DNA from: Pseudoroseomonas cervicalis ATCC 49957
GTDB lineage: Bacteria; Pseudomonadota; Alphaproteobacteria; Acetobacterales; Acetobacteraceae
Assembly (NCBI RefSeq): GCF_000164635.1
Contig: NZ_GG770777.1
Coordinates: forward strand, 382,926 to 440,785
Length of the DNA: 57,860 nucleotides
Direction of reading: 5' to 3'
Both the position numbers and the translations under genes were made by a program. Shown in pieces: positions 1 through 57,860 of the stretch (the stretch's first letter is position 1; the number at the start of each line of letters is the position of its first letter). The notes under the pieces are model-generated. The model was not told the origin of the DNA. It saw nothing but the letters and a program-made list of their open reading frames with translations, and searched no databases.

Positions 1-506
1 GTGGCCACGGCCAGCGCGCGGTTCTCCGCCTGCGGCAGGGCGCTGGCCAGGGCGCGCGAGGCCTCGCCATCGACCGCGATGGCGAGCTGGGTGCCACCTG
101 CCGCCGGCACGCCCAGCAGCTCGGCGGCGCGGCGCGACAGGCCGAGCACCCGCCCCGGCTGGGCCGGGCCACGGTCGTTCACCCGCACGCGCAGCTGGCG
201 GCCATTCTCCAGATTGGTCACCAGCAGGATGGCGGGCAGTTGCAGGGTGCGGTGCGCGGCGACCAGCGCGGCCGGGTCCCAGATCTCGCCATTGGTGGTG
301 CGGCGGCCGGCGCGGGGGTCGGCGATCACCGCCGCCAGCCCGGTCTCCTGCAGCGCAAAATCCTCGCGCGGGTAGGACCAGACGCCGCCCATCGCATAGG
401 GTTCGCCCAGCATGTAGCGCGGCTGGGCGGCGGGCGGCGGCGGCGCCTGGCGGACACAGCCGGCGGCCATGGCCAAAGCGAGCAGCAGGAACGGGGTGCG
501 GAGCAT
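1..506 (-). CDS. rlpA: RlpA-like lipoprotein, septal-ring lytic transglycosylase family (partial)
   Basis: Reading from the ATG at 506 toward the window edge gives at least 168 residues, and the C-terminus lies outside the window. The N-terminus is a lipoprotein signal: a hydrophobic stretch ending in AAGC, with the Cys near residue 17. The following double-psi beta-barrel domain has the family signatures TTNGEIWDP, LVAAHRTL, VTNLENGR and VNDRGPA. Characterised RlpA proteins cleave peptidoglycan strands lacking stem peptides and act at division sites; activity here is inferred. Most RlpA proteins carry a C-terminal SPOR domain, which would fall beyond the window. The gene starts 6 nt after the stop of the MltB-like gene, so the two are probably co-transcribed. 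Confidence 0.85.
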   Translation of the reverse strand, partial: MLRTPFLLLALAMAAGCVRQAPPPPAAQPRYMLGEPYAMGGVWSYPREDFALQETGLAAVIADPRAGRRTTNGEIWDPAALVAAHRTLQLPAILLVTNLENGRQLRVRVNDRGPAQPGRVLGLSRRAAELLGVPAAGGTQLAIAVDGEASRALASALPQAENRALAVA

Positions 507-512
507 GGTGCC

Positions 513-1484
513 TCAGCCCACCTGATCGGACAGCAGCCCGATCGCCAGGGCGTAGAAATCGGAGGGGTTGTACCGCCGGATCACATGGAAATTCGGATAG
601 ACCGCGAAGGCCTGCCCGCCCGGCCCGCCGGGCAGCAGGATGGAGGTCTCCATCTCCAGCGGCGGCAATTCGCTGCCATCGGCGGCGGCGATGCCCTGGC
701 TCAGCCAGTCGCGCAGCGGGCGGCGCGTGTCGCGCCCGGCCTGGCTGGTGTCGAAGCCGGGCGGCAGCGTCACCTCCCGCCCCCAGCGCTCATCGCCGCG
801 CCAGCCATGATGGGAAAGGTAATGGGCGATCGAGGCCAGGGCGTCGGCGCGGCTGTCCCAGATGTCGCGCCGGCCGTCGCCGTCGAAATCGACGGCCAGC
901 GCCTGGAAGCTGGTCGGCATGAATTGCGGGTGGCCCATGGCGCCGGCATGGCTGCCGCGCATCTTCTCCGGCGTCACATCACCCTGCTCGAGGATCTGCA
1001 GCGCCGCCAGCAGCTCGCGCCGGAAGAAGGCTCTGCGGCGGCCATCCCAGGCCAGCGTCGCCAGCGCCTGGATGGTGCTGAAGCTGCCGGTGAAGCCGCC
1101 ATAATTGGTCTCCAGCCCCCAGACCGCCAGGATGATGCGGGGGGAGACGGCATAACGCGCGGAAATGCGCTGCAGCAGCTCGGCATGCTGCTCGGCCATG
1201 CGGCGGCCCTGGCCGATGCGCTGCGGCACCAGCCGCCCGTCGCGGTAGCGTTCCCAGGTCAGGGTGAACTCGGCCTGGCGGCGGTCCAGCTCCAGCACGC
1301 GCTGGTTGGGCGCGAGGTCGGCGAAGGCGCGACGCAGCAGGGCGGGCGAGACGCCCTGCCCCTCCGCCTCGCGCGAGACGCCGCGGAGGAAGGCCTCGAA
1401 GCTCTCCTGCGCGGCCAGGGCCGGGGCAGCGGCCGCGAGGGCCAGCGCCGGGGTCAGGGTCAGCAGGGTGCGGCGCATCGGCAT
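513..1484 (-). CDS. Lytic murein transglycosylase, MltB/SLT_2 family
   Basis: This 323-residue protein begins with an Ala/Leu-rich signal peptide ending near AAPALAAQ. The transglycosylase domain follows: WGLETNYG holds the catalytic Glu, then FFRRELLAALQIL, SHAGAMGHPQFMPTSF and the calcium-loop-like DFDGDGRRDIW, all diagnostic of MltB enzymes. These cleave the MurNAc-GlcNAc bond of peptidoglycan to form 1,6-anhydro ends in the periplasm. There is no lipobox, so it is probably a soluble secreted enzyme. The ATG at 1484 was chosen because the signal peptide begins there; a second ATG two codons on is possible. Upstream in-frame codons read through unrelated sequence. It is coupled to the RlpA-like gene 6 nt downstream. 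Confidence 0.9.
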   Translation of the reverse strand: MPMRRTLLTLTPALALAAAAPALAAQESFEAFLRGVSREAEGQGVSPALLRRAFADLAPNQRVLELDRRQAEFTLTWERYRDGRLVPQRIGQGRRMAEQHAELLQRISARYAVSPRIILAVWGLETNYGGFTGSFSTIQALATLAWDGRRRAFFRRELLAALQILEQGDVTPEKMRGSHAGAMGHPQFMPTSFQALAVDFDGDGRRDIWDSRADALASIAHYLSHHGWRGDERWGREVTLPPGFDTSQAGRDTRRPLRDWLSQGIAAADGSELPPLEMETSILLPGGPGGQAFAVYPNFHVIRRYNPSDFYALAIGLLSDQVG

Positions 1485-1533
1485 GGCGGAGAGGTGCCAC
1501 GGCCGGCCCCCTCCCCGCAACCGGCTACGGCCT

Positions 1534-2583
1534 TCAGAAACGGAAGGATACGCTGAGCGAGCCGAAGCTCTGCGTGCCCTGCTGGCCGTAGAACTCCTCC
1601 GAGCGCCAGACCTGGGTGTAGGCGAAGCGCATGCCGCGCCACAGCACGGCGACGCCGGCCTGGAAATCGCCCACCAGGATGCGCTTGTCGACGCTGCGGC
1701 TGTCGCGCCAGGTGTTGCCGTCCAGGAAGATGTCGCGCGCCACGGCCCGGCCATCGGCACCGATGAAGGCATACCAGCCGAAATCCTGCCGCGGCTGGAT
1801 CCAGTGGGAGCCGGCCAGCGCCGGGCGGATGCGCGGCGGGCCGTAATCCGCCTCCAGCCCCTGGCCGATGCGCAGCAGGCCACCCGCCCCGGCATAGGTC
1901 GCCACATTGCCCAGGCTCAGCGTGACCGAGGGGATGGCCTCCATCTGCATGCCCGCCACCTCGCCCAGCGGCAGGCGCAGCTTGCGCTCGATGATGGCGT
2001 TGATCGCCGGCTCGTCCTTCAGCTGGGTGCGCCAGCCATTCACCTGATCGACATTGATCAGGTCGTGGTAGTTGTTCTGCACGAATTCGCCGAGCGCCGA
2101 GGGACCGACCACGCCGAGCTGCAGCTCGAAGGTGCTGGAGGTGCGCTCGGTGACGCGGTTCAGCGTCACCGCGCCGTAGAGGAAGGCGGCATAGGGGCGG
2201 TCGCGCAGGCTGGGCTGCGTCGTCTCGGTGTCCTGCGGGGTGTAGAGGCTCTGGCCCAGCGCCACGCCCCAGCGGAGCGTGCCCGGGCCCATCATCCAGT
2301 CCAGCCGGTCGTTCAGCCAGGTCAACGGCTCCGGCAGGTCGGCCGAGGGCGAACGCCAGGCGAACTGGAAGCCGTTGGTGTAATAGCGGTCGCTGCCGCC
2401 GAACATGTCGTTCTCGATGGAGAAGGTGAAGGTGCCGCGCGGATCGGGCGGCGGCGCGCTGTCGCCCGGCACCGGCCCCGGCAGCAGCGGAGCCAGAGGC
2501 GATTGCGCCAGGGCCGGCCCGGCCCAGCCGGGGCCGGCCAGGATGGCGCAGGACAGGAACAGGGTCGTCGCAAGAGCGCGCAT
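1534..2583 (-). CDS. Lipid A deacylase LpxR family outer-membrane protein
   Basis: The 349-residue product has a signal peptide (cleavage probably after GPALA) and then the DUF2219/LpxR signature FTFSIENDMFGGSDRYYTNG. Alternating beta-barrel strands follow, and the protein ends SLSVSFRF, with the terminal Phe typical of BamA-assembled barrels. Salmonella LpxR removes the 3'-acyloxyacyl group of lipid A using Asn, Asp and His residues; the conserved N-terminal N and D are visible in SIENDMFGG. Start: the ATG at 2583 is preceded by AAGGA at good spacing, and a TTG two codons upstream is less likely. Family membership looks clear, but substrate specificity cannot be read from sequence. Confidence 0.85.
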   Translation of the reverse strand: MRALATTLFLSCAILAGPGWAGPALAQSPLAPLLPGPVPGDSAPPPDPRGTFTFSIENDMFGGSDRYYTNGFQFAWRSPSADLPEPLTWLNDRLDWMMGPGTLRWGVALGQSLYTPQDTETTQPSLRDRPYAAFLYGAVTLNRVTERTSSTFELQLGVVGPSALGEFVQNNYHDLINVDQVNGWRTQLKDEPAINAIIERKLRLPLGEVAGMQMEAIPSVTLSLGNVATYAGAGGLLRIGQGLEADYGPPRIRPALAGSHWIQPRQDFGWYAFIGADGRAVARDIFLDGNTWRDSRSVDKRILVGDFQAGVAVLWRGMRFAYTQVWRSEEFYGQQGTQSFGSLSVSFRF

Positions 2584-2755
2584 GATCAATCCTTACTCGC
2601 GGCGCAAGCGCTAACGCGGCCATGGCGGCCGGGTTTACGCTTCCATCTGCAGGATCGTCATGGCGGCATCATGGCCGTGACGCCAGGGCGGATAACGCCG
2701 GTGGGGACTGCCCGGCCATCATGCCACCGGAGCGGCAACGCCCTGGCAGCGCGGT

Positions 2756-3642
2756 GGAGTTGCCCCGCTTCCGTGGACACCCCGAGGCTTGAGACGGAGG
2801 TGTCGAAGATGCCGAAATTCAGGGTTCCCTGCCCGCCGGCGTTCCGGCGGCAGATGGTGGAGCTGGTCCGATCAGGGCGAACGCCCGAGGAGCTGTCGCG
2901 CGAGTTCGAGCCGACGGCGCAGTCGATCTGGAATGGGGTCCGCCAGGCGGAGGGCACGGCCATGGCCCGCAAGCGGATGGCGCGGCTGATGCGCGGGGCC
3001 GGGCTGCGCGGTGTCTCCCGGCGTCGCTTCCCGACGACGACGCAGCGGGAGCCGGGCCACAGCCCCGCCAATGCTCTGGTCGGCCGCGACTTCCGGGCCG
3101 CTGGCCCGAACCGGCTGTGGGTGGCCGACATCACCGACGTGCCGACCGCGGCGGGCTTCCTGTTCCTCGCCGTCGTGCTCGATGTCTGGTCGCGCCGGAT
3201 CGTCGGCTGGACCATGGCGACCGACCTGCGCACGCGCTGGGTGCTGAACGCGCTCGACATGGCGGTGACGGCGCGGAAACCCACCGATGTCATGCACCAC
3301 TCGGATCAGGGCAGCCAATCCACATCCGTGGCGTTCGGCTGCGGATGCAAGGAAGCGGGCGCCCGCCCCTCCACCGGCTCGGTCGGCGATGCGTATGACA
3401 ACGCCATGGCCGAGGCCTTCCTCGCCACCCTCGAGGGCGAGTTGCTGGACCGGCGCAGCTTCCGCTCCCAGGCCGAGGCCCGGATGGCGGTGTTCGCCTT
3501 CATCGAAGGCTTCTACAACCCCGCAAGACGCCACTCGGCCCTGGGCTACCTCTCCCCCATCGAATACGGAGCCAGAGCCATGGCCGAGAACGATGGCCCC
3601 CTACCCGCCAACCGTCCACGGAAGCGGGGAAACTTCAACTCC
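2756..3642 (+). mobile_element. IS3-family element, internally deleted
   Basis: The ends carry inverted copies of CCCCGCTTCCGTGGAC (left 2763-2778, right 3614-3629), each followed outward by a GGAGTTG-type end (left from 2756, right to 3642). Between them lies one transposase frame made of an OrfA N-terminus joined to the OrfB catalytic part. No convincing short target duplication is visible at the edges. At under 0.9 kb it is shorter than intact IS3 members, which are usually 1.2-1.5 kb, consistent with an internal deletion. Confidence 0.75.
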
Positions 3643-3654
3643 AGTTTCGCCTAG
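2809..3654 (+). CDS. IS3-family transposase, in-frame OrfA-OrfB deletion fusion
   Basis: This is a 281-residue product. Residues 1 to about 49 are the OrfA helix-turn-helix (FRRQMVELVRSGRTPEELSR). The sequence then jumps directly to the OrfB region MARKRMARLMRGAGLRGVS and the rve integrase core. The OrfA leucine zipper, the normal frameshift zone and the OrfB N-terminus are missing. The DDE triad remains: D in VADITDV, D in HHSDQGSQ, E in NAMAEAF. GGAGG at 2796-2800 suits the ATG at 2809. The C-terminus reads through the right inverted repeat, and its stop overlaps the stop of the convergent tetR gene. Without the dimerisation region it is probably inactive for transposition; this is inference. 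Confidence 0.8.
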   Translation: MPKFRVPCPPAFRRQMVELVRSGRTPEELSREFEPTAQSIWNGVRQAEGTAMARKRMARLMRGAGLRGVSRRRFPTTTQREPGHSPANALVGRDFRAAGPNRLWVADITDVPTAAGFLFLAVVLDVWSRRIVGWTMATDLRTRWVLNALDMAVTARKPTDVMHHSDQGSQSTSVAFGCGCKEAGARPSTGSVGDAYDNAMAEAFLATLEGELLDRRSFRSQAEARMAVFAFIEGFYNPARRHSALGYLSPIEYGARAMAENDGPLPANRPRKRGNFNSSFA

Positions 3655-4196
3655 ATCGTGCCGTTGAGAAGGGCCCGCAGCCCCTCCTGAAGATCGGCCC
3701 ATTCATCGTCGCTGAACTCCATCAGGCCAAAGGTGCGCAGCAGGAACGCGCCTTCGGTGGCCAGCAGCGCCATCCTGGCGCGCCGCCCCTCGATGGAGTG
3801 GGGGTCGAGCCCGCCGAAAAGCTCCGCGTACCAGGACCTGCACTCCGCTCGGTGACGCGTGCTGTTGATCAGGGTTGCCATGAAGGCCGCCGCCCTGGCG
3901 CGTTCGGTGGCGTCCGTGGCCATGGTGATCTCAATATGGCCTCGCGCGACCGCCATCGGCCCCGGATCCGGGCCAATCATCGCGCTCATCTGCGCCTCAT
4001 ACTCCCCCGTCCAGCGCTCCAGCATCGCTTTGATCAGGTCGTCCTTGGTCCCCAGGCGCGACTGGATGCCGCCTTTGGAGACGCCCGCCGCCTTGGCCAC
4101 GGCGTCGATGGTCAACGCGCCCGTTCCGTCTTTCAGCAGGATCTGCTCCGCGAGGTCCAGGACCCTGTCGCGGTCGATCGTCGGCGGACGGCCCAT
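3651..4196 (-). CDS. TetR/AcrR-family transcriptional regulator
   Basis: A 181-residue protein with the TetR helix-turn-helix at residues about 10-55 (ALTIDAVAKAAGVSKGGIQS) and a helical C-terminal ligand domain. It is divergently placed next to the RND efflux operon, so it is the likely local repressor, sensing a pump substrate or a related signal. AGGAGG lies just upstream of the ATG at 4196. The 107-bp intergenic region contains a perfect 12-bp palindrome that is a good operator candidate. The 3' end of the gene runs into the right end of the IS3 element and the final codons are at its margin, so the original C-terminus may have been altered by the insertion. Confidence 0.88.
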   Translation of the reverse strand: MGRPPTIDRDRVLDLAEQILLKDGTGALTIDAVAKAAGVSKGGIQSRLGTKDDLIKAMLERWTGEYEAQMSAMIGPDPGPMAVARGHIEITMATDATERARAAAFMATLINSTRHRAECRSWYAELFGGLDPHSIEGRRARMALLATEGAFLLRTFGLMEFSDDEWADLQEGLRALLNGTI

Positions 4197-4221
4197 GGGT
4201 AACCTCCTTGACCAAGTTAAA

Positions 4222-4233
4222 ATACGTACGTAT
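4222..4233. promoter_or_regulatory. Candidate TetR operator (perfect palindrome)
   Basis: ATACGTACGTAT is a perfect 12-bp palindrome between the tetR start (4196) and the efflux adaptor start (4304). It is notably AT-rich for this genome. TetR dimers bind such palindromes in divergent promoters. A TTGACC at 4208-4213 on the plus strand could be a -35 element, but no strong -10 partner is evident. Confidence 0.5.
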
Positions 4234-4303
4234 GGATTTATAGGATCGAAGGCCCTCCGGCAAGCGCCCTGACCCTTCGACTCCACAAGTCCGGTGAATC
4301 CCA

Positions 4304-5401
4304 ATGCGACGCCGCCATTCCTTGTCCCTGCTTCTGCTGCTCGCCGCCTGCGGCGAGGCGGCGCCTCCTGAAGCGACCCCATCCCCCACCAAGGTTGGCG
4401 TTGTCGAGGCCCACCCGCTGCCAACCCCTGTGGCCTTCGAATATGGCGGCCGGGTCACCGCGGTGCGCCAGACCCAGGTGCGCGCGCGCGTTGGCGGCAT
4501 CCTCCTGGAGCGCGCCTACACGGAAGGCGCCCAGGTCCGTGCAGGCGATGTGCTCTTCCGCATCGACCCGGCCACCTATCAGGCGGCGGCCGACCTCGCG
4601 CAGGCGCAGGTGCAGGAGGCCGAGGCCGCCGTGCAGCGCGCCCGCCGCGACCAGCGCCGCACGGCGGCTCTGCTGCGGGCCGATGCGGGCAGCCAGAAGG
4701 ACCGGGACGACGCCATCTCCGCCCTGGCACAAGCCGAGGCCAGCCTGGCCGCGGCCCGGGCACGTCTGGCCACCGCGCGCCTGGAACTCGGCTACACCAC
4801 CGTCACCGCACCGATCTCCGGCGTCACCAGCCTGGAGGCGGTGCCCGAGGGCAGCCTGGTCAGCGCCGGAGGCGACAACTCCCTGCTGACCACCATCACG
4901 CAGATGGACCCGGTCCACGTGACCTTCGCCTTCAACGGACCCGACCTCGCGGCCCTCTCGGCCGGGGGCGTGCAGGATCTGCCGGTCCAGGTTCTGCTGG
5001 GCCGGGACGGCGGCCCCGAGGGCAGGGTGAGTTTCACAGAGGCGACCGTGGACCCGGCGACCGGCACGGTGCGCGGCCGCGCCACCTTCGCCAACACCGA
5101 CCGGCGCCTGATCCCGGGCCAGTTCGTCCGCATCCGCGTCTCCGGCCCCGCGCGGCGGATCATCCGGGTCCCGCAGGCGGCAGTGCAGCAGGACGTCCAG
5201 GGCCCGTTCGCCTATGTGGTCGGCCCCGACGGCAAGGCGGAGCGGCGTGCCCTGCGGCTTGGCCGGACCCTGGGCCGGGAGTGGATCATCGAGGACGGCC
5301 TCCGGCCGGGTGACCGCGTTGTCGCCGAGGGGGTGGTGAAGGTGGTCGAGGGCGCGCTCCTCGAGGCGTCGCTCATTCAGGCGGCGGAGGCACGCCCGTG
5401 A
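4304..5401 (+). CDS. RND efflux periplasmic adaptor (membrane fusion protein), lipoprotein
   Basis: The 365-residue AcrA/MexA-type adaptor begins with a short lipoprotein signal ending LLAAC (Cys about residue 16), so it is probably anchored in the inner membrane facing the periplasm. The barrel-sandwich halves are visible ([14 protein letters not shown] and [10 protein letters not shown]). They flank a coiled-coil hairpin (residues about 95-165, Ala/Gln/Arg-rich) and are followed by beta-barrel and membrane-proximal domains. It links the inner-membrane RND pump to the outer-membrane channel. Its stop overlaps the GTG start of the pump, indicating translational coupling. Transcription is probably controlled by the divergent TetR regulator. 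Confidence 0.92.
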
Positions 5402-8400
5402 GCGCCCGCTTCTTCATCGAGCGCCCGGTGCTGGCCGGGGTGCTGTCCATCGCCATTGTGCTGGCCGGTCTGGTCGCCATGCGCGGGCTGCCCGTCGCGC
5501 AATATCCTGAGATCGTGCCGCCGCAGGTCGTCGTCTCCACCACCTATTCGGGCGCCGATGCCGACACGGTGTCCCAGACGGTTGCCGCGCCGCTGGAGCG
5601 CGCCATCAACGGCGTCGAGGGGATGATCTACATGCAGTCGGTTAATACCGACGGCAGCATGACGCTGAACCTCAGCTTCGAGATCGGCACCGACCCGGAC
5701 CAGGCGACCATCAATGTCAGCAACCGCGTGCAGGGCGTGCTCGCCACGCTGCCGGGCGAGGTGCAGCGCGTCGGCGTCACCGTGAACAAGCAGTCCACCG
5801 CTTTCCTGGCGGTGGTGTCGCTCACCGCGACGGACGAGCGGTTCGACGAGATCTTCCTCAGCAACTACGCGCTGCGGAACGTCATCGACGAGATCAAGCG
5901 TGTCCCCGGCGTCGGCAACGCCGCGCTGTTCGGGCAGAAGGAATACGCCATGCGCGTCTGGCTGCGGCCGGATGCGCTGGCGCAGTTCTCCCTGACCGCG
6001 TCGGATGTCTCCGCCGCCATCCGCGAGCAGAACCAGCAATTCGCCGCGGGCAAGCTGAACGAGGCCCCGGGCACGGGCGGCGCCTACACCTACGCCATGA
6101 CGGCACAGGGCCGCCTGCCGGACGCCGAAGCCTTCGGCAACATCATCCTGCAGGCGCGGCCGGACGGATCGACGCTGCGGCTGCGCGACGTGGCGCGCGT
6201 GGAGCTCGGCGCCCAGCAATACGACTTCACCGGCAGCCTGAACGGCAAGCCGAGCGCGCCCTTCGGGATCTACCTGCAGCCTGGCGCCAACGCGCTGCAA
6301 ACCATGGCGGCGGTCACCGCGCGGATGGACGAGCTGGCCGCCGCCATGCCGCGTGGCATGGAATACACCATCCCCTACAACACCACGGCCTTCGTCAAGG
6401 TCTCCATCCGGCAGGTCATCATGACCTTCCTGGAAGCCTTGGCGCTCGTGGTCGTGGTGGTCTTCCTGTTCCTGCAGAACTGGCGCGCCACGGTGATCCC
6501 CCTGCTCGCCATCCCCGTGTCCATCATCGGCACCTTCGCGGGAATGTACGCGCTGGGTTTCTCCATCAACATGGTGACGCTGTTCGGCATGATCCTGGCC
6601 ATCGGCATCGTGGTCGATGACGCCATCGTCGTGGTGGAGAATGTCGAGCGCCTGATGACCGAGGAAGGCCTGTCCCCCAGGGCGGCATCCATCAAGGCCA
6701 TGCAGGAGGTGACCGGGCCGGTCATCGCCATCGTGCTGGTGCTCTGCGCCGTGTTCATACCGGTGGGCTTCCTGGGCGGACTGTCCGGCCAACTCTACAA
6801 GCAGTTCGCCATCACCATCTCCGTCTCCGTCATCCTGTCCGGTGTCGTGGCGCTGACGCTGACGCCCGCGCTCTGCGCGGTCATGCTCAAGCCCGGCCAT
6901 GGCCAGCCAATGCTGCCCTTCCGCCTCTTCAACCGCGGCTTCGGCCTGCTCACGCGCGGCTACACCGCCGGGGTGCGCCTGTTCCTGCGCCGCGGCCTGC
7001 TGGGGCTGCTCTCGCTCGCCATGGTGTGCGGCCTGACCGTGGTGCTGTTCCGCGCGGTGCCGGGCGGCCTGGTGCCGGAGGAGGACCAGGGCAACCTCTT
7101 CGTGGTCTGGAGCCTGCCGCCCGCGACGGCGTTGGACGTCACGGATGCGTCCGGGCGCGAGGTCGTGGACATCCTCCGCGCCGACCCGAACGTCCGCTCG
7201 GTGATGTCCTTCTCGGGCTTCAACCTGCTCTCCAACGCCGACAGCAGCAGCGCGGGCGCCGCCTTTGTCGAGCTGAAGGACTGGTCGGAGCGCCGCGCGC
7301 CGGAGCAGGACGCGCGCGTGTTGGCGGGCTCGCTGCTCGGCACGCTGTCGGGGGTTCGCGATGCCATCGCGCTGGCCTTCAACCCGCCCGCGATCGAGGG
7401 CCTCGGCACCGTTGGCGGCTTCGAGATGAAGCTGCTCGACCGCAACGGCGCCGGGCCGGAGGCCCTGGCGGCCGCCGTGCAGGGCCTGGTGGCGGCCGCC
7501 CAGGGGCGCCCGGAGCTGGCGGGTGTCAGCACCACCCTGCAGTCCAACGTGCCGCGCTACCGGCTGGACATCGATCGCGACGCGGCCAAGGCGCATGGCG
7601 TGGCGCTCACCGCCCTGTTCGAGACGGTGCAGAGCACCTTCAGCAGCCTCTACGTCAACGACTTCTCGCTGCTGGGCCGCAACTACCGCGTCAACCTGCA
7701 GTCCGAGGGCGCGTACCGCCGGGAGCCTGAGGATCTCAGCCGCGTCTTCGTCCGTGCGGCGCATGGCGAGATGGTGCCCGCCAGCACGATGCTGACCCTC
7801 ACCCGCGTGGTCGGTAGCGATCTGGCCGAGCGCTTCAACGGCTACCCGGCCGCGACCATCAACGGCTCGGCGGCGCCGGGCTACTCCTCGGGCCAGGCGC
7901 TGCAGGCGATGCAGGAACTCGCGGCCGCCCTGCCGCAAGGATTCGGCATCGCCTGGAGCGGCGCCGCCTACCAGGAGGTGGCGGGCGGCAGCGCCGCAGC
8001 GCTGGCGCTGGGCTTCGGTGTGGTCATGGTGTTCCTGATCCTCGCCGCCCAGTATGGCCGCTGGACCCTGCCGGTCGCGGTGCTGCTGGCCGTGCCTTTC
8101 GGCCTGTTCGGCGCCCTGCTGGCGGTCTGGCTGCGCGGGCTGAGCAACGACATCTACTTCCAGGTCGGCCTGATCACCCTGGTGGGCCTGGCCGCCAAGA
8201 ACGCCATCCTGATCGTCGAGTTCGCGGTGCTGGAGCGGCGGGCGGGCAAGTCGCCCTTCGACGCCGCGCTGGCGGCGGCCAGGCTGCGCTTCCGGCCCAT
8301 CATCATGACCTCGCTGGCCTTCATCCTGGGCTGCGTGCCGCTGGCCATCAGCACCGGCGCGGGGTCCGGCAGCCGCGTCTCCATCGGCACCGCCGTGGTG

Positions 8401-8535
8401 GGCGGCATGCTGGCGGCCACCTTCCTCGCCGTGTTCCTGATCCCGCTCTTCTACACGTGGTTCGCGGGCAAGGCCGGGCCGCTCCCCAAGCCCGGGCACG
8501 AGCCTGCGCCCGCCACCTCCGAGAAGGCTCACTGA
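5398..8535 (+). CDS. RND multidrug efflux transporter, HAE1 (AcrB/MexB) family
   Basis: This 1045-residue product has standard AcrB length and the two-fold repeat of twelve membrane helices with two large periplasmic loops. The N-terminus [17 protein letters not shown] is typical. [16 protein letters not shown] contains the adjacent Asp pair of helix 4 used for proton relay. GNGAKNA-type helix 10/11 motifs appear as [16 protein letters not shown]. It exports hydrophobic and amphiphilic compounds in exchange for protons; the specific substrate is not predictable. The GTG start overlaps the adaptor stop (GTGA), and the outer-membrane gene follows after 2 nt, giving a complete tripartite operon. 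Confidence 0.95.
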
Positions 8536-8537
8536 CC

Positions 8538-10001
8538 ATGAAGCGACCGCGAATCCTTCTCTCGGGGGCCGCGCTGGCCGTGCTCGCGGGCTGCGCCGTC
8601 GGCCCCGATTTCGAGCGCCCGGCCGCGCCGGAGGCCACCGGCTACATGGCGGCGCCGATGGCGGCGAACACCGCCAGCGCGGACGGCCCCGGGGGTGCCG
8701 TGCAGCGCCTCGTGCCCGGCGCGCCGGTGGCCGCCGAATGGTGGCGCGCCTTTGGCGCGCCGGAGCTGGATGACCTGGTCGCTGCGGCGCTTGCCAACAA
8801 TGCCGAGCTGGCGGCGGCGCGCGCCACGCTGCGGCAATCCGAGGCGCTGTCTGCCGCCGGGCGCGGCGGCTTCTGGCCGACACTCGGGGCGAGCCTGCAA
8901 TCGGCCCGCCAGAAGGCGGAGCCCATCCCGGCCGGTGACGCCCCGGGCGGGCTGCCGCCCTACTCGCTGCACACCGGCCGCGTGGAGGTGAGCTACGCGC
9001 CGGATGTCTTCGGAGGCACGCGGCGCGAGGTCGAGGAGCTGGTGGCAGAGGCGGATCGCCAGCGTTTCGAGCTGGAGGCGGCGGCACTCACCGTCGCCGG
9101 GAACCTGGCCAGCGCCGTGATCCAGGAGGCGGCGCTGCGGGCGGAGATCCAGGCAACAGCTGAGGTCATCGCCGCCTCCGAGGACAGCCTCCGCCTGTTG
9201 CGCCGCCGCGCGGCGCTGGGCGCGGCCGCCCAGAGCGAGGTGCTGCTGCAGGAAGCCGAGGTCGCGCAGCGCCGCGCCGACCTCCCCGCGCTGCTGAAGG
9301 CCGCCGGGGAACAGCGCACCCTGATCGCGGTGCTGACCGGCCGCACCACGGACCAGCCGCCTTTGCCCCTCCCTTCCCTGGAGGCGCTACGCCTGCCCGA
9401 TACCCTGCCGGTACGGCTGCCCTCTGAGCTGGTGCGGCAACGCCCCGACATCCTCTCCGCCGAGGCCGCGCTGCGGGCGGCAAATGCCCGCATAGGCGTG
9501 GCGACCGCGAACATGCTGCCACAGCTGACGCTCACCGCGAGCTACGGCACGGCCCGGGCGCCGGGGGTGGACGCCTTCACGCCGCAGGGGCTGATCTGGT
9601 CGGTGGCTGCGGGGCTGACCCAGCCGCTGTTCCAGGGCGGCAGGCTGGCCCGCCAGCGCGACGCCGCCGTGGCGGCGCGGGATGCCGCCGCCGCCCAGTA
9701 CCGCGGTGTCGTGCTGCGTTCCTTCAAGAACGTGGCCGATGCGCTGCGCGCCCTGGAACTCGACGCCGAGACCTTGCGCGCCCAGCGCGAGGCGGCGCGG
9801 GTTGCGGCGCAGTCGCTGGAGATCGCGCGGCGGCAGCAGCGGCTCGGCAGCATCACCACGCTGGAGGTGCTGACGGCGCAGCAGGCGGATGCCCGGGCCC
9901 GCATCGCCGCCATCCGCGCCCAGGCCGCCCGCTATGTCGACACGGTCGCCCTGTTCACGGCCCTGGGTGGCGGGTTCGGCGAAGCGGAGCGGCTCCGGTG
10001 A
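8538..10001 (+). CDS. Efflux outer-membrane channel lipoprotein, NodT/OprM family
   Basis: The 487-residue product has a lipoprotein signal ending LAGC (Cys about residue 18) followed by AVGPDF, the hallmark of NodT-type outer-membrane factors. WWRAFGAPELDDLVAAALANN and RPDILSAEAALRAANARIGVA are the two conserved repeat signatures, and long alpha-helical segments would form the periplasmic tunnel. It completes the pump encoded immediately upstream (2-nt gap). The ATG at 8538 starts the signal peptide; an in-frame upstream start would only add sequence overlapping the pump gene. Confidence 0.93.
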   Translation: MKRPRILLSGAALAVLAGCAVGPDFERPAAPEATGYMAAPMAANTASADGPGGAVQRLVPGAPVAAEWWRAFGAPELDDLVAAALANNAELAAARATLRQSEALSAAGRGGFWPTLGASLQSARQKAEPIPAGDAPGGLPPYSLHTGRVEVSYAPDVFGGTRREVEELVAEADRQRFELEAAALTVAGNLASAVIQEAALRAEIQATAEVIAASEDSLRLLRRRAALGAAAQSEVLLQEAEVAQRRADLPALLKAAGEQRTLIAVLTGRTTDQPPLPLPSLEALRLPDTLPVRLPSELVRQRPDILSAEAALRAANARIGVATANMLPQLTLTASYGTARAPGVDAFTPQGLIWSVAAGLTQPLFQGGRLARQRDAAVAARDAAAAQYRGVVLRSFKNVADALRALELDAETLRAQREAARVAAQSLEIARRQQRLGSITTLEVLTAQQADARARIAAIRAQAARYVDTVALFTALGGGFGEAERLR

Positions 10002-10061
10002 CCCCATGAGCCTGGGCGACCCGGAGCCCTGCGCCCGGGTACCTGTGGCGAGCAGCGTGGC

Positions 10062-10618
10062 GTGGCGCTCGGCATGAGCTTCCTCGACAGCACCAGCATG
10101 CGCGCTCACCACAATGCGGAGGGTGCGGAAAAAAGAGCCCATGGCAGAGAGCGAGACTGGCGCGAGGCGCTTGGCCGATCCCGCGGCGGCTATGGCACCA
10201 CGGCTTGCGTGATCGCTGACGGGCGTGGGCGGGCCATTGCCTTCGCTCTCGCGCCCGGCCAGGCGCATGAACTGCCTCTGGCGTCAGGTCTGCTGGACAG
10301 CCTGCCGGACGCGCCGGGCTGGATCATCGGAGACCGCGGCTATGCCTCCGATGCCTTTCGCGGGCGGTTCAGATCTGGAAGATGGGCGTACGTCCCGCCA
10401 TTCCACCCAAGCGCACGGATGCGCCGATCGCCTGTCCCGCCTGGATCTGCAACAACCGTGCGCGTGTGGAGAACCTCTGGGCGCGACTGAAAGAATGGCG
10501 TCTCGTCGCCACCCGCCACGAGAAGGCCGCCCGTTCCTTCCTCGGCATTCTCTGCCTTGCAGCCGCCGCTCACTGGATCAAGCTCTACCAGACCCTAGCT
10601 CTCTCGGCTGTCCGTTGA
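10062..10618 (+). pseudogene. IS5-family (IS427-like) transposase remnant, frameshifted
   Basis: Two overlapping frames together give the C-terminal half of an IS5-family transposase. The first, from 10062, contains FLDSTSMRAH, GRSRGGYGTTACVIADG, APGQAHEL and IIGDRGYASDAFRG. After a frame change near 10375-10385, the second continues VRPAIPPKRTDAPIACP, NNRARVENLWARLKEWR and ends near 10618. The N-terminal part is absent and no inverted repeats were recognised. It lies just downstream of the efflux operon and just outside the left island boundary. Confidence 0.8.
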
Positions 10619-10904
10619 ATGAGTAGCGCATGAGCCACGATATTGTGTCGGCGCCGCGCACCTGCAGCCACAGGTTACTCCCGGCGCTATAGCGCCCCGG
10701 CTTCGTGGGGATTGGCTGCCCTCTGACAAGCCGAGCCATGTCAGCACCCTTCTCCCAGCCTTATGTCCAGCCCCCACAATGTGGCCCACAACAGGGACGA
10801 GGTGAAGCCAGCACCTGAACCGAAATCGAAACAAAAAATCCGAGCCGCATCAGAAGCTTGGGATGGCCCGCTGGAAGGTAGCCTGGCAAAGCGAAACAGG
10901 GGAA
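10619..10904. other. Intergenic stretch left of the island boundary
   Basis: No convincing gene is visible. A 62-codon open frame starting at 10763 has no recognisable domain and runs across the attachment site, so it is probably chance. The stretch is the chromosomal (or older-element) flank between the IS5 remnant and attL. Confidence 0.5.
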
Positions 10905-10927
10905 GTGGCGGAGGGGATGTCCGCCAC
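10905..10927 (+). other. attL: island left attachment site
   Basis: The 15-bp tRNA-Ser 3'-end repeat (10905-10919) is part of an inverted pair: GTGGCGGA (10905-10912), 7-bp spacer GGGGATG (10913-10919), TCCGCCAC shifted by one base (10920-10927). This matches the geometry of a tyrosine-recombinase core site, with two inverted binding arms around a 7-bp overlap. At attR the right arm is replaced by the tRNA sequence GGATTCGA, as expected after recombination. Confidence 0.75.
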
Positions 10928-11025
10928 AGTCTGATCTATCCCGATCCATGATCGACCAGAAGTATATGTTTTTTCTTGTGTATCTTCCGAGCTTACCTCT
11001 ACACTCATCTATCCCCGTTCACCGC

Positions 11026-11074
11026 TACCCCCGAGACATTTGGGGGTAGAGTAGGGGGTAAGGCGATGGGGGTA
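11026..11074 (+). repeat. Candidate integrase arm-type sites (left)
   Basis: Four copies of the heptamer TACCCCC/GGGGGTA occur at 11026-11032 (inverted), 11042-11048, 11054-11060 and 11068-11074. The last overlaps the proposed integrase start. The block TGGGGGTAGAGTAGGGGGT (11041-11059) recurs with one change at 42816-42834 near the right attachment site. Paired clusters near both att cores fit arm-type integrase or excisionase binding sites. The first two copies also form a small hairpin. Confidence 0.55.
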
Positions 11075-12430
11075 GGTACGATGGGCAAGCTCTCTGCGGT
11101 GGTGGTAAAGACCCTTCGCCATGATCCAGCGAAGGGAAGCCGCCCGGTGCGCTTCGGAGACGGCGACGGCCTCTACCTCCAGGTCGCGCCTGGCGATACG
11201 AAGTCCTGGCTCTTCCGCTACACCCTGCACGGCAAGTCCCGCGAAATGGGGTTGGGCTGGGCGGCGCTCACCGACAAGGACGAGAAGGCCGGCGGCGTCT
11301 CGCTTGCCCGCGCCCGCGACCTGGCACGCGAAGCCCGCGCGATGCTGGCGGACGACCGTGACCCCATCGCGGAACGGCAGGAGAAACGAGAGGCGGTTAA
11401 GCGCGAGATCATCGCCGCGACGGCTTGCACCTTCGAGGCGGCTGCCCGCGCGCTGGTGGAGAACAAGCGCGCCGGGTGGCGCAGCGCGAAGCACGCAGCG
11501 CAATGGCTGACTACGCTCGAACAGCACGCCTTCCCGTTGATTGGGAAGAAGCACGTGGCGAAGATCGGAACGGAGGACGTGCTGGCCGTGCTCCGACCTA
11601 TCTGGGACACGATCCCGGAGACGGCATCCCGCCTGCGTCAGCGCATCGAGGCGGTGCTGGACGACGCACGCGTGAAGGGCTGGCGGCCGGAGAACCTGGC
11701 CAACCCGGCTCGCTGGAAGGGGCATCTCTCGGCCACGCTGCCGCCTCCCCGCAAGGTGCGGGCGGTACAGCACCATCCATCGCTGCCGTGGCAACAGATG
11801 GGCGGCTTCATGGAGGCGCTAGCGGAGCACAAGGGCATGGCGGCCAAAGCCCTTGCCTTCACCATCCTGACCGGCAGCCGCACCGGCGCGGTGCGGCTCA
11901 TGCAGTGGCGAGAGCTCGATCTGGTGGCCGCGGTCTGGACCGCGCCGGCCACCAACATGAAGACGAAGAAGCCGCACCGCACACCCCTCTCGCCCGCGGC
12001 TCTCGCGCTGGTGGAGAGCGTGAAGGATCTGGCGCGGAAGCCTGACGACTTGGTGTTTCCAGGCGCGCGTGTGGGGCGCCCCCTGTCGGACATGGCATTG
12101 TCGATGTTGGTGCGGGGCATGGCCTCCGACGGATTGGCTGAGCATGAACCCCCGCGCTGGCGTGACATCGAGAGGCGAGCGGTGGTGCCCCATGGGTTTC
12201 GCGCGACGTTCAAAGGGTGGAGCTTGGCGGCGGGCTTCCCTGACCCCCTGTCCGAACTAGCTCTCGCTCATATCGATAAGGACAAGGTGCGGGCGGCCTA
12301 TGCGCGCGAGGACATGCTGGAGCAGCGCCGGCCGATGATGGATGCCTGGGCCGAACACTGCACAACAGTGCCCGCCGTCCCCGCCAGCCTCGCTGCAGCC
12401 CGCGCCCGCCGCGTCGCCGGGCGGACGTGA
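11066..12430 (+). CDS. int: Tyrosine integrase, P4 type (DUF4102 N-terminal domain)
   Basis: A 454-residue integrase. The N-terminal DUF4102 arm-binding domain has GLYLQVAPGDTKSWLFRY, followed by the core-binding domain and a catalytic domain. Visible catalytic residues are R272 (TGSRTG), H376 and R379 (HGFRATF) and Y412 (AAYAR, in the usual AYxRxDxxxxR context). It would integrate and excise the island at the tRNA-Ser 3' end by site-specific recombination. The ATG at 11066 follows AGGGGG at 11053-11058; an ATG at 11081 is an alternative. The gene lies at the end opposite the intact tRNA, which is less usual than the tRNA-proximal position. All catalytic residues are intact, so mobility is possible. 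Confidence 0.93.
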   Translation: MGVGTMGKLSAVVVKTLRHDPAKGSRPVRFGDGDGLYLQVAPGDTKSWLFRYTLHGKSREMGLGWAALTDKDEKAGGVSLARARDLAREARAMLADDRDPIAERQEKREAVKREIIAATACTFEAAARALVENKRAGWRSAKHAAQWLTTLEQHAFPLIGKKHVAKIGTEDVLAVLRPIWDTIPETASRLRQRIEAVLDDARVKGWRPENLANPARWKGHLSATLPPPRKVRAVQHHPSLPWQQMGGFMEALAEHKGMAAKALAFTILTGSRTGAVRLMQWRELDLVAAVWTAPATNMKTKKPHRTPLSPAALALVESVKDLARKPDDLVFPGARVGRPLSDMALSMLVRGMASDGLAEHEPPRWRDIERRAVVPHGFRATFKGWSLAAGFPDPLSELALAHIDKDKVRAAYAREDMLEQRRPMMDAWAEHCTTVPAVPASLAAARARRVAGRT

Positions 12431-12434
12431 CCCC

Positions 12435-12905
12435 ATGCCCGGCGCGCAAGCCAGCCCCACCGACTCCCCGCGGGGCGTGCAGCGGGGCCGGCGTGCGTCG
12501 TCGCGCAAGAACCCGAGCCGGGCGGCACCCTCGGCGAAAGAGAGGCGGGCCATAGGCTTAATCCATCGCCTGGCCGCCGAGGTGGGACGGAGCGAAGCCG
12601 CCTGGTCGGCAACCTTCGAGCCGCCGGCAGTCACCCTCGAGGGCGAGGCGGCGCGCGAGCCCGAGCGGCACCGCTTCACACGCCAGCGCGAGCAGGCCAC
12701 CGAGCATCTGGCCGCCTTCACGCCTCGCACGCTGCCAGGCCTCATCGCCCGCGCCCGTGTCGCGAAGGCACTGGCCGACCGGGACGTGGATGCCAGCCTC
12801 GCGGCCCGGGATGGCCGACCTCCTGCAGTTCACGCTGATGGAGGCCTTCGTTGCGCTGGGCGAAGCGCAGACTTCGCCACTGACGCAATGAACGCAGTCG
12901 CATAG
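12435..12905 (+). CDS. Hypothetical island protein, possibly frameshifted near its end
   Basis: The 156-residue frame starts at an ATG 4 nt after the integrase stop. The first half is basic and low-complexity. The middle (residues about 75-125) is helical, with RERQ/ATEHLAAF and TPRTLPGLIARARVAKALADRDV. This resembles small accessory proteins seen beside integrases in alphaproteobacterial elements, but I do not recognise a named family. After residue about 125 the frame turns into Gly/Arg-rich sequence, while another frame from 12811 reads MADLLQFTLMEAFVALGEAQ before a stop. That looks more protein-like, so an indel near 12805-12811 may have altered the C-terminus. Confidence 0.5.
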   Translation: MPGAQASPTDSPRGVQRGRRASSRKNPSRAAPSAKERRAIGLIHRLAAEVGRSEAAWSATFEPPAVTLEGEAAREPERHRFTRQREQATEHLAAFTPRTLPGLIARARVAKALADRDVDASLAARDGRPPAVHADGGLRCAGRSADFATDAMNAVA

Positions 12906-13006
12906 ACTACCCTTGGCTCGGCTAGGTTTGGCCGCCGAGCGCCCGGACCTCCGATCTGGGTTGCCGCGCCGACCTACCCCTCGGAGCTCCCATCGGAGAG
13001 GCGAGC

Positions 13007-13450
13007 ATGACTGACGAGCAACATCGAGCACCTGACGACATCTGGACCAATCCAGATGTGTCGCCAACGCAGCTCGTCGAGTATCTATTCGAAAACCTCA
13101 TCGCAGCAGAGTCGGTCGAGGAATACAGAAAGACCTGCGCCGACCTTATTCGCGGGGCGCGATACCTCGATGCGGACGAAATCGCTGCACTTGCCAATGC
13201 TGTGGAAGCTGGCTTCCCCAAGCGCGGCCGAGGGCAGCCAGCGCGCACAAAACGCGCACGTGACATTCGCTATCTGCTGATGTTCGGCCGAATTTTACCT
13301 GGACGGCGAGACTGGAAACGCGTGGATTTAATTAACGAAATCATGTCCAAATACCGCATGAACTTCAAGACCGCCGAAGCGGCTTACGATAAGGCCAACA
13401 GGGAACTAAAGGCAGAGGCCGCTGCTCGTACGGTAAGGGACCTAGATTAA
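13007..13450 (+). CDS. Hypothetical protein, 147 aa
   Basis: The ATG at 13007 is preceded by GGAGAGGCGAGC, a reasonable ribosome binding site. The product is charged and mostly helical: an acidic N-terminal part (ESVEEYRKTCADLIRGARYL), a basic linker GFPKRGRGQPARTKRARD and a C-terminal helix rich in Lys/Glu. The basic linker followed by helices suggests nucleic-acid contact, but no named domain is recognised. Its lower GC than the neighbours supports foreign origin. It sits between the integrase block and the AlpA-like regulator. Confidence 0.55.
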   Translation: MTDEQHRAPDDIWTNPDVSPTQLVEYLFENLIAAESVEEYRKTCADLIRGARYLDADEIAALANAVEAGFPKRGRGQPARTKRARDIRYLLMFGRILPGRRDWKRVDLINEIMSKYRMNFKTAEAAYDKANRELKAEAAARTVRDLD

Positions 13451-13528
13451 TCAGAATTTGTTTTGGTAGAATACGCGAGAATAGCTCAGTAGATGGTCAG
13501 CCGCCCCACGAAACATGGAGAGGCGGCT

Positions 13529-13825
13529 ATGAATCACCCGAACCCGCGACAGGCCCCGCTGGCCACAGCGTCGTTTGTCCCGAGCACCACGGCGGACACA
13601 TCGCGCCGCAATGCCATTCGCGCCAATCGCGCTGAGGCGCGCACCCTCGCAACCGATCCGCTGCTGACGGCCCAGGAGGCTGCCGCCGAAGCGGGCGTCG
13701 CGCTCTCGACCTGGTGGAAGCATGTGAAGTCGGGCCGCTTCCCCGCGCCGACCTATCCGCTCCCCCGCTGCCCGCGCTGGCGGCGTTCGGAAGTGCAGGC
13801 GGCTGCGCTGCAGGAGGCCGTCTAA
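13529..13825 (+). CDS. AlpA-like / excisionase-type DNA-binding protein
   Basis: This 98-residue protein has a MerR/AlpA-like winged-helix segment in its second half: LLTAQEAAAEAGVALSTWWK, then VKSGRFPAP, a spacer and CPRWRRSEVQA. That order (helix-turn-helix, S-G-x-F-P-x-P, W-R-x-x-[ED]-[VI]) is characteristic of AlpA-type regulators. In P4-like elements these activate integrase or excision genes. GGAGAGG precedes the ATG at 13529. The stop overlaps the next start (TAATG). Role inferred from fold and context. Confidence 0.72.
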   Translation: MNHPNPRQAPLATASFVPSTTADTSRRNAIRANRAEARTLATDPLLTAQEAAAEAGVALSTWWKHVKSGRFPAPTYPLPRCPRWRRSEVQAAALQEAV

Positions 13826-14088
13826 TGCCCGGTATGGAAACCCCGCGCACCGTGCCGCGTGCTATCGACAACTACCCGGACGACCTCCCTTTCCCCGTCT
13901 GCCACGACTGCGGGGCGCCGGACCCCGAAATGGCGATGCGCACGACCGAGTGCTTGATGTGCGGCTACAAGCCGGGGATCGGCCGCGTCTCGCCGAACCC
14001 CGACCAGACCAGCCCCGAGCCCGAGCCGAAGCCTCTCGTCGAGGGGCCGGGCAGCATCCCGCCCTGGAAGCGCCAACACACCGCCTAA
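13825..14088 (+). CDS. Small zinc-ribbon protein, 87 aa
   Basis: A short protein with two CxxC knuckles, CHDCGAPDP and TECLMCGYK, separated by about 14 residues. This is a likely zinc ribbon, followed by a Pro/Glu-rich tail. The start overlaps the stop of the AlpA-like gene, so the two are translationally coupled. Such small zinc proteins are common in the early regions of phages and satellites, but the function is unknown. Confidence 0.6.
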   Translation: MPGMETPRTVPRAIDNYPDDLPFPVCHDCGAPDPEMAMRTTECLMCGYKPGIGRVSPNPDQTSPEPEPKPLVEGPGSIPPWKRQHTA

Positions 14089-14230
14089 GCGAAACCGCCG
14101 GAGCCTTGCGGCCCCGGCGGGAAGCATGCGCGATCGCCCTGGAAGTGACCTCGACAGCCACTTACTCGCGAAGCGCAACGCCGAACGCCGCGGCCCAATG
14201 GCTCCGGCTCCACCAGTCAGGAGCCGAAAG

Positions 14231-14803
14231 ATGAACAACACCATCATCCCCAAGCCGGGGAACAACTTTGAAGCCCAGGCGCGCGACCTGGCGGGCGCGA
14301 CCGTTGCCGCCTTCTGGCTTGGCGCGGCGCCGCAATGCTCCTTCGATTACGACCACGAGAGCGCCAGCTGGCTCGGGCGCCTGCACTGGCCCGCCCTGCC
14401 CAACCCCGCACATCGCCTCCTGGGTGCGGCGGCGGTGCTGGCGGGTTTTATGGCGCGCCCCGCCCTGCCACAGGACCGCTTCTTGCTCCGCAAGTGCGAT
14501 GTGCGCGCCCTGGCGAATGCCAGGGCGGATGTGCTCGCCGCGACGGAGGCGGCGGGCGGCGATGCCACGGCGGGAGCGACGATCCACGAACGCCTGCTGA
14601 TCGAGGTGACAGTGCTTGTGAGCCAGGAAAACGATCGCATCGCCGCCGTCGCCGCGCGACTTTTCCGCGAAGGCAACCTCACGGCCCGTGACCTCCGCCC
14701 GCTCATGCGCGGGTTGGGCCGCACCACGCCCTCGATGTTGTTCGACCACCTCCGCTGCGGGCTCAGCCTTGCCCCGCTGCCGCCCGCCTTCAGCGAGGAG
14801 TAG
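14231..14803 (+). CDS. Hypothetical protein, 190 aa, upstream of the primase-helicase
   Basis: The product is Ala/Leu-rich and helical (DLAGATVAAFWLGA, RLLGAAAVLAGFMARPAL, DRIAAVAARLFREGNLTARDL). No domain is recognised. The hydrophobic stretches are too broken for a confident membrane prediction. It ends 5 nt before the primase-helicase gene, so it is probably in the same operon and may be a replication accessory of the element. The ATG at 14231 is preceded by GGAGCCGAAAG. Confidence 0.55.
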   Translation: MNNTIIPKPGNNFEAQARDLAGATVAAFWLGAAPQCSFDYDHESASWLGRLHWPALPNPAHRLLGAAAVLAGFMARPALPQDRFLLRKCDVRALANARADVLAATEAAGGDATAGATIHERLLIEVTVLVSQENDRIAAVAARLFREGNLTARDLRPLMRGLGRTTPSMLFDHLRCGLSLAPLPPAFSEE

Positions 14804-14808
14804 CAAGG

Positions 14809-17247
14809 ATGGACACGCACGGTATCGCCTCGGGTTCCGTGCCTCCGTACGTTGCGAGCGTCACCGATACCGCGCGGCTCCGCTCGGTGAATTATTCCGA
14901 GATCGCGCGCTTCGTGGATGCTTTGTTTCGCTACGCCACGCCCGGGGGCTGCGTCAGCCTCCGGGCGTTCCGCGAGGGCGCGAACGGGGTCTTCGACGTG
15001 AGTGCGCACCGCATCGGCGTGGACAAGCTCGGTGAGCTCGCTGGTGCTGCGGTCAGCCTCGCTACGCGAGCCGCCAACGCCCCGTTTCCCGTAGTGTTCT
15101 GCCCCCCCGTCGCGACCTTCACCAATTCCGAGAAGGCGGATGAGGCCAGCCTGCTGAACGGCCTCGCGCTCTCGGTGGAGTGCGATGCGATGCCGCTTCA
15201 GGCCCGCGTTAAGCTGGAAAGCCTTATCGGTCCGGCAACTGTGGTGGTGGCCAGCGGCGGCGAGTGGGCGGACCCGCAGACAGGAGAGGTGCAGCCCAAG
15301 CTGCACCTCCACTGGCGGTTAAATGAGCCGACCTTCGAGCACGACGAGCACGCGGTATTGAAGCGCGCCCGCGCGCTGGCTGCGGCGCTCGTTGGTGGCG
15401 ACGCCAGCAACAAGCCGATCGTCCACCCGATCCGCTGGCCGGGCACTTGGCACCGGAAAGGGGAGCCGCGTCTCTCGCGCATCGTCGCCTTCAATCCGAG
15501 TGCCGAAATTGACCTCCAGGAGGCCATGGAGTGGCTTGAGCAGGCGTTCAAGGCCACCGGCGCCGCGGAGGTGAGAAGGACGGCTGGCGCCCTTCCTGCA
15601 GGCGATCTGGGCGCGGGCGAGGAGCGGGAGACTGAGGAACTGATCCCCGCAATCCTCTCGGCGCAGGACTACCATGCCCCGCTGGTGGCCTTGGCAATGC
15701 GCTACCTAAAGGGCGGCATGGCGGATGCCCAGGTGGTGCTCACGCTTCGCGGGATCATGAATAGCGTGCCCCCCGACATCCGCGAGGTGAAGGGCGGCAT
15801 CTTCCAGGCGGGCCGGTGGCAGTCGCGCTATGACGACATTCCCCGCGCCGTGAGCACCGCGCGCGAGAAGCTGGACGAACGCACCGAGGCGGGCGCCGAT
15901 ACCGCGAACGCTTGGGCAGACACGGAGAGCTTCCGGCTGGATTTAATGACCCAAGGCGAGCCGCCGCCGCGGCGCTTCCTTCTCGAGCCGCTGATGCCGT
16001 TGGGCACGGTGGGGCTCCTGTTCGGCGAGGGAGGGTTGGGCAAGAGCATGGTGGCTCTCGACCTCGCTCTCCTGACCGCCCGCGCCACGCGGGGCTGTGG
16101 CCTGGCGGAGCGGTTGCTGGGGCCGCTGGGAGGAACCATGACGCAGCACGCGGCAGGCGCCTCTGTCTTCATCACCCTGGAGGACGACAAAGCCGAGCTA
16201 CACCGCCGCGCTAATGCGCTGGACCCCCACCGCGAACGAGATGGCGCGCCTTGCTTCGTCATCCCGGCGCTCGATTTGCCCGGCTTCGATCCGGCATTGG
16301 TGACGACCGACCGAGGGCGCGTCGCGGTGCTGACCAGTTTCGCGGCGGCCGGGCTGGACACGCTGTTGTCAAATATCGCGCGGAGTGGCGGGCACCCCGT
16401 ACGGCTGCTGATCCTGGACCCGGCTGGGGACTTCCTGGAAGGTGACGAGAACGACGCCACGCACGTCAAGCGCCTCATGCGCCTGCTCCGAGAAAAGGCC
16501 AGCGCCCATGGCTGCACCATTCTTCTCCTTGGGCATGTGGCGAAGGGCGCGAGTGGGGCCAGCATGCGCGGCAGCGGGGCTTGGGTGGCGAATAGCCGCT
16601 TTGCCTATAGCCTCCGTCGCCCCGATCCCCAAAGGGAGAAGACTCTTATTGGCCAGTTGAGGCGCGCAGGCGTGAAGGAAGCATCTATCGTGATTGGCCA
16701 GCTTGTGAAAGCGAACCATGCGGGAGCCCCCACACATCGGGATCGTGTCTTCGTGCGGTGCGCCGAGACCGGACGGTTGATCGACGAAAGCCGGCGCATC
16801 ACTCCGCCCGAGCCCGACGCGGCGCTGATTGAGGCCTTGGTCGCCGCGTGTGCTGACTATGCGGCGGCGGGCATTCCTTTCAAATTGACCGGCGCGGCGG
16901 GGCTTTATGCCGGGCAGGCTGATCTGCCCGAACCGCTCTCCACGCTGTCGAAGAACAAGCTCGAGCTTCTTGGCAAGCAGGCGGTAGAAGCCAGGCACTT
17001 GGTGAAATGTAAGGGGCCGAACAGCAGGACACCGGACTGCTTGGATGTCCCGGGCGGCCCTTACGCGAAGGGGCCGCCGGTGGTGACCAACGCAGGCTCA
17101 AGGCGTGAGGCCCTCGCGCAGTATCGCCGCCGCGGGCATGCCCAACCGGCGGCCATCATTCCCGAAGATCTTGGGAATTATCGGAAACGAGACATTCCTG
17201 ATGATTCCCGGGAACGAAAAAAGCGGCAGAAAACCAAGGGAAAATGA
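14809..17247 (+). CDS. Primase-helicase fusion (RepB-like primase plus RepA/RecA-type ATPase)
   Basis: This 812-residue protein has two parts. The N-terminal segment (residues about 100-230) looks like a RepB-type/archaeo-eukaryotic primase domain: LSVECDAMP, VVVASGGEW, LHLHWRLNEPT, HPIRWPGTWHRKG. The C-terminal part is a RecA-like hexameric helicase related to plasmid RepA, with Walker A GEGGLGKS at 406-413, ITLEDDKAEL, Walker B LLILDPAG around D537 and ILLLGHVAKGASG. The tail is Lys/Arg-rich. It would prime and unwind DNA for autonomous replication of the excised element, as in P4-like satellites and integrative plasmids. The first residues after the ATG at 14809 look natural. Confidence 0.8.
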   Translation: MDTHGIASGSVPPYVASVTDTARLRSVNYSEIARFVDALFRYATPGGCVSLRAFREGANGVFDVSAHRIGVDKLGELAGAAVSLATRAANAPFPVVFCPPVATFTNSEKADEASLLNGLALSVECDAMPLQARVKLESLIGPATVVVASGGEWADPQTGEVQPKLHLHWRLNEPTFEHDEHAVLKRARALAAALVGGDASNKPIVHPIRWPGTWHRKGEPRLSRIVAFNPSAEIDLQEAMEWLEQAFKATGAAEVRRTAGALPAGDLGAGEERETEELIPAILSAQDYHAPLVALAMRYLKGGMADAQVVLTLRGIMNSVPPDIREVKGGIFQAGRWQSRYDDIPRAVSTAREKLDERTEAGADTANAWADTESFRLDLMTQGEPPPRRFLLEPLMPLGTVGLLFGEGGLGKSMVALDLALLTARATRGCGLAERLLGPLGGTMTQHAAGASVFITLEDDKAELHRRANALDPHRERDGAPCFVIPALDLPGFDPALVTTDRGRVAVLTSFAAAGLDTLLSNIARSGGHPVRLLILDPAGDFLEGDENDATHVKRLMRLLREKASAHGCTILLLGHVAKGASGASMRGSGAWVANSRFAYSLRRPDPQREKTLIGQLRRAGVKEASIVIGQLVKANHAGAPTHRDRVFVRCAETGRLIDESRRITPPEPDAALIEALVAACADYAAAGIPFKLTGAAGLYAGQADLPEPLSTLSKNKLELLGKQAVEARHLVKCKGPNSRTPDCLDVPGGPYAKGPPVVTNAGSRREALAQYRRRGHAQPAAIIPEDLGNYRKRDIPDDSRERKKRQKTKGK

Positions 17248-17285
17248 CTCAGATCTTCATTCCCGCCCGTTTTGTTCCCGGGAAC
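17205..17285. repeat. Pair of palindromes TTCCCGGGAA at the primase-helicase 3' end
   Basis: TTCCCGGGAA at 17205-17214 (inside the coding end) and GTTCCCGGGAAC at 17274-17285 lie about 70 bp apart. Both are near further ACATTCC motifs (17192, 17308). Paired palindromes beside a replication gene could be binding sites of a replication or regulatory protein. Nothing in the sequence proves this. Confidence 0.35.
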
Positions 17286-17863
17286 GCTGAAACCCGCAGA
17301 AAACCTGACATTCCCACGTTTCTGGTCTCTCCCCCTACGGGGGGGGAATGCCTCTCGCCACCTGAGGCATGCCCCCCGTGGTCGAATAGGTTTTGTGCGC
17401 GGCTCGGGGCATCGTCAGATCGCTCCGCGAATGGCCGATGCGTCTTAGCCGCTCCCGCGTGTGCCCCGGATTGAGCGTCGCCGAGGCGCGGGGCTCTTGC
17501 GGCACGCCATAGGAGGCGCCGTCCCACTATCCCAGCCTCTCGCCTACCATGGGGCCAGGTTCCAAGCCGCGAAGCTCCTTCCGCTGGCACTGACGGGCTG
17601 AGAATCATAGCGTCCTACCCTCTGTCGGCAGCACGTAGGGCGAGAAGCCGCCCAGCAGGGCGCTGGAGGCGTTCTGTCCCGAGCAGGCAAGGGCCAACCA
17701 GCAGCAGGCACCAGAAAGCCCGCTCACGACCCTCCTGGGCGGGTTCTGGCGAGGTGCCCCGTTGGGCAGTCCACCTTCGTGGAAGGCGCTCCGGCGGCCG
17801 TGCTATGCTGGCAGCATCTGCCGCGCAGGAGTGCGGTCCGTTTCGCTCATTCGGAAGGACCCG
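17286..17863. other. Non-coding stretch, no gene recognised
   Basis: Open frames here on both strands are Arg/Pro/Ala-rich shadows without domains. A CCCCC-TAC-GGGGG hairpin lies at about 17333-17347, after the primase-helicase gene, without a T tract. GGAAGGA at 17852-17858 is the ribosome binding site of the next gene. An element origin of replication could lie here, downstream of the helicase, but no iterons are clear. Confidence 0.5.
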
Positions 17864-18370
17864 ATGCCTCAGACCACGCCCCGCGCCAAGCCCGCCGGCG
17901 CAGCGCCGAAGGCCGCAGCGCCTCGCCATATCGGTCGCCCACCCGTCAAGCCATCCGTGGACGATGCCGAGGCGGTGGCTCGGTTGTGCGACCTTCTCAT
18001 CTGCGGCATGAGCATGAGCGAGGCCTGCGCGCGGGACGATAGCCCGAGCCGCACGGCGGTCTACACGAAGATGGCGGCGGACGCAGCGTTCCGGGCGACT
18101 ATCGCGCGCGCGAGGGAAGCCCAGCAGCACGCGATCATCGACGAGACGATCGAGATGGCCGACGCCGCCACGCCTGAGGATTGGCAGGTGGTCAAGCTTC
18201 GCATTTGGGCGCGGCAGTGGCGGGCAGCGAAGCTGGCGCCGAGGGTATATGGCAACAAGGTAGAGATGGCGGGGAGCAACGAGAACCCGCTGACGCTTCT
18301 CATCCAGGAGGTACAGGGCCGCGCGCTCAAGCCGGCGCAGATTGTGGATGGCGAGGCGGAGGATACCTGA
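17864..18370 (+). CDS. Phage terminase small subunit-like protein
   Basis: The 168-residue product has the pattern of small terminases: a helix-turn-helix N-terminal part (AVARLCDLLICGMSMSEACA, DDSPSRTAVYTKMAADAAFR), a helix ARAREAQQHAIIDETIEMAD and the typical WARQWRAAKLAPRVYGNKVE. Small terminases recognise pac or cos DNA and recruit the large subunit. A second small terminase of another family lies 1.3 kb downstream next to the large subunit, so this one is an orphan. It may redirect a helper phage's packaging, as in phage satellites; this is inference. GGAAGGA precedes the ATG; the open frame extends further upstream without support. Confidence 0.75.
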   Translation: MPQTTPRAKPAGAAPKAAAPRHIGRPPVKPSVDDAEAVARLCDLLICGMSMSEACARDDSPSRTAVYTKMAADAAFRATIARAREAQQHAIIDETIEMADAATPEDWQVVKLRIWARQWRAAKLAPRVYGNKVEMAGSNENPLTLLIQEVQGRALKPAQIVDGEAEDT

Positions 18371-18424
18371 TTATGCCCCAGCACCTGGGCAACCTGGCTA
18401 CGCCTTGGCTGATGTCGGGGCGGA

Positions 18425-18450
18425 GGGCTCGAATCCCTTCACCCGCTCCA
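18425..18450 (+). repeat. tRNA-Gly-like 3'-end fragment
   Basis: GGGCTCGAATCCC forms a T-arm, followed by TTCACCCGCTCCA. This resembles a tRNA-Gly 3' end including encoded CCA. No matching 5' half (GCGGGTG) lies 70-80 bp upstream, so this is a fragment, probably a former attachment site. Confidence 0.5.
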
Positions 18451-18616
18451 GTCGATCTCCTTACAACCTGTCTCTCCTGACCAGGGCGCCGCGCTGAGGC
18501 GCAGGTTTCCTGCGGTTTTCGGCCCTGACCTTGATGGTGCAAGGGCAGGACAAGGGCAGTTTTTCTCTCTGAAATGCCGGAGACTCTCCCCGCCTTGAGG
18601 GTTAGCCGATTTTGCC

Positions 18617-18640
18617 AACAAGGTCTAACGCCTTGTTTTT
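18617..18640 (+). terminator. Intrinsic terminator
   Basis: AACAAGG (18617-18623), 7-nt loop, CCTTGTT (18631-18637), then a run of T to 18640. Stem, loop and T tract fit a rho-independent terminator reading rightward, after the orphan small terminase gene. Confidence 0.6.
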
Positions 18641-18982
18641 AGTCGATCTCTGGCACGGCTCCTCGCCTAGACTTCAGCATTTCTATCGCTCCACCTAGGA
18701 TTCGGAGAGCGGAGAATCTCGCTTCGGCCACCAAGGGGGTGGGCGGACAGCGTACCGGGAGCTCGAATCCCAGCTGCTCCGCCAGTGCTCCCCGCGTCAG
18801 CCTCTCTACCGCGGATGCCGACGCCGAAATCCCCCAGCTTCCGCCAAGGTTTGCCGCCGGTCCTGTTGACCGCCAGGACCGCAACGAAGGCCGAGTTCGG
18901 CTCTCCGGCCGCCCTTTCTCTCCGGACGTCCTGACCTGGCCGATTTAGTACGCCGCAACAAAATGGGAAAAAACAAGGCGTT
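18627..18982. repeat. 14-bp inverted repeat pair bounding about 356 bp
   Basis: AACGCCTTGTTTTT (18627-18640) and its exact complement AAAAACAAGGCGTT (18969-18982) bound a non-coding segment. The left copy overlaps the terminator. The segment includes a tRNA-Ser-like 3' fragment (18761-18784) and lies next to another (19006-19024). It could be a small non-autonomous element or a folded structure. No target duplication is evident. Confidence 0.4.
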
Positions 18983-19024
18983 GCGGGGACCGCAGTGCCC
19001 TGTCAGTTCGAATCTCGTCCGCCA
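18763..19024 (+). repeat. Two tRNA-Ser-like 3'-end fragments
   Basis: TCGAATCCCAGCTGCTCCGCCA at 18763-18784 differs at only a few positions from the 3' end of the tRNA-Ser at the right island border. A shorter GTTCGAATCTCGTCCGCCA sits at 19006-19024. Neither has a tRNA 5' half upstream. They are probable relics of earlier att sites of elements that used serine tRNA genes. Confidence 0.45.
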
Positions 19025-19290
19025 TGCGTTTCAGCGGCCCCCATAGTTGCGACTGCCCGCAGCACCGCGAGCTGATCGCCAACCCTCAGCGCATGCACGA
19101 GCTCCGTCAGGCCCCGCGTGATCGGCCCTATCGTCCGACGCAGGTGCACCAGATCGACATGGGACTCTAACGGAATGGCGCCGAACCCGCGGCCCGGCGC
19201 GGATCGGATCTGGCTGTAGCGGAACGCGATGCCACCCGGATCGAAGCGGGCGAACTCGCCGATCCGAGCCCGGGCCATGGCGGGCAGCCC
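19003..19290 (-). pseudogene. C-terminal remnant of an unknown protein
   Basis: On the minus strand a frame reads FARFDPGGIAFRYSQ, then ESHVDLVHLRRTIGPITRG and LTELVHAL. The pattern of an FRY motif, a VDL helix and a final amphipathic helix recalls the end of HEPN-like hypothetical proteins. There is no natural start, and the upstream part is replaced by the methylase fragment on the other strand, so this is probably a 5'-truncated relic. It may also be a chance frame. Confidence 0.3.
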
Positions 19291-19296
19291 CGCGCC

Positions 19297-19632
19297 ATGC
19301 TCACGCTGAAGCCGCTCGGCGAGCGCGGCCAGGACGCGGCCACCATCCATGGCACGCAGAAGCCGGTCGCCTGCATGCGCCGTCCCATCGAGAACAGCTC
19401 ATCTGCCGGCCAGGCGGTCTACGAGCCGTTTTGCGGCTCCGGCACCACGCTGATCGCCGCCGAGATGACCGGCCGCGCCTGCCACGCGCTAGAGCTCGAT
19501 CCGGCCTATGTCGATGTGGCGGTGCAGCGCTGGCAGGCCTTCACAGGCCAGCAGGCGGTGCTGGAGGGCGATGGCCGGATCTTCGCGGAAATCGCCCCTG
19601 CGCGCCAGCTTGGGGCGGGGGTGGCCGTCTGA
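19297..19632 (+). pseudogene. DNA adenine methylase C-terminal fragment
   Basis: The frame contains HGTQKPVACMRRPIENSS, YEPFCGSGTTLIAAEMTGR and ALELDPAYVDVAVQRWQAF, the last third of a phage-type N6-adenine/N4-cytosine methylase: the SAM-binding FCGSGTT motif and the ELDPxYxDVAxxRWQ helix. The catalytic DPPY motif and the target-recognition part are absent, so it is not functional alone. Such methylases (ParB-methylase fusions) commonly precede P27-type terminase genes, as here. Its stop overlaps the terminase small subunit start (TGATG), preserving the original gene order. Confidence 0.75.
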
Positions 19633-20153
19633 TGCCGCGCCCTGGCCCCAGACCCATCCCGACCGCGCTGCATCAGCTGCGAGGCTCGTTCAACGCCACA
19701 CGCCACGGCCGTGGCCGAGCGGGGGAGCCCGCGCCGGACGGAGAGCTTGCCGCCACCGCCCCCGACTGGATGAGCCCCGGTCAGAGGGAGAGCTGGGCCT
19801 ATGCCATGGCGCACGCACCGAGGGGCCTGCTCAAGCCGCTCGACCGAGGCGTACTGGCGGTCTGGGTAGAGGCGGAGGAGCGGCACCGCACCGCCATGCA
19901 GCAGCAGGCCAAGCTCGATGCCAGCTCCACCCTGCCGCTGATGACCCGCGGCAAGGATGGCCAGCCGATCCCCTCGCCCTATCTCCGTATCATCCGCCAC
20001 GCCGCCGAAGCCATGCTGCGTGCGGCCAGCGAGCTGGGCTTCTCGCCGGCGGCCCGGCCGAGGCTAACGACGGGCCAGGCGGAAGCGTCGGCCCAAGAGG
20101 AGAGCCCCTGGACCCGGCTGCAGGTGATCCATGGTCGCAAAGACGCCTCCTGA
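19632..20153 (+). CDS. Phage terminase small subunit, P27 family
   Basis: A 173-residue protein with the P27-type pattern: N-terminal RPGPRPIPTALHQLRGSFNA, then a central helical region APDWMSPGQRESWAYAMAHA, LDRGVLAVWVEAEERHRTAM, and PSPYLRIIRHAAEAMLRAASELGFSPAAR, the family's characteristic C-terminal stretch. It overlaps the methylase fragment by one base and the large subunit by 23 bp. It would bind phage DNA and stimulate the large terminase. No portal or capsid gene follows. Confidence 0.85.
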   Translation: MPRPGPRPIPTALHQLRGSFNATRHGRGRAGEPAPDGELAATAPDWMSPGQRESWAYAMAHAPRGLLKPLDRGVLAVWVEAEERHRTAMQQQAKLDASSTLPLMTRGKDGQPIPSPYLRIIRHAAEAMLRAASELGFSPAARPRLTTGQAEASAQEESPWTRLQVIHGRKDAS

Positions 20154-21846
20154 CCCTTGTCCGGGCGTGGCCGAGGCGCTGGCCTATGCCGAGGCTGTGG
20201 TTAGCCACGCGATCCCGGCCTGCCAGTACGTCCGTCAGGCTGCTGAGCGCTTCCTGGCCGACAAGGCCGCGGCGGAGGCTGGAGAGGGACCCTGGGCGTT
20301 CCGCCCCGACCTCGCCGAGGCGGCGATGCTGTTCGCCGAGCAGCTGCCCAACATCAAGGGGCCGGAGGCCGGTCACCCCCTGCGCCTGATGAGCTGGCAG
20401 CGCTTTGTCTTTGCCAATTTGTTTGGCTTTGTGGAGCGTGGCACCACGACCCGCCGATTTCGGCAGGCGGTGGTCTACGTTCCTCGGGGCAACGGCAAGA
20501 CCACCTTTGCCGCGCCCATCGCCCTCTACCTGACGTTCATCGAGGGTGAAGGTGGCGCCGAGGGCTACGCCGCCGCGGTCACGCGGGATCAGGCACGTAT
20601 CCTGTTCGACGCCGCCCAGCAGATGGTCCGCCGCAGCCCCAAGTTCCGCCAGGCCTTCGGGGTGGCCGAGCGGGCGAACGCCATCTACCAGGAGCAAACT
20701 GCCAGCAGGTTCGTGCCCGTCTCCTCCGACGCCAAGTCGCTCGATGGCCTGAACGTGGCGGTGGCGGTCTGTGACGAGTTGGCCAGCCATCGGACCGCCC
20801 AGGTCTATGACGTGCTGCTCACCGCCATGGGCAAGCGCCGCCACCCGCTGCTGCTATCCATCAGCACCGCAACCGGCAACACCAGCGGCATCGGCCGGCA
20901 GATGTGGGACTACGCGGTTCGGGTGCTGATAGGGCTAAAGCAGGATGAGCGGCTGTTTGCGTTGGTCTACACCGTCGATGATGAGGATGATCCTTGGGAC
21001 GAGGCCTCCTGGATTAAGGCCAACCCATCCTGGGGCCAGGCGGTGCAGCCCGATGCCATCCGCGCCATCATGCGCCAAGCCCGGAACAACCCGGCGCAGG
21101 AAGCCGCCGCCAAGACTCGGCACCTAAACGTCTGGGTCGGCGCGGACGAGGCGCTCTTCAGTACGCGAGCCTGGAAGGCCTGCGTCGACCCTGGTCTCAC
21201 CCTGGATGCGCTGGCAGGGCAGGAATGCCATGTGGCGGTGGATCTGGCCGCTACCACAGACCTGACGGCCCTGGCCTTGGTGTTCCCGCGGCGGGGACCT
21301 GATGGCAAGCCACACTACGACGTCCTGGCCCGTTGCTACCTGAACGAGGCGGCGGTGTTGGAGGCGAGGAATCCCTCCTATCCGGCTTGGGCGGCGGAAG
21401 GCTGGCTCACCGTCACCCCGGGCAACGAGACGGACATGCGGACCATCGAAGAGGATCTGCGCGGCGTGGCTGAGCGCTTCCAGGTCAGGAGCCTGGCCTT
21501 TGACCCTTGGCAGGCGCGGCAGATGCGCCAGGCTCTGGCCGCCGACGGCCTGCCAGTGGTCGAGTTCCACATGCGCACGGGCAACCTCTCGGAGCCCACC
21601 AAGGAGCTAGGCGCGGCGATGCTGGCCAGTCGCGTCCGGCACGATGGCAATCCGGTGCTGGAATGGTGCATTGGCAATGTGGTCGGGCACTACGACGCCC
21701 GCGGCAATGTCTACCCGCGCAAGGCCAGACCCGAGCAGAAGATCGACGCCGCCATGGCGCTCATCATGGCACTGGGGCGTGCCACCAGCGCGGCGGAGGA
21801 GGAAGGGGGCTTCTGGGAGTTCCTGCACGACCCGATCTTCGTGTGA
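20131..21846 (+). CDS. Phage terminase large subunit (ATPase-nuclease)
   Basis: The 571-residue product is full length for HK97-type large terminases. The ATPase domain has the Walker A VPRGNGKT, VTRDQARILFDAAQQMV, and Walker B-like VAVAVCDELASH. The nuclease domain shows HVAVDLAATTDLTALAL and a later Asp-rich segment. It powers DNA packaging into procapsids. It is intact, yet the next gene is not a portal; decayed toxin-antitoxin sequence follows. Thus the packaging motor is present without a head module. It starts inside the end of the P27 small subunit gene. Confidence 0.93.
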   Translation: MVAKTPPDPCPGVAEALAYAEAVVSHAIPACQYVRQAAERFLADKAAAEAGEGPWAFRPDLAEAAMLFAEQLPNIKGPEAGHPLRLMSWQRFVFANLFGFVERGTTTRRFRQAVVYVPRGNGKTTFAAPIALYLTFIEGEGGAEGYAAAVTRDQARILFDAAQQMVRRSPKFRQAFGVAERANAIYQEQTASRFVPVSSDAKSLDGLNVAVAVCDELASHRTAQVYDVLLTAMGKRRHPLLLSISTATGNTSGIGRQMWDYAVRVLIGLKQDERLFALVYTVDDEDDPWDEASWIKANPSWGQAVQPDAIRAIMRQARNNPAQEAAAKTRHLNVWVGADEALFSTRAWKACVDPGLTLDALAGQECHVAVDLAATTDLTALALVFPRRGPDGKPHYDVLARCYLNEAAVLEARNPSYPAWAAEGWLTVTPGNETDMRTIEEDLRGVAERFQVRSLAFDPWQARQMRQALAADGLPVVEFHMRTGNLSEPTKELGAAMLASRVRHDGNPVLEWCIGNVVGHYDARGNVYPRKARPEQKIDAAMALIMALGRATSAAEEEGGFWEFLHDPIFV

Positions 21847-21956
21847 GGGGAAAAGCCACCGGCGCGCTGTATCGCGTGCGACAAAACACCCTTGGCAATA
21901 GCCTGCGAGTTCCCTCAGCAATACCATCCAATTGACAAGTAGTACCGGAGGCCGGC

Positions 21957-22150
21957 ATGGCCAACACTGGACCAGCAAGGATCAGGTGACCATTCCGAAG
22001 CCAGCGCGCGATCTCCTGGGCATCATTGGCAGCGCAGTCGAGTTCGCCTGACGCCTGAGGGTCAGGTTCTACTCGCCCAGGCCATTGCTGCATCACGCCG
22101 GCAGATCTGCTTCGCGGCTGCGAGGGACTGCTGGTCCTGGTATGACCACG
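21957..22150 (+). pseudogene. AbrB/VapB-type antitoxin, frameshifted relic
   Basis: The ATG at 21957 follows a GGAGG and encodes MANT. After a frame change the sequence reads TSKDQVTIPKPARDLLGI and GSAVEFA, the SpoVT/AbrB swapped-hairpin signature of VapB antitoxins. A third frame then reads LTPEGQVLLAQAIAAS. At least two frameshifts break it, so it is non-functional. A PIN-domain fragment 50 bp later shows it was part of a vapBC pair. Confidence 0.65.
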
Positions 22151-22194
22151 AACCAGATCATGGCCTCGACGCGCAGCGAGGACTGAGAGCCCAT

Positions 22195-22278
22195 TTCGCA
22201 ACCCTGGTCGACGCCAACGTTCTGCTCGATCTCCCGACGGACGACCCGCACCAGGCGATGGTCGGGCCAGACCAGTAA
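22195..22278 (+). pseudogene. VapC PIN-domain toxin fragment
   Basis: FATLVDANVLLDLPTDDP is the start of a PIN-domain nuclease, containing the first catalytic Asp. The frame stops at 22276-22278, after fewer than 30 residues. The remaining catalytic acids are absent, so it cannot be active. It pairs with the broken VapB just upstream. Confidence 0.6.
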
Positions 22279-22351
22279 TCGCAGTTTTCGCAGCGAAAGC
22301 GGGACGGAAGTGGGCTGATGAGCGTGCGCGCCTGAAGGCAGGGCTGCACCG

Positions 22352-22853
22352 CTATCCCTGCTTGCGCAGTGATCGAATGAACCGGGGGCCGGTTTCGGCG
22401 AAGCCTGTAGCCCGGCAGAATTCGCACAAAGCTGGCGCATCCGGCGTGGTCATGATCTCCAGTTCACCGCAGCCGGCAACGCGCGCAGCCTGTGCAGCCG
22501 CCTTCACCAGGAGCCGACCGATTCCCTGGCGGCGCTCCTCGGGGCTGACCAGCAGCGTGCTGATCTGCGCCCTGGGGCGAGCCGCCTCGAGCGTGGGATA
22601 CCAATGCAACACTACGAGGCCGCTGGGCGGCCCCCCATTTCAGCGCCACCAGTGCCGTCGCGGAGGCTTGGCGCAATGCCACGAGCCGCTCTGCCAGATC
22701 GCGAGCATTGATGGCGTAGCCGGCCGTCGCGAGCAGGTCGGCAAGGCCAGGCGCCTCGGTGGCGTTGGCAGCGCGGATCTCCAAACCGTAGCGTGATGTC
22801 ACTCGTGCGGTCCACACATGTGGAGGGAGGTTAGCCCGGGTCAGCCACGGCAT
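22352..22853 (-). pseudogene. GNAT acetyltransferase, single frameshift
   Basis: The N-terminal frame (from 22853) reads LEIRAANATEAPGLADLLAT up to ATALVALKWG. The C-terminal frame (ending 22352) continues HWYPTLEAARPRAQISTLLV, SPEERRQGIGRLLVKAAAQA (acetyl-CoA-binding motif A) and a final helix. The two join at a run of six C (22631-22636, plus strand); removing one base restores a continuous protein. It could be a real inactivation, a slippage-prone switch or a sequencing error. Acetyltransferases of this kind modify small molecules or protein N-termini; the substrate is unknown. Confidence 0.7.
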
Positions 22854-22918
22854 GAAGCAGGGCCGCGTCCCGGTCCTAATCGGCCCCCCTTGAGCCAGGC
22901 CGAGGGTGAACAGCCAAC

Positions 22919-23467
22919 ATGGTCAGTACACGCATGTCGAGCCAGGGTGCCGGCGACGTGCTGGCCTCGCTGACCACGATGCAGTGGAACGTCCCGTCGA
23001 AGGCCTGGACCGGCGGCGCGACCATGGCGGACGCGTCGCTGAACCGGCGCATGACGGTGCGGCTCGGCCCGGGCGTGGCGTTCGCGCAGATCGGGATCAT
23101 CGGCTTCGACGGGCAGATCGAGCTCGAGGCGCTGCGGCTCTATGGCCTGCCGGAGGACGCGCCGGCGGTGCTCTATGGCTGCCCGTCGCTGCCGGCGGGG
23201 ACGCGCACGCTGGCGCTGGAGACCAGCTGGGACCTGCCGAGCCTCGGTCCTGGTGCGACGGCGAACGTTGACGTCACGGTGCCTGGCGCGCGGCGGGGCG
23301 ACTTCGCCGACGCCTCGCTCGACACCAGCAGCATCGCCTTCGTGCTCGACTGCCATGTGTGGTCGAACAACAGCGTGCGCGTGACGGCGCGGAACGTCAG
23401 CGCCTCGACGGTGGACCTCGCCGCGACGCCGCTGGCGGTACAGGTGGTGAAGCGGCGCATTCCTTGA
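22919..23467 (+). CDS. Phage-like hypothetical protein (tail or structural type)
   Basis: The 182-residue product has an N-terminal half without recognised features and a beta-rich C-terminal half: ATANVDVTVPGARRGDFADA, SIAFVLDCHVWSNNSVRVTA, RNVSASTVDLAATPLAVQVV. That last pattern is typical of small proteins found at the end of alphaproteobacterial prophage tail modules. The role is uncertain. A second ATG at 22934 is possible. It is the only hint of phage structural genes on the island. Confidence 0.6.
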   Translation: MVSTRMSSQGAGDVLASLTTMQWNVPSKAWTGGATMADASLNRRMTVRLGPGVAFAQIGIIGFDGQIELEALRLYGLPEDAPAVLYGCPSLPAGTRTLALETSWDLPSLGPGATANVDVTVPGARRGDFADASLDTSSIAFVLDCHVWSNNSVRVTARNVSASTVDLAATPLAVQVVKRRIP

Positions 23468-23763
23468 GCTTGAGAGAGCGCCGTAGCGGATAGGGGTGCG
23501 GCGACGTTGCCGCCCCCCTCGCTCTCACGCCCAGATCCCTTGGCCGGCCATATGGCGGCCGGCCTGGTGGGCTCCGCCCAACGCAACCGCGAGCGCACCA
23601 ACCAATCCGGCAAGTTCAGCGCGGCGGCAACCGGTGATGCCGACCAGCCAGCACGGATCGCAGCCACGGTCTTCCGCTCGAACGCTTCAGGAGAGCTCAG
23701 GCGCCGGTTCACATCGTTCACCATGATCACCTCCGGGCCCTTCACCCTATCAGAGGTGTCCGC
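23468..23763. other. Non-coding stretch
   Basis: No supported gene. Two copies of the palindrome GGCCGGCC, 7 bp apart, lie near 23541-23564 and could form a GC-rich hairpin after the phage-like gene. A minus-strand frame reading EAFERKTVAAIRAGW upstream of here has no recognised domain. Confidence 0.4.
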
Positions 23764-23945
23764 TCAGTCGGGATGGGCCCAGGCAAGGATTCCGGCGCGC
23801 GTCTGGTCGCTCATCTGTCCTGCGACGACCATCATGACGACCGGGCGGCCCAGGCCATCGCAGACGGCGTGGAGTCTGGAGTTCAGCCCACCCTTGGTGC
23901 GGCCGTTGCACCGATCAGGCGCGCCCTTTGAGGAGGTTGGCGGCG
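23764..23945 (-). pseudogene. IS5-family transposase fragment
   Basis: The minus-strand reading APDRCNGRTKGGLNSRLHAV, then CDGLGRPVVMMVVAGQMSD, is the central segment of an IS5-type transposase. It is truncated on both sides: the frame stops at 23764, and unrelated sequence precedes it. It marks the left boundary of the heat-resistance cluster, suggesting that transposition helped assemble the island. Confidence 0.65.
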
Positions 23946-24133
23946 GTGATGACGCACGGCGGCGTGACCATGGTGAGTGAAGCGAGCCGGTGCGCCCGCG
24001 CCTGGCGAACAATGGCGTGCCGCGGCCAAGTTTGCCTCTTTCGCGGGCGCACGGATGGGGGCATGCTTGCAGTGCTGAGGCGTCTTGGAACTTGAAATTC
24101 AGATCCAGGCGCACCCATCCGGAGTGGCTCCCT

Positions 24134-25258
24134 TTGCACGATGGTCGTTTCCTGTTCCGGACCCTGATCCTGACGGGTGCGGTGCTGCTCATGATGGCGG
24201 CCTGGCAGAGCATCCCGCTCATCCAGGCCGAACTCCTCGCCAGCCGGGCGGAGCCGCGCGCCGTCACTCCGCGCGGCGACCTCGCCGAGGATGAGCGCTC
24301 GACCATCGCGCTCTTCGAGCAGGCCCGCGGTTCGGTCGTCTTCATCGCCACCACCGAGCGGCTGGTGAACCCCTGGACGCGCAACGCGCTGCAGGTGCCG
24401 CGGGGCACCGGCTCGGGCTTCGTCTGGGACCATCTCGGGCATATCGTGACCAACGACCATGTCGTGGCCGGCGCCTCGGCCGCCGTGGTCCGCCTCGCCG
24501 ATGGGCGCGCCTACGACGCCGTCCTGGTCGGCACCAGCCCGGCGCATGACCTCGCCGTGCTGCGGATCGGGGTCGGCACCGGCCGGCCCGAGCCGCTGCC
24601 CATCGGCACCAGCCACGACCTCCGCGTCGGGCAGAAGGTCTTCGCCATCGGCAATCCCTTCGGCCTCGACTGGACGCTCACCACCGGCATCATCTCCGCC
24701 CTCAACCGCGAACTGCCGACCGAGACCGGGGCGGTGATCGAGCGCCTGATCCAGACCGATGCCGCGATCAATCCGGGCAATTCGGGCGGCCCGCTGCTCG
24801 ACTCCGCGGGCCGTCTGATCGGCGTGAACACGGCGATCTACAGCCCCTCCGGCGCCTCGGCCGGGATCGGCTTCGCGGTGCCGGTGGACACGGTCAACCG
24901 CGTGGTGCCGCGGCTGATCGCGCAGGGGCGCTACATCCGCCCCTCGCTTGGCATCCGCGCGGAGGAGCAGCTGAACGCGGCGCTCGCGGCGAGGCTCGGC
25001 ATCGAGGGGGTCTTCGTGCTCGACGTGGAGCCGGGATCGGCGGCGGAACGGGCCGGCATCCGGCCGGCGCGGCTGTCGCGCGAAGCCGGCTTCCGCACCG
25101 GCGACGTGATCCTCGCGATCGACGGGCGCCCGCTGCGCCGCGCGACGGAACTGCTGGCCGAACTCGATCGCCGCGCGCCGGGGGATGTCGTGACGCTCAC
25201 GCTCCTGCGGGACGGCGCGCGCCTCGACCTCACCGTCACACTGGACGCCGGCCGATGA
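24134..25258 (+). CDS. degP: DegP/HtrA-type serine protease of the heat-resistance cluster
   Basis: A 374-residue S1C protease. An N-terminal membrane anchor (FRTLILTGAVLLMMAAW) precedes a trypsin-like domain with H109 (TNDHVV), D139 (AHDLAVL) and S217 (PGNSGGP), and then one PDZ domain from about residue 275. It degrades or refolds damaged envelope proteins. The TTG at 24134 was chosen because GGAG lies 9 nt upstream and the anchor begins there; no in-frame ATG precedes it. It heads a tightly packed run with psiE (ATGA overlap), ftsH and clpG. A degP of this type is the terminal gene of described LHR/TLQ stress islands. Confidence 0.9.
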   Translation: MHDGRFLFRTLILTGAVLLMMAAWQSIPLIQAELLASRAEPRAVTPRGDLAEDERSTIALFEQARGSVVFIATTERLVNPWTRNALQVPRGTGSGFVWDHLGHIVTNDHVVAGASAAVVRLADGRAYDAVLVGTSPAHDLAVLRIGVGTGRPEPLPIGTSHDLRVGQKVFAIGNPFGLDWTLTTGIISALNRELPTETGAVIERLIQTDAAINPGNSGGPLLDSAGRLIGVNTAIYSPSGASAGIGFAVPVDTVNRVVPRLIAQGRYIRPSLGIRAEEQLNAALAARLGIEGVFVLDVEPGSAAERAGIRPARLSREAGFRTGDVILAIDGRPLRRATELLAELDRRAPGDVVTLTLLRDGARLDLTVTLDAGR

Positions 25259-25743
25259 AGGATCCCATGCCCCCGCTGCGCAGTCTCGCCCTGTGGCGCA
25301 CGCTCAGCCTCTATGAGCGTTTCGAGCAGGTGGTCGTCTTCGTCCTGACGCTGCTGATCGCGCTGATCGTCGTCGCCGCCCTGTGGAGCCTGCTGAAGCT
25401 CGTCGTGACATCCCTGCTGCTCGTGAACATCCTCGATCCCACCGATCCTGCGGTGTTCCAGGCGTTGTTCGGGGCGATCTTCACGGTCGTCATCGCGCTC
25501 GAGTTCAAGCGTTCGCTGCTGGTTGTGGTCGAGCGCCGCTTCGGCATCGTGCAAGTGCGTGCGGTTGTGATGATCGCCATGCTTGCCGTAGTGCGGAAGT
25601 TCATCATCCTCGATCTCGGCACGACCGAGCCGATGAAGCTGCTCGCCTTGGGCGCGGCGATGCTGGCGCTCGGCATCGTCTACTGGCTGGTGCGCGACCA
25701 GGACCGGCGCGAAGCCGAGGCCGCCGAGGAGCGGGCGTCATGA
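25255..25743 (+). CDS. psiE: PsiE-family membrane protein
   Basis: The 162-residue protein has four predicted membrane helices (FVLTLLIALIVVAALWSLL; the ILDPTDPAVFQALFGAIF region; VVMIAMLAVVRKFIIL; LLALGAAMLALGIVYWLV). ALEFKRSLL fits the PsiE (phosphate-starvation-inducible) family. The function is unknown, but psiE homologues are regular members of transmissible heat-resistance loci, here between degP and ftsH as expected. The start overlaps the degP stop; an ATG four codons later is possible. Confidence 0.85.
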   Translation: MKDPMPPLRSLALWRTLSLYERFEQVVVFVLTLLIALIVVAALWSLLKLVVTSLLLVNILDPTDPAVFQALFGAIFTVVIALEFKRSLLVVVERRFGIVQVRAVVMIAMLAVVRKFIILDLGTTEPMKLLALGAAMLALGIVYWLVRDQDRREAEAAEERAS

Positions 25744-25780
25744 CCGCGCAGCCTGTTGCGAACTGGTCTCGGGGGATGCC

Positions 25781-27648
25781 GTGAACAAGCAGCAGCAATA
25801 CAACACCTGGTACTGGATCGGCGCGCTGCTCCTGCTGCTGATGTTCCAGGGCTGGTGGCAGGGCGCGAGCGTCACCGAACGCATCCCCTATTCGCGCTTC
25901 CTCGAACTCCTCGAACAGGACCGCATCGCCGAGGTGCAGGTGCGGCCCGAGAGCATCCTCGGCCGCTACCGCGAGCCGATCGAGGGGCGCACGCATTTCC
26001 TGACCACGATCGTGCCCGAGGACCTCACCCGGCGGCTCGAGCAGTCGCGCGCGCGCTTCGACGGCACCATCACCAACACCTTCCTCAACAACCTCCTCTC
26101 CTGGGTGGTCCCGGTCATCGTCTTCTTCGCGCTGTGGATGTTCGTCTTCCGCCGCATCGCCGAGAAGCAGGGCTTCGGCGGGCTGATGTCGGTCGGCAAG
26201 TCCAAGGCGAAGGTCTATGTCGAGAAGGACACGGGTGTGACCTTCGACGACGTGGCCGGGATCGACGAGGCCAAGGCCGAACTCCGCGAGATCGTGGATT
26301 TCCTGAAGCAGCCGGAGAGATACGGCCGGCTCGGCGCGCGCATCCCCAAGGGCATCCTGCTGGTCGGCCCGCCGGGCACCGGCAAGACGCTGGTCGCCCG
26401 CGCCATCGCCGGCGAGGCGGGGGTCTCCTTCTTCTCGATCTCCGGCTCGGAATTCGTGGAGATGTTCGTGGGCGTGGGCGCCGCGCGCGTGCGCGACCTG
26501 TTCGAGCAGGCGCGCAAGGCCGCCCCCTGCATCATCTTCATCGACGAGCTCGATGCGCTCGGCAAGCGGCGCGGCGCGGGCGCCTTTGGCGGCGGCCATG
26601 ACGAGAAGGAGCAGACGCTCAACCAGCTGCTGACCGAGCTCGACGGCTTCGACCCGCGCGAGGGCATCGTGCTGCTCGCCGCTACCAACCGCCCCGAGAT
26701 CCTCGACCCCGCGCTGCTGCGCGCCGGGCGCTTCGACCGCCAGGTGGTGGTGGACCGCCCCGACAAGGGCGGTCGCGCCGCCATCCTGCGCGTGCATCTG
26801 AAGAAGGTGAAGCATGAGGGGCTCGATCTCGAGCAGATCGCGGCGCTCACGCCGGGCTTCTCGGGCGCGGAGCTTGCGAACCTCGTGAACGAGGCGGCGA
26901 TCCAGGCGACACGGCGCGGTGCCGAGGCGGTGACCATGGCCGACGTCACCGCCGCGATCGAGCGCATCGTCGCCGGCCTTGAACGCAAGGGGCGCGTGCT
27001 CAACCCGAAGGAGCGCGAGGCGGTCGCGTATCACGAGATGGGCCATGCGCTCGCCGCCGCCTCCCTGCCAGGGGCGGATCCGGTGCACAAAGTCTCGATC
27101 ATCCCGCGCTCGATCGGCGCGCTCGGCTACACCATGACGCGACCGACCGAGGACCGCTTCCTCATCACCCGCCGCGATCTGGAAAGCCGCATGGCGGTGC
27201 TGCTCGCCGGCCGCGCGGCGGAGGAGCTGGTGCTCGGCGAGATCTCGACCGGCGCGGCCGACGACCTCGCGCGCGTGACCGACATCGCGCGCCAGATCGT
27301 CACGCGCTTCGGCATGCATCCCGGGCTCGGCCAGGCGGTGCTGGAGCCGGAGCGGCAGAGCTTCCTCGGCGAGGGCGTACCGGCGCTGACGCCGCGCGAC
27401 TATTCGGAGGCGACCGCGCGCGAGGTGGATGTCGCGGTGCGCGAGCTGATCGACACCGCCTATCTGCGCGCCAAGGCGCTGCTCGCGGAGCGCCGGGTCG
27501 ATCTGGAGGCGGGCACGCGGCTGCTGCTCGAGCGCGAGACCATCACCCCGGATGACTTCCCGCCGCTGCGGCAGGGGGAGTCGGCGGGTGATCGGCGGAA
27601 CATCACGACGCCGAATGTCACGGCGAACCCAGCGGAGGAGAGGACCTG

Positions 27649-27649
<1 letters not shown>
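25781..27649 (+). CDS. ftsH: FtsH-type membrane AAA+ metalloprotease (island copy)
   Basis: A 622-residue protein with an N-terminal helix, a periplasmic domain, a second helix ([15 protein letters not shown]), the AAA+ module with Walker A GPPGTGKT at 196-203, [11 protein letters not shown] and the second region of homology [18 protein letters not shown]. The M41 peptidase has the zinc site HEMGH (H418, E419, H422); chromosomal FtsH usually has HEAGH. It extracts and degrades membrane and unfolded cytosolic proteins using ATP. The GTG start suits a natural FtsH N-terminus, and the stop overlaps the clpG start. Island FtsH copies are part of LHR/TLQ loci. Confidence 0.93.
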
Positions 27650-30465
<2,816 letters not shown>

Positions 30466-30479
30466 CCAGGAAACGGGGC

Positions 30480-31043
30480 ATGACGCGGGGCCTCTTTGCG
30501 CCCGGCAGGGCTCCGCCATCCAGCGGCGACGCGGTCGGCTCGCGCCGGGACGGCACGCATGTAGCCGTGCCACTTCTGCGGCCAGGCGGCGGCAGCCTCG
30601 CCGGGCCGTGGAGCAGACCGCCGGTGCGCATCTACCAGCCGAGCCGTTCGGTCCTTCAATCGGGATCCGGGCGCGGGGAGTGGCTGCTCGAATTCCCCCC
30701 ATCGGCGCCGCCACTCCGTGACCCGCTGACCGGCTGGATTGGCAGTGCCGATCCGCTCGCCCAACTCAGGCTGCGCTTTCCCGACAGGGAGAGCGCGGTG
30801 GCCTTCGCTGAACGGCATGGATGGCCGCATGAGGTGGTGGAGCCTGCCCCCCGCGGGCTTCGCTACCGGAGCTATGCCGAGCAGCTCCGGTGCGACCTCA
30901 GTGGCGCGATCGCCCGCGTGCAGCCCTGGCTTGCGCCGGGACCCCTGGCCACTGGGCCCGCGGAGGATCCCGTCGAGCGGGCCAGCCGCGACTCCTTTCC
31001 CGCCAGCGATCCCCCCGCATGGACTGGAACGCAGATCGCCTGA
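30480..31043 (+). CDS. NDUFS4-like (ETC complex I) protein with SFPASDPPAW tail
   Basis: A 187-residue protein. After a variable N-terminus, residues about 50-140 match the NDUFS4/ETC_C1 family: VRIYQPSRSVLQSG, GEWLLEFPP, DPLTGWIGSADPLAQLRLRF, AVAFAERHGW, YRSYAEQL. The C-terminus ends with DPVERASRDSFPASDPPAW, a short motif recurrent in small alphaproteobacterial stress proteins. NDUFS4 is an accessory subunit of respiratory complex I. In a stress cluster its role may be to stabilise complex I or something else; this is inference. It starts 14 nt after clpK, so it is probably in the operon. Confidence 0.75.
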   Translation: MTRGLFAPGRAPPSSGDAVGSRRDGTHVAVPLLRPGGGSLAGPWSRPPVRIYQPSRSVLQSGSGRGEWLLEFPPSAPPLRDPLTGWIGSADPLAQLRLRFPDRESAVAFAERHGWPHEVVEPAPRGLRYRSYAEQLRCDLSGAIARVQPWLAPGPLATGPAEDPVERASRDSFPASDPPAWTGTQIA

Positions 31044-31395
31044 GACGATCGCAGCCCCCGATAAACCGCCGCTTCTGCGCTGCGGCCCCGGCATCGGGTC
31101 TGCAACACCGGCGCGCTGGATCGTAGGCCGAAGGCCCGCCCACACGCACGCGAATGTCAGTATTGCACGCTGCGCATGACTGCCGCCTTGAAGACGCCCG
31201 CTGCCACTCCCCAATCCATCCCGTGAACGCCCAAGCGGGGTTCGCAGATTGACGGGTCTGGCCGTGACGGCAGACCGCTGGAGGTCCGCCGCGAACAGGG
31301 GACCATATCTGGCGCCGTGACCATGCAGGGCATGACACATGCCCCGGGCCGACTTCCGTCATGGCGGGCCGCGCGGGCCGCGAAAGGAGGAAGTC
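31044..31395. other. Intergenic region before the small heat-shock genes
   Basis: No gene is supported in these 352 bases. They contain the heat-shock promoter candidate at 31187-31215. The strong ribosome binding site AAAGGAGG at 31383-31390 sits just before the first hsp20, next to a GC-rich repeat GGGCCGCG (two copies from 31367). Confidence 0.5.
31187..31215 (+). promoter_or_regulatory. Candidate heat-shock (sigma-32-type) promoter
   Basis: CTTGAA (31187-31192) and CCCCAAT (31209-31215) are separated by 16 bp. This is close to the sigma-32 consensus CTTGAA-N13-15-CCCCAT, though the spacing is slightly long. It lies about 180 bp upstream of the first of three hsp20 genes, where a separate heat-inducible promoter would make sense. 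Confidence 0.4.
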
Positions 31396-31821
31396 ATGCC
31401 TTTGCCCATGACCGTCTATCCCGCCGATCCCTTCGCCCTGTTGCGCCGCGTCAGCGACGCGCTGGATCGCGTGGCCTTTGCCGGGCCGGCGCCGGCCTTT
31501 CCGGCGGTGAATGTCTGGCAGAATGACGAGGCAGCGGCGATCGTCGCCGAACTTCCCGGCGTCGGGCCGCAGGACATTGAGATCACCGTCAAGGAGGATG
31601 TCCTGACCATTTCGGGCGAGCGCCGTGCCCCCGAACTGCCCGAGCATGCAGAATGGCTCCGGCGCGAGCGTGCCTATGGCCGCTTCAGCCGCGCGATCCG
31701 CCTGCCCTTCCGGGTGGATCCGGACCAGGTGGACGCACGCTTCACCGACGGCGTGCTGCGGATCGCGGTGCGCCGCCCCGAGGCGGACCGCCCGCAGCGG
31801 ATCGCCATCAAGGCCGGCTGA
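31396..31821 (+). CDS. Small heat-shock protein Hsp20 (first of three)
   Basis: A 141-residue alpha-crystallin protein: N-terminal region about 35 residues, then the core VNVWQNDEAAAIVAELPGVG, DIEITVKEDVLTISGERR, a beta-6 loop region, FSRAIRLPFRVDPDQVDARF and the GVLRIAV element (a G-V-L variant of GVL.I). It binds unfolding proteins and keeps them ready for Clp and Hsp70 refolding. AAAGGAGG lies 6 nt before the ATG at 31396. It lacks a clear C-terminal IxI beyond RIAIKAG. The three tandem sHsps differ strongly in sequence, so they are not recent duplicates. Confidence 0.92.
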   Translation: MPLPMTVYPADPFALLRRVSDALDRVAFAGPAPAFPAVNVWQNDEAAAIVAELPGVGPQDIEITVKEDVLTISGERRAPELPEHAEWLRRERAYGRFSRAIRLPFRVDPDQVDARFTDGVLRIAVRRPEADRPQRIAIKAG

Positions 31822-31836
31822 AAGGAGGTGTCTGAG

Positions 31837-32223
31837 ATGACGATGGAACTCGCTTCCACCCCCGCCGCCGCCCCAGAAGCGGCCCGCAACACGCCCGTCT
31901 GGCGCCCGCTCGCCGACATCCAGCAGACGCGGGAGGGCATCGTGCTGATGCTGGAGATGCCGGGCGTCGCACCGGAGGATGTGGACATCACGCTGGAGCG
32001 CCGGGTGCTGACCATCCGCGGCCGGGGCCGCCAGCCCGAACCGGAGGCGCTGCGCGCGGTGCATCGGGAATACGAGCCCGGCGACTATGAGCGCGCCTTC
32101 ACGCTCTCGGAGGACTTCGACGAGAGCCGCATCGAGGCGACCGTGAAGGATGGCGTGCTGACGCTCAGGCTGCCGCGCGCGGCCGAGGCCCGGCCGCGGA
32201 CGATCCGCGTCAGCGCCGCCTGA
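31837..32223 (+). CDS. Small heat-shock protein Hsp20 (second of three)
   Basis: A short 128-residue alpha-crystallin protein with a minimal N-terminal arm, then WRPLADIQQTREGIVLMLEM, PGVAPEDVDITLERRVLTIR, YERAFTLSEDFDESRIEATV, KDGVLTLRLP and a C-terminal RTIRV (IxV-type) anchor. The AAAGGAGG ending the previous intergenic gap is 9 nt before the ATG at 31837; a GTG three codons upstream overlaps that site and is less likely. It is probably co-transcribed with the first sHsp (15-nt gap). Different sHsps can form mixed oligomers; that is inference here. Confidence 0.92.
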   Translation: MTMELASTPAAAPEAARNTPVWRPLADIQQTREGIVLMLEMPGVAPEDVDITLERRVLTIRGRGRQPEPEALRAVHREYEPGDYERAFTLSEDFDESRIEATVKDGVLTLRLPRAAEARPRTIRVSAA

Positions 32224-32243
32224 AGCAAGCAGGAGAACCTAGT

Positions 32244-32747
32244 ATGCAAATCAAAGATCTGATCCCCTGGGCTCGCAAGGGCGAGGCTTCCGAGGGCAAG
32301 ACGAACGAGACGAACCCCATCGCCTCCCTGCAGCGGGAAATGAACCAGGTGTTCGAGAACTTCTGGACCCGCTTCGGCCGGCCCTTCGGCACGCTCGACT
32401 GGCCCTGGGGCCAGTCGGAGGCGAAGTCCGACGTGGTGCAGACCGACAATGCGGTCGAGATCTCCATCGAACTGCCGGGGATGGAGATGAAGGACATCGA
32501 GGTCTCGGTCGCCGACGACATGCTGACCGTGAAGGGCGAGAAGCGGATCGAGCGGCAGGAGGAGAAGAAGGGCTACTATCTCTCCGAGCGCAGCTACGGT
32601 TCCGTCTATCGCGCGATCCCGCTGCCACCCGGCGTTGACGGCAGCAAGGCCGAGGCCTCGTTCAAGAACGGCGTGCTGACCCTCCGCCTGCCGCAGACGC
32701 CCGAGGCCCAGGCCAAGGTCCGGCGCGTCGAGGTGAAGGCCGGCTGA
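32244..32747 (+). CDS. Small heat-shock protein Hsp20 (third of three, Hsp16/IbpA-like)
   Basis: A 167-residue alpha-crystallin protein of the class with an extended N-terminus (NPIASLQREMNQVFENFWTR), then SDVVQTDNAVEISIELPGME, VADDMLTVKGEKRIERQEEK, YGSVYRAIPLPPGVDGSKAE, FKNGVLTLRLPQ and a Lys/Val tail. It is the most canonical of the three. AGGAG at 32230-32234 precedes the ATG. A strong hairpin after the stop probably ends this transcript. Confidence 0.93.
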   Translation: MQIKDLIPWARKGEASEGKTNETNPIASLQREMNQVFENFWTRFGRPFGTLDWPWGQSEAKSDVVQTDNAVEISIELPGMEMKDIEVSVADDMLTVKGEKRIERQEEKKGYYLSERSYGSVYRAIPLPPGVDGSKAEASFKNGVLTLRLPQTPEAQAKVRRVEVKAG

Positions 32748-32755
32748 CCGGCTGA

Positions 32756-32780
32756 GCAGGCTGCCCTCGCGGCAGCCTGC
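32756..32780 (+). terminator. Strong hairpin after the hsp20 trio
   Basis: GCAGGCTGCC, 5-nt loop CTCGC, GGCAGCCTGC: a perfect 10-bp stem 9 bp after the third hsp20 stop. There is no T tract, so it may act as a transcript-stabilising or imperfect terminator hairpin. The protease gene begins 45 bp later. Confidence 0.55.
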
Positions 32781-32824
32781 CCGTGCTTGACCGCGGCATC
32801 CGACCTGGCGCATCTGCACGGCGC

Positions 32825-33757
32825 ATGTCGCCCTCCCTGCTCCATCGCCTCAACAACCTCGCGCAGGCGGCGCTCATCCTCGCGGGGATGGGGCTGCTGG
32901 TGTGGCTGATGGTCCGGCTTGTCGCCGGACCGGACTTGGCACTGGTGGCGCTGCTGGTCGCGCTCGGGACCATGCTGGCGGCGCCGGCCGTGCCGCGGCG
33001 TGCGCTGCTTTCGGCCTATCGGGCGCGCCGCCTCGATGCCGCGGCCTTCCCGGACGGGACCGCCATGCTGGCGGCGATATCGCGCCGCGCGGCGCTGCCG
33101 CGAACGCCCGAACTCTGGTACGTCCCGAGCCGTCTGCCGAACGCCTTCGCCATGGGCCGGCCGGAGGACAGCGCCATCTGCGTGACCGATGGGCTGCTGC
33201 GGCTGCTGGACCGGCGCGAGCTCGCCGCGGTGCTCGCGCATGAGGTGGCGCACATCGCCCATCGCGACCTGTGGATCATGGGGCTGGCGGATGCGATGTC
33301 GCGCCTCGTCTCCATCGCCTCCTGGGTGGGCCAGCTCGTCCTGCTCCTGAACCTGCCGATGCTCGCGGCCGGTCTCGCGGTCGTGCCCTGGAGCGTGGTG
33401 CTGCTGCTGGTCTTCTCGCCGACCGTGATGGCGCTGTTGCAACTGGCCTTGTCGCGGTCGCGCGAATTCGACGCAGATCTCGGCGCCGCCCGCCTGACCG
33501 GCGATCCGGAGGGGCTGATCTCCGCGCTGCTCAAGCTCGAGCGTCGCACCGGCCGCTTCTGGGAGGAGATCTTCCTGCCTGGACGCCGGATACCGGAGCC
33601 TTCGCTGCTGCGCACTCATCCGCAAACCGACACCCGCGTGGCGCGGCTGCGCAGTTTGGTCGTGTCGCGGCAGGAGGGCTTCATGTCAGGAAAGGGCTGG
33701 CAGCCACCTACGCAGCCTGCCTATCCGAGATTTCACCGGAGTGGATATTTCTATTGA
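32825..33757 (+). CDS. HtpX-like M48 membrane metalloprotease
   Basis: A 310-residue protein with two N-terminal membrane helices (ALILAGMGLLVWLMV; LVALLVALGTMLAA), the zinc motif HEVAH (H139, E140, H143), two further hydrophobic segments and the third zinc ligand context LSRSREFDADLGAARLTG. HtpX proteases degrade damaged inner-membrane proteins together with FtsH. HtpX-like proteases are common partners in stress islands. ATG 32825 was chosen; a GTG at 32783 would add 14 residues. It is the last gene of the quality-control cluster. Confidence 0.88.
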   Translation: MSPSLLHRLNNLAQAALILAGMGLLVWLMVRLVAGPDLALVALLVALGTMLAAPAVPRRALLSAYRARRLDAAAFPDGTAMLAAISRRAALPRTPELWYVPSRLPNAFAMGRPEDSAICVTDGLLRLLDRRELAAVLAHEVAHIAHRDLWIMGLADAMSRLVSIASWVGQLVLLLNLPMLAAGLAVVPWSVVLLLVFSPTVMALLQLALSRSREFDADLGAARLTGDPEGLISALLKLERRTGRFWEEIFLPGRRIPEPSLLRTHPQTDTRVARLRSLVVSRQEGFMSGKGWQPPTQPAYPRFHRSGYFY

Positions 33758-34213
33758 TCTTGGCTGGAGGGTAAGTTTTCTGCGTTCAAATATTGATTCC
33801 CGCAGGTCTTCAGATGCGGCGTCGCTCTCGCAGCCTGGCACCATTTGGCCCAGAGAATTTCGTTTCCCGGTTCCCACCGCTGCTCCAGTCGATCTTCCGA
33901 ACCACATTCTCCGTTGTGACGTCACCCGGCGGAATCGCGGCCTTCCGCCACGTTTTCCGTGCGCACCTTGGGACTTCGAGTGGGGTTGCGAGCCCCGGCG
34001 TGCGTCTCTCTCCGGGCTTTTCTCTCCGGACCTCGGGACCTGCCCGATCCAGCCTACAAGCCTCAACCCGTTGTTCTGCTTCATCTTTGCGGTGTCGCAG
34101 GGCTTGGATATTCAGCAACTGCTTCGCTCGGGCGAACGCCTCGGACACCTGAATCCAGCACGCCTCAGGCGCCAGCCCCTCGAAATCTCCCGATCCTGTG
34201 TTACCCTTCCGGT
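33758..34213. other. Junction between the stress cluster and the restriction operon, no gene
   Basis: The stretch is 456 bases with no supported coding region and locally lower GC. It contains GCTCCAGTCGATCT (33882-33895), CTTCCGCCA (33942-33950) and TTTCTCTCCGGAC (34019-34031). The same three short blocks occur near 18445, 18838 and 18915, with the last two at identical 77-bp spacing. It is probably the relic of a repeated mobile-element end. The hsdR promoter should lie near its right end. Confidence 0.5.
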
Positions 34214-36988
34214 ATGGATGGCCAGGAGCGCGGGCGCCGCGACGCAGCCCCAGAGGCACGGGCGCGACAGATCATTGATGCCGGCCTCGCGGCCGCGGGC
34301 TGGATCGTCCAGGACCGCGCCGAAGTGAACCTGCACGCCGGCCCCGGCATCGCCGTGCGCGAGACCCCGACCGCCACAGGCCCCGCCGACTATCTGCTCT
34401 TCCTCGATGGCCGCGCCTGCGGCGTGCTGGAGGCGAAGCCCGAGGGCACGACCCTCTCAGGCGTCGTGCGTCAGGGCGACGACTACACGCGCGCAGCCCC
34501 GGCCAGGTATCCCGCCTGGGCCGACCCGCTGCCCTTCGTCTATGTCTCCTCGGGCGCCGAGACCCTGTTCCAGGACGCCCGCGACCCGCTCGCCCGCCCG
34601 CGGCGTGTCTTCGCCCTGCACCGGCCCGAGACGCTGTGCACCATGTTCGCGGCCGGCAGCAGCCTTCGCGCCCGTCTGAGCACCCTGCCGCCGCTCGACC
34701 CGACGCGCCTGCGCCCCTGCCAGGCCGAGGCCATCGCCGGCGTCGAAGCATCCCTAGCGCAGGGTAAGCCCCGCGCCCTGGTCTCCATGGCGACCGGCGC
34801 CGGCAAGACCTACACCGCCTGCGCCCTCACCCACCGCCTGCTGTCCCCGCCCGCCCGCATGGGCCGGGTGCTGTTCCTGGTGGACCGCGCCAACCTCGGC
34901 ACCCAGGCCAAGCGCGAGTTCGACGCCTTCGCCCCCGGCGGCGCTGGCCTGCTGTTCCGCGAGGAGTTCACGGTCCAGCACCTCCAGGGCAGCACCATCG
35001 ATCCCTCGGCCAGCGTCGTCATTTCCACCGTGCAGCGCCTCTACTCGGTCCTGCGCGGCCAGCCCTTCGATGACGCCGACGACGAGCGCGGCGGCTTCGA
35101 GCGCGCCGCCGACGACGCCGAGCGCCCCGTCACCTACAACCCCGCCATCCCGCCCGAGACCTTCGACCTCATCATCGTCGACGAGTGCCACCGCTCCATC
35201 TACGGCAACTGGCGCCAGGTGCTGGAATACTTCGACGCCTTCCTCGTCGGCCTCACCGCGACGCCCGGCCGCCACACAATCGGCTTCTTCCAGCAGAACC
35301 TGGTCAGCCAGTATCCCTTCGAGCGCTCCGTCGCCGACGGCGTGAACGTGGATTTCGAGGTCTGGCGCGTCCGCACCGAGGTCGGCGAGCGCGGCGGCAC
35401 CATCCCCGCCGGCTTCACCGTCCCGCACCGCGACAAGGAGACGCGCCGCCGCCGCCTCGCCGCGCTGGACGAAGACCTGCCCTACACTCCCGGCCAGTTG
35501 AACCGCGCCGTGGAGGTGCCGAACCAGATCCGCACTGTGCTGCAGGCCTATCGCGACGCCCTGCCAACCCAGCTCTTCCCCGGCCGGCAGGAGGTGCCGA
35601 AGACCCTCATCTTCTGCCAGTCCGACAGCCACGCAGAGACGGTGACCGAGATCGCGCGCGAGGTCTTCGGCGGCGATGCCCGCTTCGCCCAGAAGATCAC
35701 CTATCGCGCTACCGGCCGCAGCGGGCAGGAGCTGATCCAGGACTTCCGGACCGACCACCTGTTCCGCATCGCCACCACGGTGGACATGGTCGCCACCGGC
35801 ACGGACATCAAACCGCTGGAGGTCGTGATCTTCCTGCGCGACGTCCGCAGCGCCCAGTATTTCGAGCAGATGCGCGGCCGCGGCGCCCGCACCATCCTGC
35901 CCACCGACCTGCAACGCGCCACGCCCTCCGCCGAGCGGAAGGACCGCTTCATCATCGTGGACGCGGTCGGCGTGACGGAGAGCGTGAAGACGCCGACCGA
36001 GCCGCTAGAGCGCGACCGCACCCTCAGCCTGGAAGCTCTGCTGGAGCGCGTCGCCTTCGGCCACACCGACGAGGACACCTGCGCGACCCTTGCCGGCCGC
36101 CTAGCCCGCCTGGAACGCCGCCTGCCCGACCCCGCCCGCGCCGAGCTGAGGCAGACTGCCGGGGGTGCCACCCTGACCGACCTTGCCCGCGCCCTGGTGG
36201 ACGCCGCCGACCCCGTCCGCATCGAGGCCCGCGCGCGGGAGGCCGGCGCCGCGACGTCCGACGACGAAGCCGCATGGGACGCCGCCGCCGAGGCTCTGCG
36301 CGCCGAGGCCTGCCGGCCGCTCGCCGCAAACCCCGCCCTGCGCCGCACCATCCTGGAGGCGCAGCGCCAGAACGAAATCATCGTGGACGAGCTGACGGCC
36401 GACGCCGTGCTCTCCGCCGATTTCGACCTGAACCGCGCGACCGAGATCACCGAGCGCTTCGGCCGCTTCCTGGCGGAGGAAGCCGACCAGCTTGCCGCGC
36501 TGGCGATCCTCTACGCCCGGCCGCATGCGCAGCGCCGCCTGACCTACGCGATGCTGCAGGAGCTGCGCGCGGCCATGGCGCGCCCGCCCTGGCTGCTGGA
36601 CGACAAGGCGGTGTGGGCGTGCTACCGGCGCCTGCATGCGGGGCAGACCCGCGCGCCAGCCGGGCTACTGACCGACCTGGTGGGGCTGGTGCGCTACGCC
36701 ATAGGGGCGCGCGCGGTGCTGGCCCCCTTCGCGCCGGATGTGAACCGCAATTTCGAGCTATGGCTCGGCCGCGAGAAGAAGGCCGGGCGCGACTACACCG
36801 AGGCGCAGATGGAGTGGCTGCGGCTGATGAAGGACTGGGCGGCGAGCAATGTGGAACTGACGCTGGCCGATCTGCGCGAGGCCTCGGATTTCTCGTCGCG
36901 CGGCGGCACCGCGCGGGCGCGCGCGCTGTTCGGCGCGGAGCGGCTGCCGGCGCTGGTGGATGACCTGACCGATGCGCTGGTGGCGTGA
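34214..36988 (+). CDS. hsdR: Type I restriction enzyme R subunit (HsdR)
   Basis: A 924-residue motor-nuclease subunit. The N-terminal PD-ExK nuclease has D59 (PADYLLF), E73 and K75 (VLEAK). The helicase domain has Walker A ATGAGKT at 193-199, DECH at 323-326 and LVGLTATPG; later helicase motifs include TLIFCQSDSHAETV, TVDMVATGTDIK and MRGRGART. The C-terminal part binds the methylase core. It translocates and cuts unmethylated DNA. ATG at 34214 gives the natural N-terminus; the frame extends upstream without support. The order R-S-M is unusual compared with the common R-M-S or M-S-R. Confidence 0.94.
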   Translation: MDGQERGRRDAAPEARARQIIDAGLAAAGWIVQDRAEVNLHAGPGIAVRETPTATGPADYLLFLDGRACGVLEAKPEGTTLSGVVRQGDDYTRAAPARYPAWADPLPFVYVSSGAETLFQDARDPLARPRRVFALHRPETLCTMFAAGSSLRARLSTLPPLDPTRLRPCQAEAIAGVEASLAQGKPRALVSMATGAGKTYTACALTHRLLSPPARMGRVLFLVDRANLGTQAKREFDAFAPGGAGLLFREEFTVQHLQGSTIDPSASVVISTVQRLYSVLRGQPFDDADDERGGFERAADDAERPVTYNPAIPPETFDLIIVDECHRSIYGNWRQVLEYFDAFLVGLTATPGRHTIGFFQQNLVSQYPFERSVADGVNVDFEVWRVRTEVGERGGTIPAGFTVPHRDKETRRRRLAALDEDLPYTPGQLNRAVEVPNQIRTVLQAYRDALPTQLFPGRQEVPKTLIFCQSDSHAETVTEIAREVFGGDARFAQKITYRATGRSGQELIQDFRTDHLFRIATTVDMVATGTDIKPLEVVIFLRDVRSAQYFEQMRGRGARTILPTDLQRATPSAERKDRFIIVDAVGVTESVKTPTEPLERDRTLSLEALLERVAFGHTDEDTCATLAGRLARLERRLPDPARAELRQTAGGATLTDLARALVDAADPVRIEARAREAGAATSDDEAAWDAAAEALRAEACRPLAANPALRRTILEAQRQNEIIVDELTADAVLSADFDLNRATEITERFGRFLAEEADQLAALAILYARPHAQRRLTYAMLQELRAAMARPPWLLDDKAVWACYRRLHAGQTRAPAGLLTDLVGLVRYAIGARAVLAPFAPDVNRNFELWLGREKKAGRDYTEAQMEWLRLMKDWAASNVELTLADLREASDFSSRGGTARARALFGAERLPALVDDLTDALVA

Positions 36989-36990
36989 GC

Positions 36991-38433
36991 ATGGATGCTC
37001 TGCCGACTGAGGGGCTGCCGGCGGGCTGGGCGCACACAACGCTCGGCGAGGTCGCCGGCGAACCACGGGCCCGGGTCCCTGCCGATGCGAAGAGCAACCT
37101 GCCGTTTGTCGGCTTGGAGCACATCGCGCCGCACGCCTTGCGCCCGCATGGGTTCGGCCGCTTCGGTGACATGCGGAGTGCTGCGTCACCCTTCACGCCG
37201 GGCGACGTCCTCTACGCGCGGATGCGACCCTACTTGAACAAGGTCTGGCACGCGGATCGCGAGGGCGTTGCCTCTGCGGAGTTCCTGGTTCTCCCGCGAT
37301 CTGGTCGCGTGCACCCCGACTTTCTTGCGCTGCTTCTCCACCATCGGCCTTTTGTGGAGTTCGCGCGCCATGCGTCGTCGGGCGACCGGCCACGCGTCGA
37401 GTGGGCCGACATTTCCAAGTATCCCATCGCGCTGCCACCACGAGCCGAGCAGGACCGCATCGTCACCGCGGTGAACGCGCTGTTCGACGAGGTGGAGGCC
37501 GGCGAAGCCTCGCTGGCGCGGGCGCGCGAGGGTCTGACGCAGTTCCGCACCAGCCTCCTCCACGCCGCCTGCACCGGCGCCCTCACCGCCGATTGGCGCA
37601 CTGCCAACCCGACGAATCAAACCGCTGCCGATCTGCTGGCCGAAGTCGCGGCGTGGCGCGCCGCGCGAGGATTGAAGCCGCTCGCCGCAGCAAGCGCTGT
37701 AGGTACGGCGACGCTGCCGACCCTGCCGGAAGGCTGGATCTGGGCGTCGCTGCCGCAGCTCGGCGAGTTCGGCCGCGGCAAGTCGAAGCACCGCCCGCGC
37801 GACGACGCACGACTCTACGGTGCTGCGATGCCCTTCATCCAGACTGGAGAGGTCAGCCGCAGCCGGGGTCGAATCACATCCTGGTCCAGGATGTATAGCG
37901 ATTTCGGCGTTGCGCAGAGCAAGGTCTGGCCCGCCGGGACCGTGTGCATCACCATCGCAGCGAACATCGCCGCTTCGGGAATCCTGACGTTCGACGCGTG
38001 CTTCCCCGACAGCGTCGTGGGCTTGGTCACGCCGCACGCAGCGCTTGCACGCTATGTCGAGCTGTTCATGCAGACGGCGCGTGCCAACCTGGAAGCTTAC
38101 GCTCCGGCTACAGCACAGAAGAACATCAACCTAGAAATTCTCAACACCGTCGCCGTGCCCTTGCCTCCCCTTATGGAGATCGAGGCCATCGTTCGTGCCG
38201 TCGACGATGTGCATACGGAGGCCGTCGAGCCAGTGGGCACAATTGCTGACGGCTCCGCCCTCCGCCAATCCATCCTCCACGCCGCCTTTACCGGCCGCCT
38301 CGTCCCGCAAGACCCGGCCGACGAGCCCGCCGCCGTCCTGCTCGCGCGCCTCCGCGCCGCGCCGGCTGTGGCACGCCGTTCCCGTGCGCGTCGCACCTCA
38401 ACGCAGCCCGACCTGATCGAGACACCAGCATGA
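36991..38433 (+). CDS. hsdS: Type I restriction-modification specificity subunit (HsdS)
   Basis: The 480-residue product has two target-recognition domains, each followed by a conserved helix: LPAGWAHTTLGEVAG, then RPRVEWADISKYPIALPPRA and EQDRIVTAVNALFDEVEAGE; the second half is LPEGWIWASLPQLGEFGRGK, TAQKNINLEILNTVAVPLPP and a matching helix. The two domains define a bipartite recognition sequence that cannot be read from the protein. A GTG at 36985 overlaps the hsdR stop and is an alternative start. The stop overlaps the hsdM start (ATGA). Confidence 0.93.
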   Translation: MDALPTEGLPAGWAHTTLGEVAGEPRARVPADAKSNLPFVGLEHIAPHALRPHGFGRFGDMRSAASPFTPGDVLYARMRPYLNKVWHADREGVASAEFLVLPRSGRVHPDFLALLLHHRPFVEFARHASSGDRPRVEWADISKYPIALPPRAEQDRIVTAVNALFDEVEAGEASLARAREGLTQFRTSLLHAACTGALTADWRTANPTNQTAADLLAEVAAWRAARGLKPLAAASAVGTATLPTLPEGWIWASLPQLGEFGRGKSKHRPRDDARLYGAAMPFIQTGEVSRSRGRITSWSRMYSDFGVAQSKVWPAGTVCITIAANIAASGILTFDACFPDSVVGLVTPHAALARYVELFMQTARANLEAYAPATAQKNINLEILNTVAVPLPPLMEIEAIVRAVDDVHTEAVEPVGTIADGSALRQSILHAAFTGRLVPQDPADEPAAVLLARLRAAPAVARRSRARRTSTQPDLIETPA

Positions 38434-39881
38434 GCGATACCGAGAACGTCCTGACCGCAAAGGTCTGGAACCTCGCCCATGTGATGAACAACGCCGGCGT
38501 CGGCTCCGGCGACTATGTGGAGCAGGTCACCTATCTGCTGTTCCTCAAGCTCGACACGGAGCGGGAGGAAGACGGCTTGCCCTCCCTGCTGCCGGAGGAA
38601 TGCCGTTGGGCGCGCCTCGCCGCCCTCTCCGGCCGCGAACTCGCGCAGCACTACGCTCGCACGCTGGAGACGCTCGCTGGCCAGCCCGGGCTCGTCGGCA
38701 CCATCTACACCCGCGCCCGCAACACTATCGAGGAACCGGCCCACCTGCACCGCCTGGTGCGGATGATCGGCGCGGAGAACTGGTCGGGGTTCGGCGTCGA
38801 CGTGAAGGGCGCGATCTACGAGAGCCTGCTGGAACGCACCGCCTCCGACACCAAGTCCGGCGCCGGCCAGTATTTCACCCCGCGCCCCGTCATCCAGGCC
38901 TGTGTTGAGGTGGTGGACCCCAGGCCCGGCCAGACCATTTGCGACCCCGCCTGCGGCACCGCCGGTTTCCTCCTCGCCGCCTTCGAGCACATGCGCCAGA
39001 AGCCCGAGGCGCGCGACCGCGAGACGGGGCGCAGGATGCGGGAGGAAGGCTTCACCGGCTACGACATCGTCGCCGGCGTCGCGCGGCTCGCCGCCATGAA
39101 CCTCTACCTGCATGGCCTCGGCCGCGCCGACGTCACGCCGATCCACCGCGCGGACGCGCTGCTGGCCGATCCGGGCCGGCGCTGGGACGTGATCCTGACC
39201 AACCCGCCCTTCGGCCGCCGCCAGTCCATCCAGGTCTTCACCGGTGACGGCGAGGCGGAGACGGAGCGCGAGGACTACCAGCGCCCCGACTTCAATGTCA
39301 CCACCGGCAACAAGCAGCTCAACTTCGTCCAGCACATCATGACCGTGCTGGCGCCGGGCGGCGTCGCCGCCGTGGTGCTGCCCGACAACGTGCTGTTCGA
39401 GGGCGGCGCCGGCGAGAAGATCCGCCGCCGCCTGCTCGACGAGTTCGAGTGCCACACCCTGCTGCGCCTGCCGACCGGCATCTTCTATCGCCAGGGCGTG
39501 AAGGCGAACGTGCTGTTCTTCGAGGCCCGCCCGCGCCGCAAGACCCCCTGGACCGAGGCCCTCTGGGTCTACGACCTCCGCACCAACAAGCGCTTCACCC
39601 TGAAGGAACGCCCTCTGCGCGACGCCGACATGGCGGAGTTCGTGAGCCTGGCGAAGCTCTCCGACCGCGCGAAGCGCCAGGAGACGGAGCGCTTCAAGCG
39701 CTTCACCTACGCCGAGCTGGCCGCACGCGAGAAGCTGGACCTGAACCTGACCTGGCTGCGCGAGGACGGCGCCACCGACCCCGCCAGCCTGCCGCCGCCC
39801 GCCGAGATCGCCGCCAGCATCGCCGAGGACCTGGAGACGGCGTTGGCGCGCTTCCGCGCCGTTGCGGCCCGCCTATCGTGA
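38430..39881 (+). CDS. hsdM: Type I restriction-modification N6-adenine methylase (HsdM)
   Basis: The 483-residue methylase has an N-terminal helical domain (VWNLAHVMNNAGVGSGDYVE), the SAM motif CDPACGTAGF at 171-180 and the catalytic NPPF at 258-261. It protects host DNA and, with HsdS, forms the site-recognition core. The start overlaps hsdS by 4 bp. The CHAT protein gene starts 28 bp after its stop on the same strand, with no terminator visible between, so the four genes may form one transcript. Confidence 0.95.
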   Translation: MSDTENVLTAKVWNLAHVMNNAGVGSGDYVEQVTYLLFLKLDTEREEDGLPSLLPEECRWARLAALSGRELAQHYARTLETLAGQPGLVGTIYTRARNTIEEPAHLHRLVRMIGAENWSGFGVDVKGAIYESLLERTASDTKSGAGQYFTPRPVIQACVEVVDPRPGQTICDPACGTAGFLLAAFEHMRQKPEARDRETGRRMREEGFTGYDIVAGVARLAAMNLYLHGLGRADVTPIHRADALLADPGRRWDVILTNPPFGRRQSIQVFTGDGEAETEREDYQRPDFNVTTGNKQLNFVQHIMTVLAPGGVAAVVLPDNVLFEGGAGEKIRRRLLDEFECHTLLRLPTGIFYRQGVKANVLFFEARPRRKTPWTEALWVYDLRTNKRFTLKERPLRDADMAEFVSLAKLSDRAKRQETERFKRFTYAELAAREKLDLNLTWLREDGATDPASLPPPAEIAASIAEDLETALARFRAVAARLS

Positions 39882-39909
39882 GGGCGGTCCCTTTGGCAGC
39901 CCGCGCGCG

Positions 39910-42201
39910 ATGAACGTAGACGGCCCGGCGGCGGACGCCGGTGCGTTCGCAAGCCTCGATCCCCGGCTGTTCTTCTTCGTCACCGTCCCGGACCACGCGC
40001 CGGCGGAGGCCACCCCACTCACGGGCTTCGCGCCGAGCTTGCTCCTATCTACCTCCCTACTCCGCGCGGTGAGCCTCCTGCCGTCGCACGTCCTCGAACC
40101 GCTGCCGGAGCACCACGCCAGCCTGCCTGCGCGCCACGCGAACGGGTTGGGCGGGCCCTACTGGATCCCCATCTCCCCGCGGGCACTGCGGTCGGAGCCG
40201 CCGCTCGCAGAGGCGCCCTTCGCCTTCGTCCTCCTCGGGCCCGGCGAGGACGCGGGCGACTACCGTGCGTGGGCGGGCGCGGGCCCGTGCCGGCCATGCC
40301 TCGTCGCAGAGACGGGCGGGGATCTCACCTGGGCCGATCTCCACCTCGAGGGCATCCGGTCCTGGATGCTCGCCGCCTGCGATCGCCTCGTCGCCGCCGC
40401 ACCCGGGACGGCCGCGGCGGGCGACGCCATGCGGGCGCGGGACGCGATCGAGGGGTGGCGGCCTCGTGTCCTGCGTACGCCGCCGTTCCGAGTTGGCGGC
40501 CACAACGCCGTCGCACCCAACGTGAGCGCCCTGCATGCGGCCTTCGGCTACGACGATCCGGTGGACGGGCCCTTCCGGGAGATCGGCAACGGCGACGGAC
40601 CCTACGTGGAGGCGATCGCGCGCACGGCGAGCCTCGTCCTGGAGGAGCGTGCCCGGCTCCCACGAACGGCCCTGGACTCGGCCGCACCGCGCCGTCCCTC
40701 GCTGACGCTTTTTGCGCCCGCGATGTTCCCCGCCGCGAACCGGCCCCGGCTTAGCGGGCAGCCGTCCCGCGAGGAAGAGAGGCGCTTCGACGTGGCGTGG
40801 AGGATGCTCGCGGATCAGCGCGGCTACGGCTTCGAGCTCCGCAATGACGCGGCCGCTTCGGCGATTTTTAGGACGCCGATGGCGGCGTGGCGGAAGCCCG
40901 GGTTCCGGCCGGACCCGCATCCGCTCGTGCGGGTGCGGGCGGCGGAGCTGTCGGCCGCGACGGAGGTGATGGCAGCCCTTGCCGCTGCGGATGCCTCCGC
41001 CGTGCTGCGTCTGCCGAACGAGGTCAACCGGACGATCGGCGCCGTCCGCCAGTACGCTGAGCACTTCCGCTCCACAGCGCGGCGGGGTGGCAAGACGGCC
41101 AAGGCGTTCGCAGCGGCGATGTCGCGGATCACGGCTTCCGTGCCGCAGCGCTTCCGGGAGATCCTGCGCGACGCCGAGGGAGACATCCGCATTGTCGCCG
41201 ATGCCCACCTGGAGTGGCTGGAGATGGACGGCCTGCCCCTCTGCCTCCGCCGCAACCTGTCGCGCGTGCCAGCCACGCCCGGGAACCTCCTCGTGGGGCA
41301 ACTGCTCCCGATGCCGCCCGTGTGGCTTACCCCGGAGGCGCTGGGGAATGTGCTCGTCATCGCGGCCCTGAAGCGCGACGATCCCATCGGCCCTATGATG
41401 CGCACCGCCCTCGAGGTCAGCGCACCCCAGTGGGAGGACACCATCCGCCTCCGGACGGTGGAGGTGGCGAGCCGCGACGCACTATTGGACGCGCTGCGTC
41501 GCTTCGATGGTGCGCTGGTCGTCTTCGACGGACACGGGTCGCACGACCCCGACGGCGCGGCCGTGCTGCACCTGCGCGACGAGCGCTGCGAGGTGTGGGG
41601 CCTGCAGCGGCAGCTGCCGAACCCGCCCCCGCTCGTCGTGCTTAGCGCCTGCGACACGCACGCGGCCGACCGCAACCACGCGACCTCCGCCAGCGGCTTC
41701 CTGGCGCTGGGGTGCCGGGCCGTGCTCGGCTCCGCGCTGCCCCTGCATGCAGCCGACGCGGCGGCGTTCGTGGCGCGCCTGCTGCTCCGCGTGGCGCGGT
41801 TCGTGCCGCCGGCGGTCGGCATTCTCGGAAGGCCCGTCACCTGGACCGAGGTGGTCGGAGGGATGTTGCGCATGCAGGCGATGACCGACTGGCTCCGGGG
41901 GCTCGTCAGGGCCGGCGCGCTCCGCGCGGATCAGTACGAGGAGATCGCCGTCTGGGCGAACCTCCAGATCAATGCGGGTGCACCCGATCCGTTTAGCGCG
42001 GTCCGCGCGCGCCTCGTCAACGAGGGGCTGTCTGAGGCCGTCGCGGGCCGCATCCTGCGCGAGGCGGTCGCGGCGTCAACCGCGATCAGCTACCTCAATA
42101 TGGGCCGCCCGGAGACGGTCCTCCTCGACACGGAGGCGGCCATGGCCGCCCGCGCCCGCGACCTGGCGACCGCGGCTCCTTTGCTGCCCCCACCGCCATA
42201 A
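39910..42201 (+). CDS. CHAT-domain (caspase-like) protein linked to type I RM
   Basis: A 763-residue protein. Its last 250 residues match the CHAT peptidase fold: LVVFDGHGSHD with the catalytic His (H542, in the G-H-G-S-H element) and VVLSACDTHA with the catalytic Cys (C581), followed by SGFLALGCRAVLGSALPLHA, the usual helix after the Cys. The first 500 residues have no TPR or other domain that I recognise, and there is no signal peptide. CHAT proteases act as cell-death or substrate-cleaving effectors in several defence systems (TPR-CHAT/Craspase, CHAT with gasdermin). Its position 28 bp after hsdM suggests function with restriction; this is inference. An upstream in-frame start overlaps hsdM. 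Confidence 0.85.
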   Translation: MNVDGPAADAGAFASLDPRLFFFVTVPDHAPAEATPLTGFAPSLLLSTSLLRAVSLLPSHVLEPLPEHHASLPARHANGLGGPYWIPISPRALRSEPPLAEAPFAFVLLGPGEDAGDYRAWAGAGPCRPCLVAETGGDLTWADLHLEGIRSWMLAACDRLVAAAPGTAAAGDAMRARDAIEGWRPRVLRTPPFRVGGHNAVAPNVSALHAAFGYDDPVDGPFREIGNGDGPYVEAIARTASLVLEERARLPRTALDSAAPRRPSLTLFAPAMFPAANRPRLSGQPSREEERRFDVAWRMLADQRGYGFELRNDAAASAIFRTPMAAWRKPGFRPDPHPLVRVRAAELSAATEVMAALAAADASAVLRLPNEVNRTIGAVRQYAEHFRSTARRGGKTAKAFAAAMSRITASVPQRFREILRDAEGDIRIVADAHLEWLEMDGLPLCLRRNLSRVPATPGNLLVGQLLPMPPVWLTPEALGNVLVIAALKRDDPIGPMMRTALEVSAPQWEDTIRLRTVEVASRDALLDALRRFDGALVVFDGHGSHDPDGAAVLHLRDERCEVWGLQRQLPNPPPLVVLSACDTHAADRNHATSASGFLALGCRAVLGSALPLHAADAAAFVARLLLRVARFVPPAVGILGRPVTWTEVVGGMLRMQAMTDWLRGLVRAGALRADQYEEIAVWANLQINAGAPDPFSAVRARLVNEGLSEAVAGRILREAVAASTAISYLNMGRPETVLLDTEAAMAARARDLATAAPLLPPPP

Positions 42202-42254
42202 CAGTATGACCTTCTGCCATTCGCGGACACGGCACGACGGGGAGGGCGTGGCGG

Positions 42255-42795
42255 GTGACCATCACAAGCTTCATCGCGACGCCACCGGCAGCGCCCGACC
42301 TGGACGAGATCGCGTGGGAGATCAGCCGTGGCCTGGCCAGTGCCCAGGTCTTCGGCGGCCGCGCCTACCTCCGCACGCCCATGCTGCTGCCCTCCGGCGC
42401 CTCGGTGGTGGTGATGATCGAGCAAGAGAGGGCCGGCCGCTTCCGCATCACGGAGCTCGGCCAGGGGAATGATGAGGCGGAAACGCTCGGCTTCAGCCGC
42501 ATCTATCGGCGCCAGGCCGAGGACGTCGCTGGCCTGCAAGGACTGACAGTCGATCAGGGCGCGCTTTCGCTGCGGGATCTCGGCCGGGAGGAGCTGACGG
42601 GCGCGACCCATGGCGCTCGCCAGCGCGGTTCTGCGCACCATGGAACGGGCAATGCTGCGTGCGGCTGACCGCCGCCCTCAGACCGCCGCCGATCGAATGA
42701 TCACTCGCCTGAGCCGCCTATTCCCCGGGAGGCAGGTCCGCCCCGAGGCGGAGGTGCGCGGTGCCTCGACCCACGCATGGTATCCACCGGCGTCT
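42255..42795 (+). pseudogene. DUF1828/DUF1829 protein, frameshifted and cut by the island end
   Basis: From the GTG at 42255 the frame reads AWEISRGLASAQVFGGRAYL, RTPMLLPSGASVVVMIEQER and FRITELGQGNDEAETLGFSR, a DUF1828 domain. Near 42600 another frame takes over (ASAVLRTMERAMLRAADRR, FPGRQVRPEAEVRGASTHAW), which looks like the start of the DUF1829 part. The protein then ends at the attachment region, so its C-terminus is missing. The function of this family is unknown; it is often found in mobile elements and near defence genes. It may have been a further partner of the CHAT protein. Confidence 0.6.
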
Positions 42796-42815
42796 ATGCC
42801 AATCGAGGACGGGAA

Positions 42816-42834
42816 TGGGGGTAGAGTTGGGGGT
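42816..42834 (+). repeat. Candidate integrase arm-type site (right)
   Basis: TGGGGGTAGAGTTGGGGGT differs at one base from 11041-11059 near the left end. It sits about 55 bp from the attR core. The matching location of this unusual G-rich block at both island ends supports a role in integration or excision. Confidence 0.55.
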
Positions 42835-42889
42835 GCAAGAAAGTGCCGCCACAGGAAGTGTAAGAAAATCAGGATTTTATGGCGGATAG

Positions 42890-42904
42890 GTGGCGGAGGG
42901 GATG
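42890..42904 (-). other. attR: island right attachment core
   Basis: GTGGCGGAGGGGATG is identical to attL and forms the 3' end of tRNA-Ser (CATCCCCTCCGCCA read on the minus strand). The tRNA remains intact because the element supplied or preserved its 3' end. Confidence 0.8.
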
Positions 42905-42983
42905 GGATTCGAACCCACGAAACGGGTTATCCCCGTTTAACGGTTTAGCAAACCGCCGCCTTCGGCCACTCGGCCACCCCTCC
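42891..42983 (-). tRNA. tRNA-Ser(GCT)
   Basis: The minus strand folds as a class II tRNA: acceptor GGAGGGG (from 42983) pairs with CCCCTCC, D arm GGCCGAGTGGCCGAAGGC, anticodon stem GCGGT/ACCGT with loop TTGCTAA (anticodon GCT at 42949-42947), long variable arm, T arm GTGGGTTCGAATCCCAT, discriminator G and encoded CCA. It decodes AGC/AGU. It is the integration target of the island. Confidence 0.95.
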
Positions 42984-43122
42984 GCAGGGTGTTGAAGTTG
43001 CACGGCGTATGCGAGGCCGCTTCTAGCGGTCCGGGCGGGCCACGTCAAACGGCCTGGGCACCGTGGAGACGAAAAAGCTGGGGATAGACGGCGGAAAGGC
43101 AGCGCCCTTCCGCCGCCCTGGC

Positions 43123-43752
43123 TCAGCGCAGAGGGATTGCCATGCCTCGCGCCACCGCCGGGCGCGCCATCATGCCGGCATACCACGCCGCCACAGCCGG
43201 GAATTCCTCCAGGCTGCCCAGATGCCGCTCATGCCGCCAGGCCCAGCCCAGGATGGCGAAATCGGCGATGCTCGGCGCGCCTTCGGTCGCCACGAAGTCA
43301 CGCCCCGCTAGGCGGCGATCCAGCACGCCATAGAGACGGCGCGTCTCGCTGCGGTAGCGCTCCAGCCCGTAATCACGCGCCGGGCCATCGGGACGGGTCA
43401 GGAAATGATGCACCTGGCCAGGCATCGGGCCGAAGCCGCCCATCTGCCACATCAGCCATTCCCAGACGGCGACGCGGCCGCGCGGATCGGCCGGCAGGAA
43501 GCGCCCGGTCTTCTCGGCCAGATAGAGCAGGATGGCGCCCGATTCGAAGACGCTGATCGGCTGCCCGTCCGGCCCGTCCTCGTCGACGATCGCGGGGATG
43601 CGGTTGTTGGGGGAGAGCTTGAGGAAACCCGGCTCGAACTGCTCGTTGCGGGTGATGTCCACCGGCTTGACGGTGTAGGGCAGCCCCATCTCCTCCAGCG
43701 CGACGCTGATCTTGCGCGCGTTGGGGGTGTCCCAGCTGTAGAGTGTGATCAT
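43123..43752 (-). CDS. Glutathione S-transferase, YfcG/Ure2-like
   Basis: A 209-residue protein with the thioredoxin-like N-terminal domain ITLYSWDTPNARKISVALEE, the cis-Pro glutathione-binding segment NNRIPAIVDEDG and the ESGAILLYLAEKTG motif. The helical C-terminal domain includes WLMWQMGGFGPMPGQ and SIADFAILGWAWRH. YfcG/Ure2-type members bind GSH or GSSG and have disulfide reductase or peroxidase activity. The gene stands alone between tRNA-Ser and the gat operon, separated from gatB by a hairpin. Confidence 0.9.
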   Translation of the reverse strand: MITLYSWDTPNARKISVALEEMGLPYTVKPVDITRNEQFEPGFLKLSPNNRIPAIVDEDGPDGQPISVFESGAILLYLAEKTGRFLPADPRGRVAVWEWLMWQMGGFGPMPGQVHHFLTRPDGPARDYGLERYRSETRRLYGVLDRRLAGRDFVATEGAPSIADFAILGWAWRHERHLGSLEEFPAVAAWYAGMMARPAVARGMAIPLR

Positions 43753-43765
43753 CGCGGCAATCCTC

Positions 43766-43789
43766 CCGGCCCTGTTGCTTCAGGGCCGG
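43766..43789 (-). terminator. Hairpin between gatB and the GST gene
   Basis: CCGGCCCTG, 6-nt loop, CAGGGCCGG: a perfect 9-bp stem. Read on the minus strand it follows the gatB stop and precedes the GST start, so it probably ends the gatCAB transcript. It lacks a clear T tract. Confidence 0.5.
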
Positions 43790-43838
43790 AAGGGAAGCAC
43801 GCGCCGGGGCCTGCGTCAGCCCCGGCAGGTCAGGCCGG

Positions 43839-45290
43839 TCAGCCCAGCTTCTTCTTCAGCAGTTCGTTGACCAGGGCCGGGTTGCCCTTGCCCTGCATCG
43901 CCTTCATCGTCTGGCCGACGAAGAAGCCGAACAGCTTGTCCTTGCCGCTGCGGTATTCCTCGACCTTGCCGGCATTGGCGGCCATCACCTGGTCGATCAC
44001 CGCCTCGATCGCGCCGGTGTCGGTCACCTGCTTCAGGCCGCGCTCCTCGACGATCTCGCCCGGCGCCTTGCCGGTCTCGAACATCGCCTCCAGCACCTCC
44101 TTGGCCAGCTTGCCGGAGAGGGTGTTGTCCGCGATCAGGTCGAGCAGCGCGCCCAGATTCTCCGCGCTGACCGGGCTGTCGCCGATGCCGTGGCCGGTGC
44201 GGTTCAGGCCGGCGAAGAAGTCGCCGGTCACCCAGTTGGCGGCGACCTTGGGGTCGCGGCCGCGGGCGACGGTCTCGTAGAAGGCGGCCGTCTCCTTCTC
44301 CAGCGTCAGCACATGCGCGTCATAGGGCGTCAGCCCGAACTCGCCCACATAGCGGGCGCGGCGGGCATCGGGCAGCTCCGGCAGGGCGGCCTTCAGCTGG
44401 TCGACCCAGGCCTGCTCGATCACCAACGGCGGCAGGTCGGGGTCGGGGAAGTAGCGGTAGTCATGCGCATCCTCCTTGGAGCGCATGGAGCGCGTCACGC
44501 CGCGGCTGGTGTCGAACAGGCGGGTTTCCTGCACCACCTCCTCGCCGGCTTCCCACAGCTCGACCTGGCGCCGCGCCTCGGCCTCCACCGCCTGCATGAC
44601 GAAGCGGATGGAGTTGACGTTCTTCACCTCGCAGCGGGTGCGGAACCCCTCGCCCGGCTTGCGCACCGAGACATTGACGTCCGCGCGCAGCGAACCCTGC
44701 TCCATATTGCCGTCGCAGGTGCCGAGGTAGCGCAGGATTTGTCTCAGTTTGGTCAGGTAGGCGCCGGCCTCCTCCGGGGAGCGGAGATCGGGCTCGGAGA
44801 CGATCTCCATCAGCGCGACGCCCGACCGGTTGAGGTCGATATAGCTCTTGGTCGGGTGCTGGTCGTGCAGCGACTTGCCCGCATCCTGCTCCAGATGCAG
44901 GCGGGTGATGCCGATCGGCTTGCGCGTGCCATCGGCCAGCTCGATCTCGATCTGGCCGGTGCCGATGATCGGGAACTGGTACTGGCTGATCTGGTAGCCC
45001 TGCGGCAGGTCCGCATAGAAGTAGTTCTTGCGGTCGAAGCGCGACCACAGATTGACCTGCGCGTTCAGGCCGAGCCCGGTGCGCACCGCCTGCGCCACGC
45101 ACTCGCCATTGATCACCGGCAGCATGCCGGGGAAGCCGGCATCGACGAAGCTGACCTGGGTGTTCGGCTCGGCGCCGAACTCGGTCGCGGCGCCGCTGAA
45201 CAGCTTGGCCTCGGAGGTGACCTGGGCATGCACCTCCAGCCCGATCACCACTTCCCAGGGGCCGGTCGTGCCCTCGATCGTGTAGCTCAT
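43839..45290 (-). CDS. gatB: Asp-tRNA(Asn)/Glu-tRNA(Gln) amidotransferase subunit B
   Basis: A 483-residue protein with the GatB signature [40 protein letters not shown] and the C-terminal YqeY-like helical tail domain [18 protein letters not shown]. GatB binds the mischarged tRNA and phosphorylates the side-chain carboxylate before amidation, for Gln-tRNA (and Asn-tRNA) synthesis. Its ATG overlaps the gatA stop. It is the last gene of gatC-gatA-gatB. Confidence 0.96.
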
Positions 45291-46771
45291 GCCGCAGCCC
45301 TCACCGCCGGGGTGGCCTTGAAATCCGCGGCGCGCTCGATGGCGCCGCCAATCGCGAACAGGGTTTCCTCGTCGAAGGGCCGGCCGAGGATCTGCAGGCC
45401 GAGCGGCAGCCCCTTCGCGTCCAGCCCGGCCGGCAGCGCCATGCCCGGAATGCCCGCCAAATTGGCGGTGATGGTGAAGACGTCGTTCAGATACATCGCC
45501 ACCGGGTCGTCCTGCGTCTCGTCGCGGCCGAAGGCGGCGGTCGGCGTGGCGGGCGTCAGGATGGCGTCCACCTTGCCCCAGGCCTCGTCGAAATCGCGCT
45601 TGATCAGCGCCCGCACCTGCTGCGCCTTGACGTAGTAGGCGTCGTAATAGCCGGCGGAGAGCACATAGGTGCCGATCAGGATGCGGCGCTTCACCTCGGC
45701 GCCGAAGCCGGCGGCGCGGCTGCGCTCATACAGCTCCTTGAGGTCGCGGCCATCCTCGCGCAGGCCGAAGCGCACGCCATCATAGCGGGCAAGGTTCGAG
45801 GAGGCCTCGGCCGGCGCCACGATGTAGTAGGTCGGCAGCGCGTGGCCGGCATGCGGCAGGCTGATCTCGACCAGCTCCGCGCCCTCGGCGCGCAGCCACT
45901 CCATGCCCTGCTGCCACAGCGCGTCGATCTCGGGCGACAGGCCCTCGAGGCGGTATTCGCGCGGGATGCCGATGCGCAGCCCCTTCACCCCGCGCGCGAC
46001 GGCGGCGGCGAAATCCGGCACGGCGCGGTCGGCGCTGGTCGAATCCTTCGGGTCGAAGCCCGCCATGGAGCGCAGCAGGATGGCGCAATCCTCGACCGTG
46101 CGCGCCACCGGCCCGGCCTGGTCGAGGCTGGAGGCATAGGCGATGATGCCGTAGCGCGAGCAGCGGCCATAGGTCGGCTTGATGCCGGTGACGCCGCAGA
46201 AGGCCGCCGGCTGGCGGATCGAGCCGCCGGTGTCGGTGGCCGTCGCCCCCAGCGCCAGCCGCGCCGCCACCGCCGCGGCCGAGCCGCCGGAGGAACCGCC
46301 GGGCACCAGCACCGTGTCGGGCTCGCCGGCGCGCTTCCACGGATTCTCGGCCGCGCCATAGGCGGAGCTGAGGTTGGATGAGCCCATGGCGAATTCGTCG
46401 AGATTGGCCTTGCCCAGGAACACCGCGCCGTCGCGCAGCAGCTGGGCGGTCACCGTGCTCTCATAGGGCGGCACGAAATTGCCGAGGATCTTGCTGCCCG
46501 CCGTGGTGCGGGTGCCGGCGGTGCAGAACAGGTCCTTGATCGCCAGCGGGATGCCGGCGAGCGGCCCGGCCTCGCCGCGGGCGATCGCCGCATCGGCGGC
46601 CTCGGCCTGGGCCAGCGCCAGCTCGGGCGTGACGGTGATATAGGCGTTCAGCCGCGGGTTCAGCTGCTCCACCGCGTCCAGATGGGCGCGGGTCAGCTCG
46701 ACGGCGCTGATCTCGCGCGCATCGAGCGCGGCGCGGGCGCCGGCAATGGTGAGGTCGGTCGGGGCGGTCAT
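45287..46771 (-). CDS. gatA: Asp-tRNA(Asn)/Glu-tRNA(Gln) amidotransferase subunit A
   Basis: A 494-residue amidase-signature protein. The catalytic Ser-cisSer-Lys triad is visible: Lys in [10 protein letters not shown], Ser residues in [20 protein letters not shown] and [14 protein letters not shown]. It hydrolyses glutamine and passes ammonia to GatB. It is full length, 3 nt after gatC and overlapping gatB, so the operon is tight. Confidence 0.97.
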
Positions 46772-46774
46772 GGC

Positions 46775-47062
46775 TTACTCCACCACCTTGGGCACGGCGA
46801 AGAAGGTGTCGGCACGGTCCGGGGCGTTGGCCAGCACCTGCTGCTGCAGGTCGCCGTCCGTCACCTTGTCCTCGCGCAGGCGCAGGCGCTCGGCGCCGCC
46901 GCCGGCCATCGGCTCCACGCCGCTGGTGTCGACGGCCTGCAGCTGCTCGATCCAGCCCAGGATCCCGTTCAGTTCGGCCTCGAGGCGCGGCAGATCCTGC
47001 TCCTCCACCCTGAGGCGGGCGAGCGAGGCGACGCGCCGGACTGTGGCGGTGTCGAGCGACAT
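46775..47062 (-). CDS. gatC: Asp-tRNA(Asn)/Glu-tRNA(Gln) amidotransferase subunit C
   Basis: A 95-residue GatC: MSLDTATVRRVASLARLRVE, ELNGILGWIEQLQAVDTSGV and the Pro-rich end PDRADTFFAVPKVVE. It stabilises the GatA-GatB complex. It heads the operon. The ATG at 47062 is 69 bp from the divergent ruvX start, so the two promoters share this short region. Confidence 0.95.
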   Translation of the reverse strand: MSLDTATVRRVASLARLRVEEQDLPRLEAELNGILGWIEQLQAVDTSGVEPMAGGGAERLRLREDKVTDGDLQQQVLANAPDRADTFFAVPKVVE

Positions 47063-47131
47063 TCTGTGTTTTCTTCCGGAAAGGGTCAGGTCAGGTTTGC
47101 GCGCAAACGGGGGCGGACCATAAACACCGCC

Positions 47132-47611
47132 ATGCCCATCATCAACCTGAGCGAGCTTCGCGCCGCCCTTTCCCCCGACCAGAGGCTGATCGGCCTGGAT
47201 CCCGGCAAGAAGATCATCGGCGTCGCCCTGACGGACGTGACCCTGATGCTGGCCAGCCCCTATCGCGGCCTGGCGCGCGGCAAGCTGGCCGCCAATGCGG
47301 CCGAGATCGGCGCCATCGCCCGCAGGGAGGGGGCCGGGGGGCTGGTGGTCGGGCTGCCGCTCGGGCTGGATGGCAGCTTCGGGCCCGCCGCCCAGGCGGC
47401 CAAGGACTGGACCCGCGCCCTGTCGGAGGCCACCGGCCTGCCGGCCGCGCTGTGGGATGAGCGGCTTTCCTCCTCGGCGGTCAACCGCATGCTGATCCAG
47501 GAGGCGGATCTGACGCGGGCCAAGCGGGCCAAGGCGGTGGATGCCGCGGCGGCGGCCTACATGCTGCAGGCGGCTCTCGACGCCAGCGCGCAATCCTGGC
47601 CAGGTTCTTGA
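47132..47611 (+). CDS. ruvX: RuvX/YqgF Holliday-junction resolvase family
   Basis: A 159-residue RNase H-fold protein: RLIGLDPGKKIIGVALTD (first catalytic Asp), LVVGLPLGLDGSFGPAAQAA, WDERLSSSAVNRML (Glu) and KAVDAAAAAYMLQAAL (final Asp). Family members act in resolution of Holliday junctions and in pre-16S rRNA end processing. The ATG at 47132 leads to a normal length. It is divergent from gatC. Confidence 0.93.
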   Translation: MPIINLSELRAALSPDQRLIGLDPGKKIIGVALTDVTLMLASPYRGLARGKLAANAAEIGAIARREGAGGLVVGLPLGLDGSFGPAAQAAKDWTRALSEATGLPAALWDERLSSSAVNRMLIQEADLTRAKRAKAVDAAAAAYMLQAALDASAQSWPGS

Positions 47612-47654
47612 CGGATTGTTATAATACCTTCCATGCGAAACGGCACGGTCCGTC

Positions 47655-48794
47655 ATGGCTGAAGCCAGTGTCCACGGGCTGATCGGCGATCTCTACGACC
47701 TGGCGACGGGCGGTGGCCCGGAGGAAGGCTGGCCGGCCATCCTGCGCGGCTTGGCCTCCCTGCTGGGTGCCCAGAATGTGTCGATGCACCGCGAGGGCGG
47801 CAGCCTGCCCCGCCCGACCATCCTGGCCACGCTGAACGTCCCGTCCGAGACCGCGCGCGCCTATCGCGAATATTTCTTCAGCCGCGACATCGCCCTGATG
47901 CGGCTGGCGCGCGCCCCGCAGGGCCAAGCCTTCTATACCCAGACCTACCTGTCCGACGCCGAGGTGGAGGCGTCCGAATTCTACAACGACCTGCTGCGGC
48001 CGGGTCTGGGCAATGCCTTCTACGTGGCCGGCGTCGAGGCGCCGCTGGGCGACCAGACCCTGGTGCTGGGCCTGCACCGGGCGCGCGAGATGGGCCCCTA
48101 CACGCCCGAGCAGATGGCCACGCTGCAGATCCTCTGGCCGCACCTGATGCGGGCGATGCGGGTGGAGGAGCAGCTGCTGGCCAGCCGCACCCTGGCGCGC
48201 ATCGGCTATGCCGCGCTGGACGAGCTGCCGAGCGGCATCGCCATCCTGCGCGCCGACCGCCGTTGCATCTTCATGAACCGCGCCGGGCGGCGGATGCTGC
48301 TGCGCCGCGGCGGGCCGATGCTGCAATCGGGTGGCGGGCGGCTGCGGCTGCTGCAACCCTCGGCGGACGCGATGTTCGCCACCCTGCTGGGCCAGGCCAC
48401 CGCCGGGCAGCCCTCGCGCGCCGGCTCGATGCGCTGTCCCAGCGCGGAGGGCCATCTGGCGCTGATGCTGGTGCCGTTCCGCCTGCCGCTGCCCGACCTG
48501 CCGCCGGTGCCGGGGCCGCTGGCGCTGCTGCTGGCCTCCGACCCCAACGCCGCGCCCGGGCAGCTCGGCGACCAAGTGATGGCCATGTTCAACGTCACCC
48601 GGGCCGAGGCCGAGGTGGCGGCCAGCCTGGCCACCGGCCTCAGCGTCGAGGAGGTGGCGCTGGCGCGCGGCGTGCGGCTGACCACCATCCGCAGCCAGGT
48701 GCAGTCGCTGCTGGCCAAGACCGGCACCAACAGGCAGGGCGAGCTGCTGCGCCTGCTGCTCAGCCTGCCGCGCCTGGCACCGCCCGAGGCCTAG
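47655..48794 (+). CDS. LuxR-family transcriptional regulator
   Basis: A 379-residue protein with an N-terminal sensory region (residues about 5-170, GAF/PAS-like, no clear ligand motif), a linker resembling a PAS segment ([20 protein letters not shown]) and a C-terminal LuxR helix-turn-helix: [57 protein letters not shown]. No phospho-receiver domain is present. Its target is unknown. It sits between ruvX and pyrB on the same strand. Confidence 0.85.
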
Positions 48795-48816
48795 CGGCGG
48801 CAGCGTGGCGCCCAGG

Positions 48817-48854
48817 GCGTGGCAGCCATGGCGTGGCAGCCATGGCGTGGCACC
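48817..48854 (+). repeat. Short tandem repeat upstream of pyrB
   Basis: The 14-bp unit GCGTGGCAGCCATG occurs at 48817-48830 and 48831-48844, then a partial third copy begins GCGTGGCA. It lies in the 133-bp gap before pyrB. It is low complexity and may be neutral. Confidence 0.6.
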
Positions 48855-48927
48855 CCACCGGGCGCGGGGCCTTCCGGTGCGGGCCGTGGCTCGGTATGGT
48901 CCCCCGCCTCTAGCCGGACTGGTCCTC

Positions 48928-49872
48928 ATGCTGCCCTATCCTCACCGGCACCTCCTCGCCCTCGAGGGCCTGGAGCCGCCCTATATCGCCGATCTGCTGG
49001 ATCTGGCGGAATCCTACGCCCTGCTGAACCGCAGCGGCAAAACCCAGCGGGACCTGCTGAAGGGCCGCACCCTGATCAACCTGTTCTTCGAGGACAGCAC
49101 CCGCACCCGCACCAGCTTCGAGCTGGCGGGCAAGCGGCTGGGCGCGGACATCGTCAACATGACGGTCTCCACCAGCAGCGTGAACAAGGGGGAGACGCTG
49201 CTCGACACCGCCGCCACCCTGAACGCCATGCATTGCGACCTGCTGGTGGTGCGGCACGCCCAGTCCGGCGCGCCGGCGCTGCTCAGCCGCAAGGTGGACG
49301 CGGCGGTGATCAATGCCGGCGACGGCACGCATGAACATCCGACCCAGGCGCTGCTCGACGCGCTGACCATCCGCCGCCGCAAGGGCAGGCTGGAGAACCT
49401 CGTGGTCGCCATCTGCGGCGACGTGGCGCACAGCCGCGTGGCGCGCAGCAACATCCACCTGCTGCTGGCGATGAATTGCCGCGTCCGGCTGGTCGGCCCG
49501 CCGACGCTGATGCCGGCCGAGGCCACGCGCCTCGGCGTCGAGGTGTTCCACGACATGAAGGCGGGCCTCCAGGACGCCGATGTCGTGATGATGCTGCGCC
49601 TGCAGAAGGAGCGCATGGCGGGCGGGCTGATCCCCTCGGCGCGGGAGTATTTCCGCTTCTACGGGTTGGACGCCGCCAAGCTGGCGGTGGCCCGGCCGGA
49701 CGCCATCGTCATGCATCCGGGCCCGATGAACCGCGGCGTCGAGATCGACAGCGCCATCGCCGACGACCCGGCGCGCAGCGTGATCGGCGAACAGGTGGAG
49801 ATGGGCGTCGCCGTGCGCATGGCGGTGCTCGACATCCTCTCCCGCAATGCGCGGCGGAATGCCCGGCTGTGA
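48928..49872 (+). CDS. pyrB: Aspartate carbamoyltransferase catalytic subunit
   Basis: A 314-residue ATCase: carbamoyl-phosphate loop [33 protein letters not shown] (catalytic Lys region), [20 protein letters not shown] and the C-terminal [11 protein letters not shown]. It makes carbamoyl aspartate in pyrimidine synthesis. The ATG at 48928 gives the usual N-terminus. Its stop overlaps the dihydroorotase-like start (TGATG). Partnership with a non-catalytic PyrC homologue is likely, given the next gene. Confidence 0.96.
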
Positions 49873-51158
49873 TGACCCCGATGCCTGACACCCTCTTCGT
49901 CAACGCCCGCCTGCTGGACCCGGCCACCGGGCTGGACGCGCCGGGCAGCCTGCTGGTCAGCCGCGGCGTCATCGCCGACCATGGCGGCAGCCTGGGCCAG
50001 CCCGACGCGGCGGAGGTGGTCGATTGCGCCGGCGCCGTGCTGGCGCCCGGCCTGGTCGACCTCCGCGCCGCGCTGGGCGAGCCCGGCGCCGAATACCGCG
50101 AGACCATCGAATCGGCGGCGCAGGCGGCGGCAGCGGGCGGCATCACCACGCTCTGCGCCCTGCCCGAGACGCAGCCGGTGCTGGACGATCCCGCCCTGGT
50201 GCAGTTCGTCCGCAGCAAGGGCGAGGCCACCGGCAGCCTGTCCATCCTGCCCTATGGCGCCGCCACCAAGGGCTGCGCCGGGCAGGAGATGGCCGAGTTC
50301 GGCCTGCTGAAGGAGGCCGGCGCGGTCGCCTTCACCGATGGCACCAGGGCGATCGCCAGCGCCCGCGCCATGCGGCTGGCCCTCTCCTATGCCCGCGCCT
50401 TCGGCAGCTTCATCGTGCAGCACCCGGAGGAGCCGAGCCTGGCCCGCGGCGGCGCCGCGACCGAGGGCGAGTTGGCCACCCGCCTTGGCCTGCCCGGCAT
50501 TCCACCCGCCGCCGAGTCGATGATGGTGGCACGCGACATCGCCCTGGCCCGCCTGACCGGCGGCCATGTGCATTTCGCCCATGTCTCCACCGCCGAGGCG
50601 CTCGAGCTGATCCGCCGCGCCAAGGCGGAGGGGCTGCGCGTCACCTGCGACACCGCGCCGCCCTATTTCGACCTGAACGAGACGGCGATCGGCGATTTCC
50701 GCACCTATGCCAAGCTCTCCCCGCCGCTGCGGCGGGAGGCGGACCGGCTGGCGGTGGTCGCCGCCCTGGCGGATGGCACGATCGACGCCATCGCCTCCGA
50801 CCACCAGCCGGCGGACCCGGACGACAAGCGCCTGCCCTTCGCCCAGGCCTCGGCCGGCGGCACGGGGCTGGCCACCCTGCTCGGCATCACCCTGGCGCGG
50901 GTGCATGGCGGCGATCTTTCTCTGGGTGCCGCCCTGGCGCTGCTGACCTGCCGCCCGGCCGATCTGCTCGGCCTGCCGGTCGGCCGGCTGGAGCGCGGCG
51001 CGCCGGCCGACCTGGTGCTGTTCCACCCGGAGCGCGCCTGGAAGGTCGAATCCGGCAAGCTGCCCGGCAAGGCGCAGAACTCGCCCTTCGACGGGCGGGC
51101 GCTGGAGGGCAAGGTGCTCGGCACCTGGAAGGCCGGCCGGCGGGTGTTCGGCGCATGA
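49872..51158 (+). CDS. pyrC: Dihydroorotase-like protein lacking the HxH metal site (pseudo-DHOase)
   Basis: A 428-residue amidohydrolase-fold protein of the PyrC type I class. The usual D-x-H-x-H-x-R-E-P-G motif reads DLRAALGEPG here: residues 65 and 67 are Arg and Ala instead of the two zinc-binding His, and residue 69 is Gly instead of the substrate Arg. Other ligands look present (VQHPEE, HVHFAHVSTAEAL, ASDHQPADP). It is probably catalytically dead and serves as a structural partner of PyrB, as with PyrX/PyrC' of Pseudomonas; another dihydroorotase should exist elsewhere. The symbol marks family only. Confidence 0.85.
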   Translation: MTPMPDTLFVNARLLDPATGLDAPGSLLVSRGVIADHGGSLGQPDAAEVVDCAGAVLAPGLVDLRAALGEPGAEYRETIESAAQAAAAGGITTLCALPETQPVLDDPALVQFVRSKGEATGSLSILPYGAATKGCAGQEMAEFGLLKEAGAVAFTDGTRAIASARAMRLALSYARAFGSFIVQHPEEPSLARGGAATEGELATRLGLPGIPPAAESMMVARDIALARLTGGHVHFAHVSTAEALELIRRAKAEGLRVTCDTAPPYFDLNETAIGDFRTYAKLSPPLRREADRLAVVAALADGTIDAIASDHQPADPDDKRLPFAQASAGGTGLATLLGITLARVHGGDLSLGAALALLTCRPADLLGLPVGRLERGAPADLVLFHPERAWKVESGKLPGKAQNSPFDGRALEGKVLGTWKAGRRVFGA

Positions 51159-51742
51159 TGCTGCTGCTGGCGGCCCTGCTGGGCTATCTCTCCGGCTCGG
51201 TGCCCTACGGGCTGCTGCTGACCCGCGCCGCCGGGCTCGGCGACATCCGCCAGATCGGCAGCGGCAATATCGGCGCCACCAATGTGCTGCGCACCGGCAA
51301 CAAGAAGGTGGCGGCGGCGACGCTGCTGCTGGACGCGCTGAAGGGCGTGGTGCCGGTGCTGCTGCTGGGCGCGCTGTGGGGGCGGGAGGCCGGGCTGGTC
51401 GCGGGTCTCGCCGCGCTGGTCGGCCATCTCTTCCCCGTCTGGCTGGGCTTCAAGGGCGGCAAAGGTGTGGCCACCGGCGCCGGCGTGCTGCTGGCCGCCG
51501 CCTGGTGGGTCGGGCTGGTCTGCGCCGTGATCTGGCTGGTGATGGCCAAGGTGACGCGCATCTCCTCCGCCTCGGCGCTCACCGCCTGCGCCGCGGCGCC
51601 GGTCGTCGCTCTCCTCTCGGGTGATTTTCTGCTGGCCGGTTTCGCCTTGGTGCTGGCGCTGCTGATCATCGCCCGGCATCATGAGAACATCCGCCGCCTG
51701 ATGGCCGGCACCGAACCGAGGATCGGCGAGAAGACAAGGTGA
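51155..51742 (+). CDS. plsY: Glycerol-3-phosphate acyltransferase PlsY
   Basis: A 195-residue membrane protein with five hydrophobic helices and the three PlsY motifs: GYLSGSVPYGLL, IGSGNIGATNVLR and GHLFPVWLGFKGGKGVATGA. It transfers an acyl group from acyl phosphate to glycerol-3-phosphate in the first step of phospholipid synthesis. It overlaps its neighbours on both sides (ATGA with the pyrC-like stop, GTGA with dprA). Confidence 0.95.
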   Translation: MMLLLAALLGYLSGSVPYGLLLTRAAGLGDIRQIGSGNIGATNVLRTGNKKVAAATLLLDALKGVVPVLLLGALWGREAGLVAGLAALVGHLFPVWLGFKGGKGVATGAGVLLAAAWWVGLVCAVIWLVMAKVTRISSASALTACAAAPVVALLSGDFLLAGFALVLALLIIARHHENIRRLMAGTEPRIGEKTR

Positions 51743-52833
51743 AGCCAAGGGCGGCGCTGTCGCTTCTGCGCCTGGCGCGGACGGAGGGGATCGGCCCCCT
51801 CACCTTCCGCCGCCTGCTGGAGCGGCATGGCACCGCCGAGGCCGCTCTGGATGCCCTGCCCTCGCTGCCGCAGCGCGGCTTCAGCCTCGTCCCGCCCCCC
51901 GCCGACGCCATCCACCGCGAGATGGAGGAGGTGGCGGGCATGGGCGGGGCTTTCCTCTTCCTGGGCGACGACGATTATCCCCCCCTGCTGGCCGAACTGC
52001 CCAGCGCGCCCCCCGCCCTGGCCTGCATCGGCGACACGGAGCTTCTCGGCCAGCCGCAGGTGGCGCTGGTCGGCGCCCGCAACGCCTCCGCGCTCGGCCT
52101 TCGCATGGCGGAGGAACTGGCCGAGGGGCTGGCCGAATCCGGGCTGGTGGTCACCTCCGGCCTGGCGCGCGGGGTGGATGGGGCGGCGCATCGCGGCGCG
52201 CTGCGCACCGGGGCGACCATCGCCGTCATCCCCGGCGGGCTGGACCGCGCCTACCCGCCCGAGCATGCCGAGCTGCAATCCCTGATCGCCGAGCGCGGGC
52301 TGGTGGTGGCCGAGGCACCGCTCGGCACCGCGCCCATCGCCCGGCATTTCCCGCGCCGCAACCGCATCATCGCCGGGCTCAGCCTGGGCGTGGTGGTGGT
52401 CGAGGCCGGGCTGCGCTCCGGCACGCTGATGACGGCGCGCCTGGCGCTGGAGGCCGGGCGGGAGGTCTATGCGGTGCCGGGCAGCCCGCTCGACCCGCGC
52501 TGCGCCGGCTCCAACGACCTGCTGCGCCATGGCGCGCAGCTGACCGAGCGGGCGCGGGACGTGCTCGACACCCTGCCAAGCGCGCCGCGCCGGACAGCGG
52601 GCGCGGCGCGGCGCCCGGCGCCGGTGGAGGCCGCCCTCCCCCTCGCCTCGCCCCTGGACGAGGCCGGACAACTGCTTGATCTGATAGGCAGTTCTCCGGT
52701 TGTGGTTGACGAGCTGTTGCGACGCTGCCACCTCTCTGCCGCTGCGGTGCAGGCGCTCCTGCTCGATCTGGAGCTGGAAGGGCGGATCCAGGCCCTCCCA
52801 GGCAACCGCGTGGTCCGCAGCGGATTACGGTAA
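51739..52833 (+). CDS. dprA: DNA-processing protein DprA
   Basis: A 364-residue protein: a SAM-like N-terminal domain (LARTEGIGPLTFRRLLERHG), the Rossmann-like core (QVALVGARNASALGLRMAEE, VTSGLARGVDGAAHRGALRT, FPRRNRIIAGLSLGVVVVEA, YAVPGSPLDPRCAGSNDLLR) and a C-terminal winged helix that ends the protein. DprA loads RecA on incoming single-stranded DNA in transformation. The GTG start overlaps plsY. Confidence 0.95.
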   Translation: MKPRAALSLLRLARTEGIGPLTFRRLLERHGTAEAALDALPSLPQRGFSLVPPPADAIHREMEEVAGMGGAFLFLGDDDYPPLLAELPSAPPALACIGDTELLGQPQVALVGARNASALGLRMAEELAEGLAESGLVVTSGLARGVDGAAHRGALRTGATIAVIPGGLDRAYPPEHAELQSLIAERGLVVAEAPLGTAPIARHFPRRNRIIAGLSLGVVVVEAGLRSGTLMTARLALEAGREVYAVPGSPLDPRCAGSNDLLRHGAQLTERARDVLDTLPSAPRRTAGAARRPAPVEAALPLASPLDEAGQLLDLIGSSPVVVDELLRRCHLSAAAVQALLLDLELEGRIQALPGNRVVRSGLR

Positions 52834-52890
52834 AGACACCGCCAGGCCGCAATGCCCGCAGGCGACAAGAGAGAGCGCACCGCACCCGCC

Positions 52891-55644
52891 ATGACCGACG
52901 TCGTCGTCGTCGAATCGCCGGCCAAGGCGAAGACCATCAACAAGTATCTGGGGCAGGATTTCACCGTCCTCGCCAGCTTCGGCCATGTGCGCGACCTGCC
53001 GCCCAAGGATGGCAGCGTCCGCCCCGAGGAAGACTTCGCGATGGATTGGAGCTCCGAGGACCGGGGCGAGAAGCAGGTCGCCGCCATCGCCAAGGCGCTG
53101 CGCGGCGCGCGCAACCTCTACCTCGCCACCGACCCGGATCGCGAGGGCGAGGCGATCTCCTGGCACGTCCAGGAGATGCTGCGCCAGAAGGGCGTGCTGA
53201 AGGGGGTGCAGGTCCACCGCATCACCTTCAACGAGATCACCAAGCGCGCCGTGCAGCACGCGCTGGCGCATCCGCGCGAGCTGGATACGCCGCTGATCGA
53301 GGCCTACCTGGCCCGCCGCGCGCTGGACTACCTGGTGGGCTTCACCCTCTCCCCCGTGCTGTGGCGCAAGCTGCCGGGCAGCCGCTCGGCGGGGCGCGTG
53401 CAGTCGGTCGCGCTGCGGCTGATCTGCGAGCGCGAGGCGGAGATCGAGGTCTTCAAGGCGCGCGAATACTGGACGGTCGAGGGGCGTTTCCTCACCGCCG
53501 ACGCCGCCCCCTTCTCCGCCCGGCTGACGCATCTGGAGGGCAGGAAGCTCGACCAGTTCGACCTGCCGGACGAGGCCAGCGCGATGCGCGCCAAGGCCGC
53601 GGTGGAGGCCGGGCGCTTCAGCATCGCCAGCGTCGAGAAGAAGCGCAGCCGGCGCAACCCGCCGCCGCCCTTCACCACCTCGACCCTGCAGCAGGAGGCC
53701 TCGCGCAAGCTCGGCTTCGGCGCGCAGCAGACCATGCGCCTGGCGCAGCAGCTCTACGAGGGCGCCGAGATCCAGGGCGAGACGGTCGGCCTGATCACCT
53801 ATATGCGGACCGATGGCGTGCAGATGGCGCGGGAGGCGATGTTCGCCATCCGCGACCATGTGAAGGAGAGCTTCGGCCCCGACTACATCCCGGCCGCGCC
53901 GCGCGAATATTCCTCCAAGGCCAAGAACGCGCAGGAGGCGCATGAGGCGATCCGCCCGACCGACGTGACCCGCACGCCGGAGCAGATGGCCCGCTTCCTG
54001 AACCCCGAGCAGCGCCGGCTCTACGAGCTGGTCTGGAAGCGCGCCGTCGCCAGCCAGATGCAGTCGGCCGAGCTGGACCAGACCGTGGTCGACCTGGCCG
54101 ACGAGGCCGGCCGCACCCGGCTGCGCGCCAATGGCAGCGTCATCGCCTTCGACGGCTTCCTGAAGCTCTACCGCGAGGATGTGGACGACGCCCCGGCCGG
54201 CGCCAGCGCCGGCGAGGAGGAGGACACCCGCACCCTGCCGCCGATGCGGGAGAAGGACCCGGCGAAGCTCTCCGCCGCCCAGGCCGACCAGCACTTCACC
54301 CAGCCGCCGCCGCGCTATTCCGAAGCGAGCCTGGTCAAGAAGATGGAGGAGCTCGGCATCGGCCGCCCCTCCACCTATGCCTCCATCCTGCAGACGCTGC
54401 AGGACCGCGACTATGTGGCGCTGGACAAGCGGCGCTTCGTGCCGGAGGACCGTGGCCGTCTGGTCACCGCCTTCCTGGTCAATTTCTTCGAGCGCTACGT
54501 CAACACCGGCTTCACCGCGACGCTGGAGGAGCAGCTCGACGACATCTCCGGCGGCCGCGCCGAGTGGCGCGAGGTGATGCGGCAGTTCTGGCGCGACTTC
54601 AACGCCGCCATCGCCGCCACCAAGGACCTCACCATCAGCGAGGTCATCGACGCGCTGGACGAGGAGCTGGGGCCGCATTTCTTCCCCACCCCGGCCGATG
54701 GCGGCGACCCGCGCGCCTGCCCGGCCTGCGGCAATGGGCGGCTCGGCCTGCGGCTAGGGCGCAATGGCGCCTTCATCGGCTGCTCCAACTACCCGGAATG
54801 CCGCCACACCCGCCCGCTCTCAGTCTCGGGCGCCGAGGCCGAGCAGGAGGGCGCGCTGGCCGGCGGCATGAAGGAGCTGGGCCCCGATCCGGTGACCGGC
54901 GCGCCGGTGACCCTGCGCCGCGGCCCCTATGGCCTTTATGTCCAGCTCGGCGAGGCCGGGACGGACGCCAAGGGCAAGCCCACCAAGCCGAAGCGGGCCA
55001 GCCTGGCACGGGGCATGGACCCGGATTCGCTCGACCTCGACCGAGCGCTGGCGCTGCTGGCCCTGCCGCGCATCGTGGGCGTGCATCCGGAATCGGGGGA
55101 GGAGATCTCGGCCGCCATCGGCCGCTTCGGCCCCTATGTGAAGATGGGCAGCATCTACAAGTCGCTGGACAAGGATGACGACGTGCTGACCGTCGGCATC
55201 AACCGCGCCGTGGCGCTGCTGGCGGATGCCAAGGCGAAGCTGCGCAGCATGGGCCCGCATCCGAAGGATGGCGAGCCGGTGGAGATCAAGCGCGGCCGCT
55301 TCGGCCCCTATGCCCAGCATGCCGGCATGGTCGCCAGCCTGCCGCGCAACCTGACCATGGAGGAGATCACCCTGGAGCAGGCGGTGCAGCTGCTGGCCGA
55401 GAAGGGCAAGAAGCTGCCGCCGCTCGGCGCCAAGAAGGGCGCCGCCAAGGGCAAGGCGCGCACCGCCAAGGCCGCCGCCCCGGCGGCCGAGGGCACCGAG
55501 CCGGCGGCCAAGCCGGCGCGCAAGGCCCCCGCCAAGGCGGTCACCAAGGCCGCCACGACCAAGACGGCTAAGACGGCCAAGAGCGCCACGGCCAAGCCGA
55601 AGGCAGCGGCCAAGGTCAAGGCGCCCGCCAAGGCGAAGGCGTAA
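52891..55644 (+). CDS. topA: DNA topoisomerase I
   Basis: A 917-residue type IA enzyme. The TOPRIM domain begins VVVVESPAKAKTINKYLGQD and has DPDREGEAISWH. The active-site Tyr is Y304 in GLITYMRTDG. A C-terminal zinc ribbon (ACPACGNGRL to CSNYPECRH) is followed by two topoisomerase C-terminal repeats (KRGPYGLYVQLGE-like segments) and a Lys/Ala-rich tail of about 80 residues, typical of DNA-binding tails in this class. It relaxes negative supercoils. ATG 52891 gives the standard N-terminus; an ATG at 52852 would add 13 residues. Confidence 0.96.
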   Translation: MTDVVVVESPAKAKTINKYLGQDFTVLASFGHVRDLPPKDGSVRPEEDFAMDWSSEDRGEKQVAAIAKALRGARNLYLATDPDREGEAISWHVQEMLRQKGVLKGVQVHRITFNEITKRAVQHALAHPRELDTPLIEAYLARRALDYLVGFTLSPVLWRKLPGSRSAGRVQSVALRLICEREAEIEVFKAREYWTVEGRFLTADAAPFSARLTHLEGRKLDQFDLPDEASAMRAKAAVEAGRFSIASVEKKRSRRNPPPPFTTSTLQQEASRKLGFGAQQTMRLAQQLYEGAEIQGETVGLITYMRTDGVQMAREAMFAIRDHVKESFGPDYIPAAPREYSSKAKNAQEAHEAIRPTDVTRTPEQMARFLNPEQRRLYELVWKRAVASQMQSAELDQTVVDLADEAGRTRLRANGSVIAFDGFLKLYREDVDDAPAGASAGEEEDTRTLPPMREKDPAKLSAAQADQHFTQPPPRYSEASLVKKMEELGIGRPSTYASILQTLQDRDYVALDKRRFVPEDRGRLVTAFLVNFFERYVNTGFTATLEEQLDDISGGRAEWREVMRQFWRDFNAAIAATKDLTISEVIDALDEELGPHFFPTPADGGDPRACPACGNGRLGLRLGRNGAFIGCSNYPECRHTRPLSVSGAEAEQEGALAGGMKELGPDPVTGAPVTLRRGPYGLYVQLGEAGTDAKGKPTKPKRASLARGMDPDSLDLDRALALLALPRIVGVHPESGEEISAAIGRFGPYVKMGSIYKSLDKDDDVLTVGINRAVALLADAKAKLRSMGPHPKDGEPVEIKRGRFGPYAQHAGMVASLPRNLTMEEITLEQAVQLLAEKGKKLPPLGAKKGAAKGKARTAKAAAPAAEGTEPAAKPARKAPAKAVTKAATTKTAKTAKSATAKPKAAAKVKAPAKAKA

Positions 55645-55646
55645 GG

Positions 55647-57860
55647 GTGGCCGGGGACACGCCCCCGGCCCCTCTGCCCTCGCGTGACGCGCTGCGGCGC
55701 TTCCTGCGGGAGGCGCCGGGCCGTGTCGGCAAGACCGAGATCTCCCGCCATTTCGGCCTGGGCACCGAGCAGCGCCCGGCGCTGCGCGCGCTGCTGAGGG
55801 AACTGGAGCAGGAGGGCACCCTGCTGCGCGACACCGGCCGGCAGGTCCGGCACAGCACCCTGCTGCCGGAGATGGCGCCGGTGGAGGTGTTCGGCACCGA
55901 TCCGGATGGCGAGCCGCTGGCGCGGCCGCTGGACTGGCGCGGCGAGGGCCGCCCGCCCCTGGTGCATATGCGGCCCGAGCGCCCCGGCCAGCCGGCGCTC
56001 GCCCCCGGCGACCGGGTGATGGCGCGGCTGAAGCCGATCGGTCCCTTCCGCTATGAGGGGCGCACCTTCAAGCGCCTCGGCCGATCCGAGACGGCGCGCA
56101 TCCTGGGTGTCTACCAGGAGGGCCGGCTGCAGCCGACCGACCGCCGCCAGAAGGCCGAGTGGAGCGTGGCGCCCGAGGATGCCGCCGGCGCCGAGCCGGG
56201 CGAACTGGTGCTGGCCGAGCCCCTGCCCGGCCGCCCCTTCGGCCTGAGCCCTGCCCGCATCGTCGAGCGGCTGGGACCGATGGAGGCCGCCGGTGCCGTT
56301 TCCATCCTCTGCATCCACGCCCACCGCATCCCGGATGCCTTCCCGCCCGAGGCCGTGGCAGAGGCCGAGGCCGCCGCCCCGGTCGGGCTGGCGGGGCGGG
56401 AGGATCTGCGCGCCCTGCGCCTGGTCACCATTGATGGCGAGGATGCGCGGGATTTCGACGATGCCGTCTGGGCCGCGCCGGAAGAGGCCGGCTGGCGCGT
56501 GGTGGTCGCCATCGCCGATGTGGCGCACTACGTCCGCCCCGGCAGCGCGCTGGACCGCGCCGCCTGGGGCCGGGGCAACAGCGTCTACTTCCCCGACCGT
56601 GTCGTGCCGATGCTGCCCGAGGCGCTGTCCAACGGGCTGTGCAGCCTGCGCCCGGACGAGGAGCGCGGCTGCCTCTTCGTCGAGATGCGCTTCGATGCCC
56701 ACGGACAAAAACTCGGCCACCGCTTCGGCCGCGGGCTGATGCGCTCGCTGGCCCGGCTGACCTATGAGCAGGTGCAGGCGGCGCGCGACCACGGCGCCCC
56801 GTCCGAGCTGCCCGGCGGGGAGATCGCGAATCTCTACGGTGCCTTCGCCGCCCTGCACGCCGCGCGGCAGAAACGCGGCACGCTGGACCTCGACCTGCCG
56901 GAGCGGCGCGTGCTGCTCGACCCCGATGGCCAGCTGCGCGACGTGCTGCCGCGCCAGCGCCTCGATTCCCATCGGCTGATCGAGGAGTTCATGGTCGCCG
57001 CCAATGTCTGCGCGGCGGAGGAGCTGGAGCGGCTGGCCCAGCCCCTGCTCTACCGCGTGCATGACCGACCCTCCGACGCCAAGCTGGAGGGGCTGCGGCA
57101 ATTCCTCGATTCCTTCGATCTCGACCTGCCGGCGGCGGGGGAGCTGCGGCCGATCCACTTCGCCCGCCTGCTGGAGCGCATGGAAGGCCGGCCGGAGGCG
57201 CGGCTGCTGCACGAGACGGTGCTGCGCGCCCAGTCCCAGGCCGCCTATGCGCCCGAGAATATCGGCCATTTCGGCCTGGCCCTGGCGCGCTACGCGCATT
57301 TCACCAGCCCGATCCGCCGCTACGCCGATCTGGTCGTGCACCGGGCGCTGATCCGCGGCCTGAAGCTCGGCCCGGACGGGCTGACCCCGGAGGAGATCGC
57401 CCGCCTGCCCGACACCGGCGAGCACATCACCCGCACCGAGCGCCGCGCCGCGGCGGCCGAGCGCGAGGCGGTGGAGCGCTACCTGACGCTGCACATGGCG
57501 TCCCGCGTCGGCAGCATGTTCGCTGCGCGCATTTCGGGGGTGACACGCTTCGGTCTGTTCGTCACGGTTGAGGAGAATGGCGCGGGCGGTCTCGTGCCAT
57601 TGTCATCCCTGCCGGACGATCAATGGATTTTCGAGGAAGCCGAAAGACGGCTTTCCGGTCGCTACACGCGCCTTGCCTTCACCCTGGGGCAGGAGGTGGA
57701 GCTGCGCCTGGCCGACGCCATGCCGCTGACGGGCGGCCTGGTCTTCGAGTTGCTGCAGGGCGCGCCGCCGCCGGGCGCGCGGCGCAGCCGGGTGCGCATC
57801 GCGCCCGGCAAGGGCAAGGGCACAGCCAAGGGGGCCGCGACCGCCGGCGCGGCAGCACGG
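55647..57860 (+). CDS. rnr: Ribonuclease R (3'-5' exoribonuclease), cut by window end
   Basis: The frame is open from the GTG at 55647, 2 nt after the topA stop, to the window end (738 codons seen). An N-terminal winged helix (RVGKTEISRHFGLGTEQRPA), cold-shock domains and the RNB catalytic domain (TIDGEDARDFDDAV with the metal-binding Asp residues; HFTSPIRRYADLVVHRALI) are followed by an S1 domain (FAARISGVTRFGLFVTVEEN) and a Lys/Arg/Ala-rich tail. It degrades structured RNA. Only the last residues are missing from view. Confidence 0.95.
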   Translation, partial: MAGDTPPAPLPSRDALRRFLREAPGRVGKTEISRHFGLGTEQRPALRALLRELEQEGTLLRDTGRQVRHSTLLPEMAPVEVFGTDPDGEPLARPLDWRGEGRPPLVHMRPERPGQPALAPGDRVMARLKPIGPFRYEGRTFKRLGRSETARILGVYQEGRLQPTDRRQKAEWSVAPEDAAGAEPGELVLAEPLPGRPFGLSPARIVERLGPMEAAGAVSILCIHAHRIPDAFPPEAVAEAEAAAPVGLAGREDLRALRLVTIDGEDARDFDDAVWAAPEEAGWRVVVAIADVAHYVRPGSALDRAAWGRGNSVYFPDRVVPMLPEALSNGLCSLRPDEERGCLFVEMRFDAHGQKLGHRFGRGLMRSLARLTYEQVQAARDHGAPSELPGGEIANLYGAFAALHAARQKRGTLDLDLPERRVLLDPDGQLRDVLPRQRLDSHRLIEEFMVAANVCAAEELERLAQPLLYRVHDRPSDAKLEGLRQFLDSFDLDLPAAGELRPIHFARLLERMEGRPEARLLHETVLRAQSQAAYAPENIGHFGLALARYAHFTSPIRRYADLVVHRALIRGLKLGPDGLTPEEIARLPDTGEHITRTERRAAAAEREAVERYLTLHMASRVGSMFAARISGVTRFGLFVTVEENGAGGLVPLSSLPDDQWIFEEAERRLSGRYTRLAFTLGQEVELRLADAMPLTGGLVFELLQGAPPPGARRSRVRIAPGKGKGTAKGAATAGAAAR

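Follow-up and report, generated by a model that had tools for sequence, protein, structure and literature searches.

A gene whose product has the fold of an accessory subunit of respiratory complex I lies inside a heat-resistance operon of Pseudoroseomonas cervicalis ATCC 49957, and the question is what such a protein does there. Two answers had been offered by a first-pass annotation of the locus: protection of complex I under heat, or a new role in the quality-control network. The question was addressed in the window (the whole 57,860-nucleotide stretch of DNA analyzed) and in surveys of other genomes, whose genomes and loci carry G and L numbers below.

A tailed NDUFS4-like protein in a heat island

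The 187-residue product matched Pfam PF04800 (2.5e-23; 82.6 bits against a curated cut-off of 31.9), and no NCBIfam model was found for it. Its top PDB match by phmmer was 8qby_Q (9.5e-21), chain Q of Paracoccus denitrificans complex I, and the same chain was the top Foldseek match of an AlphaFold2 model (E 1.5e-8, 47% identity in the alignment). Complex I entries made up 42 of the 44 Foldseek matches at E ≤ 0.001; the other two, the bacterial proteins 2lju and 2jya, were matched by sequence too. Model confidence is moderate (mean pLDDT 68.5), with ten-residue blocks scoring 68–96 over residues 41–140 and 51–63 in the tail. Pfam, phmmer and Foldseek all agree on the NDUFS4 fold originally proposed.

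The protein ends in DPVERASRDSFPASDPPAWTGTQIA, so that the SFPASDPPAW-type tail first noticed from the sequence alone is indeed C-terminal. Among ten aligned homologs, with identity down to 41%, the tail was near-invariant and the linker before it freely variable. Compared with the homolog at locus L043, from another genus of the same family, dN/dS was 0.35 overall, and by part, with few codons in the short ones, it was 0.20 for the domain, 0.17 for the tail, 0.64 for the N-terminus and 0.56 for the linker. Constraint of this kind argues against a chance open reading frame. The coordinates first given proved exact, and the gene does lie between clpG/K and hsp20 genes: 14 bp separate the Clp stop from the NDUFS4-like gene, and three Hsp20 genes follow downstream (Table 1).

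Table 1. Features of the tailed gene and the surrounding heat island (window coordinates)
Feature	Position	Strand	Evidence
DegP-like trypsin-PDZ protease	23990..25258	+	Pfam
PsiE family protein	25255..25743	+	Pfam
FtsH-like protease	25781..27649	+	Pfam
ClpK/ClpG-like AAA+ disaggregase, 938 aa	27649..30465	+	Pfam
AGGAAA, ribosome-binding-site-like, 6 bases 5' of ATG	30468..30473	+	inference from sequence
NDUFS4-like CDS with C-terminal tail, 187 aa	30480..31043	+	ATG ORF, Pfam, dN/dS
NDUFS4 (PF04800) domain, residues 49–137	30624..30890	+	Pfam, phmmer, Foldseek
Linker, residues 138–162, variable in length and sequence	30891..30965	+	alignment, dN/dS
Conserved tail DPVERASRDSFPASDPPAWTG, residues 163–183	30966..31028	+	alignment, motif surveys, dN/dS
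Hsp20 a	31339..31821	+	Pfam
Hsp20 b	31828..32223	+	Pfam
Hsp20 c	32244..32747	+	Pfam
M48 (HtpX-like) protease	32783..33757	+	Pfam

The island holds the ClpK/ClpG and Hsp20 genes typical of tLST islands together with FtsH, PsiE, DegP and HtpX-like genes, and its ClpK/ClpG-like protein was 76% identical to that of an E. coli tLST locus over the tblastn match. Rfam gave no match at the gathering threshold in window 22000–36000, and a sigma-70 promoter scan saw 0 sites against 0.7 expected. Upstream of the island lies the large subunit of a phage terminase (20131–21846), a sign of prophage sequence; a transposase remnant suspected at 23764–24453 on the minus strand was dropped, as Pfam returned nothing. 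Downstream are type I restriction-modification genes (R, S and M; 33959–39881), directly followed by a CHAT-domain protein (39862–42201), and a tRNA-Ser (42891–42983).

Recurrence, relatives and probable transfer

tLST islands are mobile elements that confer strong heat and chlorine tolerance, and alphaproteobacterial versions, including one in Siccirubricoccus, are already in print, according to passages of a tLST review (PMC8290217). The window island resembles them in its ClpK-like, Hsp20, FtsH, PsiE, HtpX-like and DegP-like genes and in having mobile, plasmid-borne relatives. It differs in that tblastn with Ciceribacter queries detected no HdeD, orf11, Trx or Kef (KefB) gene less than 10 kb from the tailed gene (E ≤ 1e-6, a search that a divergent copy could escape). 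It differs further in adding the NDUFS4-like protein, which goes unnamed in the review's passages on island genes; the word NADH is absent from its main text (PMC8290217). Literature searches for NADH dehydrogenase with clpG/clpK heat-resistance loci, and for the letters of the tail motif, found nothing in the text of the papers searched, though a figure or supplement could show the gene. In one E. coli tLST locus the protein was undetectable (best tblastn E 0.26). The supposed absence from enterobacterial LHR thus stands for this locus and for the review's gene list, but not for Enterobacter plasmids, two of which (L056, L057) carry truncated remnants of the gene. The hypothetical protein that precedes the gene is likewise left there as a truncated remnant, and no Clp, Hsp20 or FtsH gene was found within either stretch.

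PF04800 was present in 82 of 100 genomes of the window's family, with more than one match in eight, P. cervicalis included; the neighborhoods of these extra copies were examined up to 10 kb on each side. A scan of named genomes gave at least 36 loci. Of the 45 loci in which the tail follows the NDUFS4 domain, 44 had Clp, Hsp20 or FtsH genes within 10 kb (Clp 38/45, Hsp20 39/45, FtsH 32/45); the set includes near relatives and one contig counted as two loci (L085 and L102). In contrast, none occurred within 10 kb of 21 canonical NDUFS4 genes, comprising 20 fetched as controls and L105, with canonical sequences mostly from the window's family. The counts leave out L180, L175 and L186 (repeats of L080, L084 and L048, respectively) and loci below 5 kb, and treat the Enterobacter remnants apart from both groups. 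The one exception among tailed loci (L183) lies with HdeD, orf11 and rhomboid genes, which belong to this kind of island. Untailed, non-canonical NDUFS4-like copies had heat genes within 10 kb in 8/10 cases; no Clp, Hsp20 or FtsH was found within that distance of the remaining two (L047, L173). Association with ClpG and small heat-shock protein genes, on whose recurrence the original proposal had staked itself, is therefore recurrent, and the tailed NDUFS4-like protein is a real component of tLST-like islands.

Plasmid carriers were found in Ciceribacter, Shinella, Agrobacterium, Methylorubrum, Paracoccus, Roseomonas, Limimaricola, Aestuarium, Caulobacter and Acinetobacter. On NC_012811.1 of the laboratory strain Methylorubrum extorquens AM1, ClpK spans 864402–867293 and the tailed protein about 870024–870575. 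All 15 plasmid records whose ClpK C-terminal half is at least 80% identical to that of Ciceribacter carry the tailed protein, and by this measure no further record reaches 80%; by another ClpK identity count, 16 plasmid records reach at least 80%, 15 of them among the matches listed. The next C-terminal half, from Sinorhizobium fredii NGR234 (77.5%), is absent from the 60 of 64 tailed-protein matches listed, and more distant ClpK plasmid records mostly lack the tailed protein. None of 1105 Klebsiella records with a ClpK match appears among the same 60 of 64, compared with at least six of 44 Acinetobacter records. Two of the six Acinetobacter plasmid carriers have a broken gene, and two of the islands were examined in detail. 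Carriage is thus not limited to Alphaproteobacteria, given the Acinetobacter plasmids and the Enterobacter remnants.

Some tailed loci show further genes. A hypothetical protein of 206–234 residues lies directly 5' of the tailed gene (L052, 13319–13939; L050, 17241–17945), with relatives in 17/45 tailed loci; the L052 protein had no Pfam match above cut-off. Of the four PF04800 genes in genome G059, three each lie in a heat-gene neighborhood of their own (L038, L039 and L040). In Rhodobacterales (L098, L100, L101 and L102, near 16400–17100) a second, untailed NDUFS4-like gene lies ~6 kb downstream of the tailed gene and extends ~125 residues past the domain.

The tail pattern FPAxDPPxW was found in 0/12 congeners, and the island was therefore probably acquired as an accessory element. 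Clp is 99% identical between the window and L043, whereas the NDUFS4-like proteins share 72%. Over window 27649–31043, dS was 0.033 for Clp against 0.465 for the adjoining NDUFS4-like gene, and on these values the island looks like a recombination mosaic. Acinetobacter domains are near-identical to the Roseovarius atlanticus copy (L096), which points to transfer between classes.

A tail carried by several proteins

The portability of the tail is the most surprising part of the analysis. As a DNA pattern, FPAxDPPxW occurred at 31 places in 27/299 genomes of the order, 13 places in 11/289 of the class and 7 places in 7/398 of the phylum; the samples overlap, and P. cervicalis is in all three. 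The reversed pattern, as control, occurred at 0, 1 and 2 places, respectively. The order's 31 places comprise 17 NDUFS4-like genes, one ClpK and 13 other or chance readings. In the ClpK case (L171, G003:C17, 9128–9220) a SFPASDPPAW tail lies at the C-terminus, with Hsp20 and HdeD genes adjoining. Genome G003 has no NDUFS4 paralog, PF04800 matching it once, elsewhere, in a canonical gene.

In Azospirillum brasilense the tail is found on the N-terminus of GrpE, within an island ordered GrpE-DnaK-ClpB-NDUFS4-Hsp20, where the NDUFS4-like gene is untailed and separated from ClpB by one small gene. The N-terminus of a second GrpE carries it too. At L048 the motif lies 5' of the NDUFS4 domain in a gene beside GrpE, DnaK and DnaJ, and at L073 a small ORF carries it directly ahead of an untailed NDUFS4-like gene, where the stretch has no heat genes. 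Other carriers are a ribose-phosphate pyrophosphokinase, an SDR oxidoreductase and several small proteins, and the motif was also seen in metagenome-assembled genomes named Planctomycetes and Acidobacteria. The ribose-phosphate pyrophosphokinase (L076, 8050–9084) ends in SFPASDPP.W and is preceded by universal stress protein and metal ATPase genes; a similar-looking protein occurs in L136. No Pfam or NCBIfam model scored above cut-off for the window tail alone or for the small proteins that carry the tail at L078 and L077.

A common tail on heat-shock helpers and other proteins suggests a putative shared docking signal. Many bearers have no heat gene nearby: of the 13 order-survey places outside NDUFS4-like and Clp genes, some of which may be chance readings, 0 had a heat-shock gene within 1.5 kb, and none was found in ~10 kb on each side at L182 and L184. 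The tail's partner therefore need not belong to quality control and may be more general.

Head, tail and candidate roles

Some 62 kb from the tailed gene, the P. cervicalis contig carries another PF04800 gene, which lacks the tail. In a tree of 98 domains, with few columns for many rows and a bootstrap not quite settled, canonical copies fell on one side of a branch (99/78; 98% of bootstrap trees) and another branch (99/99) set apart the plasmid type (type B), while the window's type (type A) was not a clean clade (2 changes). Recent duplication of the organism's own NDUFS4 is out, since in the tree its canonical copy groups with the one from a congener (L134).

The 48 canonical sequences share 39 conserved columns; type A (12 sequences) retains 19 of them and type B (28 sequences) retains 14. 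Losses cluster at the C-terminus, where the invariant N and F are found in 0/40 tailed sequences, R in 1/40 and the final T and H in 0/40; the C-terminal coil lacks these residues, invariant in canonical copies, and the tailed sequences instead run on past the domain into linker and tail. Type A mostly keeps R-I, QSG and the Y-A of SYA, and in the C-terminal region keeps Y-A and mostly W. Type B lacks R and, in QSG, most of the Q and G, and its N-terminal strand is altered. In P. denitrificans, as described in passages of a structural study, the NDUFS4 coil binds where NDUFS1, NDUFV1 and NDUFV2 meet, and it is through the sheet and helix that the N-module is anchored to NDUFS3 (PMC11522691). 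Since the losses are coil residues and it is sheet and helix that contact NDUFS3, the head may retain one contact surface and not the clamp. The window protein thus shares domain and fold with P. denitrificans NDUFS4 (8qby chain Q), and differs in its heat-island setting, its own tree place, its lost latch residues, its linker and SFPASDPPAW tail, and its coexistence with a canonical copy in the same genome.

Two constrained parts, a loose linker and a tail that changes hosts among chaperone-island proteins argue for an adaptor architecture. We therefore propose, with a probability of about one half, that in alphaproteobacterial ClpK-type islands the tailed protein is a two-part adaptor of NDUFS4-fold head and docking peptide. 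The head would be a divergent NDUFS4 copy that has kept the fold and lost key residues of the C-terminal clamp coil. The tail would dock on a partner common to the chaperone and disaggregase network (Clp, GrpE-DnaK and small heat-shock proteins), so that the adaptor would bring a client to the machinery, possibly the peripheral arm of complex I. Of the two roles first offered, the one in the quality-control network fits better than complex I protection, since the tail recurs on a ClpK and on GrpE. Against the adaptor stand the many tailed proteins without a heat-shock gene nearby, the untailed non-canonical copies L047 and L173 without heat genes, and the rarity of the tail on Clp itself (one of 40 distinct Clp C-termini listed, ClpB included).

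Two versions of the adaptor differ in the client. In the first, the NDUFS4 fold would have been turned entirely to a new use, handling a non-respiratory client or acting as a chaperone scaffold, with complex I as ancestry only. This is a credible if tentative option: latch residues are lost, the type B N-terminal strand is changed, the tree place is separate, and the gene is carried by Acinetobacter and has left traces on Enterobacter plasmids. Against it, most of R-I, QSG and the Y-A of SYA is still present in the window's own type A.

In the second version, which spells out the complex I protection first suggested, the head would sit on the junction of N-module and Q-module in heat-damaged complex I while the tail recruits Clp, FtsH or small heat-shock proteins, as the bacterial equivalent of N-module turnover in mitochondria, for which we know of no adaptor of the NDUFS4-like kind. 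We regard this as possible and on the unlikely side. The retained fold and core residues speak for it, as does the anchoring of the N-module to NDUFS3 by sheet and helix (PMC11522691). Mitochondrial ClpXP offers a precedent that makes it sensible, since this AAA+ Clp machine is reported to remove and degrade damaged parts of the N-module (PMC7118099), which NDUFS4 helps to anchor; the window island is a candidate for such handling of complex I. NuoF family members, found with a canonical-scoring PF04800 match in 21/21 genomes tested, are also as expected, although this result does not discriminate between readings. The latch N-F is lost in 40/40, type B has lost R and most of the QSG loop and altered its N-terminal strand, and PF04800 is usual in the family anyway (82/100). 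Acinetobacter carriers weigh against it as well, as a NuoG loop may fill their NDUFS4 site by analogy with E. coli, where it does so (PMC11522691). The most specific form, in which D.V.EAS.ESFPASDPPAW would be an undescribed portable quality-control docking signal on ClpK, GrpE and NDUFS4-like heads and the heads would deliver heat-damaged complex I to the disaggregase, is a long shot.

Outside the adaptor reading, the protein could be a passenger, hitch-hiking on the island with no role in heat resistance. Its non-detection in the E. coli tLST examined and its 72% identity between window and L043, against 99% for Clp, are in line with this, but head and tail are under constraint and the linkage is kept over families and orders, making a passenger improbable. 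A heat-stable spare NDUFS4, standing in for the canonical one in complex I when temperatures are high, would have the right fold and lie among the right genes, assuming heat induction; we consider it very unlikely, as 40/40 tailed sequences lack the coil N-F and T-H and continue into linker and tail, and their tree place is separate. Least probable is a degradation signal, for although the tail is C-terminal in 45/46 tailed NDUFS4-like loci, it occurs at N-terminal or internal positions as well (GrpE, L048), and the number of residues after C-terminal tails varies, unlike a C-degron.

For the two-part adaptor, the common tail is a directly testable handle on how heat-island machines recruit partners. 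A recurrent island component with a respiratory-subunit fold would tie protein rescue to respiration and, should the heads deliver damaged complex I to the disaggregase, would represent in bacteria the kind of N-module turnover that mitochondria are known to have.
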